Shown here piece after piece: positions 1 to 64,000 of a stretch of DNA of 64,000 nucleotides. Source of the DNA: Gammaproteobacteria bacterium (GTDB taxonomy: Bacteria; Pseudomonadota; Gammaproteobacteria; UBA5861); the NCBI GenBank assembly GCA_022360445.1, contig JAKSCV010000090.1, positions 1 to 64,000 on the forward strand. Direction: 5' to 3'. The stretch's first letter is position 1. Each line of letters starts with the position of its first letter. The notes beneath the pieces are model-generated. The model ran no database searches. It saw only the letters and a list, made by a program, of their open reading frames with translations, and was not told where the DNA came from. The translations under genes and the position numbers were made by a program.

Positions 1-500
1 CCTTGCCTTTTCCCCTTCCCTCGGGCAACCTGGCCGCTTCCTGGCTTGCACCGAGAGTGGAAGGAAGCCCCGCTGTTTCTCTTTCTCTGAGCCTAGGGGC
101 GCCGCTACAGGCTTTGGCGATTCAACCTGGCCAGAAAGACTTAATCGCGCTGCGACAAAAGATGATACAGGAACTTTATTCAGTTGTTTCTGGGAATGGA
201 TCACCGGTGAATGTTTCCAGTCTCTGGAGCAAAATGGCATTAATGGATGTATTGGCTAAAATAATCAGTTGGTTGGCCGATATTATTCGCGTAAAGATGT
301 ATCTCCCTGATGAGAAGCTGATCAATAAAGATGTTGTTGGAGAACTGAAATCGCTCTCTCGATTTTTTGATTTGCCCACTCTTTTTCGTTTAAGAGATAC
401 AGCACAGCAGTTGAGTGCTGATTCGCAAGCGACGAACTTGAATCAAGCCACAATTCTTGCTGATTTTTTATGCACGATCAGGGCATTGTCCAGTAGATGA
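1..500 (+). CDS. holB: DNA polymerase III subunit delta prime, C-terminal part (partial)
   Basis: The gene enters from the left edge, so only the last ~165 codons are seen; it ends with TGA at 498-500. The visible part is alpha-helical with no ATPase motifs, as expected for the C-terminal collar domain of the clamp-loader delta prime subunit, which helps load the beta clamp on DNA. The assignment rests largely on position: in many gammaproteobacteria holB lies directly before pilZ, as here (36 bases). The N-terminal AAA+ domain that would settle it lies outside the window. Confidence 0.72.
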   Translation, partial: LPFPLPSGNLAASWLAPRVEGSPAVSLSLSLGAPLQALAIQPGQKDLIALRQKMIQELYSVVSGNGSPVNVSSLWSKMALMDVLAKIISWLADIIRVKMYLPDEKLINKDVVGELKSLSRFFDLPTLFRLRDTAQQLSADSQATNLNQATILADFLCTIRALSSR

Positions 501-536
501 TGGCGAGATTAAAAGTTTTACAATCAGGAGAGCAAT

Positions 537-881
537 GTGGCGAACAGCCGACAAGGGATCTTGTCATTAAATATCAAGGACAAAAGCGCATTATATGCGG
601 CTTACATGCCTTATGTAATCAATGGTGGTTTGTTTGTGCCGACAGAGAAAGAATACCGTTTGGGTGATGAGGTATTTATGTTGCTCATGTTAATGGAGGA
701 TAAAGCCCGCATTCCCATTGCAGGTAAAGTGGTTTGGGTGACACCGGCAGGGGCACAAGGTGGTCAGCTGGCGGGTATTGGTATCCAGTTTAGTGAGCAG
801 GATAATGGGAGTACCCGCACCAAAATCGAAACGTACCTCGCCGGGGCTTTAAACTCTGACCGGCCCACTCATACCATGTGA
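537..881 (+). CDS. pilZ: Type IV pilus assembly protein PilZ
   Basis: A 114-residue protein that is almost entirely a PilZ domain. It closely resembles the founding PilZ of Pseudomonas, including the stretch ILSLNIKDKSALYAAYMP near the start and the ending ETYLAGALNSDRPTHTM. The founding PilZ lacks the RxxxR motif that binds cyclic-di-GMP, and none is seen here; it acts in pilus biogenesis with the assembly ATPase and FimX-type proteins. The start is GTG at 537 after an AGGAG-type site. The holB-pilZ pairing is the usual one. No other pilus genes are in the window. Confidence 0.9.
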   Translation: MANSRQGILSLNIKDKSALYAAYMPYVINGGLFVPTEKEYRLGDEVFMLLMLMEDKARIPIAGKVVWVTPAGAQGGQLAGIGIQFSEQDNGSTRTKIETYLAGALNSDRPTHTM

Positions 882-944
882 ATTTTCAGGCTGGTAGTCT
901 ATTTATTTTTTTATTCCAACTAACAATATGAGACACGTATCGGT

Positions 945-950
945 TATAAT
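945..950 (+). promoter_or_regulatory. Possible -10 element upstream of nqrA
   Basis: A perfect TATAAT lies about 100 bases before the nqrA start, in the only sizeable gap ahead of the operon. No good -35 box is seen at the right distance, so this is a weak candidate. Confidence 0.28.
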
Positions 951-1049
951 TCAAAAAGTTTGGTTGGCGATCAATGTAAGAGCGTCTCAGCCCTGAGAAC
1001 CGTCGCTATTGCATACCCACGATTTTGACAAAACACTCACAGGAATAAA

Positions 1050-2396
1050 ATGAAACTAACGAGAGGTTTGGATATTCCAATCGCAGGAACGCCTGAGCAA
1101 AAGATCGATGAGGGCAGTCCAGTGACTTCAGTCGCAGTTGTTGGCCCTGATTTTATTGGTTTAAAGCCCACTTTTACTGTTCAAGAAGGCGACAAGGTTT
1201 TACAAGGTCAAGTGCTTTTTACGGATAAACGTAATCCAAGTGTAAAATATACTTCTCCCGGTACTGGCATCGTTAAAGTGATTAATCGAGGTGAACGCCG
1301 AGCATTACAATCTGTTGTAATTGAGTTGAATGGTGACGAACAAACGACATTTCATCAATACGATCGGGCCGCATTAGCAAGTTTATCTCAGCAGCAAGTG
1401 GTTGATAACTTGCTTGACTCCGGCCTGTGGACGTCTTTGCGAACACGGCCCTATTCTAAAATAGCTAGTCTTGAGCAAACCCCCAGCTCCATTTTCGTCA
1501 CAGCAATGAGTTCCGAACCCCTCTCAGCTGAGGCAGGCATCATTATTCAAGAGCAAAAACAGGCCTTTTTAGATGGTTTGACAGTGATGAGTCAGTTAAC
1601 GGACCAACCTGTTCATGTCTGTAAGTCAGCAGGAACCGAACTGCCCATCTCAGAATCGTCAAATGTTCATTACCACGATTTTTCCGGGCCTCACCCGGCT
1701 GGCCTGGTCGGTACGCATATTCATTTTCTTGATCCTGTTACCGTTGACAAGGTCGTTTGGTACATTAACTATCAAGATGTCATTGCGGTGGGGAAACTAT
1801 TCACAACAGGATTCTTGCCGGTTGATCGTGTGGTCGCTTTAAGCGGGCCACTTGCAGTAAAACCCCGTCTTGTTCGGACCCGGCTGGGCGCCAATTTAAC
1901 GGAGCTGATCAGCGGTGAATGTGAGGACGAGGAGGAGGTGCGTATCGTTTCCGGATCCGTTTTGTCTGGTCGTGAAGTTGAAGAGTGGTCATCATTTCTA
2001 GGACGGTTTCATCTACAGGTTTCACTTGTGGGTGAAGGGCGTCAGCGGCATTTATTTGGGTGGCTCAATCCTGCGGGGAAGAAATATTCTCTGAGTAATG
2101 TTTACTTAAATAGTGTGGTGAAAGGTCGGCAATTATTCACATTTAACACCAATCGCAATGGCAGTGCGCGAGCGATGGTGCCGACCGGTAGTTACGAAAA
2201 AGTCATGCCGCAAGATATGCTTCCAACTCAACTCTTACGCGCCTTGCTTGTTGGTGATACTGATGTTGCCCAGCAGCTGGGATGTCTGGAGCTGGACGAA
2301 GAAGACTTGGCTCTGTGTACTTTCGTTTGTCACAGCAAACATGAGTTTGGCTCTGTCTTACGCCGAAATCTTGAACAAATTGAGAAGGAAGGGTAA
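1050..2396 (+). CDS. nqrA: Na+-translocating NADH:quinone reductase subunit A
   Basis: NqrA, 448 residues, is the cytoplasmic, membrane-associated subunit of the Na+-pumping NADH:ubiquinone oxidoreductase. It has the typical N-terminus ([13 protein letters not shown]), the usual family length, and stands first in the canonical order nqrA-B-C-D-E-F. The ATG at 1050 follows AGGA at 1041-1044. The stop codon TAATG overlaps the nqrB start by one base, suggesting translational coupling. The subunit takes part in quinone binding and carries no covalent cofactor. Confidence 0.97.
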
Positions 2397-3619
2397 TGAG
2401 TGGTATGAGGGCTTTTCTCGATCGGTTACATCCGCATTTTGTCAAAGGTGGTCGCTTTGAAAAGTATTACGCCATTTATGAAATGGTGGATACCTTTTTA
2501 TATACACCGTCAGATGTGACGACCCGTGCTCCGCATGTACGCGATGCGCTGGACGTTAAGCGACTGATGACATATGTAGTGCTGGCTACAATCCCTGTTA
2601 TTTTAATGTCTTGGTACAACACAGGATATCAGGCAAATTTGGCCATGACTGAAATGGGGGTCGCTGAAACAAGTGGTTGGCGCGGCGCTGTGATCGGCAT
2701 GTTAAATATCGGATACAGTCCCGATAGCGTTTTTGCGGCAATGTTCCATGGTTTTTTATATTTTCTGCCGATCTACATTGTGACCCTTGCCGCAGGTGGT
2801 ATCTGTGAAGTGATCTTCGCCACCGTCCGTGGGCATGAAGTTAACGAAGGCTTTCTTGTGACTTCAATGTTATACACGCTGATCATGCCACCGACAATTC
2901 CATTGTGGCAGGTTGCCCTGGGTATCATTTTTGGTGTGGTCATTGGGAAAGAGGTTTTTGGTGGTACAGGCAAGAACTTTTTGAATCCGGCGCTGACGGG
3001 CAGAGCATTTCTATTTTTTGCCTATCCGGCACAAATTTCAGGTGACTCAGTTTGGACGGCTGTTGAAGGTTTCAGTGGGGCTACGGCGCTCAGTTTGTCG
3101 GCATCCGGAGGTGTGGAAGCAATAACCGCTTCTGGGGTTTCGTGGATGAATGCCTTTCTCGGTACTATCCAAGGTTCCTTGGGTGAGACATCAGCGTTGG
3201 CCTGTCTGATTGGCGGGGTTTTCTTGATGTATACCGGTGTCGCAAATTGGCGGATTGTCGCCGGCGTTATGATGGGTATGGTCGTAACGTCAACGCTGCT
3301 GAATTTAGTTGGCAGTGACACCAATCCGATGTTTGCAATGCCTTGGTATTGGCATCTCGTTGTAGGTGGCTTTGCCTTTGGTATGGTCTTTATGGCAACT
3401 GACCCGGTGAGTGCAGCGATGACTAATCTTGGTCGTTGGTATTTTGGTGCACTGATTGGCTTTATGGTGGTACTGATTCGTGTCGTTAATCCGGCCTTTC
3501 CGGAGGGCATGATGTTAGCCATTCTCTTCGCTAATTTGTTTGCTCCATTGATCGACTATTTTGTGGTTAAGTCAAACATTAAGCGCAGAGAAAGAAGAAT
3601 TCAAGCATCTGTGCAATAG
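2396..3619 (+). CDS. nqrB: Na+-translocating NADH:quinone reductase subunit B
   Basis: NqrB, 407 residues, is a polytopic inner-membrane subunit that carries covalent FMN and riboflavin and forms part of the Na+ channel. The flavinylation motif SGATALS is present, with the acceptor threonine at about residue 230. Several hydrophobic segments follow a soluble N-terminal ~55 residues. The start ATG overlaps the nqrA stop, and the nqrC GTG follows its TAG directly. FMN attachment to the threonine is done by ApbE, whose gene lies at the end of this cluster. Confidence 0.97.
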
Positions 3620-4420
3620 GTGAAAACAATGTTGAAGAAATTTTTAGAAACACCTAATGATAATAAAATTAAAACGATCACTGTCGTTGCTGTACTTTGT
3701 CTTGTCTGTTCAATATTTGTTTCAGCATCTGCTGTTGCTCTAAAACCAATTCAACAAAAAAACAAGCAGGTTGAAAAGAAAACAAAAATTCTTGAGATCG
3801 CAGGCTTAATGGAGCGTGGTGGTGATGTTGATGAGTTATTTAAACAGTTCACCCCTAAAGTTGTTGAGTTGAGCACAGGTGAATATGTTGATGATATTGA
3901 CCCTACGACATACGATCAGAGAAAAGCGGCTAAAAAACCAGAACTGAGTGTGCCAGTGGGCCGGTCGGATGATATTGCAAGCATCAAACGGCAGGCAAAG
4001 TACGCAACGGTATATTTGGTGGAGCAGGATGATCAGGTTAAGAAAATCGTGATCCCTGTGCATGGTTATGGACTTTGGTCAACACTATACGGCTACATGG
4101 CGTTAGACGGTGATGGCAAAACAGTCACAGGATTTGGTTTTTACGAACATGCAGAAACACCGGGCCTAGGTGGTGAGGTTGATAACCCCAAATGGAAAGG
4201 CCTGTGGCCTGGTAAAGTCGTTTACGGTGAGAACGGTGATGTCCAGCTTCGTGTTGTTAAGGGTAATGTTGACCCCAGCAAGCCAGGCAGTGAACATAAA
4301 GTTGATGGCTTAGCGGGTGCAACACTGACGAGCCAGGGTGTTTCCAACCTGGTGCAGTTTTGGTTAGGTGAAAATGGCTTTGGGCCTTACCTGGAAAAGT
4401 TCATTGAGAGGAATGGCTAA
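3620..4420 (+). CDS. nqrC: Na+-translocating NADH:quinone reductase subunit C
   Basis: NqrC, 266 residues, has one N-terminal membrane helix (about residues 20-41) and a large periplasmic domain with covalently bound FMN. The flavin acceptor is in the motif [10 protein letters not shown], threonine at about residue 235. The start is taken as the GTG directly after the nqrB stop; an in-frame ATG three codons later (3629) is an equally plausible start. The gene lies between nqrB and nqrD with no gaps. Confidence 0.96.
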
Positions 4421-4421
4421 C

Positions 4422-5084
4422 ATGTCTCAGCTTACTAAAGAAATCGTAACAGATCCGTTAGTTGATAATAACCCAATTGTTTTACAGGTATTGGGTATTT
4501 GTTCCGCACTTGCGGTGACGTCGAACTTAAAAACAGCTTTACTAATGTCGGTTGCTGTTATTGCTGTTGTATCTTTTTCCAACCTGTTTGTGAGTCTGAT
4601 TCGTACTCAAATACCCAGCAGTGTGCGGATCATTGTGCAAATGACAATTATTGCATCGCTTGTCATCGTGGTTGACCAGCTCCTTAAAGCTTTTGCTTAC
4701 GAAACGTCTAAACAGCTATCTGTTTTTGTTGGTTTGATCATCACAAACTGTATTGTCATGGGCCGGGCTGAAGCATTTGCGATGAAAAACCCACCTTTTG
4801 CTAGTTTCATGGATGGGTTAGGGAATGGCTTAGGGTATAGCTTGATTCTGATTTTGGTGGGTATCGTGCGTGAGCTACTTGGGGCTGGTTCACTGATGGG
4901 AGTAACGATTTTTCAAACTGTAAACGAAGGAGGTTGGTATGTGGCTAACGGTCTTATGTTACTGCCACCCAGTGCCTTCTTTGTGATCGGCTTGTTGATC
5001 TGGGCACTTAGAACTTGGAAGCCTGTCCAACAAGAAGCCCCCGACTTTAAGATTTTACCTTCGCACAGTGAAGAGGGCGCATAA
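4422..5084 (+). CDS. nqrD: Na+-translocating NADH:quinone reductase subunit D
   Basis: NqrD, 220 residues, is a six-helix inner-membrane subunit that pairs with NqrE; related RnfE/RnfA proteins share its fold. Strong family motifs include [17 protein letters not shown] near the start and [20 protein letters not shown] in the middle. I prefer the ATG at 4422 because GAGAGGA at 4406-4412 sits 9 bases before it; the in-frame ATG at 4413 would be only one base from that site. The gene lies just after nqrC and its stop overlaps nqrE. Confidence 0.95.
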
Positions 5085-5692
5085 TGGAAGCTGCATTGAG
5101 TTTATTTGTTCGCGCTATTTTCATTGAGAACCTCGCGCTCGCATTCTTTCTTGGAATGTGTACTTTTTTAGCAATATCGAAAAAAATTGAAACCGCTGTT
5201 GGATTGGGAATCGCTGTCGCTGTTGTTCAAACGATCACTGTTCCCGTGAATAACTTGATCCTCAATGTTTTTTTGAAAGAGGGTGCGCTTTCGTGGGCAG
5301 GCCTGTCAGATGTTAACTTGACCTTTATTGGGCTCATTTCGTATATCGGTGTGATTGCTGCCATTGTGCAAGTATTGGAAATGTTTCTCGATAAGTATGT
5401 GCCTGCTCTTTATAACGCTCTCGGTGTATTTTTGCCGTTAATTACAGTGAATTGTGCCATTTTAGGGGGGTCGCTCTTCATGGTTGAGCGTGACTATAAC
5501 TTCTCTGAAAGTGTTGTTTATGGAGTTGGTAGTGGGCTCGGGTGGGCATTGGCCATTACTGCGTTGGCGGGTGTAAGAGAAAAGTTGAAATACAGCGATA
5601 TTCCAGTTGGGCTTCAAGGGTTGGGAATAACGTTTATTACTGTCGGCTTAATGTCGCTCGGCTTTATGGCATTTTCCGGGATTCAACTCTAA
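5084..5692 (+). CDS. nqrE: Na+-translocating NADH:quinone reductase subunit E
   Basis: NqrE, 202 residues, is a polytopic membrane subunit paired with NqrD; together they hold an intramembrane iron centre. The protein has the family cysteines in [13 protein letters not shown] and [14 protein letters not shown], which are the candidate iron ligands on inverted half-repeats. The start overlaps the nqrD stop by one base (TAATG). A 49-base gap precedes nqrF. Confidence 0.96.
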
Positions 5693-5741
5693 TCAGTAAG
5701 TATTAAGTGAAACCATTTGAGTCGTTAAGAAGGCTTATGAC

Positions 5742-6962
5742 ATGCTAGAAATAGGTTTAGGTGTTGCTCTTTTTACGGGCATTGTTTTAGTTCTCGTGTT
5801 CTTTATTTTGTTTGCTCGTTCATTGCTGGTGAGCTCGGGCAATGTATCCATTTTAATTAATGATGAAAAAGAAATTGAAATCCCCACAGGCGGTAAACTA
5901 CTTGGTGCACTTGCCGACAGTGGACTTTTTGTCCCCTCAGCATGTGGTGGTGGTGGTTCTTGCGCTCAGTGCCGGGTAAAAATATTCGAAGGCGGAGGTT
6001 CTATATTACCGACCGAAGAGTCACACATAACCAAGCGCGAAGCTCTTCAAGGCGATCGCTTATCGTGTCAGGTTGCAGTTAAGCAAGACATGAAAATAGA
6101 AGTGCCTGAAGAGATTTTTGGCGTTAAAAAGTGGGAATGTACCGTACGCTCAAATGATAACGTCGCGACCTTTATTAAGGAGTTAGTGCTTGAATTACCT
6201 GAAGGTGAGGACGTTAATTTCCGAGCTGGGGGGTATATTCAGATTGAAAGCCCGCCCTATCATCTTCAGTACAAAGATTTTGACGTACCGACGGAATATC
6301 ATGAAGACTGGGATAAATTTAATATTTGGCGTTACGAATCAAAGACAACGGAGGAGTGTGTAAGAGCCTACTCCATGGCTAATTATCCTGAAGAAAAAGG
6401 CATCATCATGCTCAATGTTAGGATTGCTTCGCCGCCTCCCAATAATCCTGATGTCCCTCCTGGTATTATGTCTTCCTACATATGGAGCTTGAAGCCCGGT
6501 GATAAAGTAACCATTTCTGGTCCTTATGGTGAATTTTTTGCCAAGGAAACAGATGCTGAAATGGTCTTTGTTGGAGGAGGTGCGGGTATGGCGCCCATGA
6601 GGTCACACATTTTCGATCAACTCATGCGGATTAAGACAAACCGCAAAATGACATTTTGGTATGGCGGGCGTAGCTTACGAGAGCTTTTTTACGTCGATGA
6701 CTTCGATATGCTAGCCGGTAACCATGAGAACTTTGAATGGCACATCGCTTTATCAGATCCTGTTCCTGAGGATAACTGGACGGGCTACACTGGTTTTATC
6801 CACAATGTGCTGTACGAAAATTACCTTAAAGGTCACCCTAACCCTGAAGACTGCGAATATTATCTCTGTGGCCCACCGATGATGAATGCTGCTGTGATTG
6901 ACATGTTACATAGCTTAGGGGTGGAAGACGAGAATATCTTACTGGATGACTTCGGCGGTTAG
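5742..6962 (+). CDS. nqrF: Na+-translocating NADH:quinone reductase subunit F (NADH-oxidising)
   Basis: NqrF, 406 residues, is the electron entry subunit. It has one N-terminal membrane helix (about 5-28), then a plant-type ferredoxin domain with [2Fe-2S] ligands C68, C74, C77 and C109, then a ferredoxin-NADP reductase-like module. FAD contacts are marked by RAYS (208-211) and the NADH site by [11 protein letters not shown] (278-288) and CGPPMM (376-381). NADH is oxidised on the cytoplasmic side and electrons pass FAD to [2Fe-2S] to the rest of the complex. It is the last structural nqr gene, followed by two maturation genes. Confidence 0.98.
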
Positions 6963-7000
6963 CGTTTTTCTGTAAGCGGTACGCGAACAGGTTTATTGAT

Positions 7001-8014
7001 ATGGAAAAAGTGCTTGTTTTTTCATTACTGGCACTTTTTTTGTCGGCGTGTGGAAAAGAACAAATTAGCCATACCATTGTTGGTTCGACTATGGGCACAA
7101 CCTTTTCGATAGTAATTGCACACACTGAATTAGATCAAAAGAAGCGTCAAGCATTCGAAACCGATATCAACACTCTTCTTGATGAAATCAATCAGAAGAT
7201 GTCAACTTATCGTGAAGACTCTGAAGTTTCACGTTTTAATCGATGGCAGCAAACAGATTGGTTCGTTGTAAGCCAGGAGACTGCAAAGGTGGTTAATGCT
7301 GCGCTTAGGATTTCTGAGCTTAGTGGAGGAGTCTATGACATCACAATGTCTCCTTTGATTGAACTCTGGGGATTTGGGAAAGGTGAAAGGCGGCAGTCTC
7401 CTCCTACAGCGGGTGCAATTGCCGACGCTAAAGACAGGATAGGGTATGCCTCTGTTGTAGTTCGAGATGATTTGTTTGCGATACGCAAAACAAACTCAAA
7501 AATAACTATTAATCTCTCTTCTATCGCAAAGGGTTATGCCGTAAACGCAGTTGCCGATTTCTTGGAGGAGAAAGGGCTAGATCATTTCCTTGTAGAAATT
7601 GGTGGTGAATTAAAGGGGAAGGGCTTCAGTCCATCTAACCGTAGTTGGAGGGTTGGCATTGAACAGCCACTGGCGGGCGAAAGAGTAGTGCAACAAATTA
7701 TTGAAGTAAAAAACAACGCGATTGCGACCTCGGGAGATTATCGAAATTACTTTGAAGAAGATGGGGTGCGTTATAGCCATATACTGGATGCCCAAACAGG
7801 CCGACCGATAACTCATAAGCTCGCATCTGTCACCGTCATTTTGCCCTCAGCAATGGAGGCTGATGGCTGGGCGACGGCATTGTTGATTTTAGGCCATCAG
7901 GCTGGGCTTGCCTTGGCTCGTGAGGAACAAATCCCCGCCTTTTTTGTCCTAAAAACAAAAGAAGGTTTTCAGGCGCACTACACCAAGCTTTTTTCTCCTT
8001 TTCTTGTTAACTAA
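7001..8014 (+). CDS. apbE: FAD:protein FMN transferase (ApbE lipoprotein)
   Basis: ApbE, 337 residues, transfers FMN from FAD to threonines of NqrB and NqrC in the periplasm, with Mg2+. A lipoprotein signal is visible (FLSAC, lipid-modified Cys at residue 17). Family features include GSTMGTTFSI near the N-terminus, the SSIAKGYAVNAVADFL block, the acidic ATSGDYRNYF segment and HILDAQTGRP. It lies 38 bases after nqrF, which fits its role in flavinylating the pump encoded just upstream. Confidence 0.95.
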   Translation: MEKVLVFSLLALFLSACGKEQISHTIVGSTMGTTFSIVIAHTELDQKKRQAFETDINTLLDEINQKMSTYREDSEVSRFNRWQQTDWFVVSQETAKVVNAALRISELSGGVYDITMSPLIELWGFGKGERRQSPPTAGAIADAKDRIGYASVVVRDDLFAIRKTNSKITINLSSIAKGYAVNAVADFLEEKGLDHFLVEIGGELKGKGFSPSNRSWRVGIEQPLAGERVVQQIIEVKNNAIATSGDYRNYFEEDGVRYSHILDAQTGRPITHKLASVTVILPSAMEADGWATALLILGHQAGLALAREEQIPAFFVLKTKEGFQAHYTKLFSPFLVN

Positions 8015-8024
8015 AGGACATGCC

Positions 8025-8240
8025 ATGTTAGAAACACTTTTTTTAGTATTCGGAATAATGGGACTTGCCTTGGTAGGCTTGAGTATGGGCGTAATTTTTA
8101 GTAACAAAGAGCTAAAAGGGAGTTGTGGTGGGATTGGGAATATCCCTGGACTTGAGTCAAACTGCCACTGTAAAACGCCCTGCGAAAAGAAACAGCAACT
8201 TCTTCGTACGGAAGAAAAAAAAATTATTTTTAGGAAGTGA
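8025..8240 (+). CDS. nqrM: Na+-NQR maturation protein NqrM
   Basis: A 71-residue protein with one N-terminal membrane helix (about 4-25) and four cysteines (34, 47, 49, 53) in the pattern GSCGG ... NCHCKTPC, the hallmark of the NqrM (DUF539) family. NqrM is needed to mature the pump, probably by delivering iron to the NqrD/NqrE centre. The ATG at 8025 is chosen because AAAGGA at 8013-8018 precedes it; an in-frame TTG at 8004 lacks support. It is the final gene of the nqr cluster. Confidence 0.92.
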   Translation: MLETLFLVFGIMGLALVGLSMGVIFSNKELKGSCGGIGNIPGLESNCHCKTPCEKKQQLLRTEEKKIIFRK

Positions 8241-8248
8241 CTTTACTT

Positions 8249-8267
8249 GATGCCATTAATTGGCATC
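8249..8267. terminator. Stem-loop between convergent nqrM and ptsN
   Basis: GATGCCA (8249-8255) and TGGCATC (8261-8267) form a perfect 7-bp stem with a 5-base loop. It lies at the junction of the convergent nqrM and ptsN genes and covers the ptsN stop codon. There is no long T-run on either side, so termination is inferred from position only. Confidence 0.4.
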
Positions 8268-8726
8268 TATGTTATCTGCTGACTCAAGAGTCTGAATAAT
8301 GTCTATTGGCTCTGAGGCCCCCCGTATTTTTTCTCTGAAATCACTTTCGTTGAATAAACTGGCTAAAGTGGCCAATAGTTGAAGGTGTTTTTCATTACAT
8401 TCAATGGGGACGAGAAGAGCAAAGATAATATCCACAGGCTGCTCATCTGGTGCTTCGAAATCCACGCCTGTTTCTAACGTTAATATAGCGATGATGGGTT
8501 TTTCGATATTTCCAATCCGGCCATGAGGCAGTGCGATGCCTTTACCCAAAGCAGTGCTCCCTAAGCGCTCTCTACTCAAGAGTATTTCAAATATTTTATT
8601 CGGTGACAGCCGTTTTTGACCTTCCGAAAGCAGCTCAGAGATGGCTTCCAATACACGCTTTTTACTGCTGTACTGTTGTTTGCAATGAGTACTTTGTTCA
8701 TTGGTAAGCGAGGAAATTTGGTACAT
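8256..8726 (-). CDS. ptsN: Nitrogen-PTS enzyme IIA (EIIA-Ntr)
   Basis: PtsN, 156 residues, is the terminal phospho-acceptor of the nitrogen phosphotransferase system and regulates potassium transport and other processes by protein contacts. The phosphorylated histidine is H68 in GKGIALPHGRI. It is the last gene of the rpoN-hpf-ptsN run, its standard location. Between it and hpf is a strong stem-loop (8757-8788) that could partly uncouple it from the upstream genes. No rapZ or ptsO follows; the neighbour is the convergent nqr cluster. Confidence 0.95.
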   Translation of the reverse strand: MYQISSLTNEQSTHCKQQYSSKKRVLEAISELLSEGQKRLSPNKIFEILLSRERLGSTALGKGIALPHGRIGNIEKPIIAILTLETGVDFEAPDEQPVDIIFALLVPIECNEKHLQLLATLASLFNESDFREKIRGASEPIDIIQTLESADNIDAN

Positions 8727-8756
8727 TTGTGTAAATGAGGTTTATTTTTAAAGGAT

Positions 8757-8788
8757 CAACTCCTACACAGGCCTTTGAGTAGGAGTTG
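8757..8788 (-). terminator. Strong stem-loop between hpf and ptsN
   Basis: CAACTCCTAC (8757-8766) and GTAGGAGTTG (8779-8788) form a perfect 10-bp stem with a 12-base loop. On the minus strand it is followed by ATCCTTTAAAAATAAA, a weak T-tract. It may act as an attenuating terminator or an RNA-processing site between hpf and ptsN. Confidence 0.45.
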
Positions 8789-8820
8789 GTTCGAGTGAAT
8801 TTTAAAGTCGAATTATATAA

Positions 8821-9153
8821 CTAATCGCTAAGACTATTTTGATGGATTGTTTGCTTTTCTTTTTTATGATGATCTTTCATTTTTTCTTTATGTTTAAGAA
8901 TTTGGCGATCAAGTTTGGCTGTTAAACTGTCGATTGCAGTGTACATATCCTCTTCCACAGATTCGGCAAATAGCGTATTGCCACTTACATTGATTGTGGC
9001 TTCCGCTTTTTGACGAAGTTTTTCTACACTGAGAATTACATTCGTCTTAGTCACATTATCAAAGTGCTTTTCAAGCTTGCTCATTTTGGATGAGACATAA
9101 TTTTTAAGTGAATCTGTCAGTTCTAAATGGTGACCAGTGACTACTAGATTCAT
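8821..9153 (-). CDS. hpf: Ribosome hibernation promoting factor
   Basis: A 110-residue protein of the HPF/YfiA family (short form). It starts MNLVVTGHHLELTDSLKNYV and has the characteristic beta-alpha-beta layout. It binds the 30S decoding region in stationary phase and promotes 100S dimers of inactive ribosomes. It lies between rpoN and ptsN, the classical order. The ATG at 9153 follows a GGAGA site. The gap to rpoN is 134 bases and contains the palindrome GCCGATTCGGC near 9187. Confidence 0.94.
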   Translation of the reverse strand: MNLVVTGHHLELTDSLKNYVSSKMSKLEKHFDNVTKTNVILSVEKLRQKAEATINVSGNTLFAESVEEDMYTAIDSLTAKLDRQILKHKEKMKDHHKKEKQTIHQNSLSD

Positions 9154-9287
9154 ACTTTTCTCCTTCGTTTGATGTGAATCGAATGGGCCGATTCGGCTTT
9201 TCTAAGAGACGTCGCATATTGGAATAAACAGTTATGGGTCATGATTATCCTCCCTTATGTGAGAGTGGATTTTTATTGTCATCATGA

Positions 9288-10790
9288 TCATGGGCTGATA
9301 TTTAAACGCTTTCTTTCGTTTGAAGGGGGTATGGCCATCGCCTCACGATATTTTGCGACAGTTCTTCTGGCGACATTGATACCAGTAGCAATCAGTGTGT
9401 CGGCGATTTTGCTATCGCTCAGTGGTTTTTCTATATTCTCAGCGGCAATGAGTTTGCGTATCATGGCGCGAATGGCTGTTGCAGAGCACTCACCACCGTC
9501 AGCAGTGGCGACATGACTTGAGAAAAAGTATTTGAATTCAAAGATTCCACGTGGAGTGTGCATAAATTTTTGGGTTGTGACACGTGAAATCGTAGACTCA
9601 TGCATGTCTACTTCTTCTGCTATATCGCGCAGCACCATGGGTTTCATCGCCTCTTCGCCATGTTCCAAGAAGCCTCGTTGACGCTCAACAATTGATTTTG
9701 CAACTTTTAATAGTGTGTCATTCCGGCTATGCAAGCTCTTAATAAACCAGCGGGCCTCCTGAAGGTGGGAACGAAGCAGGTTATTGTCTTCACTTTTATC
9801 AGAGCGTTTGATCATACTGGTGTATTGCTTGTTAATGCCAAGCTTTGGCGTAATATCTGGGTTGAGCTTTACGCGCCAAATTCCATTTTGTTTTTTGACA
9901 AAAATGTCAGGGGTGACATATTGAGCTTTTGTGCCTGAAACCTGTGAAGCGGGGCGGGGATTTAAGAGTTGAATCACGGAAATGGCGTCATGTAATTCCG
10001 TATCTGAGAGTTTTAACTGTTTTTTCAGCTTATTGTAATCGTGCGCTGCGAGTAGGGTGAGGTGCTGATCGACAATTTCTTTTGCATTGGGCAGCCCGGG
10101 TAGATTTTCGAACTCGGCAAGCTGGATCAGCATCGATTCTCTTAAGTCGCGTGCGGCAACCCCAGTCGGATCAAATTGCTGAATTAGGCGAAGAATGGCT
10201 TCCACTTCTTCAATGGAAATTTCCATTTCAGGGTTGGTGATGCGGCTGTTCAGCCCTTCCAGAATGTTTTCAATGCTGTCTTCAAGGTAACCGTCGTCGT
10301 TGATTGAGTCGATAATTGTCGTACCAATCAGAAAGTCTGTTTTGCTCAATGAACGCAGGTTCAGTTGCTCTTCTAGATAAGCACCCAGCGATTGATTGTC
10401 ACCGCTGTTGTACTCGGTGAAGTCGCGTATCACTTCATCGTTTTGAGTATTTCCGCCAGAAGAGGCGTATGAAGCGGTTTCGTAATGGTCATCCCATTCA
10501 CTATCAATTGGAAGCTCGTCAGGAATTTTTTGATCTTTCTCCGAAAATTCCAGCGAGTTGGATTCGTTTTCATCTGCTGTGTTCGCCCTTTCAGAAGAAC
10601 GATCATCATTCTGAGTGTTTTCGTTGTTTAAGGCTTCTTCTTCGACTTCGAGCATCAAGTTGGATTCAAGTGCTTCTTGAATTTCGGTTTGCAGTTCCAG
10701 CGTTGAAAGTTGGAGTAAGCGAATGGCTTGCTGGAGCTGTGGCGTCATCGCCAGGTGCTGGCCGATTTTTAATTGTAGTGATTGCTTCAT
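9288..10790 (-). CDS. rpoN: RNA polymerase sigma-54 factor
   Basis: RpoN, 500 residues, directs RNA polymerase to -24/-12 promoters with the help of AAA+ activators. Region I at the N-terminus is glutamine- and leucine-rich (MKQSLQLKIGQHLAMTPQLQQ), followed by an acidic linker (about 50-110) and the core-binding and helix-turn-helix regions. The diagnostic RpoN box reads ARRTVAKYRE at 474-483. It follows lptB with a 147-base gap that could hold its own promoter, and precedes hpf and ptsN. Confidence 0.98.
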   Translation of the reverse strand: MKQSLQLKIGQHLAMTPQLQQAIRLLQLSTLELQTEIQEALESNLMLEVEEEALNNENTQNDDRSSERANTADENESNSLEFSEKDQKIPDELPIDSEWDDHYETASYASSGGNTQNDEVIRDFTEYNSGDNQSLGAYLEEQLNLRSLSKTDFLIGTTIIDSINDDGYLEDSIENILEGLNSRITNPEMEISIEEVEAILRLIQQFDPTGVAARDLRESMLIQLAEFENLPGLPNAKEIVDQHLTLLAAHDYNKLKKQLKLSDTELHDAISVIQLLNPRPASQVSGTKAQYVTPDIFVKKQNGIWRVKLNPDITPKLGINKQYTSMIKRSDKSEDNNLLRSHLQEARWFIKSLHSRNDTLLKVAKSIVERQRGFLEHGEEAMKPMVLRDIAEEVDMHESTISRVTTQKFMHTPRGIFEFKYFFSSHVATADGGECSATAIRAMIRKLIAAENIEKPLSDSKIADTLIATGINVARRTVAKYREAMAIPPSNERKRLNISP

Positions 10791-10937
10791 ATGGTCATGA
10801 CTATAGTGATGTTATTTATATTTGTCGCGTTTTTTGTGCGTGTTAATTGACCTGAGACAAGCAACTGGTCCCCCGGATATTGGCTACTTTCACATATTAT
10901 CAGGTGCAGGCTATCTGACGACCTTGCACATAGCGTC

Positions 10938-11666
10938 TTATAACTTAAAATGCTGTCCAAGATAAACATCGCGTACTAGCTGGTTGGCCAAAATTGTTTC
11001 GGCGTTCCCTTCAGCAATGATTTCCCCATTACTTAAGATATACGCTCTATCACAGATATCAAGCATTTCTCTAACATTGTGATCAGTGATCAAAAGACCG
11101 ATATCACGCTGACACAGGTCTTTAATAATACGTTGTATTTCAATTACTGAAATAGGGTCAACACCGGCAAAAGGCTCATCCAGGAGCAGAAAATCGGGCT
11201 CGATGGCCAGTGCCCGGGCAATTTCAACCCGCCGCCTTTCTCCGCCAGAGAGACTGATCCCTAGACTGTCACGTATATGGGCTATTTGTAAATCCTCTAG
11301 CAGCTGCTCAAGCTTTTGGTGGCGCTGTTGCTTGTTAAGATCACGGCGAATCTCCAAGATAGCCATGATGTTATCGCGTACTGAAAGTTTTCGGAAAATG
11401 GAGGCTTCTTGCGGCAGATACCCCACTCCCAGGCGAGCGCGGAGGTGCATTGGGAGATAGGTGATTTCCCGATCAGACACAAAAATCTGTCCACGATCGG
11501 GTTTAACTAACCCCACCACCATATAAAAACACGTTGTTTTTCCTGTACCATTTGGGCCCAACAAGCCAACAATTTCACCACTATTGACGTGCAGCGACAC
11601 CCCTTGCAGTATTTCCCGCTTTTTATATTGTTTGAACAGCTGGCTTGCATTGAGTTGTTTGTTCAT
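10938..11666 (-). CDS. lptB: LPS export ABC transporter ATP-binding protein LptB
   Basis: LptB, 242 residues, is the ATPase that powers LPS extraction by LptFG and transport through LptC-LptA. It has Walker A GPNGTGKT (37-44), Q85 in the Q-loop, signature LSGGE (138-142), Walker B FLLLDEP (158-164) and a switch histidine in [12 protein letters not shown]. The start ATG overlaps the lptA stop by four bases (ATGA). Together with lptA and lptC it forms a coupled set. Confidence 0.97.
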
Positions 11667-12181
11667 TCTTCCGCAGACGGCCGTTGTGGTTGGATGATGA
11701 TTTGAACAGGCTGGCTGTCGGCAGGGCCTTTTCTGGCCGAGACAACTTGTGTATCCGTATTGTAAGTGATGATTTGTCCGCTGAGTTGTTGGTTTGGTTG
11801 GGTCAACTTTGCGTTGCCGGTTAAGGTGAGTAAAGTCTCCTCTGCGGAGTATTCGATCGTATTACTTTCACCGAAGACCATTTGTTGCTGGGCATTTAAT
11901 TGTTGAAACGTAACCGGCGTGCCTGTGCCATTCATTCGCTGTAATGCGCCTTGTTGTAAGTAGAGCACGATTTTATCGGCGCGAATGTTCAGGCTGCCTT
12001 GAGTGATGCGCACATTACCGGTGAGTGTTTGAACGCCATTCGGCTCATCGAATGTGGAATGATCGGCTTCAATTTTGATGGGCTGGTCGTTATCGGACTC
12101 AAGCGCCATAAGTGGAGATAGGAAAAAACCATGGCAGATTAAAACAAATAATGTCGGTCTTACGAACTTATTTAATAACAT
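11663..12181 (-). CDS. lptA: Periplasmic LPS transport protein LptA
   Basis: LptA, 172 residues, forms the periplasmic bridge that carries LPS from LptC to the outer membrane. An N-terminal signal peptide (about 1-27, ending near LSPLMALES) is followed by an OstA-type beta-jellyroll with the usual [20 protein letters not shown] opening. I choose the ATG at 12181 because AAGGA lies 10 bases upstream; an in-frame ATG at 12202 would overlap lptC further and lacks such a site. It overlaps lptC by 14 bases and lptB by 4. Confidence 0.92.
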
Positions 12182-12740
12182 CCGAATACATTCCTTTGAC
12201 ATTAGACAGCAGAGAGAACTGTCCCGTTGTCAGATTAGCGCTTAGCCCGTTAGCTTCCGCATGCCAACTTACTGATTGTAGCACCACGGGGTCATCTGTT
12301 TCTGCAAAGTGATCTTGTGTACGAATCTTTAAGTTACTGGTCATGATGGATAAACCAGGGTTGCTCTTTTTTTCTTGGCGTTGAATATCAACCTTCCCCA
12401 GCAAATGAATATATTCATTGTTTTTGGAAATCCAAGCGCGCTCAGCCACAATCTTCCACTGCGATGCATCTTTACCCGTCACGAATAAGGTCGGGTCGAT
12501 CACATCCGCTGTATCGGTATCTCGGTAGTGAATTAGTTTGTGGCCAGATAAGCTGTAATTCGGCTGGCCAAGTTCGTTGAGTTGAGTGATTTTGAAATTT
12601 TCTAAATAGTAGTCAACTTTTTTGCTGACATCGGCCTCGAAAGGATGTGTTCCATTGGATGGCTCGCGCTCAAACTGAACCCACACTGTCAGCATTAATA
12701 CCGCTAGCACAATACCCCATAGCCACAAACGTTTCCGCAT
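12168..12740 (-). CDS. lptC: LPS export protein LptC
   Basis: LptC, 190 residues, is a bitopic inner-membrane protein with one N-terminal helix (about 5-22) and a periplasmic beta-jellyroll, taking LPS from LptFG to LptA. Sequence similarity among LptC proteins is low, but length, topology and position directly before lptA and lptB make the call firm. Upstream is kdsD at 21 bases; the kdsC gene that often separates them is not present. Confidence 0.9.
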   Translation of the reverse strand: MRKRLWLWGIVLAVLMLTVWVQFEREPSNGTHPFEADVSKKVDYYLENFKITQLNELGQPNYSLSGHKLIHYRDTDTADVIDPTLFVTGKDASQWKIVAERAWISKNNEYIHLLGKVDIQRQEKKSNPGLSIMTSNLKIRTQDHFAETDDPVVLQSVSWHAEANGLSANLTTGQFSLLSNVKGMYSDVIK

Positions 12741-12761
12741 TAGAGGCTTCTCTCATTCAAA

Positions 12762-13733
12762 TTATGCGATACCCGCACGTAACAGCCCCAGCAAATTGAG
12801 GGCACCACATAACTGGTGATGACTATCCAGAACCAGTAAGGCATTAATTTTTCGGTTTTCCATAAGCTGTAGTGCTTCAGCGGCCAAAGTCATCGGTGTT
12901 GTCGTGATGCAATCAGGCGTCATCACTTCATGGATACGGGTGGTATGAATATTGATTTGTTTATCCAGTGCCCGGCGTAAATCGCCATCCGTGAAAATAC
13001 CTGCTAGCTTGTCCTCGGGCCCGGTGATAGCCGTCATGCCTAGACCTTTCTGGGTCATTTCCATCAATGCTTCTGCGACACTGGCATGCTCATGAATGAC
13101 TGGTATATCCGTGCCTGTATGCATAATATCTTTTACGTGCAGTAACAGCCTTCGCCCCAAGGTTCCACCCGGATGAGACTTGGCAAAATCTGTTTCAGTA
13201 AAACCACGACTTTCCAGTAAGGCTACAGCCAGTGCATCGCCCATGACAAGCGTTGCTGTGGTGCTTGAGGTAGGCGCGAGGCCCAAGGGGCAGGCTTCTT
13301 TGGTAACACTGACATCGAGATGGATATTTGCAGCCTTGGCCAGGCCAGAGGCAGGCTCCCCTGTCATCGCAATCATGGGGACGCCAAGTTGTTTAATCAT
13401 GGGTACAATGGTAAGCAATTCATGCGTTTCTCCCGAGTAAGACAAAGCGAGAACCACATCCTTGGTTGTGATCATCCCAAGGTCACCATGACTGGCTTCT
13501 CCCGGATGAACAAAAAATGCCGGTGTGCCTGTGCTGGCCAGGGTGGCGGCTATTTTCCCACCAATATGGCCGGACTTCCCCATACCAGTTACAACGATAC
13601 GGCCTTGACAAGCCAATATGATTTCGCAGGCCGCACTAAAATCATCATTGATGCGAGTGATGAGACTGGCAATCGCTTCCGCTTCTGCTTCAATCACAGC
13701 ACGGGCTAACCTGAGCACATTGTCTTTATTCAT
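12762..13733 (-). CDS. kdsD: D-arabinose-5-phosphate isomerase
   Basis: KdsD, 323 residues, converts ribulose-5-phosphate to arabinose-5-phosphate, the first step to Kdo for LPS. An N-terminal SIS sugar-isomerase domain (with ALSYSGETHELL and the GHIGGKIAATLASTGTPAFF block) is followed by two CBS domains (about 205-323). It sits between yrbG and lptC as in enterics, but the Kdo-8-phosphate phosphatase kdsC is missing between it and lptC. Spacing to yrbG is 9 bases. Confidence 0.95.
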   Translation of the reverse strand: MNKDNVLRLARAVIEAEAEAIASLITRINDDFSAACEIILACQGRIVVTGMGKSGHIGGKIAATLASTGTPAFFVHPGEASHGDLGMITTKDVVLALSYSGETHELLTIVPMIKQLGVPMIAMTGEPASGLAKAANIHLDVSVTKEACPLGLAPTSSTTATLVMGDALAVALLESRGFTETDFAKSHPGGTLGRRLLLHVKDIMHTGTDIPVIHEHASVAEALMEMTQKGLGMTAITGPEDKLAGIFTDGDLRRALDKQINIHTTRIHEVMTPDCITTTPMTLAAEALQLMENRKINALLVLDSHHQLCGALNLLGLLRAGIA

Positions 13734-13742
13734 TTGTATGAC

Positions 13743-14711
13743 CTAACTGTCGAGAAAAACAGCACCTTGGTAGCCCAAAAAACAAACTAAAAGTAGCAAG
13801 CCACTGGTGCGAGTGATTCGACCTGGGCGATTTTTCCAGCTATAGGCGAACAGTATCATGACAAATGTTAGCGCAAACATGACTGGTATATCCCGATACA
13901 AGACAACTGAGTCCACCGCTACCGTCTGAAACAAGCCCGGTACTGCCATAACGGCCAAAATATTGAAAATATTTGACCCAATGATATTGCCAATAGCAAT
14001 GTCGTACTCTTTTTTCAGAACACTGACGATGGAGGCGGCCAGCTCTGGCAAGCTGGTGCCAATCGCTACAATCGTGAGTCCAATGACTAAATCACTGACA
14101 CCAAAGTAGGTCGCAATATTACTCGCTCCCCAAACAAGTGCTCGGGAGCTGCCCACTAAAATGAAAAGACCGACCATCAGCCACAGGCAGGCTACTTTGA
14201 GTGTCATGTTCGTCGAGATTTCATCATTAAATTCACTTTGCAATGGGTCGCCGTTATCCCGTTCTTTTAGACCTTTATAGATCATCCAGACGAGAATAAA
14301 GGCGAGTAACGCCAGTAAAAAATACGCGTCAAGTGCACTGAGTGAAAGGTTCCATATCAGTATCAGTGCCAACAACATCGCGGCGATAAGAAAAGGCATC
14401 TCTCGGTTCAAAATACCCGATGAAATCAACATCGGAGAAATCAGTGCCGAGGTGCCTAATATGAGGCCAATATTGGCAATATTTGAGCCGATTGCATTAC
14501 CGACGCCCATGGCTGGAATATCCTGAAGCGCGGAAAACACAGAGATTAGTATCTCTGGTGCGGAAGTGCCAAAGCCGACAATTGTCAAACCAATAACTAA
14601 GGGGCTGACGCCCAAATTACTGGCGATACTCGAAGCACCGATCACAAAGCGATCAGCGCTCCATACAAGTAAAATAAAGCCGCCGATAACAGCCGCGAGA
14701 GAAATCAACAT
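13743..14711 (-). CDS. yrbG: Calcium/sodium antiporter family protein (YrbG-like)
   Basis: A 322-residue inner-membrane protein with about ten hydrophobic segments and two inverted Na/Ca exchanger domains. Each carries the ion-binding signature: GFGTSAPEILIS in the first half and AIGTSLPELAASIVS in the second. The family exchanges Ca2+ for Na+ or H+; the substrate here is inferred. It heads the run yrbG-kdsD-lptC-lptA-lptB. The separate mla genes often found beyond yrbG are not here. Confidence 0.92.
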   Translation of the reverse strand: MLISLAAVIGGFILLVWSADRFVIGASSIASNLGVSPLVIGLTIVGFGTSAPEILISVFSALQDIPAMGVGNAIGSNIANIGLILGTSALISPMLISSGILNREMPFLIAAMLLALILIWNLSLSALDAYFLLALLAFILVWMIYKGLKERDNGDPLQSEFNDEISTNMTLKVACLWLMVGLFILVGSSRALVWGASNIATYFGVSDLVIGLTIVAIGTSLPELAASIVSVLKKEYDIAIGNIIGSNIFNILAVMAVPGLFQTVAVDSVVLYRDIPVMFALTFVMILFAYSWKNRPGRITRTSGLLLLVCFLGYQGAVFLDS

Positions 14712-14802
14712 AATGTGTAGCGTGATTGTCCGAATTTATGTAAAAGGACGCATTACACCTGAAAGGTGTCTGCATTGTCCACCCTAGTATACCCTTGGGG
14801 TT

Positions 14803-15339
14803 TTAAAGGCCTTCTGTATTATTGGCGGGTGTCGGTGGATTCGTTTTTAGCGTGTATTTTAGACGAATGAATTCAGGTTCTTTCCATACCAGTGTGACGG
14901 ACCAGCCAGGTTGTGACCAGCTCGCTTTGGCAACCCCTTTACCGGCTTTTAAAGCGTTTAAGCGGGAACTTCTGGAGGTTGCGTAGGCCGGGAAAGTGGA
15001 TAGGTCTGTTGCTCGACCATACAGCCTGATGAGCTTAACTTTCCAATCTGTGAAATTCAGCCAGTCGCCGGGGGGCTCATACCGTTCGACAGCAATGACG
15101 GTATTGTCTTGGGCTAAAACATTCACATGTTTTCCAGAAACGGAAAACTCATAGCGGGTGGTTCCGTCGTCTTCCTGTTTTGTAGTTGAGGGTTCTGCAG
15201 ACACCAACGTGTCTATGGTGCCACCCAAACAAAACTGATTGAATACACGTTTTACGCAGGTTTCCGCGTGTGCCGTTTGAAAAAAAAGCGGCCACAACAA
15301 AATAAGATTGAACTTTGATAAAGTGATTAATTTTTTCAT
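14803..15339 (-). CDS. Exported protein of unknown function
   Basis: A 178-residue protein I do not recognise. It has a clear Sec signal peptide (MKKLITLSKFNLILLWPLFF then cleavage near AHA-ETC), so it is probably periplasmic; the mature part begins with cysteines in ETCVKRVFNQFCLGG. The rest is polar with many aromatic residues. I use the ATG at 15339; a longer reading from 15435 would overlap the divergent holA start. Its stop lies 91 bases from the yrbG start. In many relatives lptE lies next to holA, but this protein has neither a lipobox nor the opposite orientation expected. Confidence 0.7.
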   Translation of the reverse strand: MKKLITLSKFNLILLWPLFFQTAHAETCVKRVFNQFCLGGTIDTLVSAEPSTTKQEDDGTTRYEFSVSGKHVNVLAQDNTVIAVERYEPPGDWLNFTDWKVKLIRLYGRATDLSTFPAYATSRSSRLNALKAGKGVAKASWSQPGWSVTLVWKEPEFIRLKYTLKTNPPTPANNTEGL

Positions 15340-15379
15340 ACAATCCAATTCTACCTTGCAAACAAAGTGATCTGCCAGC

Positions 15380-16405
15380 TTGAAACTGACTCCCGATGTT
15401 TTAAATAGCCATCTGCAAAAGCCATTACTGCCCATTTATCTGGTTAGTGGTGATGAACCGTTACAGTTAATGGAATGTACGGATGCCATACGCTCAGCAG
15501 CCAAGCAACAAGGTTACGGCACGCGTGATATTTTTGAAGCCGATAACGAATTTGATTGGAATAGTTTGTATGCATCCTCTCACAGTCTGTCACTTTTTGC
15601 GGAAAAGAAGCTGATTGACTTGAGGATACCATCCGGAAAACCGGGCACAGCTGGTAAAAAAGCCATCTGCGAATATGCAGATAATCCGCCGATGGATACG
15701 GTTATGCTGATTTCCACAGGAAAGTTGGACAAAAAAGCCAGCTCAACAGCCTGGTATAAAGCCATTGATAAAATGGGTGGTACCTTGGCAGTATGGCCGT
15801 TAGAGCACCAACAGCTAAAGTTTTGGATTCAACAGCGCCTAAAAGCAAAGGAACTGTCGGCCAGCCAAGAGGCCATCAGTCTCATCGCAGACCGGGTTGA
15901 AGGCAACATGCTAGCTGCGGCTCAGGAAATCAACAAACTGCTCTTGCTGTACGGCGTGGGTGACATTTCTGATCGGCAGGTACTCGAAGCGGTATCCGAC
16001 AGCTCCCGTTACAGTGTCTTTATATTGGCCGAAGCGGCACTTGAAGGTAACGTCGTCCGGGGGCTTAAGGTCCTTGAGGGATTGAGGGGTGAGGGCGTCG
16101 AGCCAATTCTGATATTATGGGCCTTGAACCGGGAAATCCGGTCCCTGAGTGAAGTGGCATCGCAGGTGGCCAGTGGTCAGCCAATCAGTTCCGCGTTGAA
16201 AAAAGCCAATGTATGGGGGGCTCGCCAAGCCTTTTTTCGCAAAGCAATCAACCGGCTGGACGATACCTTGCTGAATAATTTATTAAGCCATTGCGGTGAA
16301 CTTGAATTGGCTGTTAAAGGCCGAAAAGAGACACCTGTATGGGAGGGGCTGGCCTCATTGACGATGAGCCTTTCTGGCCAGCCAATGCCGCTAAAAGAGA
16401 TATGA
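15380..16405 (+). CDS. holA: DNA polymerase III subunit delta
   Basis: HolA, 341 residues, is the clamp-opening subunit of the clamp loader. The N-terminus [20 protein letters not shown] followed by LVSGDEP is typical, and the start is TTG at 15380. The protein has an AAA+-like fold without a functional nucleotide site and a C-terminal collar. In many gammaproteobacteria leuS and lptE precede it; here the neighbour is an unrelated divergent gene. proA follows after seven bases. Confidence 0.95.
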
Positions 16406-16412
16406 GATTGAA

Positions 16413-17705
16413 ATGATTATGAGTCGCGACAATACCGCTGAAACAACGATTGAGAATGTTTCTTCCTATATGCACGAGTTAGGCGTACAAGCGCGCTTCG
16501 CCTCAACCGCACTGGCTAAAATTGATACTGGGATAAAAAATCATGCATTAAATGCAATTGCTGATGCGATTTTGGCAAACCGGGAACAATTGCTGGCTGC
16601 AAATGAACAGGATTTAAATGCTGGGCAAGCAAACGGGCTGGCTGCGCCGTTGTTGGATCGTCTGGAACTCACGGAGCAAAGAATCGCAGCCATGGCTGAT
16701 GGCGCCCGGCAAATTGCCGCTTTGCCCGACCCAGTTGGTGAAATCAATCAATTGATTAAACGGCCTTCAGGTCTTCAGATTGGGCGCATGCGTGTTCCAT
16801 TGGGCGTCATCGGGATTATCTATGAGTCGCGTCCGAACGTTACACTGGATGCCGCTGCACTGTGTTTAAAGTCAGGTAATGCAACTATTTTACGAGGAGG
16901 CTCAGAGGCTATTCACTCCAATCGGGCGATAGCGACCTGTATTCAAAAAGGGCTGGCCGAAGCCGGCTTACCCGCTCAAGCAGTCCAACTGGTGGGAACG
17001 ACTGACAGAGAGGCCGTCTCTGTGCTTTTGGGTATGCATGCCACAGTGGATGTCATTATTCCACGGGGTGGAAAAGGCTTGATTGAACGCATCAGCCGTG
17101 ATGCACGTGTGCCGGTGATCAAGCATTTGGATGGTATTTGTCATGTCTACATTGATGAATTTGCCGATCTGGATAAAGCTGTCAATGTGGCTGTGAACGC
17201 TAAAACATACCGTTATGGTATCTGTGGCGCGATGGAAACCTTGCTTGTCTCTGCCGAGGTCGCATCAAAAGTATTGCCACGCTTGGCCGATCGTTTTCGC
17301 GAGGAGAAAGTTGAACTGCGAGGGTGTGATCAAACAAAAAAAATTCTGCCACAGATCGCTGAGGCAACCGAGGAAGATTGGGCTACGGAATACCTTGCGC
17401 CAATTTTATCGATCAAGGTGGTTGATACACTTGATGCTGCGATGACTCACATATCGATATATGGTTCTCAACATACCGATTGTATTGTGACTGAAAATAT
17501 GAGTGCCGCACGTGCCTTTATGCAACAAGTTGACTCCAGTTCCGTCATGGTTAACACACCGACCTGTTTCGCGGACGGCTACGAGTATGGCTTGGGTGCT
17601 GAAATTGGCATTAGCACGGATAAGTTGCATGTACGTGGCCCAGTTGGTCTTGAAGGCTTGACGACACAAAAATACATCGTAATCAGCGAGGGCGTGACTC
17701 GCTAG
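16413..17705 (+). CDS. proA: Gamma-glutamyl phosphate reductase
   Basis: ProA, 430 residues, reduces gamma-glutamyl phosphate with NADPH to glutamate semialdehyde in proline synthesis; it belongs to the aldehyde dehydrogenase superfamily. The catalytic cysteine region reads [14 protein letters not shown], where most family members have CNAME or similar, so a Gly replaces the common Asn next to the Cys. Start ATG 16413; ATG 16422 is an alternative. The stop overlaps nadD (TAGTG). The partner kinase proB is not in the window. Confidence 0.96.
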
Positions 17706-18343
17706 TGCGCCGGATCGGGTTATTTGGGGGTACGTTTGATCCTGTGCATTATGGGCATCTACGTTCGGCCCTTGAATTACGGGAAGCGCTAGACCTGCAT
17801 GAAGTGAGATTCATACCTTGCCATCATCCGCCCCATCGCGATACGCCTGCCGCGAGTGCGAATCAACGGCTAGATATGCTAAAGCTTGCATTATCAGATG
17901 CGGAATTTTGTGTGATTGATGAGCGTGAATTGGCCAGTGAGCGGCCTTCCTATACCGTGGAAACACTAATAGCATTGAGGCAAGAATTTCCTCAGGTGCC
18001 TTTCTACTGGTTTATGGGGATGGATGCTTTTTCCGGGTTTAATACTTGGCACCGCTGGACCGAAATATTAGAACTGACTCATTTGGTTGTAACGCCCCGC
18101 CCAGGCGGTGGACAAATCCTTCCCTCTGAGCTAGAAGCGCTGATCAAGGACAGGCAAGCGTCAATTGGTCAGGCAACCGAAAAGGTCATATCTCAGGCCG
18201 GTTCGATTTTCATACAAGCCGTTACACAACTGGATATTTCAGCGACACATATTCGAGGGCTCGTGGCATCGAACCGCTCGTTACGTTACCTACTGCCAGA
18301 GCCCGTCAGGCAGTACATCGAAGAAGAGAACCTATACTTATGA
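17705..18343 (+). CDS. nadD: Nicotinate-nucleotide adenylyltransferase
   Basis: NadD, 212 residues, makes deamido-NAD from nicotinate mononucleotide and ATP. The nucleotidyltransferase motif TFDPVHYGH (10-18, with the HxGH pair) and the C-terminal SATHIR block are clear. It starts with GTG overlapping the proA stop, and its stop overlaps rsfS (ATGA). The order proA-nadD-rsfS is common in gammaproteobacteria. Confidence 0.96.
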   Translation: MRRIGLFGGTFDPVHYGHLRSALELREALDLHEVRFIPCHHPPHRDTPAASANQRLDMLKLALSDAEFCVIDERELASERPSYTVETLIALRQEFPQVPFYWFMGMDAFSGFNTWHRWTEILELTHLVVTPRPGGGQILPSELEALIKDRQASIGQATEKVISQAGSIFIQAVTQLDISATHIRGLVASNRSLRYLLPEPVRQYIEEENLYL

Positions 18344-18678
18344 CCGTTGAAGACTTGGTAAAGCTGGCGCACACAGCGCTTGAAGACCTGAAAGCAAGAG
18401 CGATTGTGGAGATTGATGTTAGAGGGAAGACAACAGTTTCCGATGTGATGCTCATTGCGACAGGTACTTCGAGCCGTCATATTAAATCGCTGGCTGATCA
18501 TGTGATTGAAAAAGCAAAGCAGGAGGAGCATATGCCTCTGGGTATTGAAGGGCATGGTCGTAGCGACTGGGTTTTGGTTGATTTGGGAGATGTCATTGTT
18601 CACATCATGACAGAGGAAAGCCGTGACTTTTATGCTCTTGAAAAACTATGGCAAATGGAGGACGGAGAGGTCTCTTAA
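18340..18678 (+). CDS. rsfS: Ribosomal silencing factor RsfS
   Basis: RsfS, 112 residues, binds ribosomal protein uL14 and blocks subunit joining when nutrients run out. The protein shows the family blocks IVEIDVRGKTTVSDVMLIATG, SSRHIKSLADHV and GHGRSDWVLVDLGDVIVHIM in shortened form. The start overlaps the nadD stop by four bases. The rlmH gene that commonly follows is absent; a convergent TraT-like gene is next. Confidence 0.95.
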   Translation: MTVEDLVKLAHTALEDLKARAIVEIDVRGKTTVSDVMLIATGTSSRHIKSLADHVIEKAKQEEHMPLGIEGHGRSDWVLVDLGDVIVHIMTEESRDFYALEKLWQMEDGEVS

Positions 18679-18709
18679 GTTCCGTCACCTCATCTGTGAA
18701 AATGGACTT

Positions 18710-19453
18710 TTAGAATATCCCGGAAATGGCTTTAACTAAGCCGTTTTCAAGTTCAGGCAATGTTTCTTCAAATTTTAAATTGGCTTTATTGGCCGTGCTG
18801 ACAACGCGGGTGAGGTAGGTTTTCCACGCCACTTTTGCTCCGGATATTTGTTGATTAATCGATGTCGATGTGCCTTGCTCCAGGCGTGTACTTTCCTTTT
18901 GTTGTATCACTTCTCCTGCCAGTGGCCGTTCCCGAACCTGGATATCTGTCACCATTGAAAAGAAGGTATCATCAACCATGGCATCAGCAACAATAGCCGC
19001 CGTGGCGCCAATGACGCCGCCAACAACAGCCGAACTTGTGCTTCCTGTTTTCTCTTTTGCCACAGCGGCACCAATAACCGCGCCGCCAAAGCCAGCGTCA
19101 GAAGCTTGTCCCGAACTGCGTAAATCACTTTTTCCTACTTTGAGTACATTGGCCAATAGCATAAAGTTGGCTTCTTCGGGGTTATCTGTCAGTGTGTAGC
19201 CACGACTCTTCAAGTACGCTTGAATACGTGAGGTGATGTCGAGTGTTTTATCTGAAGTATTGCGAACATCGAGGAAAATAATGCGTTTTTCCGGGGCAAC
19301 GGGTTCAAGGAAAACCGATTTACTCATTTTAGTTTGGACATCCAGGTCACGCTTCTTCACTAGTGTTTGCGTGGCCCCGCAAGCTGTTAATGCGACGCTG
19401 AAACTGATTAAAGTGAGCCACAGAGTGAATCGAAAAAACGCATGCTTTGGCAT
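18710..19453 (-). CDS. TraT-like complement-resistance/surface-exclusion lipoprotein
   Basis: A 247-residue predicted lipoprotein with lipobox ALTAC followed by GATQTLVKKRDLDVQTKMS, then a glycine/alanine-rich central segment (AGFGGAVIGAAVAKEK ... VVGGVIGATAAIVADAMV) that looks like a membrane-inserting hairpin. These are features of TraT, the F-plasmid outer-membrane protein that blocks conjugation with like cells and hinders complement. The ATG at 19453 is preferred because GGAG lies 9 bases upstream; the ATG at 19468 is possible. No transfer genes are nearby, so a chromosomal role unrelated to plasmid exclusion is likely. Confidence 0.85.
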   Translation of the reverse strand: MPKHAFFRFTLWLTLISFSVALTACGATQTLVKKRDLDVQTKMSKSVFLEPVAPEKRIIFLDVRNTSDKTLDITSRIQAYLKSRGYTLTDNPEEANFMLLANVLKVGKSDLRSSGQASDAGFGGAVIGAAVAKEKTGSTSSAVVGGVIGATAAIVADAMVDDTFFSMVTDIQVRERPLAGEVIQQKESTRLEQGTSTSINQQISGAKVAWKTYLTRVVSTANKANLKFEETLPELENGLVKAISGIF

Positions 19454-19605
19454 AATAAAAGACTCCATCTTAATGGCCTAGAGTTAAGCTAATATTCAGT
19501 ATTAATGAATGTCTTAGTCGACGCAAAAGATTTGTGATTACAAAATAGAGAGTCTGCCGTTTTCGGCCTCACCATTGATAGACCATCCAGGCAAAGAGTT
19601 ATAGC

Positions 19606-19633
19606 AAAAAGGGAGCCTATTATAAAACAGGCT
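19606..19633 (-). terminator. Candidate terminator after hisC
   Basis: Read on the minus strand, AGCCT and AGGCT form a 5-bp stem around a 10-base loop (19614-19633), followed by CCCTTTTT. It lies 57 bases beyond the hisC stop and would end the murA-his transcript. The stem is short, so confidence is modest. Confidence 0.4.
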
Positions 19634-19689
19634 GTTAGCGTTGAATGTGATGAGAGCAGGTCAGTGAAGTGATTCACATGCGAAGTTGA

Positions 19690-20775
19690 TTAAAATAGCT
19701 CCGACAAAATACCACGTAGCGCTGACAGGAAGGCGTGATTTTCATCATCATTACCTACGGTTACGCGAAGACAGTCCTTGAGCAAGCCGGGGGCAGTTCC
19801 CAAATTCCGGATCAGTATTTTCTGTTCAAGCAGCTGGTTGAAAACGACTTGACTTTGTTCCTGTGCCACTTTGAACAAAACGAAATTTGCTGCACTGGGA
19901 AATAGAGTGATACCAGACATCGTTTTCAGTTCAGCGAGCAAGTGTTCACGGTTTTTGCAAATATGCTCGGCTTGTTTGGCGAATACGTCATGATGTTGGA
20001 GTGCAAACAACGCGCTGGCTTGCGTCAGAGTACTTAGGTTGTAAGGCATTCTTAGCTTTTCAAACTGTTCGACCCAGATGTTATCACCGCAGAGTAGTCC
20101 TAATCTTAGGCCTGCCAAACCCATTTTAGAGAAGGTTCGCATAACCAGTAGGTGCTCATACGTGCTTAACGCGTCCATAAAGCTACTGTTTGCGAAGGGG
20201 TGGTAAGCCTCGTCCAGCACGACTGCGCCAGGAGATATTTGAATGACTTCGTGAATATTGGTTGGATTAAAGAGGTTGCCAGTGGGGTTATTGGGATAGG
20301 CCAGAAAGGTCACGGCGGGTTGGTGCTCATTAATGGCTTCGCGCATTTTTGGCATGTCGAGCTCATATTGTCGCGTTAACGGTACCCCGACATAGGTAAT
20401 CCCTGCGTATGTTGCAATCAGTTTATACATGGCAAAGCCAGGCTCAGGGGCTAATAAACAAGCGCCTGGTTTCGCGCAGGCAAGGGCGATGATTTGAATC
20501 AGCTCGTCCGAGCCATTCCCAAGCATGAGCGACTTACCGGCAGGCACATGCATGGTCTGTTGGATCATGGCTTTCAGTTGGGTTGGGTCTGCGCTGGGGT
20601 AGCGGTTAAGGGGGGTCTGAGCCATGACGTTCAGCCACGCTTGTTGGATATTCTCCGGCCAACAGTAGGGGTTTTCCATGGCATCTAGTTTGACCATATC
20701 GCCAGGCGGTGGCACATGGTAGGCTTGTAATTCTGCGATTTCTGGGCGGCTAGCGTGATGAATGTGTCGGCTCAT
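19690..20775 (-). CDS. hisC: Histidinol-phosphate aminotransferase
   Basis: HisC, 361 residues, is a fold-type I PLP enzyme that transaminates imidazole acetol phosphate with glutamate. The PLP lysine is K217 in TFSKMGLAGLRLG; other family marks are YPNNPTGN and VVLDEAYHPFA. It is the last gene of the run murA-hisG-aroG-hisD-hisC, 20 bases after hisD. Confidence 0.96.
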   Translation of the reverse strand: MSRHIHHASRPEIAELQAYHVPPPGDMVKLDAMENPYCWPENIQQAWLNVMAQTPLNRYPSADPTQLKAMIQQTMHVPAGKSLMLGNGSDELIQIIALACAKPGACLLAPEPGFAMYKLIATYAGITYVGVPLTRQYELDMPKMREAINEHQPAVTFLAYPNNPTGNLFNPTNIHEVIQISPGAVVLDEAYHPFANSSFMDALSTYEHLLVMRTFSKMGLAGLRLGLLCGDNIWVEQFEKLRMPYNLSTLTQASALFALQHHDVFAKQAEHICKNREHLLAELKTMSGITLFPSAANFVLFKVAQEQSQVVFNQLLEQKILIRNLGTAPGLLKDCLRVTVGNDDENHAFLSALRGILSELF

Positions 20776-20795
20776 AGATGATCCAGCCTCTCGGG

Positions 20796-22112
20796 TTATG
20801 TCGTTTTTGAGCGAATTTCTGCCGATTCGGCATGTGCAATCAGCCCTTCGCTGCGGGCCAGAGTGGATGCGATCGTAGACAATTCCTGAGCACCTTCTTT
20901 TGAACAGGCGATAATGCTTGAGCGTTTTTGGAAGTCATAGACTCCCAATGGTGATGAAAAGCGGGCTGTACCCGATGTTGGCAGGACATGATTAGGGCCC
21001 GCACAGTAATCGCCGAAAACTTCTGCCGAAAATGGGCTGATAAAAATAGCACCGGCGTGCCGGATTTTTTTACTGATTTGTTCGGCGTCCTCAGTGGCCA
21101 GCTCGAGGTGCTCCGGTGCGATGCGATTGATCAAATCAATGGCCTGGTTGATACTTTCAACATGAATGAGGGCGCCACGACGGCTCAGAGATTTTCTGAT
21201 CACCTCACTACGCGGCCGTTCCGGTAATAAGGCTTTGATATGGGATTCAATCTGGTCAAGATAATGACTTTCGGTACTGATAACGATCGCCTGGGCATCT
21301 TCGTCGTGTTCGGCTTGAGCAAACATGTCGGTGACAACCCACTTCGGGTCCACACAGCTATCGGCCAAAATCAAGACCTCAGAAGGGCCTGCAATCATGT
21401 CAATTCCGACTTTCCCAAACACCAGACGTTTAGCAGCGGCAACGTAGGCATTTCCTGGCCCGACGATTTTGTCAACAGCTGGGAGGGTTTCTGTTCCATA
21501 AGCCAATGCAGCGATTGCCTGGGCGCCACCGACTGTAAATACACGGTCCACACCAGCAAGTGCCGCAGCGGCAAGCACCATGGGATTCACTGTTCCACTC
21601 GGCGTGGGTGAGGTCATGATGATGTTTTGCACACCTGCAACTTTTGCAGGGATGGCATTCATGAGAACAGAGGAGGGGTAGGCTGCTTTCCCGCCAGGGA
21701 CATAGATACCAACACGTTCGAGCGCCATCACTTGTTGTCCAAATACGGATCCATTATTTTCCTGGTACGACCAGGATGCCAACTTTTGGCGCTCGGCATA
21801 GGCGCGAATACGCTCGGCAGCTTGTTGCAGAGCACTCTGCTGCGCCGGGAGCAAGGATGCCAGCGCGTGTTGGCACCTTTCGGGGGTAATTTCAAGCTCG
21901 GCAATCGATGAGACGGTAAAGTGATCAAAGCGCTGAGTGAGTTCAACAAGCGCTTTGTCTCCTTGTTTGCGGATGTCATTCAAGGTTTGTTGTACGCTGG
22001 CGACAATACCCGGGTCCGATACGGGCTCCCAGAAGAGAAGGTCATCCAACGTTTTCTGGAAGTTTGATGCGGAGAATTCCAGCCGCTGAATCAGCCTTGA
22101 ATTTTTATTCAT
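20796..22112 (-). CDS. hisD: Histidinol dehydrogenase
   Basis: HisD, 438 residues, carries out the last two steps of histidine synthesis, oxidising histidinol to histidine with NAD+ and Zn2+. Characteristic blocks include [36 protein letters not shown] and [13 protein letters not shown], plus the AEHDEDAQA and [13 protein letters not shown] segments near the metal site. It lies between a DAHP synthase gene and hisC; the usual neighbour upstream would be hisG. Confidence 0.97.
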
Positions 22113-22121
22113 AAGGGTTAC

Positions 22122-23177
22122 TTATTTTGTCCGGCGGTTTTCTACAGCTTGGGCTAATTGCTCGATTAATGATTGTGTATCCGCCCAGTCAATGCAAGCA
22201 TCGGTAATACTTTGGCCATAGGTTTCTGCTTTGCCGTTGACGAGCTTTTGATTACCAGCAATGAGGTTGCTTTCAATCATGACGCCGATGATGCGTGAGT
22301 CGCCCATTTCAAGCTGGGTGCAGACGTCGCGACAAACGTATTTTTGCCGTTCTGGAAGTTTTCGGCTGTTGGCATGACTAAAATCAATCATGATGTTGGG
22401 CCTTAAATCGGCTTTTTCCATCATTTTGGATGCGTCGTCTACGCTTGCAGCATCGTAGTTGGTGTGTTCGCCGCCACGTAAAATGACATGACAGTCCGGG
22501 TTGCCGCTGGTAGAAAAGATGGCTGAGTGTCCCTCTTTCGTTAAGGAGAGGAAGTGATGCGGGTTGCTGGCTGAACGGATGGCATCTACAGCAATTTGAA
22601 TACTACCCTTGGTTCCATTTTTAAAACCTACAGGACAGGATATACCCGATGCCAGTTCGCGGTGGGACTGGCTTTCCGTGGTACGTGCGCCAATGGCCCC
22701 CCAGGTAATCAAGTCGGCCACATATTGTGGAGTAATCAGGTCTAAAAATTCAGTGCCTGTTGGCAAGCCGATTTGACTGATGTCCAGCAATAGGTTACGA
22801 GCTAGGCGTAACCCTTTATTGATATTGAAGCTGTTATCGAGGTCAGGGTCGTTGATGAGGCCTTTCCAGCCGACGGTTGTCCGCGGCTTTTCAAAATAGA
22901 CACGCATGATGATGAACAGTTGTTCACGATAAGTCTGCGCTGCCTTGAGGAGCTTCTCGGCGTATTCACGAGCGGCTTCTGGATCGTGAATGGAGCAAGG
23001 GCCGGCCACGACAATCAACCGATCATCCTGTCCTTGCAGAATATTACGTACGGCTTGCCGTGCCTCGTATACTGTTTTTGACGCCGCCTCATCAATGGGG
23101 AATTCAGCCAATAAGTTTGAGGGAGTAATGAGTTCTTTAATGTCCAAAATTCTCAAATCATCAGTGTTGTACTTCAT
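22122..23177 (-). CDS. aroG: 3-deoxy-7-phosphoheptulonate synthase, class I (AroG-like)
   Basis: A 351-residue class I DAHP synthase, the first step of the shikimate pathway, joining PEP and erythrose-4-phosphate. It matches the AroF/G/H type throughout: [47 protein letters not shown] and MIDFSHANS. The N-terminus [17 protein letters not shown] resembles the Phe-regulated AroG, but the feedback type cannot be fixed by eye. The ATG at 23177 lies inside the end of hisG (17-base overlap), and hisD follows 9 bases after its stop, so it is embedded in the histidine gene run. Confidence 0.95.
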
Positions 23178-23826
23178 GGATATTTTCTCTTGTCGCTTCG
23201 GTAATGGAAGCAATCTTGTTAATCATTTCTGTTAGTTGTTTGTGCTTTATTTTCATTGACGCCTTGTTAACGATCAGGCGGGCACTGATCTGTGCGATCA
23301 ATTCGCGAGACTCTAGGTTGTTGGCTTTAAGCGTGCCGCCTGTGTCAACAAGGTCGACGATTAAGTCAGCCAGGCCAACCAGCGGGGCGAGTTCCATTGA
23401 GCCGTAGAGCTTGATAATTTCAACCTGCTGACCTTTGAGAGCAAAATACTCTTTTGCAGTTTTGACATATTTGGTGGCCACCTTGAGACGCCGACCTTGA
23501 GGAAGGACGGCACCTTTCTGTGCGGCAACCATGATACGGCATTTTGAGATGCCAAGGTCAACAGGTTCATACAACCCCCCGCCCGAATGTTCCATAAGCG
23601 AGTCTTTGCCAGATACGCCGATATCAGCAGCACCGTACTGAACGTAAGTGGGGACGTCGGTTGGCCTTATGATCAGTAGTTTGATATTGGGTGCATTGGT
23701 TTCCAATATCAGTTTTCGGCTCTCACTGGGCGATTCCAGCGGCTCAATACCCACTTTAGCAAATAAAGGCAGTGCTTCTTTAAGTATGCGTCCTTTAGGA
23801 AGGGCAATTGTAATCGGATTTTCCAT
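23161..23826 (-). CDS. hisG: ATP phosphoribosyltransferase, short form
   Basis: HisG, 221 residues, joins ATP and PRPP in the first step of histidine synthesis. At this length it lacks the C-terminal ACT-like regulatory domain and is the short (HisGS) type, which works in complex with HisZ. Visible family blocks are [31 protein letters not shown] and the PRPP-binding [17 protein letters not shown]. No hisZ is in the window. The gene follows murA by 8 bases and overlaps the DAHP synthase gene. Confidence 0.95.
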
Positions 23827-23834
23827 GGCGGCTT

Positions 23835-25112
<1,278 letters not shown>

Positions 25113-25145
25113 TCAAACTACTTATGATATAGAAAAAACAGAGTG

Positions 25146-25164
25146 CGCATAAGTGACTTATGCG
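25146..25164. promoter_or_regulatory. Perfect 19-base palindrome in the murA / acyl-CoA dehydrogenase intergenic region
   Basis: CGCATAAGT-G-ACTTATGCG is a perfect 9+1+9 dyad. It lies between two divergent starts, 52 bases from murA and 140 from the acyl-CoA dehydrogenase gene. Such odd-centred dyads are typical operators for dimeric repressors of the TetR or GntR kinds. The regulator is not identified. Confidence 0.55.
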
Positions 25165-25303
25165 TTATAAAAATTGGGACTTCCCATCAATTAATGAGTT
25201 TTCTGGTGTTCAGGGTGAAGGTTCTGAACAAAAAACAAATCATAATACGTGATGTTGCGCGGTAAACATGGTCAACGCGATACTAATCAATGGGGGGTAA
25301 AGG

Positions 25304-26467
25304 ATGCTTAACTTTAATGCAGAGCAACAACAAATTCGTGAAAGTGTTTTGAAAATATGCAACCGTTTTGATGAGCACTATTGGTTGGCGCGTGATACGG
25401 ACGGAGTTTTTCCTGAGGATTTTTGTCGAGCATTGGCCGATGATGGCTGGTTGGGCATTGCCATGCCAGAGGAAGTGGGTGGAAGTGGGTATGGGATTAC
25501 AGAAGCGGCCATTATGGTTCAGGCTATTTCGGAATCCGGTGCGGCCAACAGTGGTGTTTCTGCCGTGAGCTTGCCTTTGTTTGGGGTAAATCCAGTGGCT
25601 GTTTTTGGCACACCAGAACAAAAACAGCGAATGTTACCGCCTATTCTGAACCGAACGGATATTGCGTGCTTTGGTGTCACAGAGCCGAACACAGGGCTCG
25701 ACACAACCCGGTTGAAAACCCAAGCGGCGCGTAAGGGTGACTATTACGAAGTTCATGGCCAGAAAATCTGGACATCGACGGCACAGGTTGCTAATAAAAT
25801 CATGCTGATCGCCAGAACGACGCCGGAATCATCGACTAAACGCCCCATTGATGGTCTATCACTTTTCTTTACAGACTTGGATCGAAACTGCGTTGAAATT
25901 AGAAAAATTGAAAAGATGGGGCGTAAGTGTGTTGATTCAAACCAGGTATTCATTGATGGCTTGAAAATTCCAGTCGAAGATCGGATTGGCGAAGAAGGCA
26001 AAGGTTTCAAATACTTGCTACATGGGTTAAACCCAGAGCGCATATTGATTGCGGCAGGTTTGGTCGGCTTAGGGCGTATCGCGTTGAAAAGAGCTTGTGA
26101 ATACGCCAAAACACGTATCGTTTTTGATCGCCCTATTGGACAGAACCAGGGAATACAACACCCATTGGCTGAGTGCTGGACTGAGCTTGAAGCCGCTAAT
26201 CTGGTGGTTTTCAAAGCCGCAACCTTGTATGACCAGCAACAAGAGTGTGGTGCTTATGCCAATGCAGCCAAGTACCTGGCCGCCGAAGCTGCGTTTAAAA
26301 CCTGCACACAGGCAGTGATGACACATGGTGGAATGGGGTATGCAAAAGAATTCCATGTGGAGCGCTATTTGCGTGAATGTTTGATTCACCGGCTTGCGCC
26401 GATCAGCCCACAATTGATTATGTGTTTTATTGCTGAAAAGGTACTGGGGCTCCCCAAGTCTTATTAA
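25304..26467 (+). CDS. Acyl-CoA dehydrogenase family protein
   Basis: A 387-residue flavoprotein with the three-part acyl-CoA dehydrogenase fold: N-terminal helices, a middle beta domain containing CFGVTEPNTGLDTTRLKT and KIWTSTAQVANKIM, and a C-terminal helical domain with MTHGGMGYAKEFHVERYLRE. The usual catalytic YEG glutamate position is replaced by a LAPISPQLI segment, so the base must lie elsewhere or the substrate differs from standard fatty acyl-CoAs. The ATG follows a G-rich ribosome site (GGGGGGTAAAGG). It opens the acyl-CoA metabolism region to the right. Confidence 0.9.
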   Translation: MLNFNAEQQQIRESVLKICNRFDEHYWLARDTDGVFPEDFCRALADDGWLGIAMPEEVGGSGYGITEAAIMVQAISESGAANSGVSAVSLPLFGVNPVAVFGTPEQKQRMLPPILNRTDIACFGVTEPNTGLDTTRLKTQAARKGDYYEVHGQKIWTSTAQVANKIMLIARTTPESSTKRPIDGLSLFFTDLDRNCVEIRKIEKMGRKCVDSNQVFIDGLKIPVEDRIGEEGKGFKYLLHGLNPERILIAAGLVGLGRIALKRACEYAKTRIVFDRPIGQNQGIQHPLAECWTELEAANLVVFKAATLYDQQQECGAYANAAKYLAAEAAFKTCTQAVMTHGGMGYAKEFHVERYLRECLIHRLAPISPQLIMCFIAEKVLGLPKSY

Positions 26468-26548
26468 ATTGAGTGGGGGCTAAAGGATTACCCTGAGTTG
26501 GCCGATGATTTTTGAAGAGACCCGGCCTAATTCTGTTGAGTAACTTCT

Positions 26549-26824
26549 ATGATGAAAACGACCACAGCGCTCTTATTTTCTCTCGTATTGGTGGTTTTGC
26601 CTTTGAGCCACCCGTTAACTGCGGCTGAGCGAGCAGTGACCGCGCGTGCGCAAGATATGCCATTGCGTGGCTTAAATAAACAGGCTGTTGAGACCAGATT
26701 TGGTTTTCCAGAAGCTAAGAAAGCAGCGGTAGGAAAGCCTGGCATTAGCCGTTGGATCTATCAAGAATTTACTGTTTATTTTGAAAACGATTATGTGATT
26801 CACTCCGTCAAACGGGTTAAGTAA
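26549..26824 (+). CDS. Small exported protein of unknown function
   Basis: A 91-residue protein with a Sec signal peptide (about 1-25, ending LTAAERA). The mature part is ~65 residues with the pattern MPLRGLNKQAVETRFGFPE and SRWIYQEFTVYFENDYVIHS, which I recall from conserved small periplasmic proteins of gammaproteobacteria; the SmpA-like RWxY...VYFE arrangement suggests a compact alpha-beta domain. No function is known to me. It starts 81 bases after the acyl-CoA dehydrogenase gene and may have its own promoter. Confidence 0.75.
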   Translation: MMKTTTALLFSLVLVVLPLSHPLTAAERAVTARAQDMPLRGLNKQAVETRFGFPEAKKAAVGKPGISRWIYQEFTVYFENDYVIHSVKRVK

Positions 26825-26865
26825 GCACCGCACCTAGGGCGTGCAGTGCTTGGGCAGAGGGCTCG

Positions 26866-27318
26866 TTAATACTCGACAACTTCTTTACGCATTAAAAAAG
26901 TGGCTTCGAATGAGGCCACCTCGGCATCTTCTTCATTAATGACGCCAACGCCGACTTTCATAACGCCTCGTTTACCGTCAGAGGTGTCTCTTTTTTCCAA
27001 AATCGTGACGCGAGTTCTCAAAGTCGCACCGGGTTTGACAATCTTTTTGAAGACAAAGTGATCCAATTGCAGGGCAGCGAGGATATTGGCTCCCAGTACC
27101 CCCTCCATCATGCCGACCGCATAAGCTGCAGTCAGCAACCCTGGCGTGATGCGCCCGCCATAAGGTGTGTGTTTGCGGCAAAAGTGGTCGTCGGTGAATA
27201 CGGGAAGTTTGATGCCCGTTACACAGGTAAAGTTGACAATATCTGCTTCGGTGATAGTGCGGCCGAGTGTATCAATCACTTGCCCCACCTCAAAGTGATC
27301 AAATGGAATCGCTTGCAT
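26866..27318 (-). CDS. MaoC-family (R)-specific enoyl-CoA hydratase-like protein
   Basis: A 150-residue single hotdog-fold protein of the MaoC family. The hydratase motif region reads VFTDDHFCRKHTPYGGRITPG, with the Asp and His at the positions of the catalytic pair, though the later IAHG element is altered to ITPG. Members hydrate or dehydrate acyl-CoAs. Transcribed away from the CitE-like gene, from a shared 207-base gap; the ATG follows an AGGAGG-like site. Its substrate is unknown. Confidence 0.85.
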   Translation of the reverse strand: MQAIPFDHFEVGQVIDTLGRTITEADIVNFTCVTGIKLPVFTDDHFCRKHTPYGGRITPGLLTAAYAVGMMEGVLGANILAALQLDHFVFKKIVKPGATLRTRVTILEKRDTSDGKRGVMKVGVGVINEEDAEVASFEATFLMRKEVVEY

Positions 27319-27525
27319 TTTTTCCTCCTGGGTTTGAATTATTCTATGTCAGAAAATAGGTTTTGAACGCCCCGTTTTCATTGTATTTCTTGGGTTGCTT
27401 TTTATAGCGGATCTGTAATTTTTCTTTTTTTCGGGTAAAATTTTAAGTTTAAAAATCTTGGCTCGAACGTGAACCCATGTCTCGGCCATATTAACGTACA
27501 TATTGTCCAACGTGGAGGAAGAACT

Positions 27526-28797
27526 TTGTCCAAATTTGATTCAATAGCGAAAAAGGCTCAGGAAGAACGTCAAAAATTACTCGCTCAGCGGGCCCAAGCC
27601 TGTGCCGATATGCCTTTGCGTTTTTGGAACCAGCAAGCTCACTTTACAACACCGGCCAGCGGCTCCCCTGAAAAAGCGATTACAGGCTTAAGCGCAGCAG
27701 GAAAAATTCTGGCGCGTTTCAATATTACAGTTGATGAGTTGGCTGATTTTTCGGGCGCCAACAAAACAACGTTAAAAGCACTAATTGATGGTGGCAATAA
27801 AAACTCGCCCTTGGTGATGGTTGATGCTGAAGATGCCGTGGCATTGACAGATGATTCGTCAGTGAAGGCGCGCGAGGGTGCCACGCGTGTTTTTTCTCAG
27901 GAAAAATGGGGTTCAACACTGGCATTTTTTAGACCTTCTGGTTTGGGTTTGGACACCTGCGTCGGTGATCTACTTGAAGTACTGCCCGCAGTGGCTGAAG
28001 GCGCATCACCAAAAGACTACCCGATAGACGGAATCATCTGGCCGAAATCTGAACACCCTGAAGAAATTACCTGGGTTTGTCACCTGCTGAGCCAGGTCGA
28101 AGAGCAGTTGGGGTTGGAACAAAATCAGATTAAATTTCAGTTTCTTGTTGAGTCAGGCTATGCACTGAGTCAGTTGGCAGAACTGGCCAAAGCAGCAGCT
28201 CCCCGCCTTGTTGGCATTATCTGGGGAATTGCTGATTACAGCGCAGATGCTAATCTGCCGATTATTCGCAATGACCACCCGGTTTGTGATTGGGCGCGTT
28301 ACGAAATTGTCAATCTCGCGGGAGCATTGAATGTACCTGCGATTGATTGTATGACGCTGAACTACCCGACACCTGTCCATCGCGGCAGTGATCTGACGGC
28401 TGAGCAGCAGGAAGAAAATAAGCAAAAAATTCTGAAAGCCCTGAAAGACGTTTATGATGAAGCAATGCACGGTATTAATCTGGGCATGGCGGGTAAATGG
28501 GTGGGCCACCCTGCGCAGTTGTTGATGGTGATGGCGGCTTATCAGAATGCGATCCCTCAGTCTCAGATCGATAGCGATCTGGCGGAGATTGAAGCGTACA
28601 ATAAGGCTGTGGCGTCAGGGTCCGGAGCGACGATGATCGGTGAAGGCAGCAAAGAATACATGGCGGATAGGGCAACAGACCGGCACTTACGTGCCCGGTT
28701 GCGTCGGGCCACCGCTTGGGGTGCTTTGAGTGCTGATAAAGCGTTCAGTTTAGGTATTATCACTGAGCAGGAAAAGAATGATCTTGCAGGCCAGTAA
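27526..28797 (+). CDS. HpcH/HpaI aldolase / CitE-type CoA-ester lyase
   Basis: A 423-residue TIM-barrel lyase. The acidic metal-site motif VDAEDAV near residue 90, the later FLVESGYALSQL block and the C-terminal GMAGKWVGHPAQL fit the CitE/malyl-CoA lyase group. It is longer than the ~320-residue malyl-CoA lyases. The TTG at 27526 is used because a full GGAGG (27514-27518) precedes it by 7 bases; the upstream ATG at 27469 lacks a site. Being next to mesaconyl-CoA hydratase and methylsuccinyl-CoA dehydrogenase-like genes, it is a good candidate for cleaving methylmalyl-CoA to glyoxylate and propionyl-CoA; this is inference. Confidence 0.82.
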   Translation: MSKFDSIAKKAQEERQKLLAQRAQACADMPLRFWNQQAHFTTPASGSPEKAITGLSAAGKILARFNITVDELADFSGANKTTLKALIDGGNKNSPLVMVDAEDAVALTDDSSVKAREGATRVFSQEKWGSTLAFFRPSGLGLDTCVGDLLEVLPAVAEGASPKDYPIDGIIWPKSEHPEEITWVCHLLSQVEEQLGLEQNQIKFQFLVESGYALSQLAELAKAAAPRLVGIIWGIADYSADANLPIIRNDHPVCDWARYEIVNLAGALNVPAIDCMTLNYPTPVHRGSDLTAEQQEENKQKILKALKDVYDEAMHGINLGMAGKWVGHPAQLLMVMAAYQNAIPQSQIDSDLAEIEAYNKAVASGSGATMIGEGSKEYMADRATDRHLRARLRRATAWGALSADKAFSLGIITEQEKNDLAGQ

Positions 28798-28820
28798 CAC
28801 GCCATAATCTAACGCATTTA

Positions 28821-28840
28821 AAGGGAGCTTTTGCTCCCTT
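28821..28840 (+). terminator. Stem-loop between the lyase and mesaconyl-CoA hydratase-like genes
   Basis: AAGGGAGC-TTTT-GCTCCCTT is a perfect 8-bp stem with a 4-base loop, followed by CTTCATTT. It lies 24 bases after the lyase stop. The poor T-run suggests partial termination or transcript protection rather than a full stop. Confidence 0.5.
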
Positions 28841-28882
28841 CTTCATTTAAGGGCAGATGCTTGCCCCTGAGGACAGTTCACT

Positions 28883-29965
28883 ATGAATAAAGCAAGTCGA
28901 GGCAATTTTTTTGAAGATTTTGTAGTGGGGCAAAAGCTCGTCCATGCCGTGCCCCATACCATCACAGAAGGCAATACCGCATTGTACATTTCACTGACGA
29001 TTGATCGACACCCTCTGTTTTGTGATGCTGAGTTCGCACGCGGATTAGGGTTTCAAAGAGAATTGGTACACGACCTGTTGGTGTTTCATACTGTTTTTGG
29101 GAAAAGTGTTTCAGATATTTCCTTAAATGCGGTGGCTAATTTGGGATATGCCGACCTGCGTTTCCTGCAACCAGTCTATGTGGGCGATACCTTACGCGCA
29201 GAATCAGAAGTGATCGGGAAGCGTGAAAACAGCAATGGGAAAAGCGGCATCGTGTATGTGCAGACCAAAGGCTATAACCAAAATGATGAGCAAGTACTGC
29301 AATTTTATCGCTGGGTTATGGTGCATAAATCGGACACCTCGACCCCAACAGGTGACAATCAAGTCCCTGATTTGCCAGCTGTCGTCAGCGCAGATCAGCT
29401 TGTGGTGCCTGATCAGCTCGACCTCAGTGGGTTTGATGCAAGTCGAACCGGAGGCCGTTGGGGGTTTGAAGACTACCGGGTAGGCGAACGGATTCACCAT
29501 TTGGTGGGGATGACAATTGAAGACAGTGATCATATGAGTGCAACACGCTTGTATCAAAATACGGCCAAACCTCATTTTGACCTGCACCTAGTCAGGCAAA
29601 CCGGTGGTGAACGTCGGCTCGTCTATGGTGGCCATATCATTTCACTTGCTTATTCCCATGCGTTCAACGGGTTGGAAAATGCCTTACACCTGCTGGCCTG
29701 GAACAGTGGCACACACAGCAACCCAAGCTATGCTGGGGATACCATTTATGCTTTTAGTGATGTACTGGACGCGGCTGAGCTACCGGGCCGAAATGATCTG
29801 GGTGCATTGAGGTTGCGGATGGTGGGTGTGAAAAATCATAACCCTGCTGAAAGTGATATCGACATTGAGATTGAGCAGAATGGTAAAAGTAAATACCACC
29901 CGAATGTCGTACTTGACCTCGATTACTGGGTAGCTGTGCCTAAAAAGTCGGTCATTGGAGGATAA
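28883..29965 (+). CDS. mch: Mesaconyl-CoA hydratase-like double MaoC protein
   Basis: A 360-residue protein with two MaoC hotdog domains (about 1-160 and 190-345). It strongly recalls mesaconyl-CoA hydratase of the ethylmalonyl-CoA pathway: GNFFEDFVVGQKL at the start, SLNAVANLGYADLRFLQPVY, SEVIGKRENSNGKSGIVYV, SATRLYQNTAKPHFD and VYGGHIISLA. That enzyme interconverts mesaconyl-CoA and beta-methylmalyl-CoA. The next gene starts five bases after its stop and looks like methylsuccinyl-CoA dehydrogenase, which would make its substrate. The identification is from remembered family patterns. Confidence 0.85.
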   Translation: MNKASRGNFFEDFVVGQKLVHAVPHTITEGNTALYISLTIDRHPLFCDAEFARGLGFQRELVHDLLVFHTVFGKSVSDISLNAVANLGYADLRFLQPVYVGDTLRAESEVIGKRENSNGKSGIVYVQTKGYNQNDEQVLQFYRWVMVHKSDTSTPTGDNQVPDLPAVVSADQLVVPDQLDLSGFDASRTGGRWGFEDYRVGERIHHLVGMTIEDSDHMSATRLYQNTAKPHFDLHLVRQTGGERRLVYGGHIISLAYSHAFNGLENALHLLAWNSGTHSNPSYAGDTIYAFSDVLDAAELPGRNDLGALRLRMVGVKNHNPAESDIDIEIEQNGKSKYHPNVVLDLDYWVAVPKKSVIGG

Positions 29966-29970
29966 ATGAG

Positions 29971-31596
29971 ATGAGCTTGGACGCCATTGAATACTGCCAA
30001 GCCATCTACGATACGGCGTTGGAAAGCGTAAAAAAATTAACTGGGAATGGCCGTAACGTTGATGATCATCAGGTGATCGCCCGTGAGATTGCACAACTAT
30101 CGACACAGCTTTCGGCGGCCAAGGCCTTGCAGGCTTATGCTGATCAGGCGGTGGGGAAGCCGGGGTGCGATGCCAAGAGACTCGGCACCGCCGCTGATAT
30201 TTTTTTGGCCGAAACCGTAGAAAACTTCCGCCAGATTGCGAACCGTTGTTTTCAATCCTTTGGCCTGAATGAAACGACACTGGCTTACGGGGGCTCATTG
30301 CAAACCTGGTTACGCCAAACGCTTGCGGAGTCTCATTACCGGACCATCGGCGTTGATGTACTTGAAGATGCCGAAAACTGGCAATGGATTGCTTCGAGCA
30401 CCGATGGGGAGGAAGAAGCAGAAATTCGCGACTCAACCCGCCGCTTTGCCCGCGATGTCGTTGCGCCAAAAGCGGAAGAAATCCACCGCAAAGATCTGTT
30501 AGTCCCAGAGAGCTTTTTACAACAGATGTCTGAACTGGGCTATTTCGGCATGTCTGTTCCTGTCGAATTTGGGGGAGTGGGCCTCAGCTATTTGATGATG
30601 CTCCTGGTCACCGAAGAGCTTTCCTCGGCTTCTTTACCTGCTGCGGGCAGCATCATCACCCGGCCTGAAATTTTAACCCGTGCATTGCTGAAAGGAGGCA
30701 CAGAACAGCAACGAAAAAAGTGGCTAGAGCCTATTGCCAAAGGTGAGGTTATGGTGGGTATCAGCGTCACTGAACCCAATGTCGGTTCCGATGTGGCCAG
30801 CGTCTCGTGCCGTGCGAGCGAAACCGTTTTAAATGGTCAACGTGGTTATCTTATCAATGGTGCCAAGGCTTGGTGTACTTTTGCAGGTCGGGCTAATGTA
30901 CTGGCTTTATTAGCCCGAACGGGGGAAGCCGGCCATAAAGGGCTATCACTTTTTATTGTCGAAAAAGACCCCTTTACGGGCCACGTGTTTCAAATGAACC
31001 AGCCGGGTGGTGGATCTTTGCAGGGCGAAGCCATTGATACCATGGGATACCGCGGCATGCACTCCTACGTGCTGCAATTCGACAACTACTTCGTCCCTGC
31101 TGAAAATCTGGTGGGAGAGGAAGAGGGTGTGGGCAAAGGCTTCTACTACCAAATGAATGGTTTTGCCATTGGCCGTTTACAAACGGCAGGGCGTGCAGTT
31201 GGGCTTGGTCAGGCGGCGCTGGAAGCTACGGTGAAATACGCCAATGATCGTCCTCAGTTCGGCCAGTCCTTAGCATCATTTCAGAATACACAGTATGTGA
31301 TTGGGAAAATGTTTGTGCACTTGGAGGCGAGCCGTCAGTTGAGCTATGCCGCAGGGCGGGCTATGGATGACAATGACGCCTCAGCAAACATTATGGCCTC
31401 CCAAGCAAAACTGTTGGCCTGTCGGATGGCTGTAAATCTTGCCCAACAGGGTCAGCTATTGCATGGCGGATGGGGATATGCTGAAGAATATGCGATCTCC
31501 CGCTATGTGGCAGACTCTCTGGTCCTGCCCATTTTTGAAGGGGTTGAACCGATTCTGGAAATGAAAGTGATTGGGCGGGGGTTGCTTGCCGACTAA
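29971..31596 (+). CDS. mcd: Methylsuccinyl-CoA dehydrogenase-like acyl-CoA dehydrogenase
   Basis: A 541-residue acyl-CoA dehydrogenase with an extra ~150-residue helical N-terminal part before the normal fold. That extension and overall size are hallmarks of methylsuccinyl-CoA dehydrogenase, which oxidises (2S)-methylsuccinyl-CoA to mesaconyl-CoA. Core motifs are ISVTEPNVGSDVAS, MGYRGMHSYVLQFD, IGRLQTAGRAVGLGQAALEA and LLHGGWGYAEEYAISR; the likely catalytic base is E523 in IFEGVEP. It follows mch by five bases and its end overlaps the reading frame of the exonuclease gene, suggesting one transcript. Confidence 0.82.
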   Translation: MSLDAIEYCQAIYDTALESVKKLTGNGRNVDDHQVIAREIAQLSTQLSAAKALQAYADQAVGKPGCDAKRLGTAADIFLAETVENFRQIANRCFQSFGLNETTLAYGGSLQTWLRQTLAESHYRTIGVDVLEDAENWQWIASSTDGEEEAEIRDSTRRFARDVVAPKAEEIHRKDLLVPESFLQQMSELGYFGMSVPVEFGGVGLSYLMMLLVTEELSSASLPAAGSIITRPEILTRALLKGGTEQQRKKWLEPIAKGEVMVGISVTEPNVGSDVASVSCRASETVLNGQRGYLINGAKAWCTFAGRANVLALLARTGEAGHKGLSLFIVEKDPFTGHVFQMNQPGGGSLQGEAIDTMGYRGMHSYVLQFDNYFVPAENLVGEEEGVGKGFYYQMNGFAIGRLQTAGRAVGLGQAALEATVKYANDRPQFGQSLASFQNTQYVIGKMFVHLEASRQLSYAAGRAMDDNDASANIMASQAKLLACRMAVNLAQQGQLLHGGWGYAEEYAISRYVADSLVLPIFEGVEPILEMKVIGRGLLAD

Positions 31597-32509
31597 GCAG
31601 GCGAATAGCGATGAAGCCAGGCATTCAGCCTGGTTGGTGGATGCCAGTATCTACATTTATCGAGGCTGGCACCTTTTCCCTAATACTCTTACAGATCGAG
31701 ATGGCCATCCTGTCAATGCGGTGATCGGCTTTATGGATTTTGTTTCGCAACTTGTGCAGCACGGGTGTCCAAGCGAAATCGCGTTTGCGTTTGATGCGGA
31801 GCAGTCCCAGAGCTTTAGAAAAGAAATTTACCCTCACTACAAAGCCAACCGAAAGCCGACCCCAAAGGAGTTAAAACGCCAATTTACGATTTGTCGTGAA
31901 TTTGTTCACGCGCTCGGAATAATAGAGTGCGCTCATTCACGGTATGAAGGCGATGACATCATTGGCACGTGGAGTAAGGGCTTGCAAGTGCGTGACCGGC
32001 CCCTGGTGATTATTACGGCGGATAAGGATCTGGCGCAATTGATTGGCCCACAAGATCTCTGGTGGGATTTTGCTGGTGGGAAAAAACTGGATGAACGGAA
32101 AATCAAAGGAAAGTACGGTGTTCGCCCTGGCCAAATTGCTGATCAGCTGGCCATCATGGGGGATAAAACCGATAACATCCCAGGCGTTCAAGGAATTGGC
32201 CGAGTGATGGCCGCAAAGCTATTGCATTATTTCAACAACTTGGAGAATTTATTGAGTACACCCGATCGGATTGGAAAACTCAAGTTGCGCGGTGCCAAAC
32301 AGCTACAAAAATTGATCGAGGAGAATACCGAGCAGATTCTTTTGTCCAGACGACTCACAGGCCTTTTTTGTGATATCAATGAGCCTGGGTTCCCCCATCG
32401 TTTAACTCGCCGACAGCCCGATGTTGCTGAGCTCAACCGCCTTTGTGATTTCTTGCAACTGGGACCAGGGGCATCTGAACGGTGGATACGTCTGCTTTCA
32501 TTGAGTTGA
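31571..32509 (+). CDS. 5'-3' exonuclease, flap-endonuclease family (ExoIX/Xni-like)
   Basis: A protein of about 290-312 residues with the PIN-like 5'-3' exonuclease domain and helix-hairpin-helix region: WLVDASIYIYRGW at the start, CAHSRYEGDDIIGTWSK, IITADKDLAQLI and GDKTDNIPGVQGIGRVMAAKLL. It equals the N-terminal exonuclease of DNA polymerase I without the polymerase. The start is unsure: TTG 31571, TTG 31586 and TTG 31634 are all in frame and none has a strong ribosome site; family members begin close to the LVDAS motif. It overlaps the mcd stop, an odd partner for acyl-CoA genes. Confidence 0.85.
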   Translation: MGGGCLPTKQANSDEARHSAWLVDASIYIYRGWHLFPNTLTDRDGHPVNAVIGFMDFVSQLVQHGCPSEIAFAFDAEQSQSFRKEIYPHYKANRKPTPKELKRQFTICREFVHALGIIECAHSRYEGDDIIGTWSKGLQVRDRPLVIITADKDLAQLIGPQDLWWDFAGGKKLDERKIKGKYGVRPGQIADQLAIMGDKTDNIPGVQGIGRVMAAKLLHYFNNLENLLSTPDRIGKLKLRGAKQLQKLIEENTEQILLSRRLTGLFCDINEPGFPHRLTRRQPDVAELNRLCDFLQLGPGASERWIRLLSLS

Positions 32510-32671
32510 ATATCTGTTTGTTAATGGTCGTGTCATTTAAAATTTAACCTTTTATTAAACAGTGTTATAGTTTTTAGGCCAATAAGAATTAAAAAATGGG
32601 GTAGCTGATCGGGTTACCCGCACTTATAAAAAAATATCAATCGGTTGATAGATAATATGGAGGAGACCGTT

Positions 32672-33574
32672 TTGACACTGAAAACAAGACCCCTTTCCAA
32701 TGCTGTAGGTACCGAAATTCTGGGCTTTGACATGGCGGCACCGGTGAGTGACGAGATGATCGAGGAACTTAAGCAGCATTGGGCCGAAACAGGTTTATTG
32801 CTTTTTAAGAACCAGAAGCTCACACCTGAGCAGCAGATTGCTTTCGCACGCCGCTTTGGCCCTTCGGCCCCAACACCAGGTGTAACACGCTACCTTCTGG
32901 ATGGTTATCCCGAGTTATTTGTCATTGCAAATCGGGATGCAGAGGGGAATTTATTGGAAACGCGTGAAACGGCGAGACAATGGCATTCGGATCACTCGTT
33001 TAAAATTAAGCCCAGCACAGGTTCGTTGCTGTACTGCAGAAAAATGCCGCCAGTAGGCGGTAACACCATGTATGCCAATATGAACCAAGCGTATGATGCG
33101 TTGTCGGATGGGATGAAAGAGTTGATCGAGAACTTAATGGCTGTTCATGATGTCGATAATGTTAAAGACATGAAGAACCGAGCGCCCAGAACGCCTGAAG
33201 AACGGGCCAGCACGCCACCTATTGCACACAGAATGGTCATTACGCACCCGGTAACAGGGAGAAAAGCGCTTTATGTCTCCGAAATGTTTACAGATTACAT
33301 TGAAGGCATGACAAAAGAGGAAAGTGCGACGATTCTGAATTATCTGTTCCAGCATTCTGTTCGACCAGAGTTCACCTATCGTCACCAGTGGGATATTGAT
33401 GATGTGCTGATGTGGGATAATCGGGTGGTGATGCACTTTGCACCACGTGATTATGATCCTAACGACCCAGCTCCCGATAACTGGCGCTATATGTTGCGAG
33501 CAACAATTGACCCATGGGATGATGAAAATGCATTCCCCGAGCAAGAGTATTCGTACAAGGTAACTTTGGGGTGA
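32672..33574 (+). CDS. TauD/TfdA-family Fe(II)/2-oxoglutarate dioxygenase
   Basis: A 300-residue dioxygenase with the Fe ligands H105 and D107 in WHSDHSF, the distal H255 in VVMHFAPRD, and R276 in RYMLRATI for binding 2-oxoglutarate. Relatives hydroxylate taurine, alkyl sulfates, 2,4-D, carnitine precursors and other small acids; the substrate here cannot be told. I prefer the TTG at 32672, 7 bases after GGAGGAG (32659-32665), which is part of the ATG-GAG-GAG of the longer reading from 32645 or 32657. A 135-base gap upstream can hold a promoter. Confidence 0.88.
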   Translation: MTLKTRPLSNAVGTEILGFDMAAPVSDEMIEELKQHWAETGLLLFKNQKLTPEQQIAFARRFGPSAPTPGVTRYLLDGYPELFVIANRDAEGNLLETRETARQWHSDHSFKIKPSTGSLLYCRKMPPVGGNTMYANMNQAYDALSDGMKELIENLMAVHDVDNVKDMKNRAPRTPEERASTPPIAHRMVITHPVTGRKALYVSEMFTDYIEGMTKEESATILNYLFQHSVRPEFTYRHQWDIDDVLMWDNRVVMHFAPRDYDPNDPAPDNWRYMLRATIDPWDDENAFPEQEYSYKVTLG

Positions 33575-33589
33575 TATGAGTTAAAGTGA

Positions 33590-33634
33590 GCATGCTACAC
33601 GGTCGAGTCACGGTTATTTATCTGTGTAGCGTGC
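33590..33634. terminator. Long inverted repeat at the dioxygenase / enoyl-CoA hydratase junction
   Basis: GCATGCTACAC (33590-33600) pairs with GTGTAGCGTGC (33624-33634), 10 of 11 perfect and the other a G-T wobble, around a 23-base loop. It lies between two convergent genes and runs into the end of the hydratase gene. It may be a bidirectional terminator, though no T-run follows. Confidence 0.35.
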
Positions 33635-34411
33635 TTCTCGCTTTTCTTTGAATGCGGCAACACCTTCGTCAAAAAAACCGGAGGTGGCGCATAGAATTTG
33701 TCCTCGATCCTCAAGTGCAATGGTGGCCTCCAGGCTTCCTGCGTCTTGCGCCATATTGAGGCCTTCTTTCGTTAACCTTAGCCCGAGTGGCGACATACCC
33801 AACATGTCTTGCGCCAGTCGTTCACCTTCATTGGCAAGATGTCCCTCCGGGAAAACGTCGGATACCAAACCGATTGCATAGGCTTTTTTTGCATCGACAA
33901 ACCGTCCGCTCATCATCAAGTGGGCTGCATTGGAGATGCCAACGGCGCGTGGTAAAAAGTAACTGATACCCATGTCGCACCCAGTGAGTCCGACGCGGCT
34001 CATCGCCACATTCATACGTGCATTATCAGTGGCGAGCCGGACATCGGCCGCTAACGCCAGTGCAAACCCTCCGCCTGTCGCGGCACCATGTATAAGCGCG
34101 ATAATGGGCTGTGGGCATCGTCGCATCCGCATAATAATCTCACTGACTTTGCGTTGACCTCGTAGTGCTGTGGGTGGGGGTGCGGTAATACTGTCAGTGG
34201 CGTCGAGGTCAAAACCGGCGCAGAAGTGTTTCCCTGCTCCCGACAAGAGCACAGTGCGTGTTGTATGCTCAGTGTATAGGTGGGCAAAATAATCTAATAG
34301 CTCGTCACACAGTGTGTCGTTTAACGCATTAAGTTTTTCAGGACGGTTAAGTGTGAGGTGGTCAATCCCGTCTGCGTGGGAAACAGAGAGGTTTGTATAC
34401 TGCTGGGACAT
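33614..34411 (-). CDS. Enoyl-CoA hydratase/isomerase family protein
   Basis: A 265-residue crotonase-fold protein. The oxyanion-hole segments are seen as AGKHFCAGFDLDA and IHGAATGGGFALALAADVR. The catalytic glutamate positions of true hydratases are not both obvious, so it could be an isomerase or another crotonase type. It follows the class II aldolase gene on the minus strand by 106 bases and converges with the dioxygenase gene. Confidence 0.88.
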   Translation of the reverse strand: MSQQYTNLSVSHADGIDHLTLNRPEKLNALNDTLCDELLDYFAHLYTEHTTRTVLLSGAGKHFCAGFDLDATDSITAPPPTALRGQRKVSEIIMRMRRCPQPIIALIHGAATGGGFALALAADVRLATDNARMNVAMSRVGLTGCDMGISYFLPRAVGISNAAHLMMSGRFVDAKKAYAIGLVSDVFPEGHLANEGERLAQDMLGMSPLGLRLTKEGLNMAQDAGSLEATIALEDRGQILCATSGFFDEGVAAFKEKREARYTDK

Positions 34412-34517
34412 GTTGTCTCCTCAGATTCTTATGGATTAAGGGGGAAGACAGACAGGAGTTGCCACCCCGTATCGTTTGGGCACAGGGTGACGTCAATATT
34501 GTGGTGATGAAGTAATG

Positions 34518-35303
34518 CTATGTCGCGTAGTTGGACCCGGCACGTTCCAGCTGGCGTAATAGGGCAGGCCACTCTTTTTTACCGCATTCAGCAAAGCCGC
34601 CTTCTGCAAGTATTTTTCGCCCTTGTTCGACAGCGTGTGCTTGCGTTGCTTTATCAGGATAGTGAAGTTGAGCGCCGCCTGTCATAGTTGCCAATTGGTA
34701 TCGGCATGATTTTTCAATACGGTACATCCACATAAACGCTTCGCCCATGGATTTGCCCACAGTTAGTAAGCCATGATTGTTGAGAATGAGAATGCGTTTG
34801 TGGGCTTCTCCAAAGTCGCGAATGATACGTTCGCGTTCACCCAAGTTCGTCGCGGCACCTTCAAACTCGTGATAGGAAATAAAATCCTGAATTAACAGGG
34901 AGTGCTGATTCAAGGGCAGCAACCCGTGCTCTTGAGAGCCAACGGCACAACCGGCAGGTGTGTGGGTGTGCATGACACATGTCAACTCTGGAAAGTGCAT
35001 ATGAATCGCACTATGGATTACGAACCCAGCAGGATTGGTCGGGTAGTCACTGTCGCCAATGACGTTACCTTCCATATCAACCTTGATTAATGAAGAGGCC
35101 GTAATCTCTTCAAAGAGCATGCCATAAGGGTTTAGTAGAAAATGGTCCTCGGGACCCGGGATGCGCGCCGAGATATGTGTGCCTACCATATCGGTCCACC
35201 CATACATAGCTGTGAGCTGGTAGCAGGCGGCTAGCTCAACGCGGGTTTGCCACTCAGTTTCTGTCATATTGTTTGGAATGTTCTGTAGTGCAGATGTACT
35301 CAT
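34518..35303 (-). CDS. Class II aldolase/adducin family protein
   Basis: A 261-residue protein of the class II aldolase/adducin fold (fuculose-phosphate aldolase type). Metal ligands appear as HTH in VMHTHTPAG and a later His in ILNNHGLLTVG. Members cleave or epimerise sugar phosphates, or decarboxylate; many in acyl-CoA or aromatic clusters are uncharacterised. It begins a two-gene minus-strand set with the enoyl-CoA hydratase and has its own 176-base upstream region containing the palindrome ATGATTCAATCAT. Confidence 0.85.
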   Translation of the reverse strand: MSTSALQNIPNNMTETEWQTRVELAACYQLTAMYGWTDMVGTHISARIPGPEDHFLLNPYGMLFEEITASSLIKVDMEGNVIGDSDYPTNPAGFVIHSAIHMHFPELTCVMHTHTPAGCAVGSQEHGLLPLNQHSLLIQDFISYHEFEGAATNLGERERIIRDFGEAHKRILILNNHGLLTVGKSMGEAFMWMYRIEKSCRYQLATMTGGAQLHYPDKATQAHAVEQGRKILAEGGFAECGKKEWPALLRQLERAGSNYAT

Positions 35304-35384
35304 GATGGCTTCCTCCGTTCTGTTAATCAGGCTGTCAGTTGTCTGGATTGGTTAAAGGTTAATCCATTTATAAATTTTATTATG

Positions 35385-35397
35385 ATGATTCAATCAT
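35385..35397. promoter_or_regulatory. Palindrome upstream of the class II aldolase gene
   Basis: ATGATT-C-AATCAT is a perfect 6+1+6 dyad, 82 bases before the aldolase start in an AT-rich stretch suited to a promoter. A second, imperfect repeat (GGATT ... AATCC) lies just nearer the gene. Candidate operator only. Confidence 0.3.
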
Positions 35398-35479
35398 GCC
35401 ACTGCTTGGGAGGGATGGCAATAACCTGATTTTTGAGGGAATACGTTTTTTTGATAGAAGCGTGGCGTGAAGAAAATGC

Positions 35480-38400
35480 CTAGGATTTGGCTGGAATAGG
35501 CCGTTTTCGAACGAAAATCTGACGAATGTCTTCGATGACATGATAACTCGTCGGAACGAATAGCAAACTGACGAATGTAGCGAACGCTACGCCAAAGGCT
35601 AATGACGCCGCCATGGGGATTAAAAATTGCGCTTGAACGCTGCGTTCTACCATCAGCGGTGCAAGGCCAACGAATGTTGTCAGAGAAGTCAGAATAACGG
35701 CCCGGAAGCGGGCAACACCTGAGTTCTTGATTGCATGGAACAATTCTTCTCCCCGCTCACGGGCACGGTTGATGTAATCGACTAACACCAGGTTATCGTT
35801 GACGACCACACCGGCAACGGCCACCATACCCGATAGAGACAATAAACTCATATTAATACCGAGTATAAAGTGCCCAACCACAGCGCCGACTAAGCCGAAC
35901 GGAATCGCACTCATGATAATCAGGGGTTGTACGTAGGATCCAAAGGGGATCGCCATCAGTGCATAGATCGCTATGAGTGCAAGCAGCCCATACTTGTAGA
36001 TCGCATCGACAATATCCTCTCTGTCTTTGGAGCGCCCCTCTGTAGACCAACTGATGCTAGGGTATTTGGCAACGAGTTGGGGCAGATATTGCTGTCGTAA
36101 ATCTGTAAGAATTTTTCCGGCTTCGGCCCGGTTATGATCCACTTCAGCCGAGATATTAATAATGCGTTTCCGGTCTCGCCGCTCAATGGTCGCGTCACCG
36201 AGTGTGTATTCGGCATGAGCCACGACGTTAAAGGGAATTTCGGTACCATCTGGTAACCGGATCTGAATACTCTCCAAGTCTTGCAATGTTTGCCGCTCTG
36301 ATAGTGGATAGCGGACCCAGACTTTGACCTCATCGCGCCCGCGCTGGATGCGTTGGACCTCGTTGCCGTAGAAGCCGCTTCGAACCTGCTGAGCCAGATC
36401 GTCCAACTTTAGCCCCAAGTGTTCAACTCCTGGACGTAAATTCAAATGAATTTCTGGTTTGCCGCCACGGTTAGAATCTGAAACCTGATAAGTCCCATCA
36501 TATTCTCTTAAGTGTTGTTTTAATTCCTCAGAGGCTTGCCTGAGCACATCAACGTTCGCACCAGCTAGTTGAATTTCCATACCGGCACCCCCTGAAAAAA
36601 TACTGGAGTTATACTTCAATTGCAGAGCACCAGGAATGTCGCCCACGCTGGCGCGCCAACGATCTTCAATCTCCTGCGTCGTGATTGCTCGGGTTTCCGA
36701 AGGTGTCAACTCAAGAGCAACTTCGCCGACGTGATTCCCCTCCCGGTCAGTAAAGTCGGTACGCGATGAGAATTGCATTTGCCCCACTGTGATGGCCGTG
36801 TATGCAATCGGGCTGTTTTCGCCGTTTTCATCGGCCAATTCTTTTCTCAATTTGAGCGCTGTTTCCTCCATATGCCCAATGGCTGCCTGTGTTTTCGCCA
36901 AAGCGGTGCCTTGAGGAAAGGCCAGGCTGGCCACAATAAAATCCCGCTGTACTTGGGGAAAAAAGACAATTTTCAAAAAACCGCCCTGGATTAACCCCCA
37001 AGCGAGCACCAAAGCCACCAGAAAAAGGGCAATCGTCGTGTAACGCCACCGAATGCAGACTGCAAGCACGGGCGCATATATCTTATGAATAACGAATTCG
37101 AGACCGTTTGAAAAAGCCCCGAGCACTTTGGAAAATGGATAAGTCTGTTCGTTTGACGCGCTTCTTTGTCGCATTGCACCCAAATGAGCGGGTAGGATAA
37201 ACAAACACTCAATCAGAGAAAACACCAGCGTTGTAATGACAATAACGGGAATAATTTTCCACACCTGCCCGTTGACACCAGGTAAATAGAGGATCGGCAT
37301 AAAGGCCACGATTGTTGTGAGTACGGCAAAAATGACGGGTTTTGCAACTTCCTGCGTGCCCAAAATAGCGCCTAACAAGTGATTGCCCGTTCGCTCCTGG
37401 TGAGTGTGAATATTTTCACCGACCACGATGGCGTCATCCACCACAATGCCAAGGACTAGGATAAACGCAAACATGGACACCATGTTGATGGACCCATCTA
37501 GGCTGGGCAGCACCATGAGTGCACCCATGAAGGAAATCGGGATGCCCAATGATACCCAGAAAGCCAGCCGCAAACGTAAGAAAAGCACCAGCACGATAAA
37601 CACGAGTGCAAACCCCAACAAACCATTCTTGATGAGCAAGTCGGCCCGGCTGCGGTAAAACGTGGAATTATCGCGCCAGGTGGCCACTTCAATACCCTCG
37701 GGTAATGGAATGTGGGCGATGTAATCTTTTACGGCATCGGTGACTTTCAGAATGCTTTCTTCACCCACTCGTTTGACACTCAGGTAGAGTGATGTCTGGC
37801 CATTAAAACGTGTGATCTTGGTGGTTTCCTCCAGGCCATCAATCACTGTTGCGATATCGGCGAGTTTTAATACAGAGCCATCAGGCTGGGTCCGTACATT
37901 AATTTGCTCAAACTGTTCGCCCACACTGGCCTGGCCCAGTGTTCGGATCCAGACATCGCCTGCTGTGGTTTTGAGAGAACCGCCCGGCAGGTCTAATGAG
38001 GAGCGTTTAACAGCTTGTGCCACTTCGCTTAATGTGAGCCCATAGTGTTGGAGATCCGTTTCACTCACTTCAATACGGATTTCAGGTGTGGGGGCGCTCA
38101 GTAGGTCAACCTGGGAAATGCTGTCTAGACTTGTCAAGTCGTCGCGTATTTTTTCGGCGACTCTTTTTAATGTCAAATCATCCGTTTGGCCAGAAACGGC
38201 AATGCCAATGGCGCGCCGGCGAAATTCCACCTCGCGGAAGCTTGGTCGTTCGACACCATCAGGAAAAGAGGTAATGGAATCAACCCGTGCCTTGATATCA
38301 TCTAGCATTTTGGCAGTGTCGTAGTTTAATTCAACTTCGACAGAAACGGCGCACAGCCCTTCGTTAGCCGTAGAACTGAGCTGTTTTATTCCTTCAAGGT

Positions 38401-38620
38401 CGTGAATTTTTTCTTCAATCCGAACACAAACACTTTGCTCAACTTCTTCTGATGAAGCGCCAGGGTAGGCAACACTGGTGACGACCATATCAAGCGAGAT
38501 TTCCGGAAAGGTCTCTTTGCGAATATCCGGGAAGTTAAGGGCACCTGTGATCAGAATCAGCAGCATCAATAAATTTGCTGCAACGGGGTTTTTGGTCATC
38601 CAGGCAACCATGTTATTCAT
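35480..38620 (-). CDS. RND-family efflux transporter permease (AcrB/MexB-like)
   Basis: A 1046-residue inner-membrane transporter of the hydrophobe/amphiphile efflux group. It has the typical layout of 12 membrane helices and two large periplasmic loops. The proton-relay aspartates lie in GIVVDDAIVVGENIHTH (TM4); the second half mirrors it with VNDNLVLVDYINRARERGEE. The protein pairs with the adaptor encoded 2 bases upstream. No TolC-type outer-membrane channel is in the window. The substrate is unknown. Confidence 0.95.
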   Translation of the reverse strand: MNNMVAWMTKNPVAANLLMLLILITGALNFPDIRKETFPEISLDMVVTSVAYPGASSEEVEQSVCVRIEEKIHDLEGIKQLSSTANEGLCAVSVEVELNYDTAKMLDDIKARVDSITSFPDGVERPSFREVEFRRRAIGIAVSGQTDDLTLKRVAEKIRDDLTSLDSISQVDLLSAPTPEIRIEVSETDLQHYGLTLSEVAQAVKRSSLDLPGGSLKTTAGDVWIRTLGQASVGEQFEQINVRTQPDGSVLKLADIATVIDGLEETTKITRFNGQTSLYLSVKRVGEESILKVTDAVKDYIAHIPLPEGIEVATWRDNSTFYRSRADLLIKNGLLGFALVFIVLVLFLRLRLAFWVSLGIPISFMGALMVLPSLDGSINMVSMFAFILVLGIVVDDAIVVGENIHTHQERTGNHLLGAILGTQEVAKPVIFAVLTTIVAFMPILYLPGVNGQVWKIIPVIVITTLVFSLIECLFILPAHLGAMRQRSASNEQTYPFSKVLGAFSNGLEFVIHKIYAPVLAVCIRWRYTTIALFLVALVLAWGLIQGGFLKIVFFPQVQRDFIVASLAFPQGTALAKTQAAIGHMEETALKLRKELADENGENSPIAYTAITVGQMQFSSRTDFTDREGNHVGEVALELTPSETRAITTQEIEDRWRASVGDIPGALQLKYNSSIFSGGAGMEIQLAGANVDVLRQASEELKQHLREYDGTYQVSDSNRGGKPEIHLNLRPGVEHLGLKLDDLAQQVRSGFYGNEVQRIQRGRDEVKVWVRYPLSERQTLQDLESIQIRLPDGTEIPFNVVAHAEYTLGDATIERRDRKRIINISAEVDHNRAEAGKILTDLRQQYLPQLVAKYPSISWSTEGRSKDREDIVDAIYKYGLLALIAIYALMAIPFGSYVQPLIIMSAIPFGLVGAVVGHFILGINMSLLSLSGMVAVAGVVVNDNLVLVDYINRARERGEELFHAIKNSGVARFRAVILTSLTTFVGLAPLMVERSVQAQFLIPMAASLAFGVAFATFVSLLFVPTSYHVIEDIRQIFVRKRPIPAKS

Positions 38621-38622
38621 CG

Positions 38623-39765
38623 TCAGCTTGCCGCCTGGTTAGGTTCTATCTCGATCTGCATACCTTCGATGATGACTTCTAGCGGCGATACGATGACACG
38701 GTCTCCGGGGTTAGCGCCTTGACGGATGATGGTCCGAGCTGGCTCTGTTCGCAGCACCTGAACAGGCTGAATCGTCAGTCTTTCATCTGGGTTGATGAGC
38801 AAAACTTTTTCTTTTTCGTGCAAGGCTTTTGGAGGAATAACAAAGACTTGATGGGCTTCTTTACCCAAAATAGTGGCTTTTACGAATTGGCCGACTGGCG
38901 GTGAGTTTTCGGATGCTGTACGGGCCACCAGTGTAATGAGCCGTGTTTGAGGATCAATGCGGCCCTCGCTGTGACGAATCGTTGCAGGCCACTCATGTGT
39001 TTTACCAGCAAACTCACCCCTGAGGATGGCATTAGCCGAACCCCCATTGAATAGGCCATCGGGTAGAAATTTTAACTCTTCGTCGTGCAACGGAAGGCGA
39101 ACTTCCGTTTCCTTGGGCGTATAGAGATGTGCAGCGGCTTCGCCCACGCGCATAAAGTGACCGATATCCACTTGTTTTTGGTCAATGCGGCCTTCAAAAG
39201 GGGCTTTTATTTCAACGCGTTGGAGGTTCAAGCGGGCAATTTCGAGGTCAGCTTTAGCGCCGCGAAGTCGCGCGCGTGCTTCGGCAAGTTGAGGCTCCTT
39301 TAAAACCAGCGGGCTGGGTGTGCCGCGTTTTCCCAGTTCGTTCCACTCGTAGCGTGCTTGTTCGGCCTCGGCCTCGGTTCGGCTGAGCAGTTGTTCAGCA
39401 GCGGCCACTTGTGCTTCAGCGCGCGCCAATGCCAGCTTGTAGTCCCTGTCATCCAGCTTAAGCAGTACCTCACCTTTTTGAAAATCCCCCCCCACGTAGA
39501 AGTTCGGGTGAGTTTCTATCACGGTTCCACTCACCTGAGCGATGAGTGCGGCACTGAGCCTGGGTTCGATGCGTCCTTGAGAGTGCACCTCATAGCGCAC
39601 GGTTTCTGGTTGTAACATGATCGTTTGCACGAGTGGTGGCCGAGGCTGCACTGTGCGTCGCTCAGGTGGCTTTTTGGCTTGTCCGAGTGCATAGGCACCC
39701 AGTACACCGCCGATGATGAGGATGATGGGGAGTAAAACTTTAGGGTAGATCAATTGCTTGGCCAT
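38623..39765 (-). CDS. RND efflux periplasmic adaptor (membrane fusion protein)
   Basis: A 380-residue HlyD/AcrA-type adaptor. It has an N-terminal membrane anchor (about 8-27), a barrel-sandwich (lipoyl-like) domain with RIEPRLSAALIAQVSGTV and LLKLDDRDYKLALARAEAQV, a coiled-coil hairpin (about 115-175) and a C-terminal beta-barrel. It links the RND pump to an outer-membrane channel. The gene precedes the RND gene by 2 bases and overlaps the end of the CYTH gene by 16 bases. Confidence 0.94.
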   Translation of the reverse strand: MAKQLIYPKVLLPIILIIGGVLGAYALGQAKKPPERRTVQPRPPLVQTIMLQPETVRYEVHSQGRIEPRLSAALIAQVSGTVIETHPNFYVGGDFQKGEVLLKLDDRDYKLALARAEAQVAAAEQLLSRTEAEAEQARYEWNELGKRGTPSPLVLKEPQLAEARARLRGAKADLEIARLNLQRVEIKAPFEGRIDQKQVDIGHFMRVGEAAAHLYTPKETEVRLPLHDEELKFLPDGLFNGGSANAILRGEFAGKTHEWPATIRHSEGRIDPQTRLITLVARTASENSPPVGQFVKATILGKEAHQVFVIPPKALHEKEKVLLINPDERLTIQPVQVLRTEPARTIIRQGANPGDRVIVSPLEVIIEGMQIEIEPNQAAS

Positions 39766-40229
39766 TGGGTGTACGGGTGTTCGTAAAGGTGGGTATTGAG
39801 GTAGCGTGGGTCATCACTGACTTCTGTGGTAGCCCATTTTGGTCGTGCAAAAAGCTGGTCTGGGTTTTGTAATTCGATTTCGGCGACAATCAGACCGGAA
39901 TTAAGTCCTTGAAAGTCATCCACTTCCCATATCATGCCTTCATGCTCAACCTCGTAGCGGACTTTTTCGATAGGTACCCGTTCGCAGTGTTGTTCCAGCA
40001 TGATTCGGCCATGGTCTTCAGGGACTTCGTATTCAAATTCATGGCGGGTAATGTCGTCAACTCGGGCTTTGATGCAAAGGAAATAAGACGTGCCTTTTTG
40101 CCGAATCCGACAGGCGAGGCGTTTATTGGTGGCTAAAAAACCCTGTCGGATAAGCGTGCCTGTTGCCGGCTTTTGCCATTTTTGTTTGTCTACCAGGAAT
40201 TTTCGCTCTATTTCCAGGTGGTTATTCAT
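39750..40229 (-). CDS. CYTH-domain protein (triphosphate tunnel metalloenzyme)
   Basis: A 159-residue single-domain CYTH protein. The signature ExExK is seen as LEIERKFLVDK (E6, E8, K10), and charged tunnel residues follow along the chain. Bacterial single-domain members hydrolyse inorganic tripolyphosphate or act on nucleoside triphosphates with Mg2+ or Mn2+. It is the first gene of a three-gene minus-strand set with the RND adaptor and pump, overlapping the adaptor start. A functional link to efflux is not evident. Confidence 0.9.
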   Translation of the reverse strand: MNNHLEIERKFLVDKQKWQKPATGTLIRQGFLATNKRLACRIRQKGTSYFLCIKARVDDITRHEFEYEVPEDHGRIMLEQHCERVPIEKVRYEVEHEGMIWEVDDFQGLNSGLIVAEIELQNPDQLFARPKWATTEVSDDPRYLNTHLYEHPYTQWPSN

Positions 40230-40344
40230 TTTAAGAAGCTACCGCATGGCCAGCGGCTAATGTAAGGTTTTTAGCGGATAAGGGCAATGACGAGTTTGTA
40301 ACAGAGTATTGCTTTGATTTCGCGCTTAATGGCCGTTTACTGGT

Positions 40345-41439
40345 ATGATCTGCGTTCTTATGCAGAGCCAACACCATCATATCTTTGAGCCGGTCTATCT
40401 CTATGGCAAGCCCCGAAACCAGGGCGTGATACGCCAGTTTCCAGCGGATTTTATCGTGAGTGAGTGCCTGGGTTTTGAGCCATCGGGTGAGGGCGAGCAC
40501 TTGTATTTGCAGGTGCAAAAGCAAGGTGAGAATACGCAGTGGTTGGCTCGGCAACTGGCCTCTGCTTTTGGTATTCGCTTACGTGATGTCAGTTTTTCCG
40601 GGCTGAAAGATCGACACGCATTGACAACGCAATGGTTTAGCCTTCACTTGCCGGGAAAAACAGATCGCGACGATCAGGTGATTGAGCTGCCCAATATCAC
40701 GGTCCTCCAGCGAGCCAGGCACCATAAAAAATTACGCAGAGGCGCTCATAAAACGAACGAATTTGAAATCCGCATCCGTTCGGTAGCCGGTGACCGGGTC
40801 GATATCGAACACAGGCTTGCCGCGTTGCAGAAGGGTTTCCCGAATTATTTTGGCCCCCAACGTTTTGGAACGGCAAATCGGAATCTGGAAAAAGTGCGCC
40901 AGTTATTTGCCGGCCAGCTCAGAAAAGTCCGGCGGGAGACACGGTCACTTTATTTATCCACTGCGCGCGCCTGGCTGTTTAACCTTGTCTTGTCGGGTCG
41001 CATGTCTGAAGAAGGAATGCCAAATTTGCGAGAAGGTGATGTGCTACAACTAGCAGGAACAAACAGCGTTTTTTGTGTCACAGAACTGGATTCAGAACTG
41101 CTGAAACGGCTGGAAAAAGGTGATGTTTTCTTAACCGGGCCCTTGTGGGGGCGTGGCCCTGTGATGACCGGGGCGAGCATGACTGTGTTAGAGCAAGGCT
41201 TTACGGCTGCCGAGCCGGACTTAAAAGCCGGGCTGGAAGCCGCTGGTTTAACAGCCGATCGTCGAGCACTTTTGAGTCGCCCAAGGCAGTTATCTTGGGA
41301 ATGGGAAAATGAGGCAACTGTCCGCATTGGATTCCATTTGGGCCAGGGCGTTTATGCCACCAGTTTGTTAAGAGAAGTGTTTCACCTGAAGGATGCAATG
41401 GTTCGAGAAAGCGGAGGTACCGATGAGTTGGTGGGGTAA
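40345..41439 (+). CDS. truD: tRNA pseudouridine(13) synthase TruD
   Basis: TruD, 364 residues, makes pseudouridine at position 13 of tRNA-Glu. The catalytic aspartate is D89 in SGLKDRHA; other family marks are NYFGPQRFG and LPGRM-like SGRMSEEGMP. Start ATG 40345, with ATG 40360 as an alternative. In many relatives it stands in the ispD-ispF-truD-surE-pcm set; here it is divergent from the CYTH gene and overlaps djlA instead. Confidence 0.95.
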   Translation: MICVLMQSQHHHIFEPVYLYGKPRNQGVIRQFPADFIVSECLGFEPSGEGEHLYLQVQKQGENTQWLARQLASAFGIRLRDVSFSGLKDRHALTTQWFSLHLPGKTDRDDQVIELPNITVLQRARHHKKLRRGAHKTNEFEIRIRSVAGDRVDIEHRLAALQKGFPNYFGPQRFGTANRNLEKVRQLFAGQLRKVRRETRSLYLSTARAWLFNLVLSGRMSEEGMPNLREGDVLQLAGTNSVFCVTELDSELLKRLEKGDVFLTGPLWGRGPVMTGASMTVLEQGFTAAEPDLKAGLEAAGLTADRRALLSRPRQLSWEWENEATVRIGFHLGQGVYATSLLREVFHLKDAMVRESGGTDELVG

Positions 41440-42271
41440 AGTGTTGGGTGGCACATTTGGTTTTATGCTGGGAGGGCCCCTCGGTGCGGCGATTGGTGCG
41501 GCGATCGGGCATAACTTTGATCGCGGCCTGGCGGGGATTGATCGGGACAATCTGGAAGGCGCGAGCGAGGAGGAGCAGGAAAAAATACAAGCCGCCTTTT
41601 TTACGGCCACATTCTCGATGATGGGGTATCTGGCCAAATCGGATGGGCGCGTCAGTGAAGAGGAAATTGGCATGGCCCGACAGGTCATGGCCAATATGAA
41701 TTTGAATGCAGACATGCGCCGTGCCGCGATTAATCTTTTCAATCAGGGTAAAGGCGCTCATTTCCCCGCTCGGGATATGGTTGAGCAATTTCGCAAAATG
41801 TGCGGTCGCCGTACCAACTTGGTACGCATGTTTATGGAAATTCAGCTGCAGGCTGTGTATGCCGATGGAGAGTTGCACCCAGCTGAAGAGAAGGCTCTGA
41901 TGCAAATTTGCCAATGGTTGCGTTTCCCAGTATCCAGCTATCGGCAACTGGAAACCATGGTGCGGGCTTCCATCCATGCGGCAGGGCAGCAGCGCTCTGA
42001 TCAAGGCAAACGTTCCCAATATCGCCAACAAAAGAAAAGCTCACAGTCGGCGGAGGGGATGAGTATTCAAGATGCTTATGACTTGCTGGGCGTGACATCA
42101 ACCAGCAGTAGTGCTGAGATCAAACGTGCCTACCGGCGGCTCATGAGCCAGCATCACCCGGATAAGCTGGTCTCCAAAGGGCTCCCTGAAGAAATGATAA
42201 AGCTGGCGACCGAAAAAACCCATCAAATCCGCCAAGCTTATGAAAAAATCAAGGCGCTCAAGGGTTTTTGA
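41423..42271 (+). CDS. djlA: DnaJ-like co-chaperone DjlA
   Basis: DjlA, 282 residues: an N-terminal glycine-rich membrane helix (SWWGKVLGGTFGFMLGG, about 2-29), a central TerB-like helical domain (about 50-150) and a C-terminal J domain (about 217-282) with the HPD motif in SQHHPDKL. It works with DnaK at the inner membrane and is linked to envelope stress responses. The ATG at 41423 follows GGAGG and overlaps the truD end by 17 bases; a longer reading from 41393 is less likely. Confidence 0.94.
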   Translation: MSWWGKVLGGTFGFMLGGPLGAAIGAAIGHNFDRGLAGIDRDNLEGASEEEQEKIQAAFFTATFSMMGYLAKSDGRVSEEEIGMARQVMANMNLNADMRRAAINLFNQGKGAHFPARDMVEQFRKMCGRRTNLVRMFMEIQLQAVYADGELHPAEEKALMQICQWLRFPVSSYRQLETMVRASIHAAGQQRSDQGKRSQYRQQKKSSQSAEGMSIQDAYDLLGVTSTSSSAEIKRAYRRLMSQHHPDKLVSKGLPEEMIKLATEKTHQIRQAYEKIKALKGF

Positions 42272-42325
42272 CCAAGCGCTAATCAACGGGATCTTTTAAC
42301 GTAACTAACGCAACAAAAAACTTAA

Positions 42326-43735
<1,410 letters not shown>

Positions 43736-43737
43736 TT

Positions 43738-44166
43738 ATGACGCATAGGGTTGTTCGCCCAGCCAGTTGGCATGAGGATGAGGGCAAACTGCGTCAAGTG
43801 CGGGAAGCCGTCTTTATCTGTGAACAAAATGTTCCGGTTGAACTTGAGTGGGATGAAGCAGACAAAACGTGCATTCATGCGCTTGTTGAAGATGCTGAAG
43901 GATTGCCATTGGCTGTCGGACGGCTGCTACCCGATGGCCAAATTGGCCGCATGGCCGTTAGACGAGAAGCGCGAGGGCAGGGAGTTGGTGGTGCCGTGTT
44001 AGCGTTTTTAATCGGCCAGGCACGCCAGCGCAACTTTACGGAAGTCTGGCTTCATGGCCAGACTCATGCGGTTCCTTTTTATGAGCAGCACGGGTTTGTT
44101 GCAGAAGGCGACATCTTCATGGAAGCGGGGATTCATCACCGTATGATGCGTTGTGTCTTAGGCTAG
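43738..44166 (+). CDS. GNAT-family N-acetyltransferase
   Basis: A 142-residue single GNAT domain. The acetyl-CoA pyrophosphate loop is seen in RMAVRREARGQGVGGAVLAF (motif A), followed by the C-terminal HAVPFYEQHGFVAEGDIF segment. The substrate is unknown; the sequence looks like ElaA- or YjcF-type acetyltransferases. It starts 2 bases after the purB stop, so the two are probably co-transcribed. Confidence 0.9.
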   Translation: MTHRVVRPASWHEDEGKLRQVREAVFICEQNVPVELEWDEADKTCIHALVEDAEGLPLAVGRLLPDGQIGRMAVRREARGQGVGGAVLAFLIGQARQRNFTEVWLHGQTHAVPFYEQHGFVAEGDIFMEAGIHHRMMRCVLG

Positions 44167-44176
44167 CTTAAGGCGG

Positions 44177-44202
44177 GTTGTGGCTGCTTTATCAACCACA
44201 AC
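44177..44202. terminator. Stem-loop between convergent acetyltransferase and AraC genes
   Basis: GTTGTGG (44177-44183) and CCACAAC (44196-44202) form a 7-bp stem with a 12-base loop in a 49-base gap between convergent genes. A T-rich stretch follows at some distance. Probably a shared terminator. Confidence 0.4.
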
Positions 44203-44215
44203 AACAAGGTGCCAC

Positions 44216-45049
44216 TTATTTTAATGGCATGCAGATCAGCGTTTCTAAAGCTTGGGGTGGCGTGTCTTTTGGATTATTTAAATAGATTTCAAAACAAGGC
44301 CTGTTAGCTGGCTCTTCGCCGGACTCTGGTAGCCAGCTTCCATATAACCATTGGTAAGCCTGCTCGAGTTGGGAATAAGGGCCAATGAATTTCAATGTAG
44401 CATGGCGGCCGCCTTCAAGTGTTATGAGTTGAATGTCTTCCCGGTCGCTGGCCATCTTCTCTGGTGCAGAAATGCAGGCTGTCGAACGTAGTTTTTCTGG
44501 CTTTACGTGGCCGGGGTCATCATAAAAGATACCGATGACCTGTGTTTTTTCACTGAGTACGGCTTGTTTGCTAAACCCCCAGGCATAAAGCTTGTCGAAA
44601 GCGGCGCCAATTTGCATGTAGGGGCCTTTATGATCAATACCAAATAGCTTTTGGGGTTTCATATCTTCAATCTTTACGCTGTGCATGTTTGTTATCTCCG
44701 TTTGTTTAAGCTGATGGATCCACTGCGAAGGCGACATGCCATAAGTTTGTTGAAATGCCCGGCTAAAGGATTCGGTTGAGCGATAACTCGTTTCTTGAGC
44801 CGTTTGGTGAATGTGTGTGTTGGGTCGTTGGAGGAGCTTGCCGGCAAAGTGCATACGTAAGCGGCGAGTAGTTTTATGGACGGTTTCACCGCACATTTGT
44901 TTGTAGATTCGGTGAAAGTGGTAAGGTGAAAAGCAAGCGTGGTCAGCGAGCTCAAGTAGACCCCAGTCTTTGAGCGGGTCAGACCAGATTAACTCAATGA
45001 CGGACTCGATGCGTTTCGCGTATGCTTGGCGGGTTGTCGCTTTTTTCAT
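44216..45049 (-). CDS. AraC-family regulator with GyrI-like effector domain
   Basis: A 277-residue transcription factor: an N-terminal AraC/XylS DNA-binding region with two helix-turn-helix units (about 1-110, including FSPYHFHRIYKQMCGETV and FSRAFQQTYGMSPSQW), then a GyrI-like small-molecule domain (about 120-277, with KLFGIDHKGPYMQIG). This order is found in Rob- and SbmC-related regulators of drug and stress responses. Its 164-base upstream region has an 8-base inverted repeat that could be its own operator. Target genes are unknown. Confidence 0.92.
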   Translation of the reverse strand: MKKATTRQAYAKRIESVIELIWSDPLKDWGLLELADHACFSPYHFHRIYKQMCGETVHKTTRRLRMHFAGKLLQRPNTHIHQTAQETSYRSTESFSRAFQQTYGMSPSQWIHQLKQTEITNMHSVKIEDMKPQKLFGIDHKGPYMQIGAAFDKLYAWGFSKQAVLSEKTQVIGIFYDDPGHVKPEKLRSTACISAPEKMASDREDIQLITLEGGRHATLKFIGPYSQLEQAYQWLYGSWLPESGEEPANRPCFEIYLNNPKDTPPQALETLICMPLK

Positions 45050-45064
45050 GGTGGCATCAGCATA

Positions 45065-45115
45065 ACCTGCGCTTACTGATAATGTTTGCGATTTTTATTC
45101 AGTACATGCGCAGGT
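45065..45115. promoter_or_regulatory. Widely spaced inverted repeat upstream of the AraC-family gene
   Basis: ACCTGCGC (45065-45072) and GCGCAGGT (45108-45115) are exact inverted copies 35 bases apart, with partly matching flanks (CATA and TGTATG). They begin 15 bases upstream of the regulator start. Possible paired binding sites for autoregulation. Confidence 0.35.
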
Positions 45116-45213
45116 GTATGAGGTAGAGATAACGCTTTTTTATTTATGATATTTAGTCAGTTATATAACAAACTTCATGCTGAGAAGAGGGTGCGCTGAA
45201 ACGGCCGGTCTTT

Positions 45214-45933
45214 TTAAGTTGCCGACTGATTAAGTTGGCTGACTGGGTGCAGTCCGCATTCTTTGCTTTCTGGATTCTCCCACCACCAACGGCCTGCCCG
45301 AACATCTTCGCCTGCGGAAATGGCCCGTGTACAAGGGGCGCAGCCAATACTGGGGTAGTGTTGATCGTGTAAGGCATTGTAGGGGACTTTATAAGCGCGG
45401 ATATAGTCCCAGACTTCTTTTTCTGTCCATTCAATGAGTGGGTTGACTTTATACAGGTCATTACCGGCATCCCACTCTACAAATGTAACGTCACTACGAG
45501 TCACAGATTGTTCTTTGCGCAGCCCTGTGATCCAGGCATCTTTACCCTGCAGCGCACGTGCGAGGGGTTCAAGCTTACGAACCTGGCAACAGGCTTTGCG
45601 AAGTTCGGCGCTTTCGTAGAAGGCATTGATACCGTGGGTTTTTACGAATTGCTGTAGTGGCTGGGCTTCCGGATAGTAAATATCAATATGTGTGTTGTAT
45701 TTTTTTTCAATTTCCGCCAGCAGTTTGAGTGTCTCCTCAGGCAGCCGCCCGGTATCTAAACAAAACATTTGGATGCCGGGAGCATATTTGCTGATCAAGT
45801 CAGTGAGTACAACATCCTCGGCACCCAGACTGTTTGCCAGCACAAGGTTTGGGTAGTCGGCTTTGGCGACATTTAAAACGTGAATTGTTTGATCGAGTTT
45901 GTCTTGTAATTCAGCGCTGATGAATGCGGACAT
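45214..45933 (-). CDS. cysH: Assimilatory adenylylsulfate (APS) reductase, CysH family
   Basis: A 239-residue CysH protein. It has the cysteines of the [4Fe-4S] type: C115-C116 in KACCQVRK and C198/C201 in IGCAPCTRA, together with the catalytic C226 in ECGLHP. This pattern marks enzymes that use APS directly, not PAPS as in E. coli CysH. It reduces APS to sulfite and AMP with thioredoxin. It is last in the minus-strand unit tauE-cysI-DUF934-cysH, 39 bases after DUF934. Confidence 0.93.
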   Translation of the reverse strand: MSAFISAELQDKLDQTIHVLNVAKADYPNLVLANSLGAEDVVLTDLISKYAPGIQMFCLDTGRLPEETLKLLAEIEKKYNTHIDIYYPEAQPLQQFVKTHGINAFYESAELRKACCQVRKLEPLARALQGKDAWITGLRKEQSVTRSDVTFVEWDAGNDLYKVNPLIEWTEKEVWDYIRAYKVPYNALHDQHYPSIGCAPCTRAISAGEDVRAGRWWWENPESKECGLHPVSQLNQSAT

Positions 45934-45972
45934 AACGGGCTTCCTTATACTGGTACGGGTGGCTAGAGTGCT

Positions 45973-46410
45973 TCACTGATAGTGAACAGTAATCTCATCA
46001 AATGCTTGGACATCATTGTTTTGGTAGTGTTCATCGGGAATGTCAAACGCGTCAAACCCACAGCGTTGCATATATCCCAGTCGGTCTCGGGTGACATAAC
46101 CGGTGGCCCTTAGCTGCCCGGTATAGCCCGCACGGCGGAGCAGGCGGGCAAAACTAAACCCCCGCCCCTCAGCAAAATTTGGGAAGTGAATAGCAATCAA
46201 CTCAAACCGGTTTGGTTCCGCTAACAGGGGGGCAATCTCATCGTCTGGGGTGACTTCCACAGCCACTTTTCCGGAATGGGCGTTGAAGGTTTCTGTGGCT
46301 TCCAGGTAGTCTTCAAGTGGAACAAGGATATTTCCAGCAGGCAATTCCGTAGGTTTATCAACGGTTAGCCAGTTGTTTTCGGCCACAGTTCGGTTAATGA
46401 GTAATGGCAT
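45973..46410 (-). CDS. DUF934 protein linked to sulfite reduction
   Basis: A 145-residue protein of the DUF934 family, nearly always found next to cysI-type sulfite reductases and often annotated as involved in sulfite reduction. Conserved blocks include FPNFAEGRGFSFARLLRR and YVTRDRLGYMQRCGFDAF. No cofactor motif is seen; the role may be electron transfer or assembly. The second ATG (46410) is preferred because AAGGAG lies 7 bases before it. It overlaps the cysI end by 17 bases. Confidence 0.88.
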   Translation of the reverse strand: MPLLINRTVAENNWLTVDKPTELPAGNILVPLEDYLEATETFNAHSGKVAVEVTPDDEIAPLLAEPNRFELIAIHFPNFAEGRGFSFARLLRRAGYTGQLRATGYVTRDRLGYMQRCGFDAFDIPDEHYQNNDVQAFDEITVHYQ

Positions 46411-48052
46411 TGGCATTCTCCTTGAAGGGCTTAATTCCGATTCGGTCGACGGTTTTGATAAAAGGTTCACCCTCTAGGCGGTTTTCAATATAGGTGTTGA
46501 GAATGGCTTCCAGTATGTCGGCTATTTTATCAGCTGGGTAGCCTCGGCCAAGTGCTGTCCCCAGTTTGGCTTCTTCACTGGCAGATCCGCCAAGCCGGAT
46601 CTGGTAGTAAAACTCACCTTTATTGTCGACGCCCATAATGCCGATATGACCAGTATGGTGATGTCCGCAGGCATTCAGGCAGCCCGACATGTTGAGGTGG
46701 ATGTCGCCCAGGTCATACAGGTAGTCCAAGTCATCAAAACGGGCATTAATTTGATCGGCGATATCCAGGGTGGTCGCATCTGCCAGAGAGCAAAAATCAT
46801 AGCCAGGGCAGACGATCATGTCTGTGAGTGTGCCGATATTTGGTTTCGCTAAATCTAATGTAACGAGTGCTTTCCATAGGACGTAGAGATCTTTTTGTTC
46901 AATGTCGGCCAAGACCAGGTTTTGGTTAAATGTGGCGCGTATTTCGCCAAAGCTATATTGATCAGCCAAGTCGGCAATGGCTTCCATTTGTTGGTCACTG
47001 ATGTCGCCAGCCGGCCGACTAAAGGACTTCAAAGAAAGGTATACAACGCGGTAACCAGGCTGTTTGTGTTCAGCCGTGTTTTTCTTGTACCAGGTGCGAA
47101 AGGCAGGATCTGTGTTCAGTTGTGACTCTAGTGTCCGGTCTTCGCTGGCTTTTGCTTGGTAAGTGTGAGGTTGGAAGTGGCTTTGAAGGCGTTTGATTTC
47201 AGCATCTGGTAGTTCGAGGTCGCTATTTTTGATGGCCTGCCATTCGGCTTCAACTTTTTCTTTAAACGTTTCTATGCCGATTTTATTCACCAGGATTTTG
47301 ATTCGCGCCATGTATTTTTTATCTCTTCGGCCTAGCAGGTTATAGACGCGCAGTATGGCTTCCAGGTACGAGAGCAGATGTTTTTTCTCCAGGAACGGGT
47401 GAATTTGCTGGCCGAGATGCGGGGTGCGTCCCAAGCCGCCGCCAACGAGTATTTCAAAACCGGTTTCTCCGGCGCTGTTCTTGACAAGATGAACACCGAT
47501 ATCATGAATTTGTGATGCTGCCCTGTCGATCGGGCTTGCAGTAACCGCAATTTTGAACTTGCGTGGCAGATAGGCGAACTCCGGATGTAAAGTGGACCAC
47601 TGGCGAATAGCCTCGCACCAGGGGCGTGGGTCTTCAATCTCATCGGGCGTTACACCGGCGAGTGGGTCGGTTGTCGTGTTCCGGATGCAATTACCACTGG
47701 TTTGGATAGCATGCATTTGCACGGAGGCTAATTCGGCGAGAATATCAGGGACGTCTTCCAGTTTTGGCCAGTTGTACTGGATGTTAGTACGCGTAGTGAA
47801 GTGGCCATAACCCTTATCATAAGTTCGGGCAATGTGTGCCAGTTTGCGCATTTGTGTGGAAGATAACATACCGTATGGAATAGCAACGCGCAGCATGGGT
47901 GCATGGCGCTGGATGTAGAGGCCATTCATCAGCCGCAGTGGACGAAAATCATCTTCCGGAATTTTTTTGTCCAGATAGCGATGGGTTTGATCGCGGTATT
48001 GTTCGACACGATCGTTAACAAGTTGTTGATCTTTCTCCGTATATTGGTACAT
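46394..48052 (-). CDS. cysI: Sulfite reductase hemoprotein (siroheme, [4Fe-4S])
   Basis: A 552-residue sulfite/nitrite reductase with the two-fold siroheme fold. The coupled [4Fe-4S]-siroheme ligands are C415 and C421 (CPGYDFC) and C458 and C462 (SGCLNAC). Siroheme-side residues lie in FTTRTNIQYNW and RNTTTDPLAG. It reduces sulfite to sulfide. No CysJ flavoprotein is in the window; with DUF934 next door the enzyme probably uses another electron donor such as ferredoxin. It lies between tauE and DUF934. Confidence 0.94.
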   Translation of the reverse strand: MYQYTEKDQQLVNDRVEQYRDQTHRYLDKKIPEDDFRPLRLMNGLYIQRHAPMLRVAIPYGMLSSTQMRKLAHIARTYDKGYGHFTTRTNIQYNWPKLEDVPDILAELASVQMHAIQTSGNCIRNTTTDPLAGVTPDEIEDPRPWCEAIRQWSTLHPEFAYLPRKFKIAVTASPIDRAASQIHDIGVHLVKNSAGETGFEILVGGGLGRTPHLGQQIHPFLEKKHLLSYLEAILRVYNLLGRRDKKYMARIKILVNKIGIETFKEKVEAEWQAIKNSDLELPDAEIKRLQSHFQPHTYQAKASEDRTLESQLNTDPAFRTWYKKNTAEHKQPGYRVVYLSLKSFSRPAGDISDQQMEAIADLADQYSFGEIRATFNQNLVLADIEQKDLYVLWKALVTLDLAKPNIGTLTDMIVCPGYDFCSLADATTLDIADQINARFDDLDYLYDLGDIHLNMSGCLNACGHHHTGHIGIMGVDNKGEFYYQIRLGGSASEEAKLGTALGRGYPADKIADILEAILNTYIENRLEGEPFIKTVDRIGIKPFKENANAITH

Positions 48053-48091
48053 GGGCTAACCTGTGTAAATGAATTTAAGGAGTAAGGTGTT

Positions 48092-48877
48092 TTATGATGC
48101 GAGAATGAATCTCAAGCCAATCATGAGTAATAATGAGCCGATCAGCGGTTGCATAATCTTAAGTGATAGCTTAACAGCGACATGACTACCGACAAATACA
48201 CCCGGTAATGAGCCGATCAACAGGTAGAATAGCAATTCGAAGTCCATATTACCCATCTGATAATGCCCAACGCCAGCAACGCTCGTCAATACAACGGCGT
48301 GAACGAGATCTGTTCCGATAATGGCAGGCATAGATAAACGCGGGTACAGGATGATAAGCATGGCAGTTCCCAGTGCCCCCGCGCCAACGGATGATAAAGT
48401 CACTAACACGCCCAAAAGCACTCCGCAGGTAATGGTGAGTACACTGTGCCATTTTTCAATCTGGCGATGGAAAGGCTGCTGTGTATTTTCTGTCATGAAG
48501 CGCTGAATCTTGTCTCTGAAAAATACAGCGACGGACGTGAGCGTTAACGAGACTCCCAGCGTGATATTGATGAGATATTCGAGTTGTTCGGGAGATTCCA
48601 GTTGATCTAAAAAGCCAATGGTGACCAGACCGCTGGGGACACTGCCGAGTAACAAAAATACAACTATTTTCCATTCGACGAACTGGTTTTTCGCGTAAGC
48701 CCATATCCCACCGCATTTTGTGATAGCGGCATAAAATAAATCAGTACTCACTGCAACAACGGGCGGAATACCAAAGAGCACGATGAGTGCGGGCGTCATG
48801 AGCGCGCCGCCACCGATACCGGTCAGGCCAATGATAAAGCCCACAACGAGGCCGGCGAAACTGTATACAAATTCCAT
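48092..48877 (-). CDS. TauE/SafE-family membrane transporter
   Basis: A 261-residue membrane protein with about eight helices and the TauE/SafE repeats: VGFIIGLTGIGGGALMTPAL in the first half and LVTLSSVGAGALGTAML in the second. The family exports sulfite or sulfoacetate, or imports sulfate or related anions. Placed 39 bases ahead of cysI on the same strand, it most likely moves an oxidised sulfur compound for this pathway. No cysT/cysW sulfate transporter is in the window. Confidence 0.9.
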   Translation of the reverse strand: MEFVYSFAGLVVGFIIGLTGIGGGALMTPALIVLFGIPPVVAVSTDLFYAAITKCGGIWAYAKNQFVEWKIVVFLLLGSVPSGLVTIGFLDQLESPEQLEYLINITLGVSLTLTSVAVFFRDKIQRFMTENTQQPFHRQIEKWHSVLTITCGVLLGVLVTLSSVGAGALGTAMLIILYPRLSMPAIIGTDLVHAVVLTSVAGVGHYQMGNMDFELLFYLLIGSLPGVFVGSHVAVKLSLKIMQPLIGSLLLMIGLRFILAS

Positions 48878-48997
48878 TAATCAGGCACATAAAATGATCG
48901 TGTGTAGAGTATGCGTGCTTTTTTACAGAACCTAAAAGAATAAATGGAAATTATTTTATAGCGATAGGTAATTTATATGCGATCACGGATATTCGTT

Positions 48998-49012
48998 TTT
49001 AGTATAACTAAA
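48998..49012. promoter_or_regulatory. Dyad in the tauE/cysD intergenic region
   Basis: TTTAGT-ATA-ACTAAA is a 6+3+6 dyad in the 253-base gap between the divergent sulfur units, which is AT-rich and otherwise without features I can name. It may be part of the control region shared by tauE-cysI-cysH and cysDN; a CysB site would be expected here but I cannot assign one. Confidence 0.35.
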
Positions 49013-49130
49013 GGACCACATAGTTGTTCCAATTATAAATAATAAGGCTCAAAATACACTCAACTTAGTGTTCGCGTTCGAATGAATGACAATCCCCCGG
49101 TTTATTAATACTTAATGATCTAAAAATCTA

Positions 49131-50039
49131 ATGTCTGATTATTTTCTTACACACCTCAAACAGCTAGAAGCCGAGAGTATCTATATTATTCGGGAAGTGG
49201 CAGCCGCTTTTGAAAACCCCGTCATGCTCTACTCCATTGGCAAAGATTCAGCGGTGATGCTGCATTTGGCCAGGAAGGCTTTTTACCCTGGTAGGCCCCC
49301 TTTTCCTTTATTACACGTGGATACCACCTGGAAATTTCGGGCGATGATTGAGTTCCGCGATAAAATGGCGGCAGAAATTGGGATGGATTTAATCGTGCAT
49401 ACCAACCAGCAGGGTGTCGAACAAAATATTACCCCTTTTACACATGGCTCAAAGAAATACACCGACATTATGAAAACACAGGCACTCAAACAAGCATTAG
49501 ACACGTATCGCTTTGATGCTGCGTTTGGGGGTGCTAGGCGCGATGAAGAAAAGTCGCGGGCTAAAGAGCGTGTTTTTTCGTTTCGAGACCGGAACCATCG
49601 CTGGGATCCTAAAAATCAGCGCCCAGAGCTTTGGAGTATCTACAATACGCGCACTGACAAGGGTGAAAGCATCCGCGTTTTTCCATTATCAAATTGGACA
49701 GAGCTGGATGTATGGCAATATATCTATTTGGAAGGTATCCCGATTGTTCCTTTGTACTATGCCGCCGAGCGGCCTGTTGTAGAGCATGAAGGTGCTTTGG
49801 TTATGGTCGACGATGACCGCTTTCCACTGTCACCGGGCGAGGCGCCTAAAATGAAAAAGGTACGCTTTCGGACGCTGGGCTGTTACCCGCTGACCGGTGC
49901 GATTGAGTCCGAGGCGGACACCCTGCCTAAAATCATCCAAGAGATGCTGCTGGCCAGCACTTCCGAGAGGCAAGGACGTTTAATTGATCACGATCAAGCC
50001 GGTTCCATGGAAAGGAAGAAGATGGAAGGCTACTTCTAG
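49131..50039 (+). CDS. cysD: Sulfate adenylyltransferase subunit 2
   Basis: CysD, 302 residues, forms APS from sulfate and ATP, driven by the GTPase CysN. The PP-loop motif appears as [14 protein letters not shown], with later family blocks [16 protein letters not shown] and [14 protein letters not shown]. The length is standard. It starts the plus-strand sulfate activation unit, divergent from tauE; the cysN start is 94 bases further. Confidence 0.97.
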
Positions 50040-50133
50040 CATGCTTTACGGTGTTGATACCAAGTGTGAAATTAGGCAGTTTGTATAAAGATTGCCGCAT
50101 TGTTTTAACTCGCTACCTCTGCTTAAAAATATT

Positions 50134-51819
50134 ATGAGTCATCAATCTGAATTAATTGCCGAAGATATTGAGTCGTATCTGGCTCAGCATGAAAACAAGG
50201 AACTATTACGGTTTATCACCTGCGGTAGTGTGGATGATGGAAAATCCACGCTCATTGGCCGCTTGCTGCATGATTCTAAGATGATTTATGAGGATCAACT
50301 GGCTGCTGTTCAAAGTGAAAGTGAACGCTCAGGAAATGCCGGCGAGAATGTTGATCTGGCATTATTGGTTGACGGTTTGCAGGCAGAGCGCGAGCAAGGT
50401 ATTACGATTGATGTTGCCTACCGTTATTTCTCCACTAGTCGTCGCAAATTCATCATTGCAGATACGCCAGGTCATGAGCAATACACACGCAATATGGTAA
50501 CAGGCGCTTCAACGGCTGACTTGGCCGTCATCCTGATTGATGCGCGCAGCGGCGTGCTCGTACAGACCAAGCGGCACAGTTACCTCGTCTCTTTGCTTGG
50601 CATTAAACATACCATTGTGGCCATCAATAAGATGGACCTGGTTGACTATGACCAGTCGCGTTTTGATGAAATCAAAGCGGATTACTTGGCGTTTGCCAAG
50701 AAACTGGATATTTCCGACGTACACTTTATCCCCATTTCTGCGCTAAATGGGGATAATGTTGTTTCATCCAGTGAAGCCATGCCGTGGTATACCGGCAGAC
50801 CACTGATGGAGTCGTTGGAGACCGTCTCGATTTCGGACAACTATAACTTTGAAACCTTAAGGTTTCCGGTTCAATACGTTAATCGGCCTAACCCGGATTT
50901 CCGTGGCTACTGCGGCACCTTAACGGCAGGTACCGTCGCTCCAGGAGATGCAATAACCGTGCTGCCTTCAGGTAAGTCAAGCCGTGTCCGTTCGATCATA
51001 AGTTACGATGGTGAGCTAAATCTGGCTTATCCTCCCATGTCTGTCACATTAACGCTGGACGATGAAGTTGATATCAGCCGAGGAGATATCATCGTAAAGC
51101 CCGAGCAGGCTGGGGCATTGAAAAAGCGTTTTAACGCAACAATTGTGTGGATGTCTGAAGGTGCCTACCAGTTTGATCAACACTATGATGTTAAAATTGG
51201 AACCGCGACGACAGCGGGCCGGATCAACAGAATTCACCACCGAATTGATGTGAATACACTTGAGCAGCTACCGGCTGCAACACTTGAGCTAAATGAAATT
51301 GCCTTCTGTGAATTGTCAGTCGATCAGGCGATTCTTGCCGATACCTATCAAGACTACCGGGGCACAGGGTCGTTTATTGTGATTGACCGGTTGACTAATG
51401 CAACCGTAGCGGCAGGCATGATTAGCCCCGAGGCTAACACTGAGGCGGTGCGTCAAGTCATTGATCAGACAGTGGTTAAACAAACAGACTGGGAAATGCG
51501 ATTTGCTCAAAAAGCTGGGGTGATTCATATTCAGGGAGGTTCCCAGAAATTACGCTCACAAGCGGTTTATACGTTGGAAAAGAGGTTGTTCGGTGCCGGT
51601 AAGCTGGTTTTTACCGCAACAGATCACCAGCTGACTCAAATTGACCCAGAAGGTCGTCATCACTTGGTTAACTTTTTACTCGAAAAAGGTGCCCTCGTTC
51701 TGATAGATCAGTTGTACCCAGGCCTCCCTAAGCCTTTATATACGGTTGACCTGGGTGAGTCCTCACTGAATTTAATGGAGCATCTCGAACAAGCTTTTAA
51801 CGAGCTAGAAAAATATTAA
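50134..51819 (+). CDS. cysN: Sulfate adenylyltransferase subunit 1 with degenerate APS-kinase-like tail
   Basis: A 561-residue CysN. The GTPase part is intact: P-loop GSVDDGKS (31-38), DTPGH (110-114), NKMD (165-168), then two beta-barrel domains to about residue 450. The remaining ~100 residues do not belong to plain CysN (about 475). They look like the remnant of a CysC kinase: [20 protein letters not shown] then [12 protein letters not shown] matches the opening of the kinase half of CysNC, but the P-loop GLSGAGKST is lost and the centre is missing. The ATG at 50134 is used rather than an upstream in-frame ATG. Confidence 0.93.
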
Positions 51820-51861
51820 AGAACGTAAGACGGATACCCAATTGAGTCTTTCGATCAGGCC

Positions 51862-51890
51862 TTTCATTTACTCAGTAATTCGCCTACAAT
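51862..51890 (+). promoter_or_regulatory. Possible promoter for rpsF operon
   Basis: TTTCAT (51862-51867) and TACAAT (51885-51890) are spaced 17 bases, about 84 bases before the rpsF start. The -35 match is weak. It is the only candidate I see in this gap. Confidence 0.3.
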
Positions 51891-51973
51891 TTGCGCCTTG
51901 GCTTTGTCGCCATACCCATTCGATTAACTCCTTGCCTCGCTCATAATGCTGGCAAAACCCATAAGGAGTCTCA

Positions 51974-52408
51974 ATGAGACACTATGAAATTGTGTTTCTG
52001 GTCCACCCTGACCAGAGTGAGCAAGTTCCTGCAATGGTTGAGCGGTATAAAACCTTAATCAACTCGGATGGTGGTAGTGTTCACCGCCTGGAAGATTGGG
52101 GTCGAAGACAGTTGGCTTACCCTATTAATAAAGTCTACAAAGCACACTACATCTGCATGAATATTGAGTGCAGTAAAAGTGTACTGGAAGAGCTGGAGCA
52201 AACATTCCGCTTCAACGACGCCATTATCCGTAATATGGTACTCAAACTTGACGAAGCCGTTACTGAGCCTTCATTTTTAGCAAAATCAAGTGATGAAAAG
52301 CCGCCAGCAGCCTCAAGCACTAATGATGAAAGCAGTGATGAGAAAAAAAACTCAGAGCCTGAAGAGGGTTCCGAATCATCGGATGAATCTTCTTCTGCCA
52401 GTGAATAG
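51974..52408 (+). CDS. rpsF: 30S ribosomal protein S6
   Basis: Ribosomal protein bS6, 144 residues, binds 16S rRNA with S18. The core (about 1-100) has the typical [20 protein letters not shown] start and the [15 protein letters not shown] block. The C-terminal ~40 residues are a low-complexity serine/acidic tail ([20 protein letters not shown]), longer than the glutamate tail known from E. coli S6, where RimK adds glutamates. The ATG at 51974 follows AAGGAG. It leads the rpsF-rpsR-DUF2232-rplI block. Confidence 0.97.
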
Positions 52409-52435
52409 CACCTGACATAATTGGGAGAAATTTAG

Positions 52436-52660
52436 ATGTCATCATTTCGTCGAAGAAGATATTGTCGTTTTACCGCGGAAGGCGTTAAAGAAATTGACTA
52501 CAAAGATTTAGATACACTCGGTGCCTACATTACTGAAACAGGGAAAATTGTCCCAAGTCGCATCACAGGGACAAAAGCAAAGTATCAGCGGCAGCTTGCC
52601 ACTGCAATAAAGCGAGCTCGTTATATTGCGTTGTTACCCTATTCAGATCAACATAAATAG
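52436..52660 (+). CDS. rpsR: 30S ribosomal protein S18
   Basis: Ribosomal protein bS18, 74 residues, forms a pair with S6 on the platform of the 30S subunit. The sequence has the usual [19 protein letters not shown] and [16 protein letters not shown] blocks. No cysteine cluster for zinc is visible beyond a single Cys near the start. It lies 27 bases after rpsF. Confidence 0.97.
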
Positions 52661-52692
52661 TTCGCCGCGAAACGTAAGTTAAGGCCGCGAAG

Positions 52693-53592
52693 ATGTTTAC
52701 CGGGCTGGCATCTTTTACTATGAAAGGGGTGTGGCAGGCGAGTTTGGTCGCTGCCACAACGCTGGTTCTGGCACTGCTGTTTCCTTTATTTGTTTGGTTA
52801 AGTGGGGCTTTTGTCGCCTTGGTTTTCCTACGTAAAGGACTTTTACCTGGCTTCCAAGTCATTTTAGTAGCAGGGATAAGTGCTTCGTTATTTACGTGGT
52901 TTGCAACGGGCTCTGCACTGGTTGTGCTCGCGCCAGCTCTGCTCTTTTGGGCGCCCACAGCCGTTATTTCGTTAGTATTAAGAAATACAGTGGTATTGGC
53001 CAATAGTTTTTTAGTCGCGGCTGTATTCGGGTTTCTCATCGTTATTGGGATGTTTCTGTGGAACAGTGATCCATCGTCAGTTTGGCTACAAGCTTTTGAC
53101 GAAATGGGTCTGGTTGCAGATTTACCCGCGCAAATTACGGTAGACCCTGAGACAGTTGAAAGCTTTTTAACGGAAATATCCCGACTGATGACAGTCAGTT
53201 TGGCCGGTATGATCGTGTTGAGCGCGTTGATTAGTATGTTGTTGGCGCGTGTTTGGCAAGCCACGCTTTATAACCCAGGTGGGTTCGGAAAAGAATTTCG
53301 TTTGCTACACATGGGCCAAGTACCTGCGCTTATTGCAGTCTTAGTGGCTGCTTTATCGATGGCTGTGCAGAACGATATTTTGCTAGCGCTCTTTGTTGTT
53401 GTGCTATGTGTTTATCTGTTCCAAGGGCTAGCGGTATTTCATGCATTGATTGCCAGTCGTTCCATGAGCAATGGCTGGTTATTTGGCTTATACATCCTGC
53501 TCGTTGTGCTACTTCCGCAGATGGCAGTACTGTTAAGTACAGTAGGTGTGAGTGATACTTGGCTAAATTGGCGGCAGCGATTCGCAAAATAA
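52693..53592 (+). CDS. DUF2232 membrane protein
   Basis: A 299-residue membrane protein with about eight hydrophobic helices, matching the DUF2232 (YybS-like) proteins often found between rpsR and rplI in gammaproteobacteria. No catalytic motif is seen and the function is unknown. It begins 32 bases after rpsR and ends 47 bases before rplI, so it is probably co-transcribed with ribosomal genes. Confidence 0.85.
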
Positions 53593-53639
53593 AAGGCCTG
53601 TTTAGCTTTAATTTTAAATTCAAACAACAGGGTTTGATC

Positions 53640-54098
53640 ATGCAAGTAATATTGATGGATAAAATTGAAAATTTAGGTAACCTAGGAGACGTTGTAGAAG
53701 TAAAACCGGGTTATGCACGTAACATGTTGCTTCCCCAAGGCAAAGCAAAAGTGGCAACAGCTGAAAATGTTAAAGAGATTGAAGCGCGTCGTGCAGAGCT
53801 TGAGAAAAAGTCAGCTGATGAACTCACGGCTGCCAAGGGCAGAGCGGCTCAAATTGAAGCGCTTGCAATCGTCATTACCGCGAATGCGGGCACTGAAGGA
53901 AAGCTCTTTGGCTCTATTGGCCCTCATGACATTGCTCAAGCTGCTTCGGATCAGGGTGTCACTCTTGAAAAACGCGAAGTACGCATGCCTGAAGGTCCTC
54001 TGCGCAGTGTAGGTGAGTACGAAGTTGCCGTTCATCTGCACACCGATGTGGATACTTTTGTCAAAGTTACGATAGAAGGTGTTGAAGAAACTGATTGA
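53640..54098 (+). CDS. rplI: 50S ribosomal protein L9
   Basis: Ribosomal protein bL9, 152 residues: an N-terminal domain with [19 protein letters not shown] and [16 protein letters not shown], a long connecting helix (about 45-75) and a C-terminal RNA-binding domain. It contacts 23S rRNA near the L1 stalk and limits frameshifting. The true start is the ATG at 53640; the frame is open upstream to 53559 within DUF2232 but the family begins at MQVIL. Confidence 0.97.
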
Positions 54099-54118
54099 GA
54101 GTGACTTTGGGTAAGGTT

Positions 54119-54149
54119 GCCTGTTCACCCAGCAGCTAGTGAACCAGGC
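54119..54149 (+). terminator. Candidate terminator after rplI
   Basis: GCCTGTTCAC (54119-54128) and GTGAACCAGGC (54139-54149) form a stem of about 10 bp with one bulged base and a 10-base loop, followed by ATTCATCTCCTTTTT. It lies 20 bases after the rplI stop, so it probably ends the ribosomal protein transcript before dnaB. Confidence 0.55.
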
Positions 54150-54249
54150 ATTCATCTCCTTTTTGGCTTTACATAACAGAGCCACATACGTTATTTATTA
54201 AATACTGAATCCAGTATACAAATGCCGGTAAGGCAAGTGCAAACTTGAG

Positions 54250-55644
54250 ATGATTGATAACCTTCCGTCTGAACAGCCAGAGGATGCCGACATCCGAAAA
54301 GCCAAACTGCCGCCCCATTCTACGGAGGCTGAGCAGGCTGTTTTGGGGGGGCTGATGTTACGTAACCAAGCATGGGATTCGATTGCGGACCGAGTCAGCG
54401 AAGAGGATTTTTATCGTCGGGATCACCGGGTTATTTTCCGGGCCATTGCCGAATTGGCAGAAAAAGACAACCCCCGGGACGTCATCACACTCTCGGAGTG
54501 GTTAGGTGAGCGCAGTGAATTGGATAATATTGGTGGCTTGGCTTACCTGGGCGCACTAGCACAGGATACACCGAGTGCTGCCAACATTGTTGCTTATGCG
54601 GACATTGTCCGCGAACGCTCTGTGCTCCGGCAACTGATTGAAGTGGGTAATGAAATAGCGGGGGCGGCTTACCAGGCTGATGGTCGTACCAGTAAAGATC
54701 TTCTGGACCAGGCCGAGTCTCGTGTTTTTGCTATCGCAGAACAAAGTAGCCGGACACAGCAAGGCTTCCAAAATATCCGCAGTGTGCTCGCCGGAGCGCT
54801 GGATCGGATCGATACGCTGTTCACCAGTGATTCCTCGGTGACCGGGTTGCCGACAGGGTTTGATGACTTTGATGAACTCACTTCGGGTCTTCAGGCTGGG
54901 GATTTGGTTATTGTGGCAGGCCGCCCGTCGATGGGGAAAACCACCTTTGCGATGAACATCGCCGAGCATGCGGCGATTAAAGGTGATGAGCCCGTTGCGG
55001 TCTTCAGCATGGAAATGCCGGGCGAACAACTGGCGATGCGTATGATCTCATCCTTAGGCCGTGTTGAACTTCACCGCCTGCGATCCGGAAACCTTACCGA
55101 TGCGGATTGGCCCCGTATTACATCAGCCATCTCTTTGCTCGACCAAAGAGGTCATTTGTTCATTGACGATACGCCTGGCCTGACGCCGATGGAACTCAGA
55201 GCGAGAGCTCGGCGCCTTAAACGAGAGCACGGTCTGAGCTTGATTGTCGTTGACTATTTACAATTAATGCAGGTTGCCGGACGAGGTGAAAACCGCGCCA
55301 CGGAAATCTCCGAAATCTCACGGTCATTAAAAGCACTGGCCAAGGAATTAAATGTGCCGGTTATTGTGCTTTCCCAGTTAAACCGTAGCCTTGAACAGCG
55401 TCCCGATAAACGGCCTGTCATGTCTGACCTTCGTGAGTCCGGTGCGATTGAACAAGATGCGGATGTCATCGTCTTTATTTATCGAGATGAAGTTTATAAC
55501 CCGGAAAGTAATGATAAAGGCACAGCTGAAATTCTCATCAGAAAGCAACGTAACGGCCCTATAGGTACTGTAAAGCTTACGTTTTTGGGGCAATACACCA
55601 AATTTGAAAACTTCATGCCTGAAGTTGAGTTTTATTCGGGGTAA
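54250..55644 (+). CDS. dnaB: Replicative DNA helicase
   Basis: DnaB, 464 residues, is the hexameric helicase at the replication fork. An N-terminal helical domain (about 20-120) is joined by a linker to the RecA-like core with Walker A GRPSMGKT (224-231) and the SLIVVDYLQLM Walker B strand. No intein is present. The gap upstream holds the rplI terminator; alr follows in close order, as in many gammaproteobacteria. Confidence 0.98.
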   Translation: MIDNLPSEQPEDADIRKAKLPPHSTEAEQAVLGGLMLRNQAWDSIADRVSEEDFYRRDHRVIFRAIAELAEKDNPRDVITLSEWLGERSELDNIGGLAYLGALAQDTPSAANIVAYADIVRERSVLRQLIEVGNEIAGAAYQADGRTSKDLLDQAESRVFAIAEQSSRTQQGFQNIRSVLAGALDRIDTLFTSDSSVTGLPTGFDDFDELTSGLQAGDLVIVAGRPSMGKTTFAMNIAEHAAIKGDEPVAVFSMEMPGEQLAMRMISSLGRVELHRLRSGNLTDADWPRITSAISLLDQRGHLFIDDTPGLTPMELRARARRLKREHGLSLIVVDYLQLMQVAGRGENRATEISEISRSLKALAKELNVPVIVLSQLNRSLEQRPDKRPVMSDLRESGAIEQDADVIVFIYRDEVYNPESNDKGTAEILIRKQRNGPIGTVKLTFLGQYTKFENFMPEVEFYSG

Positions 55645-55651
55645 TTCTAGT

Positions 55652-56722
55652 ATGCCTGACCGGGGAGTGCGTATCACCATAGACCTTCAGGCATTGCAAC
55701 ATAACTTTCAACTTGCGCAGCGATCTGCGCCTAATAGTAAAACGATGGCTGTCATCAAGGCTGATGCTTATGGTCACGGTGCACTTGAGTGTGGGCGAGC
55801 GCTTTCAGCCTACGCCGATGCTTATGCCGTGGTCTTTCTTGATGAAGCTAAAGCGTTGCGCGAAGCAGGTATTCATCAGCCAATACTCCTTCTACAAGGT
55901 TGTAGAAGTATTCATGATCTGGAGCAGGCCGCAGCCTTGGAGTTATGGACGGTTGTTCACTCAAAAGAGCAACTCCGTATGCATGAGCTTGCTAAGCTGC
56001 CTCAGCCTGTCACCGTGTGGCTTAAACTGGATACGGGCATGGGACGCCTCGGCTTTGCCCTTGCGGAACTGCCTGGAGTTTATGCGAGGCTGAGCGAATG
56101 TCAGTCCGTTTCACCTTCAATCACACTCATGACGCATTTGGCGTGTGCCGATGAGCGTCATAACCCGTTAACCTTAGAGCAATGTCAACGCTTTAGAAAG
56201 GCCTCAGCCAGTATGCCTTGCTCCCACAGTATTGCGAACTCAGCAGGCGTTTTGGGTTGGCCTATAACACATGCTGAGTGGAACAGGGTTGGTATCATGC
56301 TTTATGGAGGAACACCATTTGTTGACAGTTCTGCGGCTGACTTGGGATTAAAATCGGTGATGGATGTGGAGTCGACATTAATTGCCATCCAAAACCACGT
56401 GCCGGGGGACATGCTTGGCTACGGTGCAGAGTGGGTTTGTCCTGAAGCGATGCCGGTGGGCGTTGTTGCAATTGGGTATGGTGATGGTTACCCACGGGGC
56501 ATAAGAAACGGCAACGTGCTCATAGGAAAACAGATTGCGCGAATTATTGGACGGGTCTCAATGGACTCCTTATTGATTGATCTTCGGGGCATTACAGCGC
56601 ATGTTGGGGACAACGTCGTGCTCTGGGGCGCAAAGTTTCCGGTCGAAGAAGTTGCGCAGTCAGCCGCTACTATTAGTTATGAATTGATGTGCCAGATCAG
56701 AGGGCGACGACACTATCGCTGA
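55652..56722 (+). CDS. alr: Alanine racemase
   Basis: Alr, 356 residues, makes D-alanine for peptidoglycan with PLP. The PLP lysine is K36 in AVIKADAYGHG; the second catalytic region is GYGAEW. The ATG at 55652, 7 bases after the dnaB stop, is preferred to an in-frame ATG inside dnaB (55604). Confidence 0.96.
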   Translation: MPDRGVRITIDLQALQHNFQLAQRSAPNSKTMAVIKADAYGHGALECGRALSAYADAYAVVFLDEAKALREAGIHQPILLLQGCRSIHDLEQAAALELWTVVHSKEQLRMHELAKLPQPVTVWLKLDTGMGRLGFALAELPGVYARLSECQSVSPSITLMTHLACADERHNPLTLEQCQRFRKASASMPCSHSIANSAGVLGWPITHAEWNRVGIMLYGGTPFVDSSAADLGLKSVMDVESTLIAIQNHVPGDMLGYGAEWVCPEAMPVGVVAIGYGDGYPRGIRNGNVLIGKQIARIIGRVSMDSLLIDLRGITAHVGDNVVLWGAKFPVEEVAQSAATISYELMCQIRGRRHYR

Positions 56723-56773
56723 AGTGCTATCTGGAATCTATTGGTTCTAACCTTTTTAAACTGAGGAGGGCTT

Positions 56774-57877
56774 ATGATCAATATCCAGAAAAAACTTGTG
56801 CTCTTGACGTTAGCACTTTTTCTATCCGGTTGTTTTGCAAAGAAAACGCATGAGCAAATGTTCAGGGCTGACCCCGCTCGGAGCGGCTATGTTGGTATGG
56901 ACGCCGGCCCTTTTGTCCCTAAGGGGCAGGAAAAGTGGCGTTTTAAAACTCAAGGCCAAGTGTATTCGTCACCCGCCATAGCAGGGGGAGTTGTGTATGT
57001 CGGCAGCAATGATGAGTATCTCTATGCGGTATCGGTGCAAGACGGGCATTTATTGTGGAAGTATAAGGTTGCCGGGAACATTGAGTCGTCGCCTGCAGTC
57101 GGTCCCGATACCGTTTATTTCGGTAGTTGGGACAGTTATTTCTATGCAGTGAACATTCAAACGCAAAAGCTACGTTGGAGACAAAAAACCGGTAGCTTTG
57201 TCTACTCATCGCCGTTGTTAGTTGGGGATAGTGTGTATTTTGGGAGTGACGACTTTTATGTCTATGCTCTCAATGCACTGACCGGCGAAGTACGTTGGAC
57301 TTATCGGGCTGGTGCTGGAATTTACTCATCTCCAGCGCTCAGTGGATCCGTATTGGTTGTTGCCAGTTTGGATGGCATCGTACATGCCCTTGATCGGGAA
57401 ACGGGGAACAAGCTCTGGCAGTTTGATATTGGAAAACCGATTTACTCATCTCCCGTGATTGGTAACGGTCGTGTCTTTATTGGTGCGGATGATCGGTTTT
57501 TACGTGCTTTGGACCTGAGCACAGGTGAGGAAGTATGGCGTTTCCGTACCGGTGATAAAATTTATGCATCCGCAGCGTTCCACAACGATGCATTGATTTT
57601 TACCAGTAGCGATGGTTTTGTTTACGCGGTTGATAGCAAAACGGGCCTGAAAAATTGGGAGTACAAAACTTACGGGCCTATTTTTTCTTCACCCGTGGTG
57701 ACAGATAGCCAAGTTTATGTGACGAGCATGGATGGCTTTTTATATAGTCTGGACAGGTCTTCTGGAAAGGCTGTTTTGAAAAAAAACGTTGAAAAAGGAT
57801 TTTACTCTACGCCAGCGATCAGTCAGGGCTTAATTATTGTTGTAGGTAATGACGGCGAACTGGTTGCGTTTGAATAA
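56774..57877 (+). CDS. PQQ-like beta-propeller outer-membrane lipoprotein (BamB-like)
   Basis: A 367-residue lipoprotein with signal and lipobox LSGC (Cys20), followed by seven to eight repeats of a ~40-residue motif (for example VVYVGSNDEYLYAVSVQDG then W and SSPA), the pattern of PQQ-type beta-propellers. BamB, the Bam-complex scaffold lipoprotein, has this form, but its gene normally lies in the hisS-bamB-der set; this copy between alr and galU may be a relative with another role. Strong ribosome site GAGGAGG. Confidence 0.85.
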   Translation: MINIQKKLVLLTLALFLSGCFAKKTHEQMFRADPARSGYVGMDAGPFVPKGQEKWRFKTQGQVYSSPAIAGGVVYVGSNDEYLYAVSVQDGHLLWKYKVAGNIESSPAVGPDTVYFGSWDSYFYAVNIQTQKLRWRQKTGSFVYSSPLLVGDSVYFGSDDFYVYALNALTGEVRWTYRAGAGIYSSPALSGSVLVVASLDGIVHALDRETGNKLWQFDIGKPIYSSPVIGNGRVFIGADDRFLRALDLSTGEEVWRFRTGDKIYASAAFHNDALIFTSSDGFVYAVDSKTGLKNWEYKTYGPIFSSPVVTDSQVYVTSMDGFLYSLDRSSGKAVLKKNVEKGFYSTPAISQGLIIVVGNDGELVAFE

Positions 57878-57910
57878 GTGCTTTGTTAATCAGTTAGGAT
57901 AACAAGTAGT

Positions 57911-57916
57911 TATAAT
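57911..57916 (+). promoter_or_regulatory. Possible -10 element upstream of galU
   Basis: A perfect TATAAT about 90 bases before the galU start in an AT-rich 127-base gap. No clear -35 box; low confidence. Confidence 0.25.
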
Positions 57917-58004
57917 GGTTTAATATCTAAACAGTATTATTTCACAGGGATGTCTAACATCTGCACATTCAATAACCCTAAACCTAGATGAGGTTACTTC
58001 TAAT

Positions 58005-58880
58005 ATGCAACACGTTAAAAAGGCCGTGTTTCCGGTGGCCGGAATGGGAACACGTTTTTTGCCTGCGACAAAGGCCAATCCAAAAGAAATGCTTCCTATC
58101 GTTGATAAACCATTGATTCAGTATGCCGCAGAGGAAGCTGTTTCAGCAGGCATCGAAGTACTTGTTTTTGTTTACGGGCGACATAAAAGAGCGATTGGTG
58201 ACCACTTTGATAAAGCTTATGAGCTGGAAAAAGAGCTGGAAGAAAAAGGTAAAACCAAAATGCTGGAAGTTGCGCGGAACATCCTGCCAGCGGGGATCGA
58301 CTGTGTGTACATCCGACAGGCAGAAGCGCTTGGGTTAGGGCATGCGGTCCACTGTGCAAAACCGGTGATTGGCGATGAGCCCTTCGCCGTCATTTTGGCT
58401 GACGACATGATCAATCCCAAAGGAACGACGACTTGCCTGCAGCAGATGGTGGATGTGTACAACTATCATCACACCACAATCGTTGGGGTTGAGCCTGTGC
58501 CGGAGGAAAATATTGGGCGGTATGGTGTGGTGAGCGGTTCTGAAAGTTCAGACAGTATCATTGAAATGAATGGGATCGTTGAAAAACCCGCCGCGAAAGA
58601 TGCCCCCAGTAACTTAGGTGTTGTTGGGCGTTACATCTTAACGCCGGCTATTTTTGAACATATCGAACGCTTGGGTAAAGGTACGGGTGGCGAAATTCAA
58701 CTGACGGATGCGATTGCGACATTAATGGCAGAAGAGCGAGTGCTTGCCTATAAATTCAAAGGCAAACGCTTTGATTGCGGGTCTAAATTAGGCTATCTGC
58801 AAGCCACAGTTGAGTATGCTTTGGAACACTCGGAGCTTAAAAAAGAATTTAGAGCGTATTTGAAAACACTCAAAATTTAG
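58005..58880 (+). CDS. galU: UTP-glucose-1-phosphate uridylyltransferase
   Basis: GalU, 291 residues, makes UDP-glucose for glycans and LPS. The nucleotide-binding N-terminus reads KAVFPVAGMGTRFLPATKAN, with later blocks KEMLPIVDKPLIQYA and FAVILADDM. Single gene between the beta-propeller lipoprotein and the convergent arsC-like gene. Confidence 0.97.
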   Translation: MQHVKKAVFPVAGMGTRFLPATKANPKEMLPIVDKPLIQYAAEEAVSAGIEVLVFVYGRHKRAIGDHFDKAYELEKELEEKGKTKMLEVARNILPAGIDCVYIRQAEALGLGHAVHCAKPVIGDEPFAVILADDMINPKGTTTCLQQMVDVYNYHHTTIVGVEPVPEENIGRYGVVSGSESSDSIIEMNGIVEKPAAKDAPSNLGVVGRYILTPAIFEHIERLGKGTGGEIQLTDAIATLMAEERVLAYKFKGKRFDCGSKLGYLQATVEYALEHSELKKEFRAYLKTLKI

Positions 58881-58890
58881 TACGCACGAG

Positions 58891-58919
58891 GCGGGTACAG
58901 CATTCCGCGCGGTACCCGC
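58891..58919. terminator. Stem-loop between convergent galU and arsC-like gene
   Basis: GCGGGTAC (58891-58898) and GTACCCGC (58912-58919) form a perfect 8-bp stem with a 13-base loop in the 44-base gap between convergent genes. No T-run follows on either strand; a terminator by position. Confidence 0.45.
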
Positions 58920-58924
58920 TCACT

Positions 58925-59290
58925 TCAGTCTCTCAAAAAACGATGATAGGCCTCGGTTGAGAAGCCAACCTGAATCTCATCCTGCTCAGAGTCGACCAAC
59001 ACCGGGCGCTTAATTAATGCGGGTTGTTTACACATTAACTGGGCAGCCTTGGCGGCATCGATGTCTGTCTTTTCTTCTTCAGACAAATTCCGCCACGTAG
59101 TTCCCCGTTTATTTAATAACGTTTCCCAGCCAACCTTTTCGATCCAGGGCTGGATAAGTTCTGGTGAGATACCGGCCTTCCGGTAATCATGAAAGTGGTA
59201 GACGACGCTGTGCTCATCAAGCCACTGACGAGCTTTTTTCATCGTATCGCAATTTTTTATGCCATAAATTGTGATCACAGCGGGTCTCAA
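58925..59290 (-). CDS. ArsC/Spx-family protein (YffB type)
   Basis: A 121-residue thioredoxin-fold protein of the ArsC/Spx group. It has one N-terminal Cys (C14) in [18 protein letters not shown] and the RxTTWRNL region of YffB-like proteins. It is probably not a true arsenate reductase; YffB members are thought to act as glutathione-dependent thiol reductases. The start overlaps the dapD stop by four bases, the usual link to the dap genes. Confidence 0.88.
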
Positions 59291-60114
59291 ATGTTTCGAA
59301 GAAGTTCGTTAATGCCGACTTTTCCGCGGGTTTTTTCATCCACCTTCTTAACGATCACCGCACAATACAGGCTATGGCTTTTATCTTCAGCCGGGAGGCT
59401 GCCAGAGACAACCACAGACCCAGCTGGAACCCTGCCATAAATAATTTCACCGGTTTCGCGGTCGAGGATTTTCGTGCTCTGACCAATATAGACACCCATC
59501 GAGATCACAGCACCCTCCTCAACGATGACCCCTTCGACAATTTCTGAGCGAGCGCCAATGAAGCAATTGTCTTCAATAATCGTTGGTGCTGCCTGAAGAG
59601 GCTCCAACACCCCGCCGATGCCCACGCCGCCAGACAAGTGAACATTCTTTCCGATCTGCGCACAGGAACCAACGGTTGCCCAGGTATCGACCATGGCCCC
59701 CGAATCCACATAAGCGCCAATATTGACATAAGAAGGCATCAGCACCACATTAGGTGCAATATACGACCCTTTCCGCGCGACGGCGGGAGGAACAACGCGG
59801 ACACCGGATTGCGCAAAGTCCTCGGCAGTATATGCGGCGTATTTAGTTTCCACCTTGTCGTAGAATTGTGTAAACCCTCCGGCGGGCATCGGTGCATTGT
59901 CCTGAACCCGAAAGGATAGAAGCACCGCTTTTTTCAACCATTCATTGACATGCCAATTGCCAACACCGTGTTGTTCAGCAACCCGGGCTTCACCCGAGTC
60001 GATTAACTGAATGGCTTGATCAATCGCCTGTTTAATGTTTGGGCTAACAGTAGCAGGGCTGATATCCGCGCGACTGTCAAAAGCTTCTTCAATAATAGTT
60101 TGCAGATCATTCAT
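59287..60114 (-). CDS. dapD: Tetrahydrodipicolinate N-succinyltransferase
   Basis: DapD, 275 residues, succinylates tetrahydrodipicolinate on the way to lysine and meso-diaminopimelate. It is a left-handed beta-helix of hexapeptide repeats (visible in [20 protein letters not shown] and the [14 protein letters not shown] stretch). Between dapC and the arsC-like gene, in the common dapC-dapD order. Confidence 0.97.
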
Positions 60115-60145
60115 AATAAAACGTTCCTCTGGGTCAATTTATTGT

Positions 60146-61345
60146 TTACAAGGCTGCTGAAAACTGGCCAATTTTTTGAGCCGCACTGACGCAGTCCCCC
60201 AGTGGCGCCACTAAGGCAATACGAATATGACGGCTGCCAGGATTATCACCGTGTACCCTGCGGGCCAAGTAACTGCCGGGTAGTGTGAGTATGTGATGAT
60301 TTTTATAAAGATTCCGTGTGAAAACAGTGTCGTCAATGGGTAATTCTGGCCACAAATAAAAACCAGCATCCGGCCTTGTCACTGACAAAGTACCTTGAAG
60401 GGTGTCGATCACGGTGTCAAACTTTTCCCGGTAAGCTTGCCTGTTTTGTTGGACATGATCTTCATCTTTCCATGCTGCGATGCTCGCCGCTTGAGTCGGT
60501 GGCGCCATGGCGCAACCATGATAAGTCCGGTAACGGTAAAAGGCATCCATGACTTGTGCATCTCCTGCCACGAAACCTGAGCGAAGGCCGGGTAAGTTTG
60601 ACCGCTTTGAAAGGCTGTGGAAGACAGCGCAGCGCTTATATTCCGTGTTGCCCATTGCGGCTGCGGCTTCGAGTAATCCGCAAGGCGGCATGTTTTCATC
60701 GGCATAGATTTCTGAGTAGCACTCGTCTGATGCGATTAAAAAGTCATACTTTTCAGCCAGTTCAATCAGCCTTTGCATACCCTTCATCGACATCACAGAG
60801 CCGGTTGGATTATTGGGTGAACAGATGTACACCAGCTGGCAGGCTTTCCAGTCCGCAGAGCTGAGTACGTCAAAGGGGAGTTGGTAGCCCGTTTGCCGGG
60901 TGAGTGGGTAAAAAGCAGGTTTTAAGCCGGCCAGTAATGTTGCGCCTTCGTAGATCTGGTAAAACGGGTTTGGCATGAGCACCGTATTTTTGTGCGTGAG
61001 TGCAGGGTTCAAAACGCATTGTGCAAAAGCAAACAAGGCTTCCCGTGTGCCATTAACGGGAAGGATTTGTTTCTCAATGTCCAAGCTATTTTCAGGCAGT
61101 TTGTAACGACGTGAAAGCCAGTTTGCGATTGCCTCTCTAAGTGCTGCAGAACCGCGCGTGGGCGGATAGTTGGCAATGCTGCCTAAACTTTCTTGCAGGC
61201 ATTCGAGTACAAAACCCGGCGGTGCATGTTTGGGTTCACCGATAGATAACGCCACGGGAGGGTGGCCAGCCGGTGAAATACCGGCGATTAATTGTGCCAG
61301 TTTTTCAAAAGGGTAAGATTCTAGCTGCGTGAGATTGGGATTCAT
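60146..61345 (-). CDS. dapC: Succinyldiaminopimelate transaminase
   Basis: A 399-residue fold-type I aminotransferase. The start MNPNLTQLESYPFEKLAQLI is typical of DapC proteins; other marks are YICSPNNPTGSVMS, ASDECYSEIY and the PLP lysine in SLSKRSNLPGLRSGF. It forms N-succinyl-L,L-diaminopimelate with glutamate. The ATG at 61345 is chosen over an in-frame ATG at 61378. dapD follows after 31 bases. Confidence 0.95.
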   Translation of the reverse strand: MNPNLTQLESYPFEKLAQLIAGISPAGHPPVALSIGEPKHAPPGFVLECLQESLGSIANYPPTRGSAALREAIANWLSRRYKLPENSLDIEKQILPVNGTREALFAFAQCVLNPALTHKNTVLMPNPFYQIYEGATLLAGLKPAFYPLTRQTGYQLPFDVLSSADWKACQLVYICSPNNPTGSVMSMKGMQRLIELAEKYDFLIASDECYSEIYADENMPPCGLLEAAAAMGNTEYKRCAVFHSLSKRSNLPGLRSGFVAGDAQVMDAFYRYRTYHGCAMAPPTQAASIAAWKDEDHVQQNRQAYREKFDTVIDTLQGTLSVTRPDAGFYLWPELPIDDTVFTRNLYKNHHILTLPGSYLARRVHGDNPGSRHIRIALVAPLGDCVSAAQKIGQFSAAL

Positions 61346-61428
61346 AACGTGCTGTTTTTTTATTCGTAAGCCGAGCATTATAATCGATGCACTTGGACGT
61401 AGGACAGTTGTTGTCCGGCTGATTGATA

Positions 61429-62889
61429 TCAGGGAATGTCGATAAAGTCGTCAATGCTGACTTCTTCGTGCTGGGTGGTTTTCCATTTCAGGATGTCATA
61501 GTAGCGGCGAATGTTTTGGACATACTGAAGGGCTTCATACCCTCGAGCATAGCCGTATTTTGTTTGTTTGTACCACTTGCGTTTAGTGAGAAGTGGGAGA
61601 ATATCTTTGATATCAATCCAGAGATTGGGATTTTTGTTCAGCTTAATCGCTAATTTTCGGGCATCTCGGATATGGCCCAGACCCAGGTTGTAGGCAGCCA
61701 GTGCAAACCAGGTGCGGTCAGGGTCTTCGACTTTTTTATGAATACGATCACGTATATTTTTAAAGTAACGGGCACCGCCCATGACGCTGTCTTCCGGATC
61801 CAGGCGGCTTTTAATACCCATTTGACGAGCAGTTTTGAGCGTTAACATCATCAGCCCACGCACGCCCGTTGGAGAGATAGCTTTGGGATCCCAGTGTGAC
61901 TCCTGATGCGCAATGGCGGCTAATAAGCGCCAGTCCGTACCTGTTTCATGGCCAGCTTTTTCGAAGAGTGCTTGAAATTTTGGCAAGCGGGTTTCAATAC
62001 GGTTGTTGAACAGCTGAGTGCCTGAATAATTGAACGTTTCGATGTGCCCGTAATGACGTTCGATGAGTTTGGCTAATTGCCCATTGTCTTTCATATGCAG
62101 CAAAAAACGGTCTGCTTCGTTGTACAGGCTGTGGTCGTCGCTCATTCGAAAAGCCCAGGAAAGTTTTTGTGCGTTATTGAGGTCAAAGGCCACCACCAAC
62201 TCCGGGTAGAAGTGCCGAGTGAGTAAAATCTCGTTGGAGTAAACGAGTGCGTAGTCAAGCAATTTGTTGGAAACCGCTTCGAGCAGTTCTTCGGGGTTTG
62301 CATTATCGAATGCCTGCCATGTTAAATCGTTGTATATGAGCTTTTGGACCTTGAGGGATTCGGCCAGGCTCGTACCCTCAAGAACACCTAAACGGCCACC
62401 ATCTAAGTCTTCGATCGTTTTGACATAAGGCTTGCCCTGACGTTTGATGATCTGTTCTTTGACGTTTAAATAGTCGGTTGTGAATAAAAACTGATTCGCA
62501 TAAGCCTGAGTGGCTGTCAGTCCTGTTGCCGCAAAGTGGCTTTGTTGCCGCACGATCATGTTCATGGCTTCTTCATGAGAGGAAGCGACAGTGATACCAA
62601 GGTCAACTTGCAAATAATCCGCAAAGGCTTGGGCCAAATCGTATTCAAAACCAGCGGGGCCATTTTTCCCCTGGTAGTAGGTTGTCGGGCCGTTCAGTGT
62701 GACAACTTTGATAACGCCGCGGGATTTGACTGTCTCCAGTTGGGTAGGCTTGAGGCTGATATAAATGTAACTGATCAGGCTGGAAAAAAGTAAAGTAATC
62801 GCTACGGTAAAAAAAATGTGTAACCGGCCATTAAACCGAAACCAGTCATCAAGCTTGGATCGGTGAGTCAAAAAATATCTCTCTCGCAT
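61429..62889 (-). CDS. mltF: Membrane-bound lytic murein transglycosylase F
   Basis: MltF, 486 residues: an N-terminal membrane anchor (about 24-46), a periplasmic solute-binding-like regulatory domain (about 50-285) and a C-terminal lysozyme-like transglycosylase domain (about 310-450) with the catalytic E330 in AAIAHQESHWDPKAIS. It cleaves peptidoglycan to 1,6-anhydro ends. The N-terminal anchor is a membrane helix rather than a lipobox. It is divergent from the chemoreceptor-like gene and precedes dapC on the same strand. Confidence 0.95.
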   Translation of the reverse strand: MRERYFLTHRSKLDDWFRFNGRLHIFFTVAITLLFSSLISYIYISLKPTQLETVKSRGVIKVVTLNGPTTYYQGKNGPAGFEYDLAQAFADYLQVDLGITVASSHEEAMNMIVRQQSHFAATGLTATQAYANQFLFTTDYLNVKEQIIKRQGKPYVKTIEDLDGGRLGVLEGTSLAESLKVQKLIYNDLTWQAFDNANPEELLEAVSNKLLDYALVYSNEILLTRHFYPELVVAFDLNNAQKLSWAFRMSDDHSLYNEADRFLLHMKDNGQLAKLIERHYGHIETFNYSGTQLFNNRIETRLPKFQALFEKAGHETGTDWRLLAAIAHQESHWDPKAISPTGVRGLMMLTLKTARQMGIKSRLDPEDSVMGGARYFKNIRDRIHKKVEDPDRTWFALAAYNLGLGHIRDARKLAIKLNKNPNLWIDIKDILPLLTKRKWYKQTKYGYARGYEALQYVQNIRRYYDILKWKTTQHEEVSIDDFIDIP

Positions 62890-63051
62890 GCAGTGAAATT
62901 CGGCTAATACTACTGGTCCCTTAAGATCACATCAATGAACATCCTGAAACTAAGCGGCAGTGTGGGCTTCGTTGTATTGGGAATTGTTAAAGTTAGTATT
63001 CCATAAGCCGATTCTATGGTTATTAAGGTCCATGCAAACAGGGATGTAAAT

Positions 63052-64000
63052 ATGTCCATTAAAACCAAGCTGATCATTGTTTTTATTTTACTGACAAGTA
63101 TTCCTGCGATGATCGCCACTGCTGTGAGTACCTGGGTGGCGGGACGTAATGCCCAAGCATTACTCGTCGAACAATCGCTCCAACAGCTTGTTTCGGTCAG
63201 AGAGTCGAAAAAACGAGAGATTGAATCGGTTTTAAAGACCATGAGGGAACAGATTCGCACGTTTTCTACGAATACCATGGTGGTGAATGCGGCTTCTGAA
63301 TTCAATTTTGCATTTCCCGACTTTTTAAGTGAAGCAGGTTGGAAGGGTAATACGGCGCTAAATGACAAGGTGCGGGATTTTTATCAACATCAGTTTGGCC
63401 AAACTTTCACAGAGAAGAACCCCGGCAGCGATGTGAATCCCTTAAGTTTTATAGATAACCTGGATAATAATAGCCTCGGTCTGCAATATGCTTACATGGC
63501 AAACAATGAGCATCCTTTAGGTGAAAAGCATCAGCTGATTGAAAGTCAAGATGACTCCTTCTACAGCTTGACGCATGGCCGTTTTCATCCTGCATTTAAA
63601 CAATATCTTGAAGCTTTTGGCTACTATGATATTTTTCTTGTGCACCCGATCACAGGCCGAATCGTTTATTCCGTCTACAAGGAAATTGATTTTGCGACGT
63701 CACTCAAAGACGGGGCTTTCGCTGAGACTGGTATTGGAGAAGCTTTTCGCGCTGCTGTGGAATCCAACCAGCCGGATTTCGTTTATATGACGGATTTTGC
63801 GCCGTATGCGCCTTCCTATGGGCATCCTGCTGCATTCTTATCTTCCCCGGTCTTTCAGGCCGGTGTGATGTCCGGTGTGTTAATTTTTCAAATTCCCCAG
63901 GACCGTATTCTGGAAATCATGACCAGCCATCAGGCCTGGGAAAGCGTCGGTTTGGGTAAAACAGGCCAAAGTTATCTGGTAGGCAGCAACAAAACGCTGC
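63052..64000 (+). CDS. Methyl-accepting chemotaxis-type sensor, N-terminal part (partial)
   Basis: An open frame with no stop from ATG 63052 to the right edge (316 codons). It starts MSIKTKLIIVFILLTSIPAM, a first membrane helix (about 7-28), followed by a long extracytoplasmic region with a coiled start (LLVEQSLQQLVSVRESKKR) and a Cache-like sensor pattern (FGYYDIFLVHPITGRIVYS, VGLGKTGQSYLVGS). Large chemoreceptors have this form, but the signalling domain is off the edge, so a cyclase or histidine kinase is possible. The 162-base gap to mltF should hold its promoter. Confidence 0.78.
   Translation, partial: MSIKTKLIIVFILLTSIPAMIATAVSTWVAGRNAQALLVEQSLQQLVSVRESKKREIESVLKTMREQIRTFSTNTMVVNAASEFNFAFPDFLSEAGWKGNTALNDKVRDFYQHQFGQTFTEKNPGSDVNPLSFIDNLDNNSLGLQYAYMANNEHPLGEKHQLIESQDDSFYSLTHGRFHPAFKQYLEAFGYYDIFLVHPITGRIVYSVYKEIDFATSLKDGAFAETGIGEAFRAAVESNQPDFVYMTDFAPYAPSYGHPAAFLSSPVFQAGVMSGVLIFQIPQDRILEIMTSHQAWESVGLGKTGQSYLVGSNKTL

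Follow-up and report, generated by a model that had tools for sequence, protein, structure and literature searches.

We found that three adjacent genes in the stretch of gammaproteobacterial DNA analysed here (64,000 nucleotides, hereafter the window) encode a CitE-superfamily protein, a mesaconyl-CoA hydratase-type enzyme (Mch) and a (2S)-methylsuccinyl-CoA dehydrogenase-type enzyme (Mcd), and on balance we favour the interpretation that this trio works in catabolism, as a 'lower ethylmalonyl-CoA' module operating in the absence of the ethylmalonyl-CoA pathway. Most likely it would serve the catabolism of methylsuccinate (or mesaconate) via the C1-CoA ester. In the route that we infer, from substrate and CoA regiochemistry to lyase reaction and acting CoA-transferase, the free acid would be activated in trans by a CoA-transferase, Mcd would oxidize methylsuccinyl-CoA to mesaconyl-C1-CoA with electrons passing through ETF, Mch would hydrate mesaconyl-C1-CoA to beta-methylmalyl-CoA, and the long CitE-type lyase would split the latter into glyoxylate and propionyl-CoA, which malate synthase G and methylmalonyl-CoA mutase would bring into the citric acid cycle. 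The original prediction had described a 'partial ethylmalonyl-CoA-type module' and had offered methylsuccinate or mesaconate breakdown as an alternative; the anatomy it described stands whereas the pathway does not, with crotonyl-CoA carboxylase/reductase (Ccr) and a recognisable Ecm absent genome-wide, and the alternative is now better supported via CoA-transferase linkage in relatives.

Evaluating the locus itself, we confirmed the three open reading frames as adjacent and on the forward strand (Table 1). The Mcd ATG lies 5 nt past the Mch stop and Mcd has its own GGAGGA, while the stem-loop parts the lyase gene from Mch, an observation that counts against the catabolic reading. The trio is surrounded by housekeeping genes, with a 5'-3' exonuclease gene close by downstream of Mcd, followed by a TauD-type dioxygenase. 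Upstream, the single-domain MaoC protein shows merely distant kinship to Mch and is possibly unrelated to the trio, and the ordinary acyl-CoA dehydrogenase is a doubtful member of the module. Beside the trio, the window held no CoA-transferase, acyl-CoA ligase, transporter or pathway regulator; the want of a CoA-transferase, transporter or regulator there likewise weighs against the catabolic reading. A second congeneric species keeps the gene order, with proteins 95–98% identical. The lyase-Mch-Mcd order is repeated in a distant MAG (L069), and another MAG (L070) has the lyase and then Mch, where its contig stops; the arrangement is not chance.

Table 1. Features of the trio and its upstream neighbours, in positions of the window.
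Feature	Position	Strand	Remarks
Ordinary acyl-CoA dehydrogenase	25304..26467	+	Upstream of trio; about 30% to Mcd
Single-domain MaoC protein	26866..27318	-	Upstream of trio, divergent; 150 aa; PF01575
Ribosome-binding site (GGAGGA) of lyase gene	27513..27518	+	Read from sequence; 7 nt upstream of TTG
CitE-superfamily lyase gene	27526..28797	+	423 aa; TTG start; candidate beta-methylmalyl-CoA lyase
8-bp stem-loop between lyase and Mch genes	28821..28840	+	Terminator- or attenuator-like; T tail weak
Mch (predicted mesaconyl-CoA hydratase) gene	28883..29965	+	360 aa, double-hotdog; ATG start; PF19315
Mcd (predicted (2S)-methylsuccinyl-CoA dehydrogenase-type) gene	29971..31596	+	541 aa with N-terminal extension; ATG start

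The second and third genes yielded the firmest identifications, and both proteins fall inside the characterised groups of Mch and Mcd. Mch is 53% identical to 4e3e (E=2e-113) and 47% identical to 8hgn (E=2e-98), and it keeps all eight of the residues that line the malate site of MeMeaC from Methylorubrum (PMC10164722), namely MeMeaC F71, S79, N85, R142, N226, H231, Y248 and G249, which supports its prediction as a mesaconyl-CoA hydratase of the Chloroflexus/Methylorubrum type. For Mcd, the acyl-CoA dehydrogenase core starts at about residue 147, leaving an N-terminal extension of ~146 residues (put at ~150 in the original prediction) that is homologous to the extensions of 8ciw and 6es9. A profile of Mcd and its relatives spans 8ciw 13–548 and 6es9 12–547, extension included, and ordinary acyl-CoA dehydrogenases align to this profile from about position 150 only; the profile holds close relatives of 8ciw, which inflates its score to 8ciw. 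The best solved relatives were 8ciw, named (2S)-methylsuccinyl-CoA dehydrogenase (9e-119), and 6es9 (2e-84), the Paracoccus enzyme PdMCD (PMC5798300). The carboxylate-binding R252, R376 and R421 and the catalytic E535 of PdMCD (PMC5798300) correspond in the alignment to R231, R361, R408 and E523 of the window Mcd, and the identification of the third gene product as a methylsuccinyl-CoA dehydrogenase-type enzyme is supported. The methyl pocket, by comparison, is unlike that of Paracoccus (PdMCD A285/F287 are I264/V266 here), a point against the catabolic reading. These residues do not exclude methylsuccinyl-CoA as substrate, however, because the Mcd enzymes of three Ccr-bearing genomes of the same class also vary there (V-A-V or I-A-F). 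In the tree, the window Mcd belongs to a clade (support 99/99) whose members come from the window's genus, three genomes of one further family (f151) and L069, and the sister clade (97/98) holds 8ciw and the Ccr-linked enzymes.

To place these enzymes in a catabolic setting, we consider the CoA-transferases of the genome and of its relatives. Class III CoA-transferases gave 22 matches in the own genome. A CoA-transferase gene, at L034 9284-10528, belongs to a cluster on another contig (C71; L034 8356-14123) that encodes MmgE/PrpD, MaoC, acyl-CoA dehydrogenase, MaoC, CoA-transferase and CitE proteins, and that matches, in the same order and at 41–63% identity, a Paracoccus plasmid cluster adjoining a TRAP transporter gene. 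In family f151, the window-clade Mcd adjoins a CoA-transferase, in one locus at L055 9343-10524, that is 58–62% identical to the C71 CoA-transferase; the two f151 CoA-transferases scanned had succinyl-CoA:mesaconate CoA-transferase as their best match, under its curated cut-off. For the Haloarcula member of this CoA-transferase family, mesaconate gave the C1 ester alone, and kcat/Km was higher for methylsuccinate than for mesaconate (PMC5592240). Gene order in one f151 genome (G356) is MmgE/PrpD, lyase, Mcd and CoA-transferase, with the lyase located at another place than Mcd in the other two (G151, G262), while L069 extends the trio with an AMP-forming acyl-CoA ligase and then a CoA-transferase. 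The set is not an obligate one, since lyase and Mcd occur in the f151 genomes with no homologue of Mch (best MaoC match 2e-10). A further observation against the catabolic reading is that the C71 cluster itself looks like a complete C5-dicarboxylate route that could handle the same acid, so that the trio may have a different substrate.

One such alternative is a different 2-substituted succinyl-CoA, such as an alkylsuccinyl-CoA arising from the breakdown of branched-chain or isoprenoid compounds, which the trio would convert to glyoxylate and a longer acyl-CoA. Catabolic operons with Mcd-type enzymes occur on Paraburkholderia, Variovorax and Sphingobium plasmids, suggesting that the Mcd family may have a wider substrate range; in Variovorax SRS16 an Mcd-type enzyme with the N-terminal extension sits in a thiolase/hydratase catabolic operon, and a related enzyme, shorter as annotated, sits in a similar operon of Sphingobium TomTYG74. 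The variable methyl pocket and the very divergent lyase would also agree with such substrates. We nonetheless regard this as unlikely, given an Mch that is 47–53% identical to C5-specific hydratases with every pocket residue kept, and given that the CoA-transferases next to Mcd in f151 belong to the mesaconate/itaconate type.

The first gene product belongs clearly to the CitE superfamily, with only remote kinship to malyl-CoA lyases as judged by sequence comparison, and this remoteness is itself an observation that tells against the catabolic reading. Its Pfam matches are partial (PF22484, DUF6986, 66 bits; PF01274, malate synthase barrel, 52; PF03328, HpcH/HpaI, 43), and the best PDB matches of its profile are malyl-CoA/beta-methylmalyl-CoA lyases (5ugr, 5e-15; 4l9y, 8e-14; 4l7z, 1e-10), with 5ugr also reached by single-sequence phmmer (4e-11). 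It lies outside the characterised Mcl sub-families, the best NCBIfam model being halo Mcl at 58 bits vs a cut-off of 500. Residues E44, D45, R76, E141, D168 and D299 of MCLR are conserved through the CitE superfamily (PMC3832036) and comprise the catalytic Glu/Asp pair, an Arg, the Mg-binding Glu and Asp, and the lid Asp; their counterparts E102, D103, R136, E209, D237 and D381 (the last, the lid Asp, placed via the alignment to 5ugr) are invariant among the lyase relatives. The protein is longer than the solved malyl-CoA lyases, as originally predicted, although by about 75–90 residues rather than about 100, and the alignment places most of the extra length at the N terminus and in the stretch linking the first and second barrel strands. 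An AlphaFold model built from 7 sequences had a mean pLDDT of 65 and a pTM of 0.61; Foldseek searches with this low-confidence model ranked malyl-CoA lyases at the top (TM about 0.36–0.46, rmsd >10 A), which would lend weak support to a lyase. Catalytic residues together with operon context make a beta-methylmalyl-CoA lyase plausible, so that of the three enzyme identities first put forward, Mcd and Mch are borne out by homology and active sites, and the lyase, with its weak sequence kinship, is plausible only.

MCLR-type catalytic residues do not tell lyases from malate synthases, and the long CitE protein could instead be malate-synthase-like or thioesterase-like, in which case the trio would yield a free acid. 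The PF01274 match and a profile match to the malate synthase 3s9i (2e-6) would fit such a protein. We consider it improbable, however, since the top profile and fold matches (the latter from the low-confidence model) are malyl-CoA lyases, malate synthase G is already present in the genome, and the gene stands in an operon with Mch and Mcd.

Surveying an even sample of the class, we found the lyase in 5 genomes out of 369, and among 398 genomes sampled phylum-wide it occurred in the own genome only; a contig scan returned at least four named loci, so the named relatives are a lower bound. All five lyase-bearing genomes of the class sample have a window-clade Mcd and all five genomes with a window-clade Mcd have the lyase, which is found in none of the six class-sample genomes with an Mcd of the other clade. 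As this association comes from two lineages only, the tie between the lyase and the window-clade Mcd is suggestive and statistically not strong. Lyase and Mcd are scattered patchily across the class, which suggests that they were transferred or lost at an earlier date. Of a recent lateral transfer there is no sign: the GC content of the trio, 0.47–0.52, equals that of the flanks, and the sister species carries the trio at the same place.

Methylsuccinyl-CoA could also be made internally, with promiscuous carboxylation of butyryl-CoA giving ethylmalonyl-CoA, a mutase of the C78 operon converting this to methylsuccinyl-CoA, and the trio acting in salvage. The C78 operon encodes two dicarboxylyl-type mutase subunits, in which the Tyr and Arg that bind the free carboxylate are conserved, together with a single B12 subunit and a MeaB GTPase. 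We give this scheme little credence: the C78 mutases are without an Ecm-like motif, leaving their assignment as Ecm unsupported, the f151 genomes with lyase and Mcd lack C78-type mutases at comparable identity, and the operon carries a CoA-transferase and enoyl-CoA hydratases of its own, which suggest that it serves a different pathway.

For the ethylmalonyl-CoA pathway proper, we searched genome-wide. No protein exceeded the Ccr cut-off in the own, 97.9%-complete genome or in the sister species, the best scores being 24–44 bits vs a cut-off of 378 bits. The same search was positive in three other genomes of the class (G199, G069, G039), which also have Mcd, and in two of them (G199, G069) a mutase lies near Ccr. 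The G199 mutase has the motif RTYSGHS and is designated Ecm-like solely from its context and motif, with no match to an Ecm-specific model; none of the four PF01642 proteins of the own genome has this RTY-GHS motif. A pathway hidden elsewhere in the genome was rejected on these two grounds, no Ccr and no Ecm-motif mutase. The own genome has isocitrate lyase (1047 bits), malate synthase G (1274 bits) and methylmalonyl-CoA mutase (1316 bits). Its glyoxylate shunt is complete: with isocitrate lyase and malate synthase G present the ethylmalonyl-CoA pathway is not needed for acetate, and with malate synthase G and methylmalonyl-CoA mutase present glyoxylate and propionyl-CoA are usable. That the trio is part of the ethylmalonyl-CoA pathway, as Mcd and Mch of that pathway's types and the Ccr, Mcd and Ecm-like mutase of other genomes of the class might suggest, is thus strongly disfavoured and very improbable, in view of the missing Ccr and Ecm-like motif, the complete shunt and a window Mcd in another clade than the Ccr-linked Mcd. 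The full pathway is not alien to this class, for Ccr and Mcd both occur in other genomes sampled from it. Surprise at finding such a module in a gammaproteobacterium, voiced in the original prediction, is weakened by these three genomes and by 8ciw, which we take to be an enzyme from a Pseudomonas, Pseudomonas migulae.

Compared with known systems, the trio most resembles the lower half of the ethylmalonyl-CoA pathway of Rhodobacter, Methylorubrum and Paracoccus (Mcd, Mch, Mcl) in its Mcd extension and arginine cluster, its Mch pocket, and a lyase of the same superfamily and catalytic residues as Mcl. It differs in a genome without Ccr or recognisable Ecm, in the clade and methyl-pocket residues of Mcd, and in a longer lyase distant from Mcl. 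The pseudomonadal itaconate/methylsuccinate cluster comprises Ict, Ich, a C4-type Mcd, an MmgE/PrpD isomerase and Ccl (PMC12290011), a composition that the C71 cluster shares, plus a second MaoC gene. Laboratory Pseudomonas putida is stated in the same paper to be naturally without the itaconate cluster. Methylsuccinate as substrate and activation by a class III CoA-transferase are likely common to that cluster and the trio. Whereas the pseudomonadal cluster proceeds through a C4-CoA ester, with an ordinary dehydrogenase that lacks the extension and with a citramalyl-CoA lyase that gives acetyl-CoA and pyruvate, the window trio appears to be of the C1-ester type and would give glyoxylate and propionyl-CoA. 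The haloarchaeal methylaspartate cycle (Mct, Mch, HaloMCL; PMC5592240) has Mch and Mcl of other sub-families and no Mcd step. Clusters of Mch with CitE-type genes in three further genomes (L063, L064, L066), which recall the 3-hydroxypropionate bi-cycle, have the same Mch type (52–53%) but, unlike the window, those genomes show no long lyase and no Mcd at the thresholds used.

To summarize the biology, a C1-type Mcd occurs here in Ccr-less genomes, where it is associated with a new lyase family and, in relatives, also with CoA-transferases. We tentatively interpret this, a little short of an even call, as an undescribed, Ccr-independent bacterial C1-CoA route from methylsuccinate or mesaconate to glyoxylate and propionyl-CoA, one that would use a new, deeply divergent and rare beta-methylmalyl-CoA lyase family confined to one Mcd clade. 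If true, the lyases and dehydrogenases would be new ones for synthetic CO2-fixation cycles built on these steps, Mcd and Mch alone would be no evidence of an ethylmalonyl-CoA pathway, and a second methylsuccinate route would exist besides the C4 route.

Besides the long CitE-type lyase, mesaconyl-CoA hydratase (Mch) and methylsuccinyl-CoA dehydrogenase-type (Mcd) trio, the same genome carries a seemingly complete cluster for C5-dicarboxylates. Its hydratase seems to be divided between two MaoC genes, one matching the N-terminal half of Mch and the other the C-terminal half. Gene order is identical in a Paracoccus plasmid cluster (L115), where a TRAP transporter gene adjoins it. A second cluster, kept also in the sister species, encodes two predicted mutase large subunits that share 71% identity, together with a single B12 subunit, a MeaB GTPase, enoyl-CoA hydratases and a class III CoA-transferase; both mutases retain the Tyr and Arg that bind the free carboxylate and possess AGAH or SQAH in place of the usual SGYH motif. 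The three genes at 32645-35303, downstream of the trio, are likewise retained in the sister species and have no evident connection with the trio.

Features in the window and elsewhere in its genome
Feature	Location	Coordinates	Position
Predicted mutase/CoA-transferase cluster	L033 (C78:72001-92000)	5908-14930	contig C78
Complete C5-dicarboxylate cluster	L034 (C71:42001-61000)	8356-14123	contig C71
TauD-type dioxygenase, enoyl-CoA hydratase and class II aldolase genes	window	32645-35303	downstream of trio

Window-type Mch also occurs in five genomes lacking Mcd and the long lyase (G160, G085, G208, G247, G062; L063-L067), with ordinary CitE-type genes adjoining it at several of these loci, which possibly represent a glyoxylate route like that of the 3-hydroxypropionate bicycle. 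Mcd-type dehydrogenases are plasmid-borne within catabolic operons of Paraburkholderia (L112), Variovorax (L113) and Sphingobium (L114), partnered by genes for a CoA-transferase, ETF or thiolase or by Mch/CitE genes; within these three stretches no crotonyl-CoA carboxylase/reductase (Ccr) was seen. Separately, a partial long-lyase gene on a MAG contig is closely preceded by one for a phage portal protein of the lambda family (L071, 932-2560), a juxtaposition that may reflect a chimeric contig or prophage edge.

Elsewhere in the class, Ccr and Mcd are both present in three genomes (G199, G069, G039; L088, L089, L058-L060). Because G199 and G069 additionally possess an ethylmalonyl-CoA mutase-like gene close to Ccr and, adjoining Mcd, a distant Mch-like protein of 391 aa, their gene sets suggest that the class harbours the full ethylmalonyl-CoA pathway.
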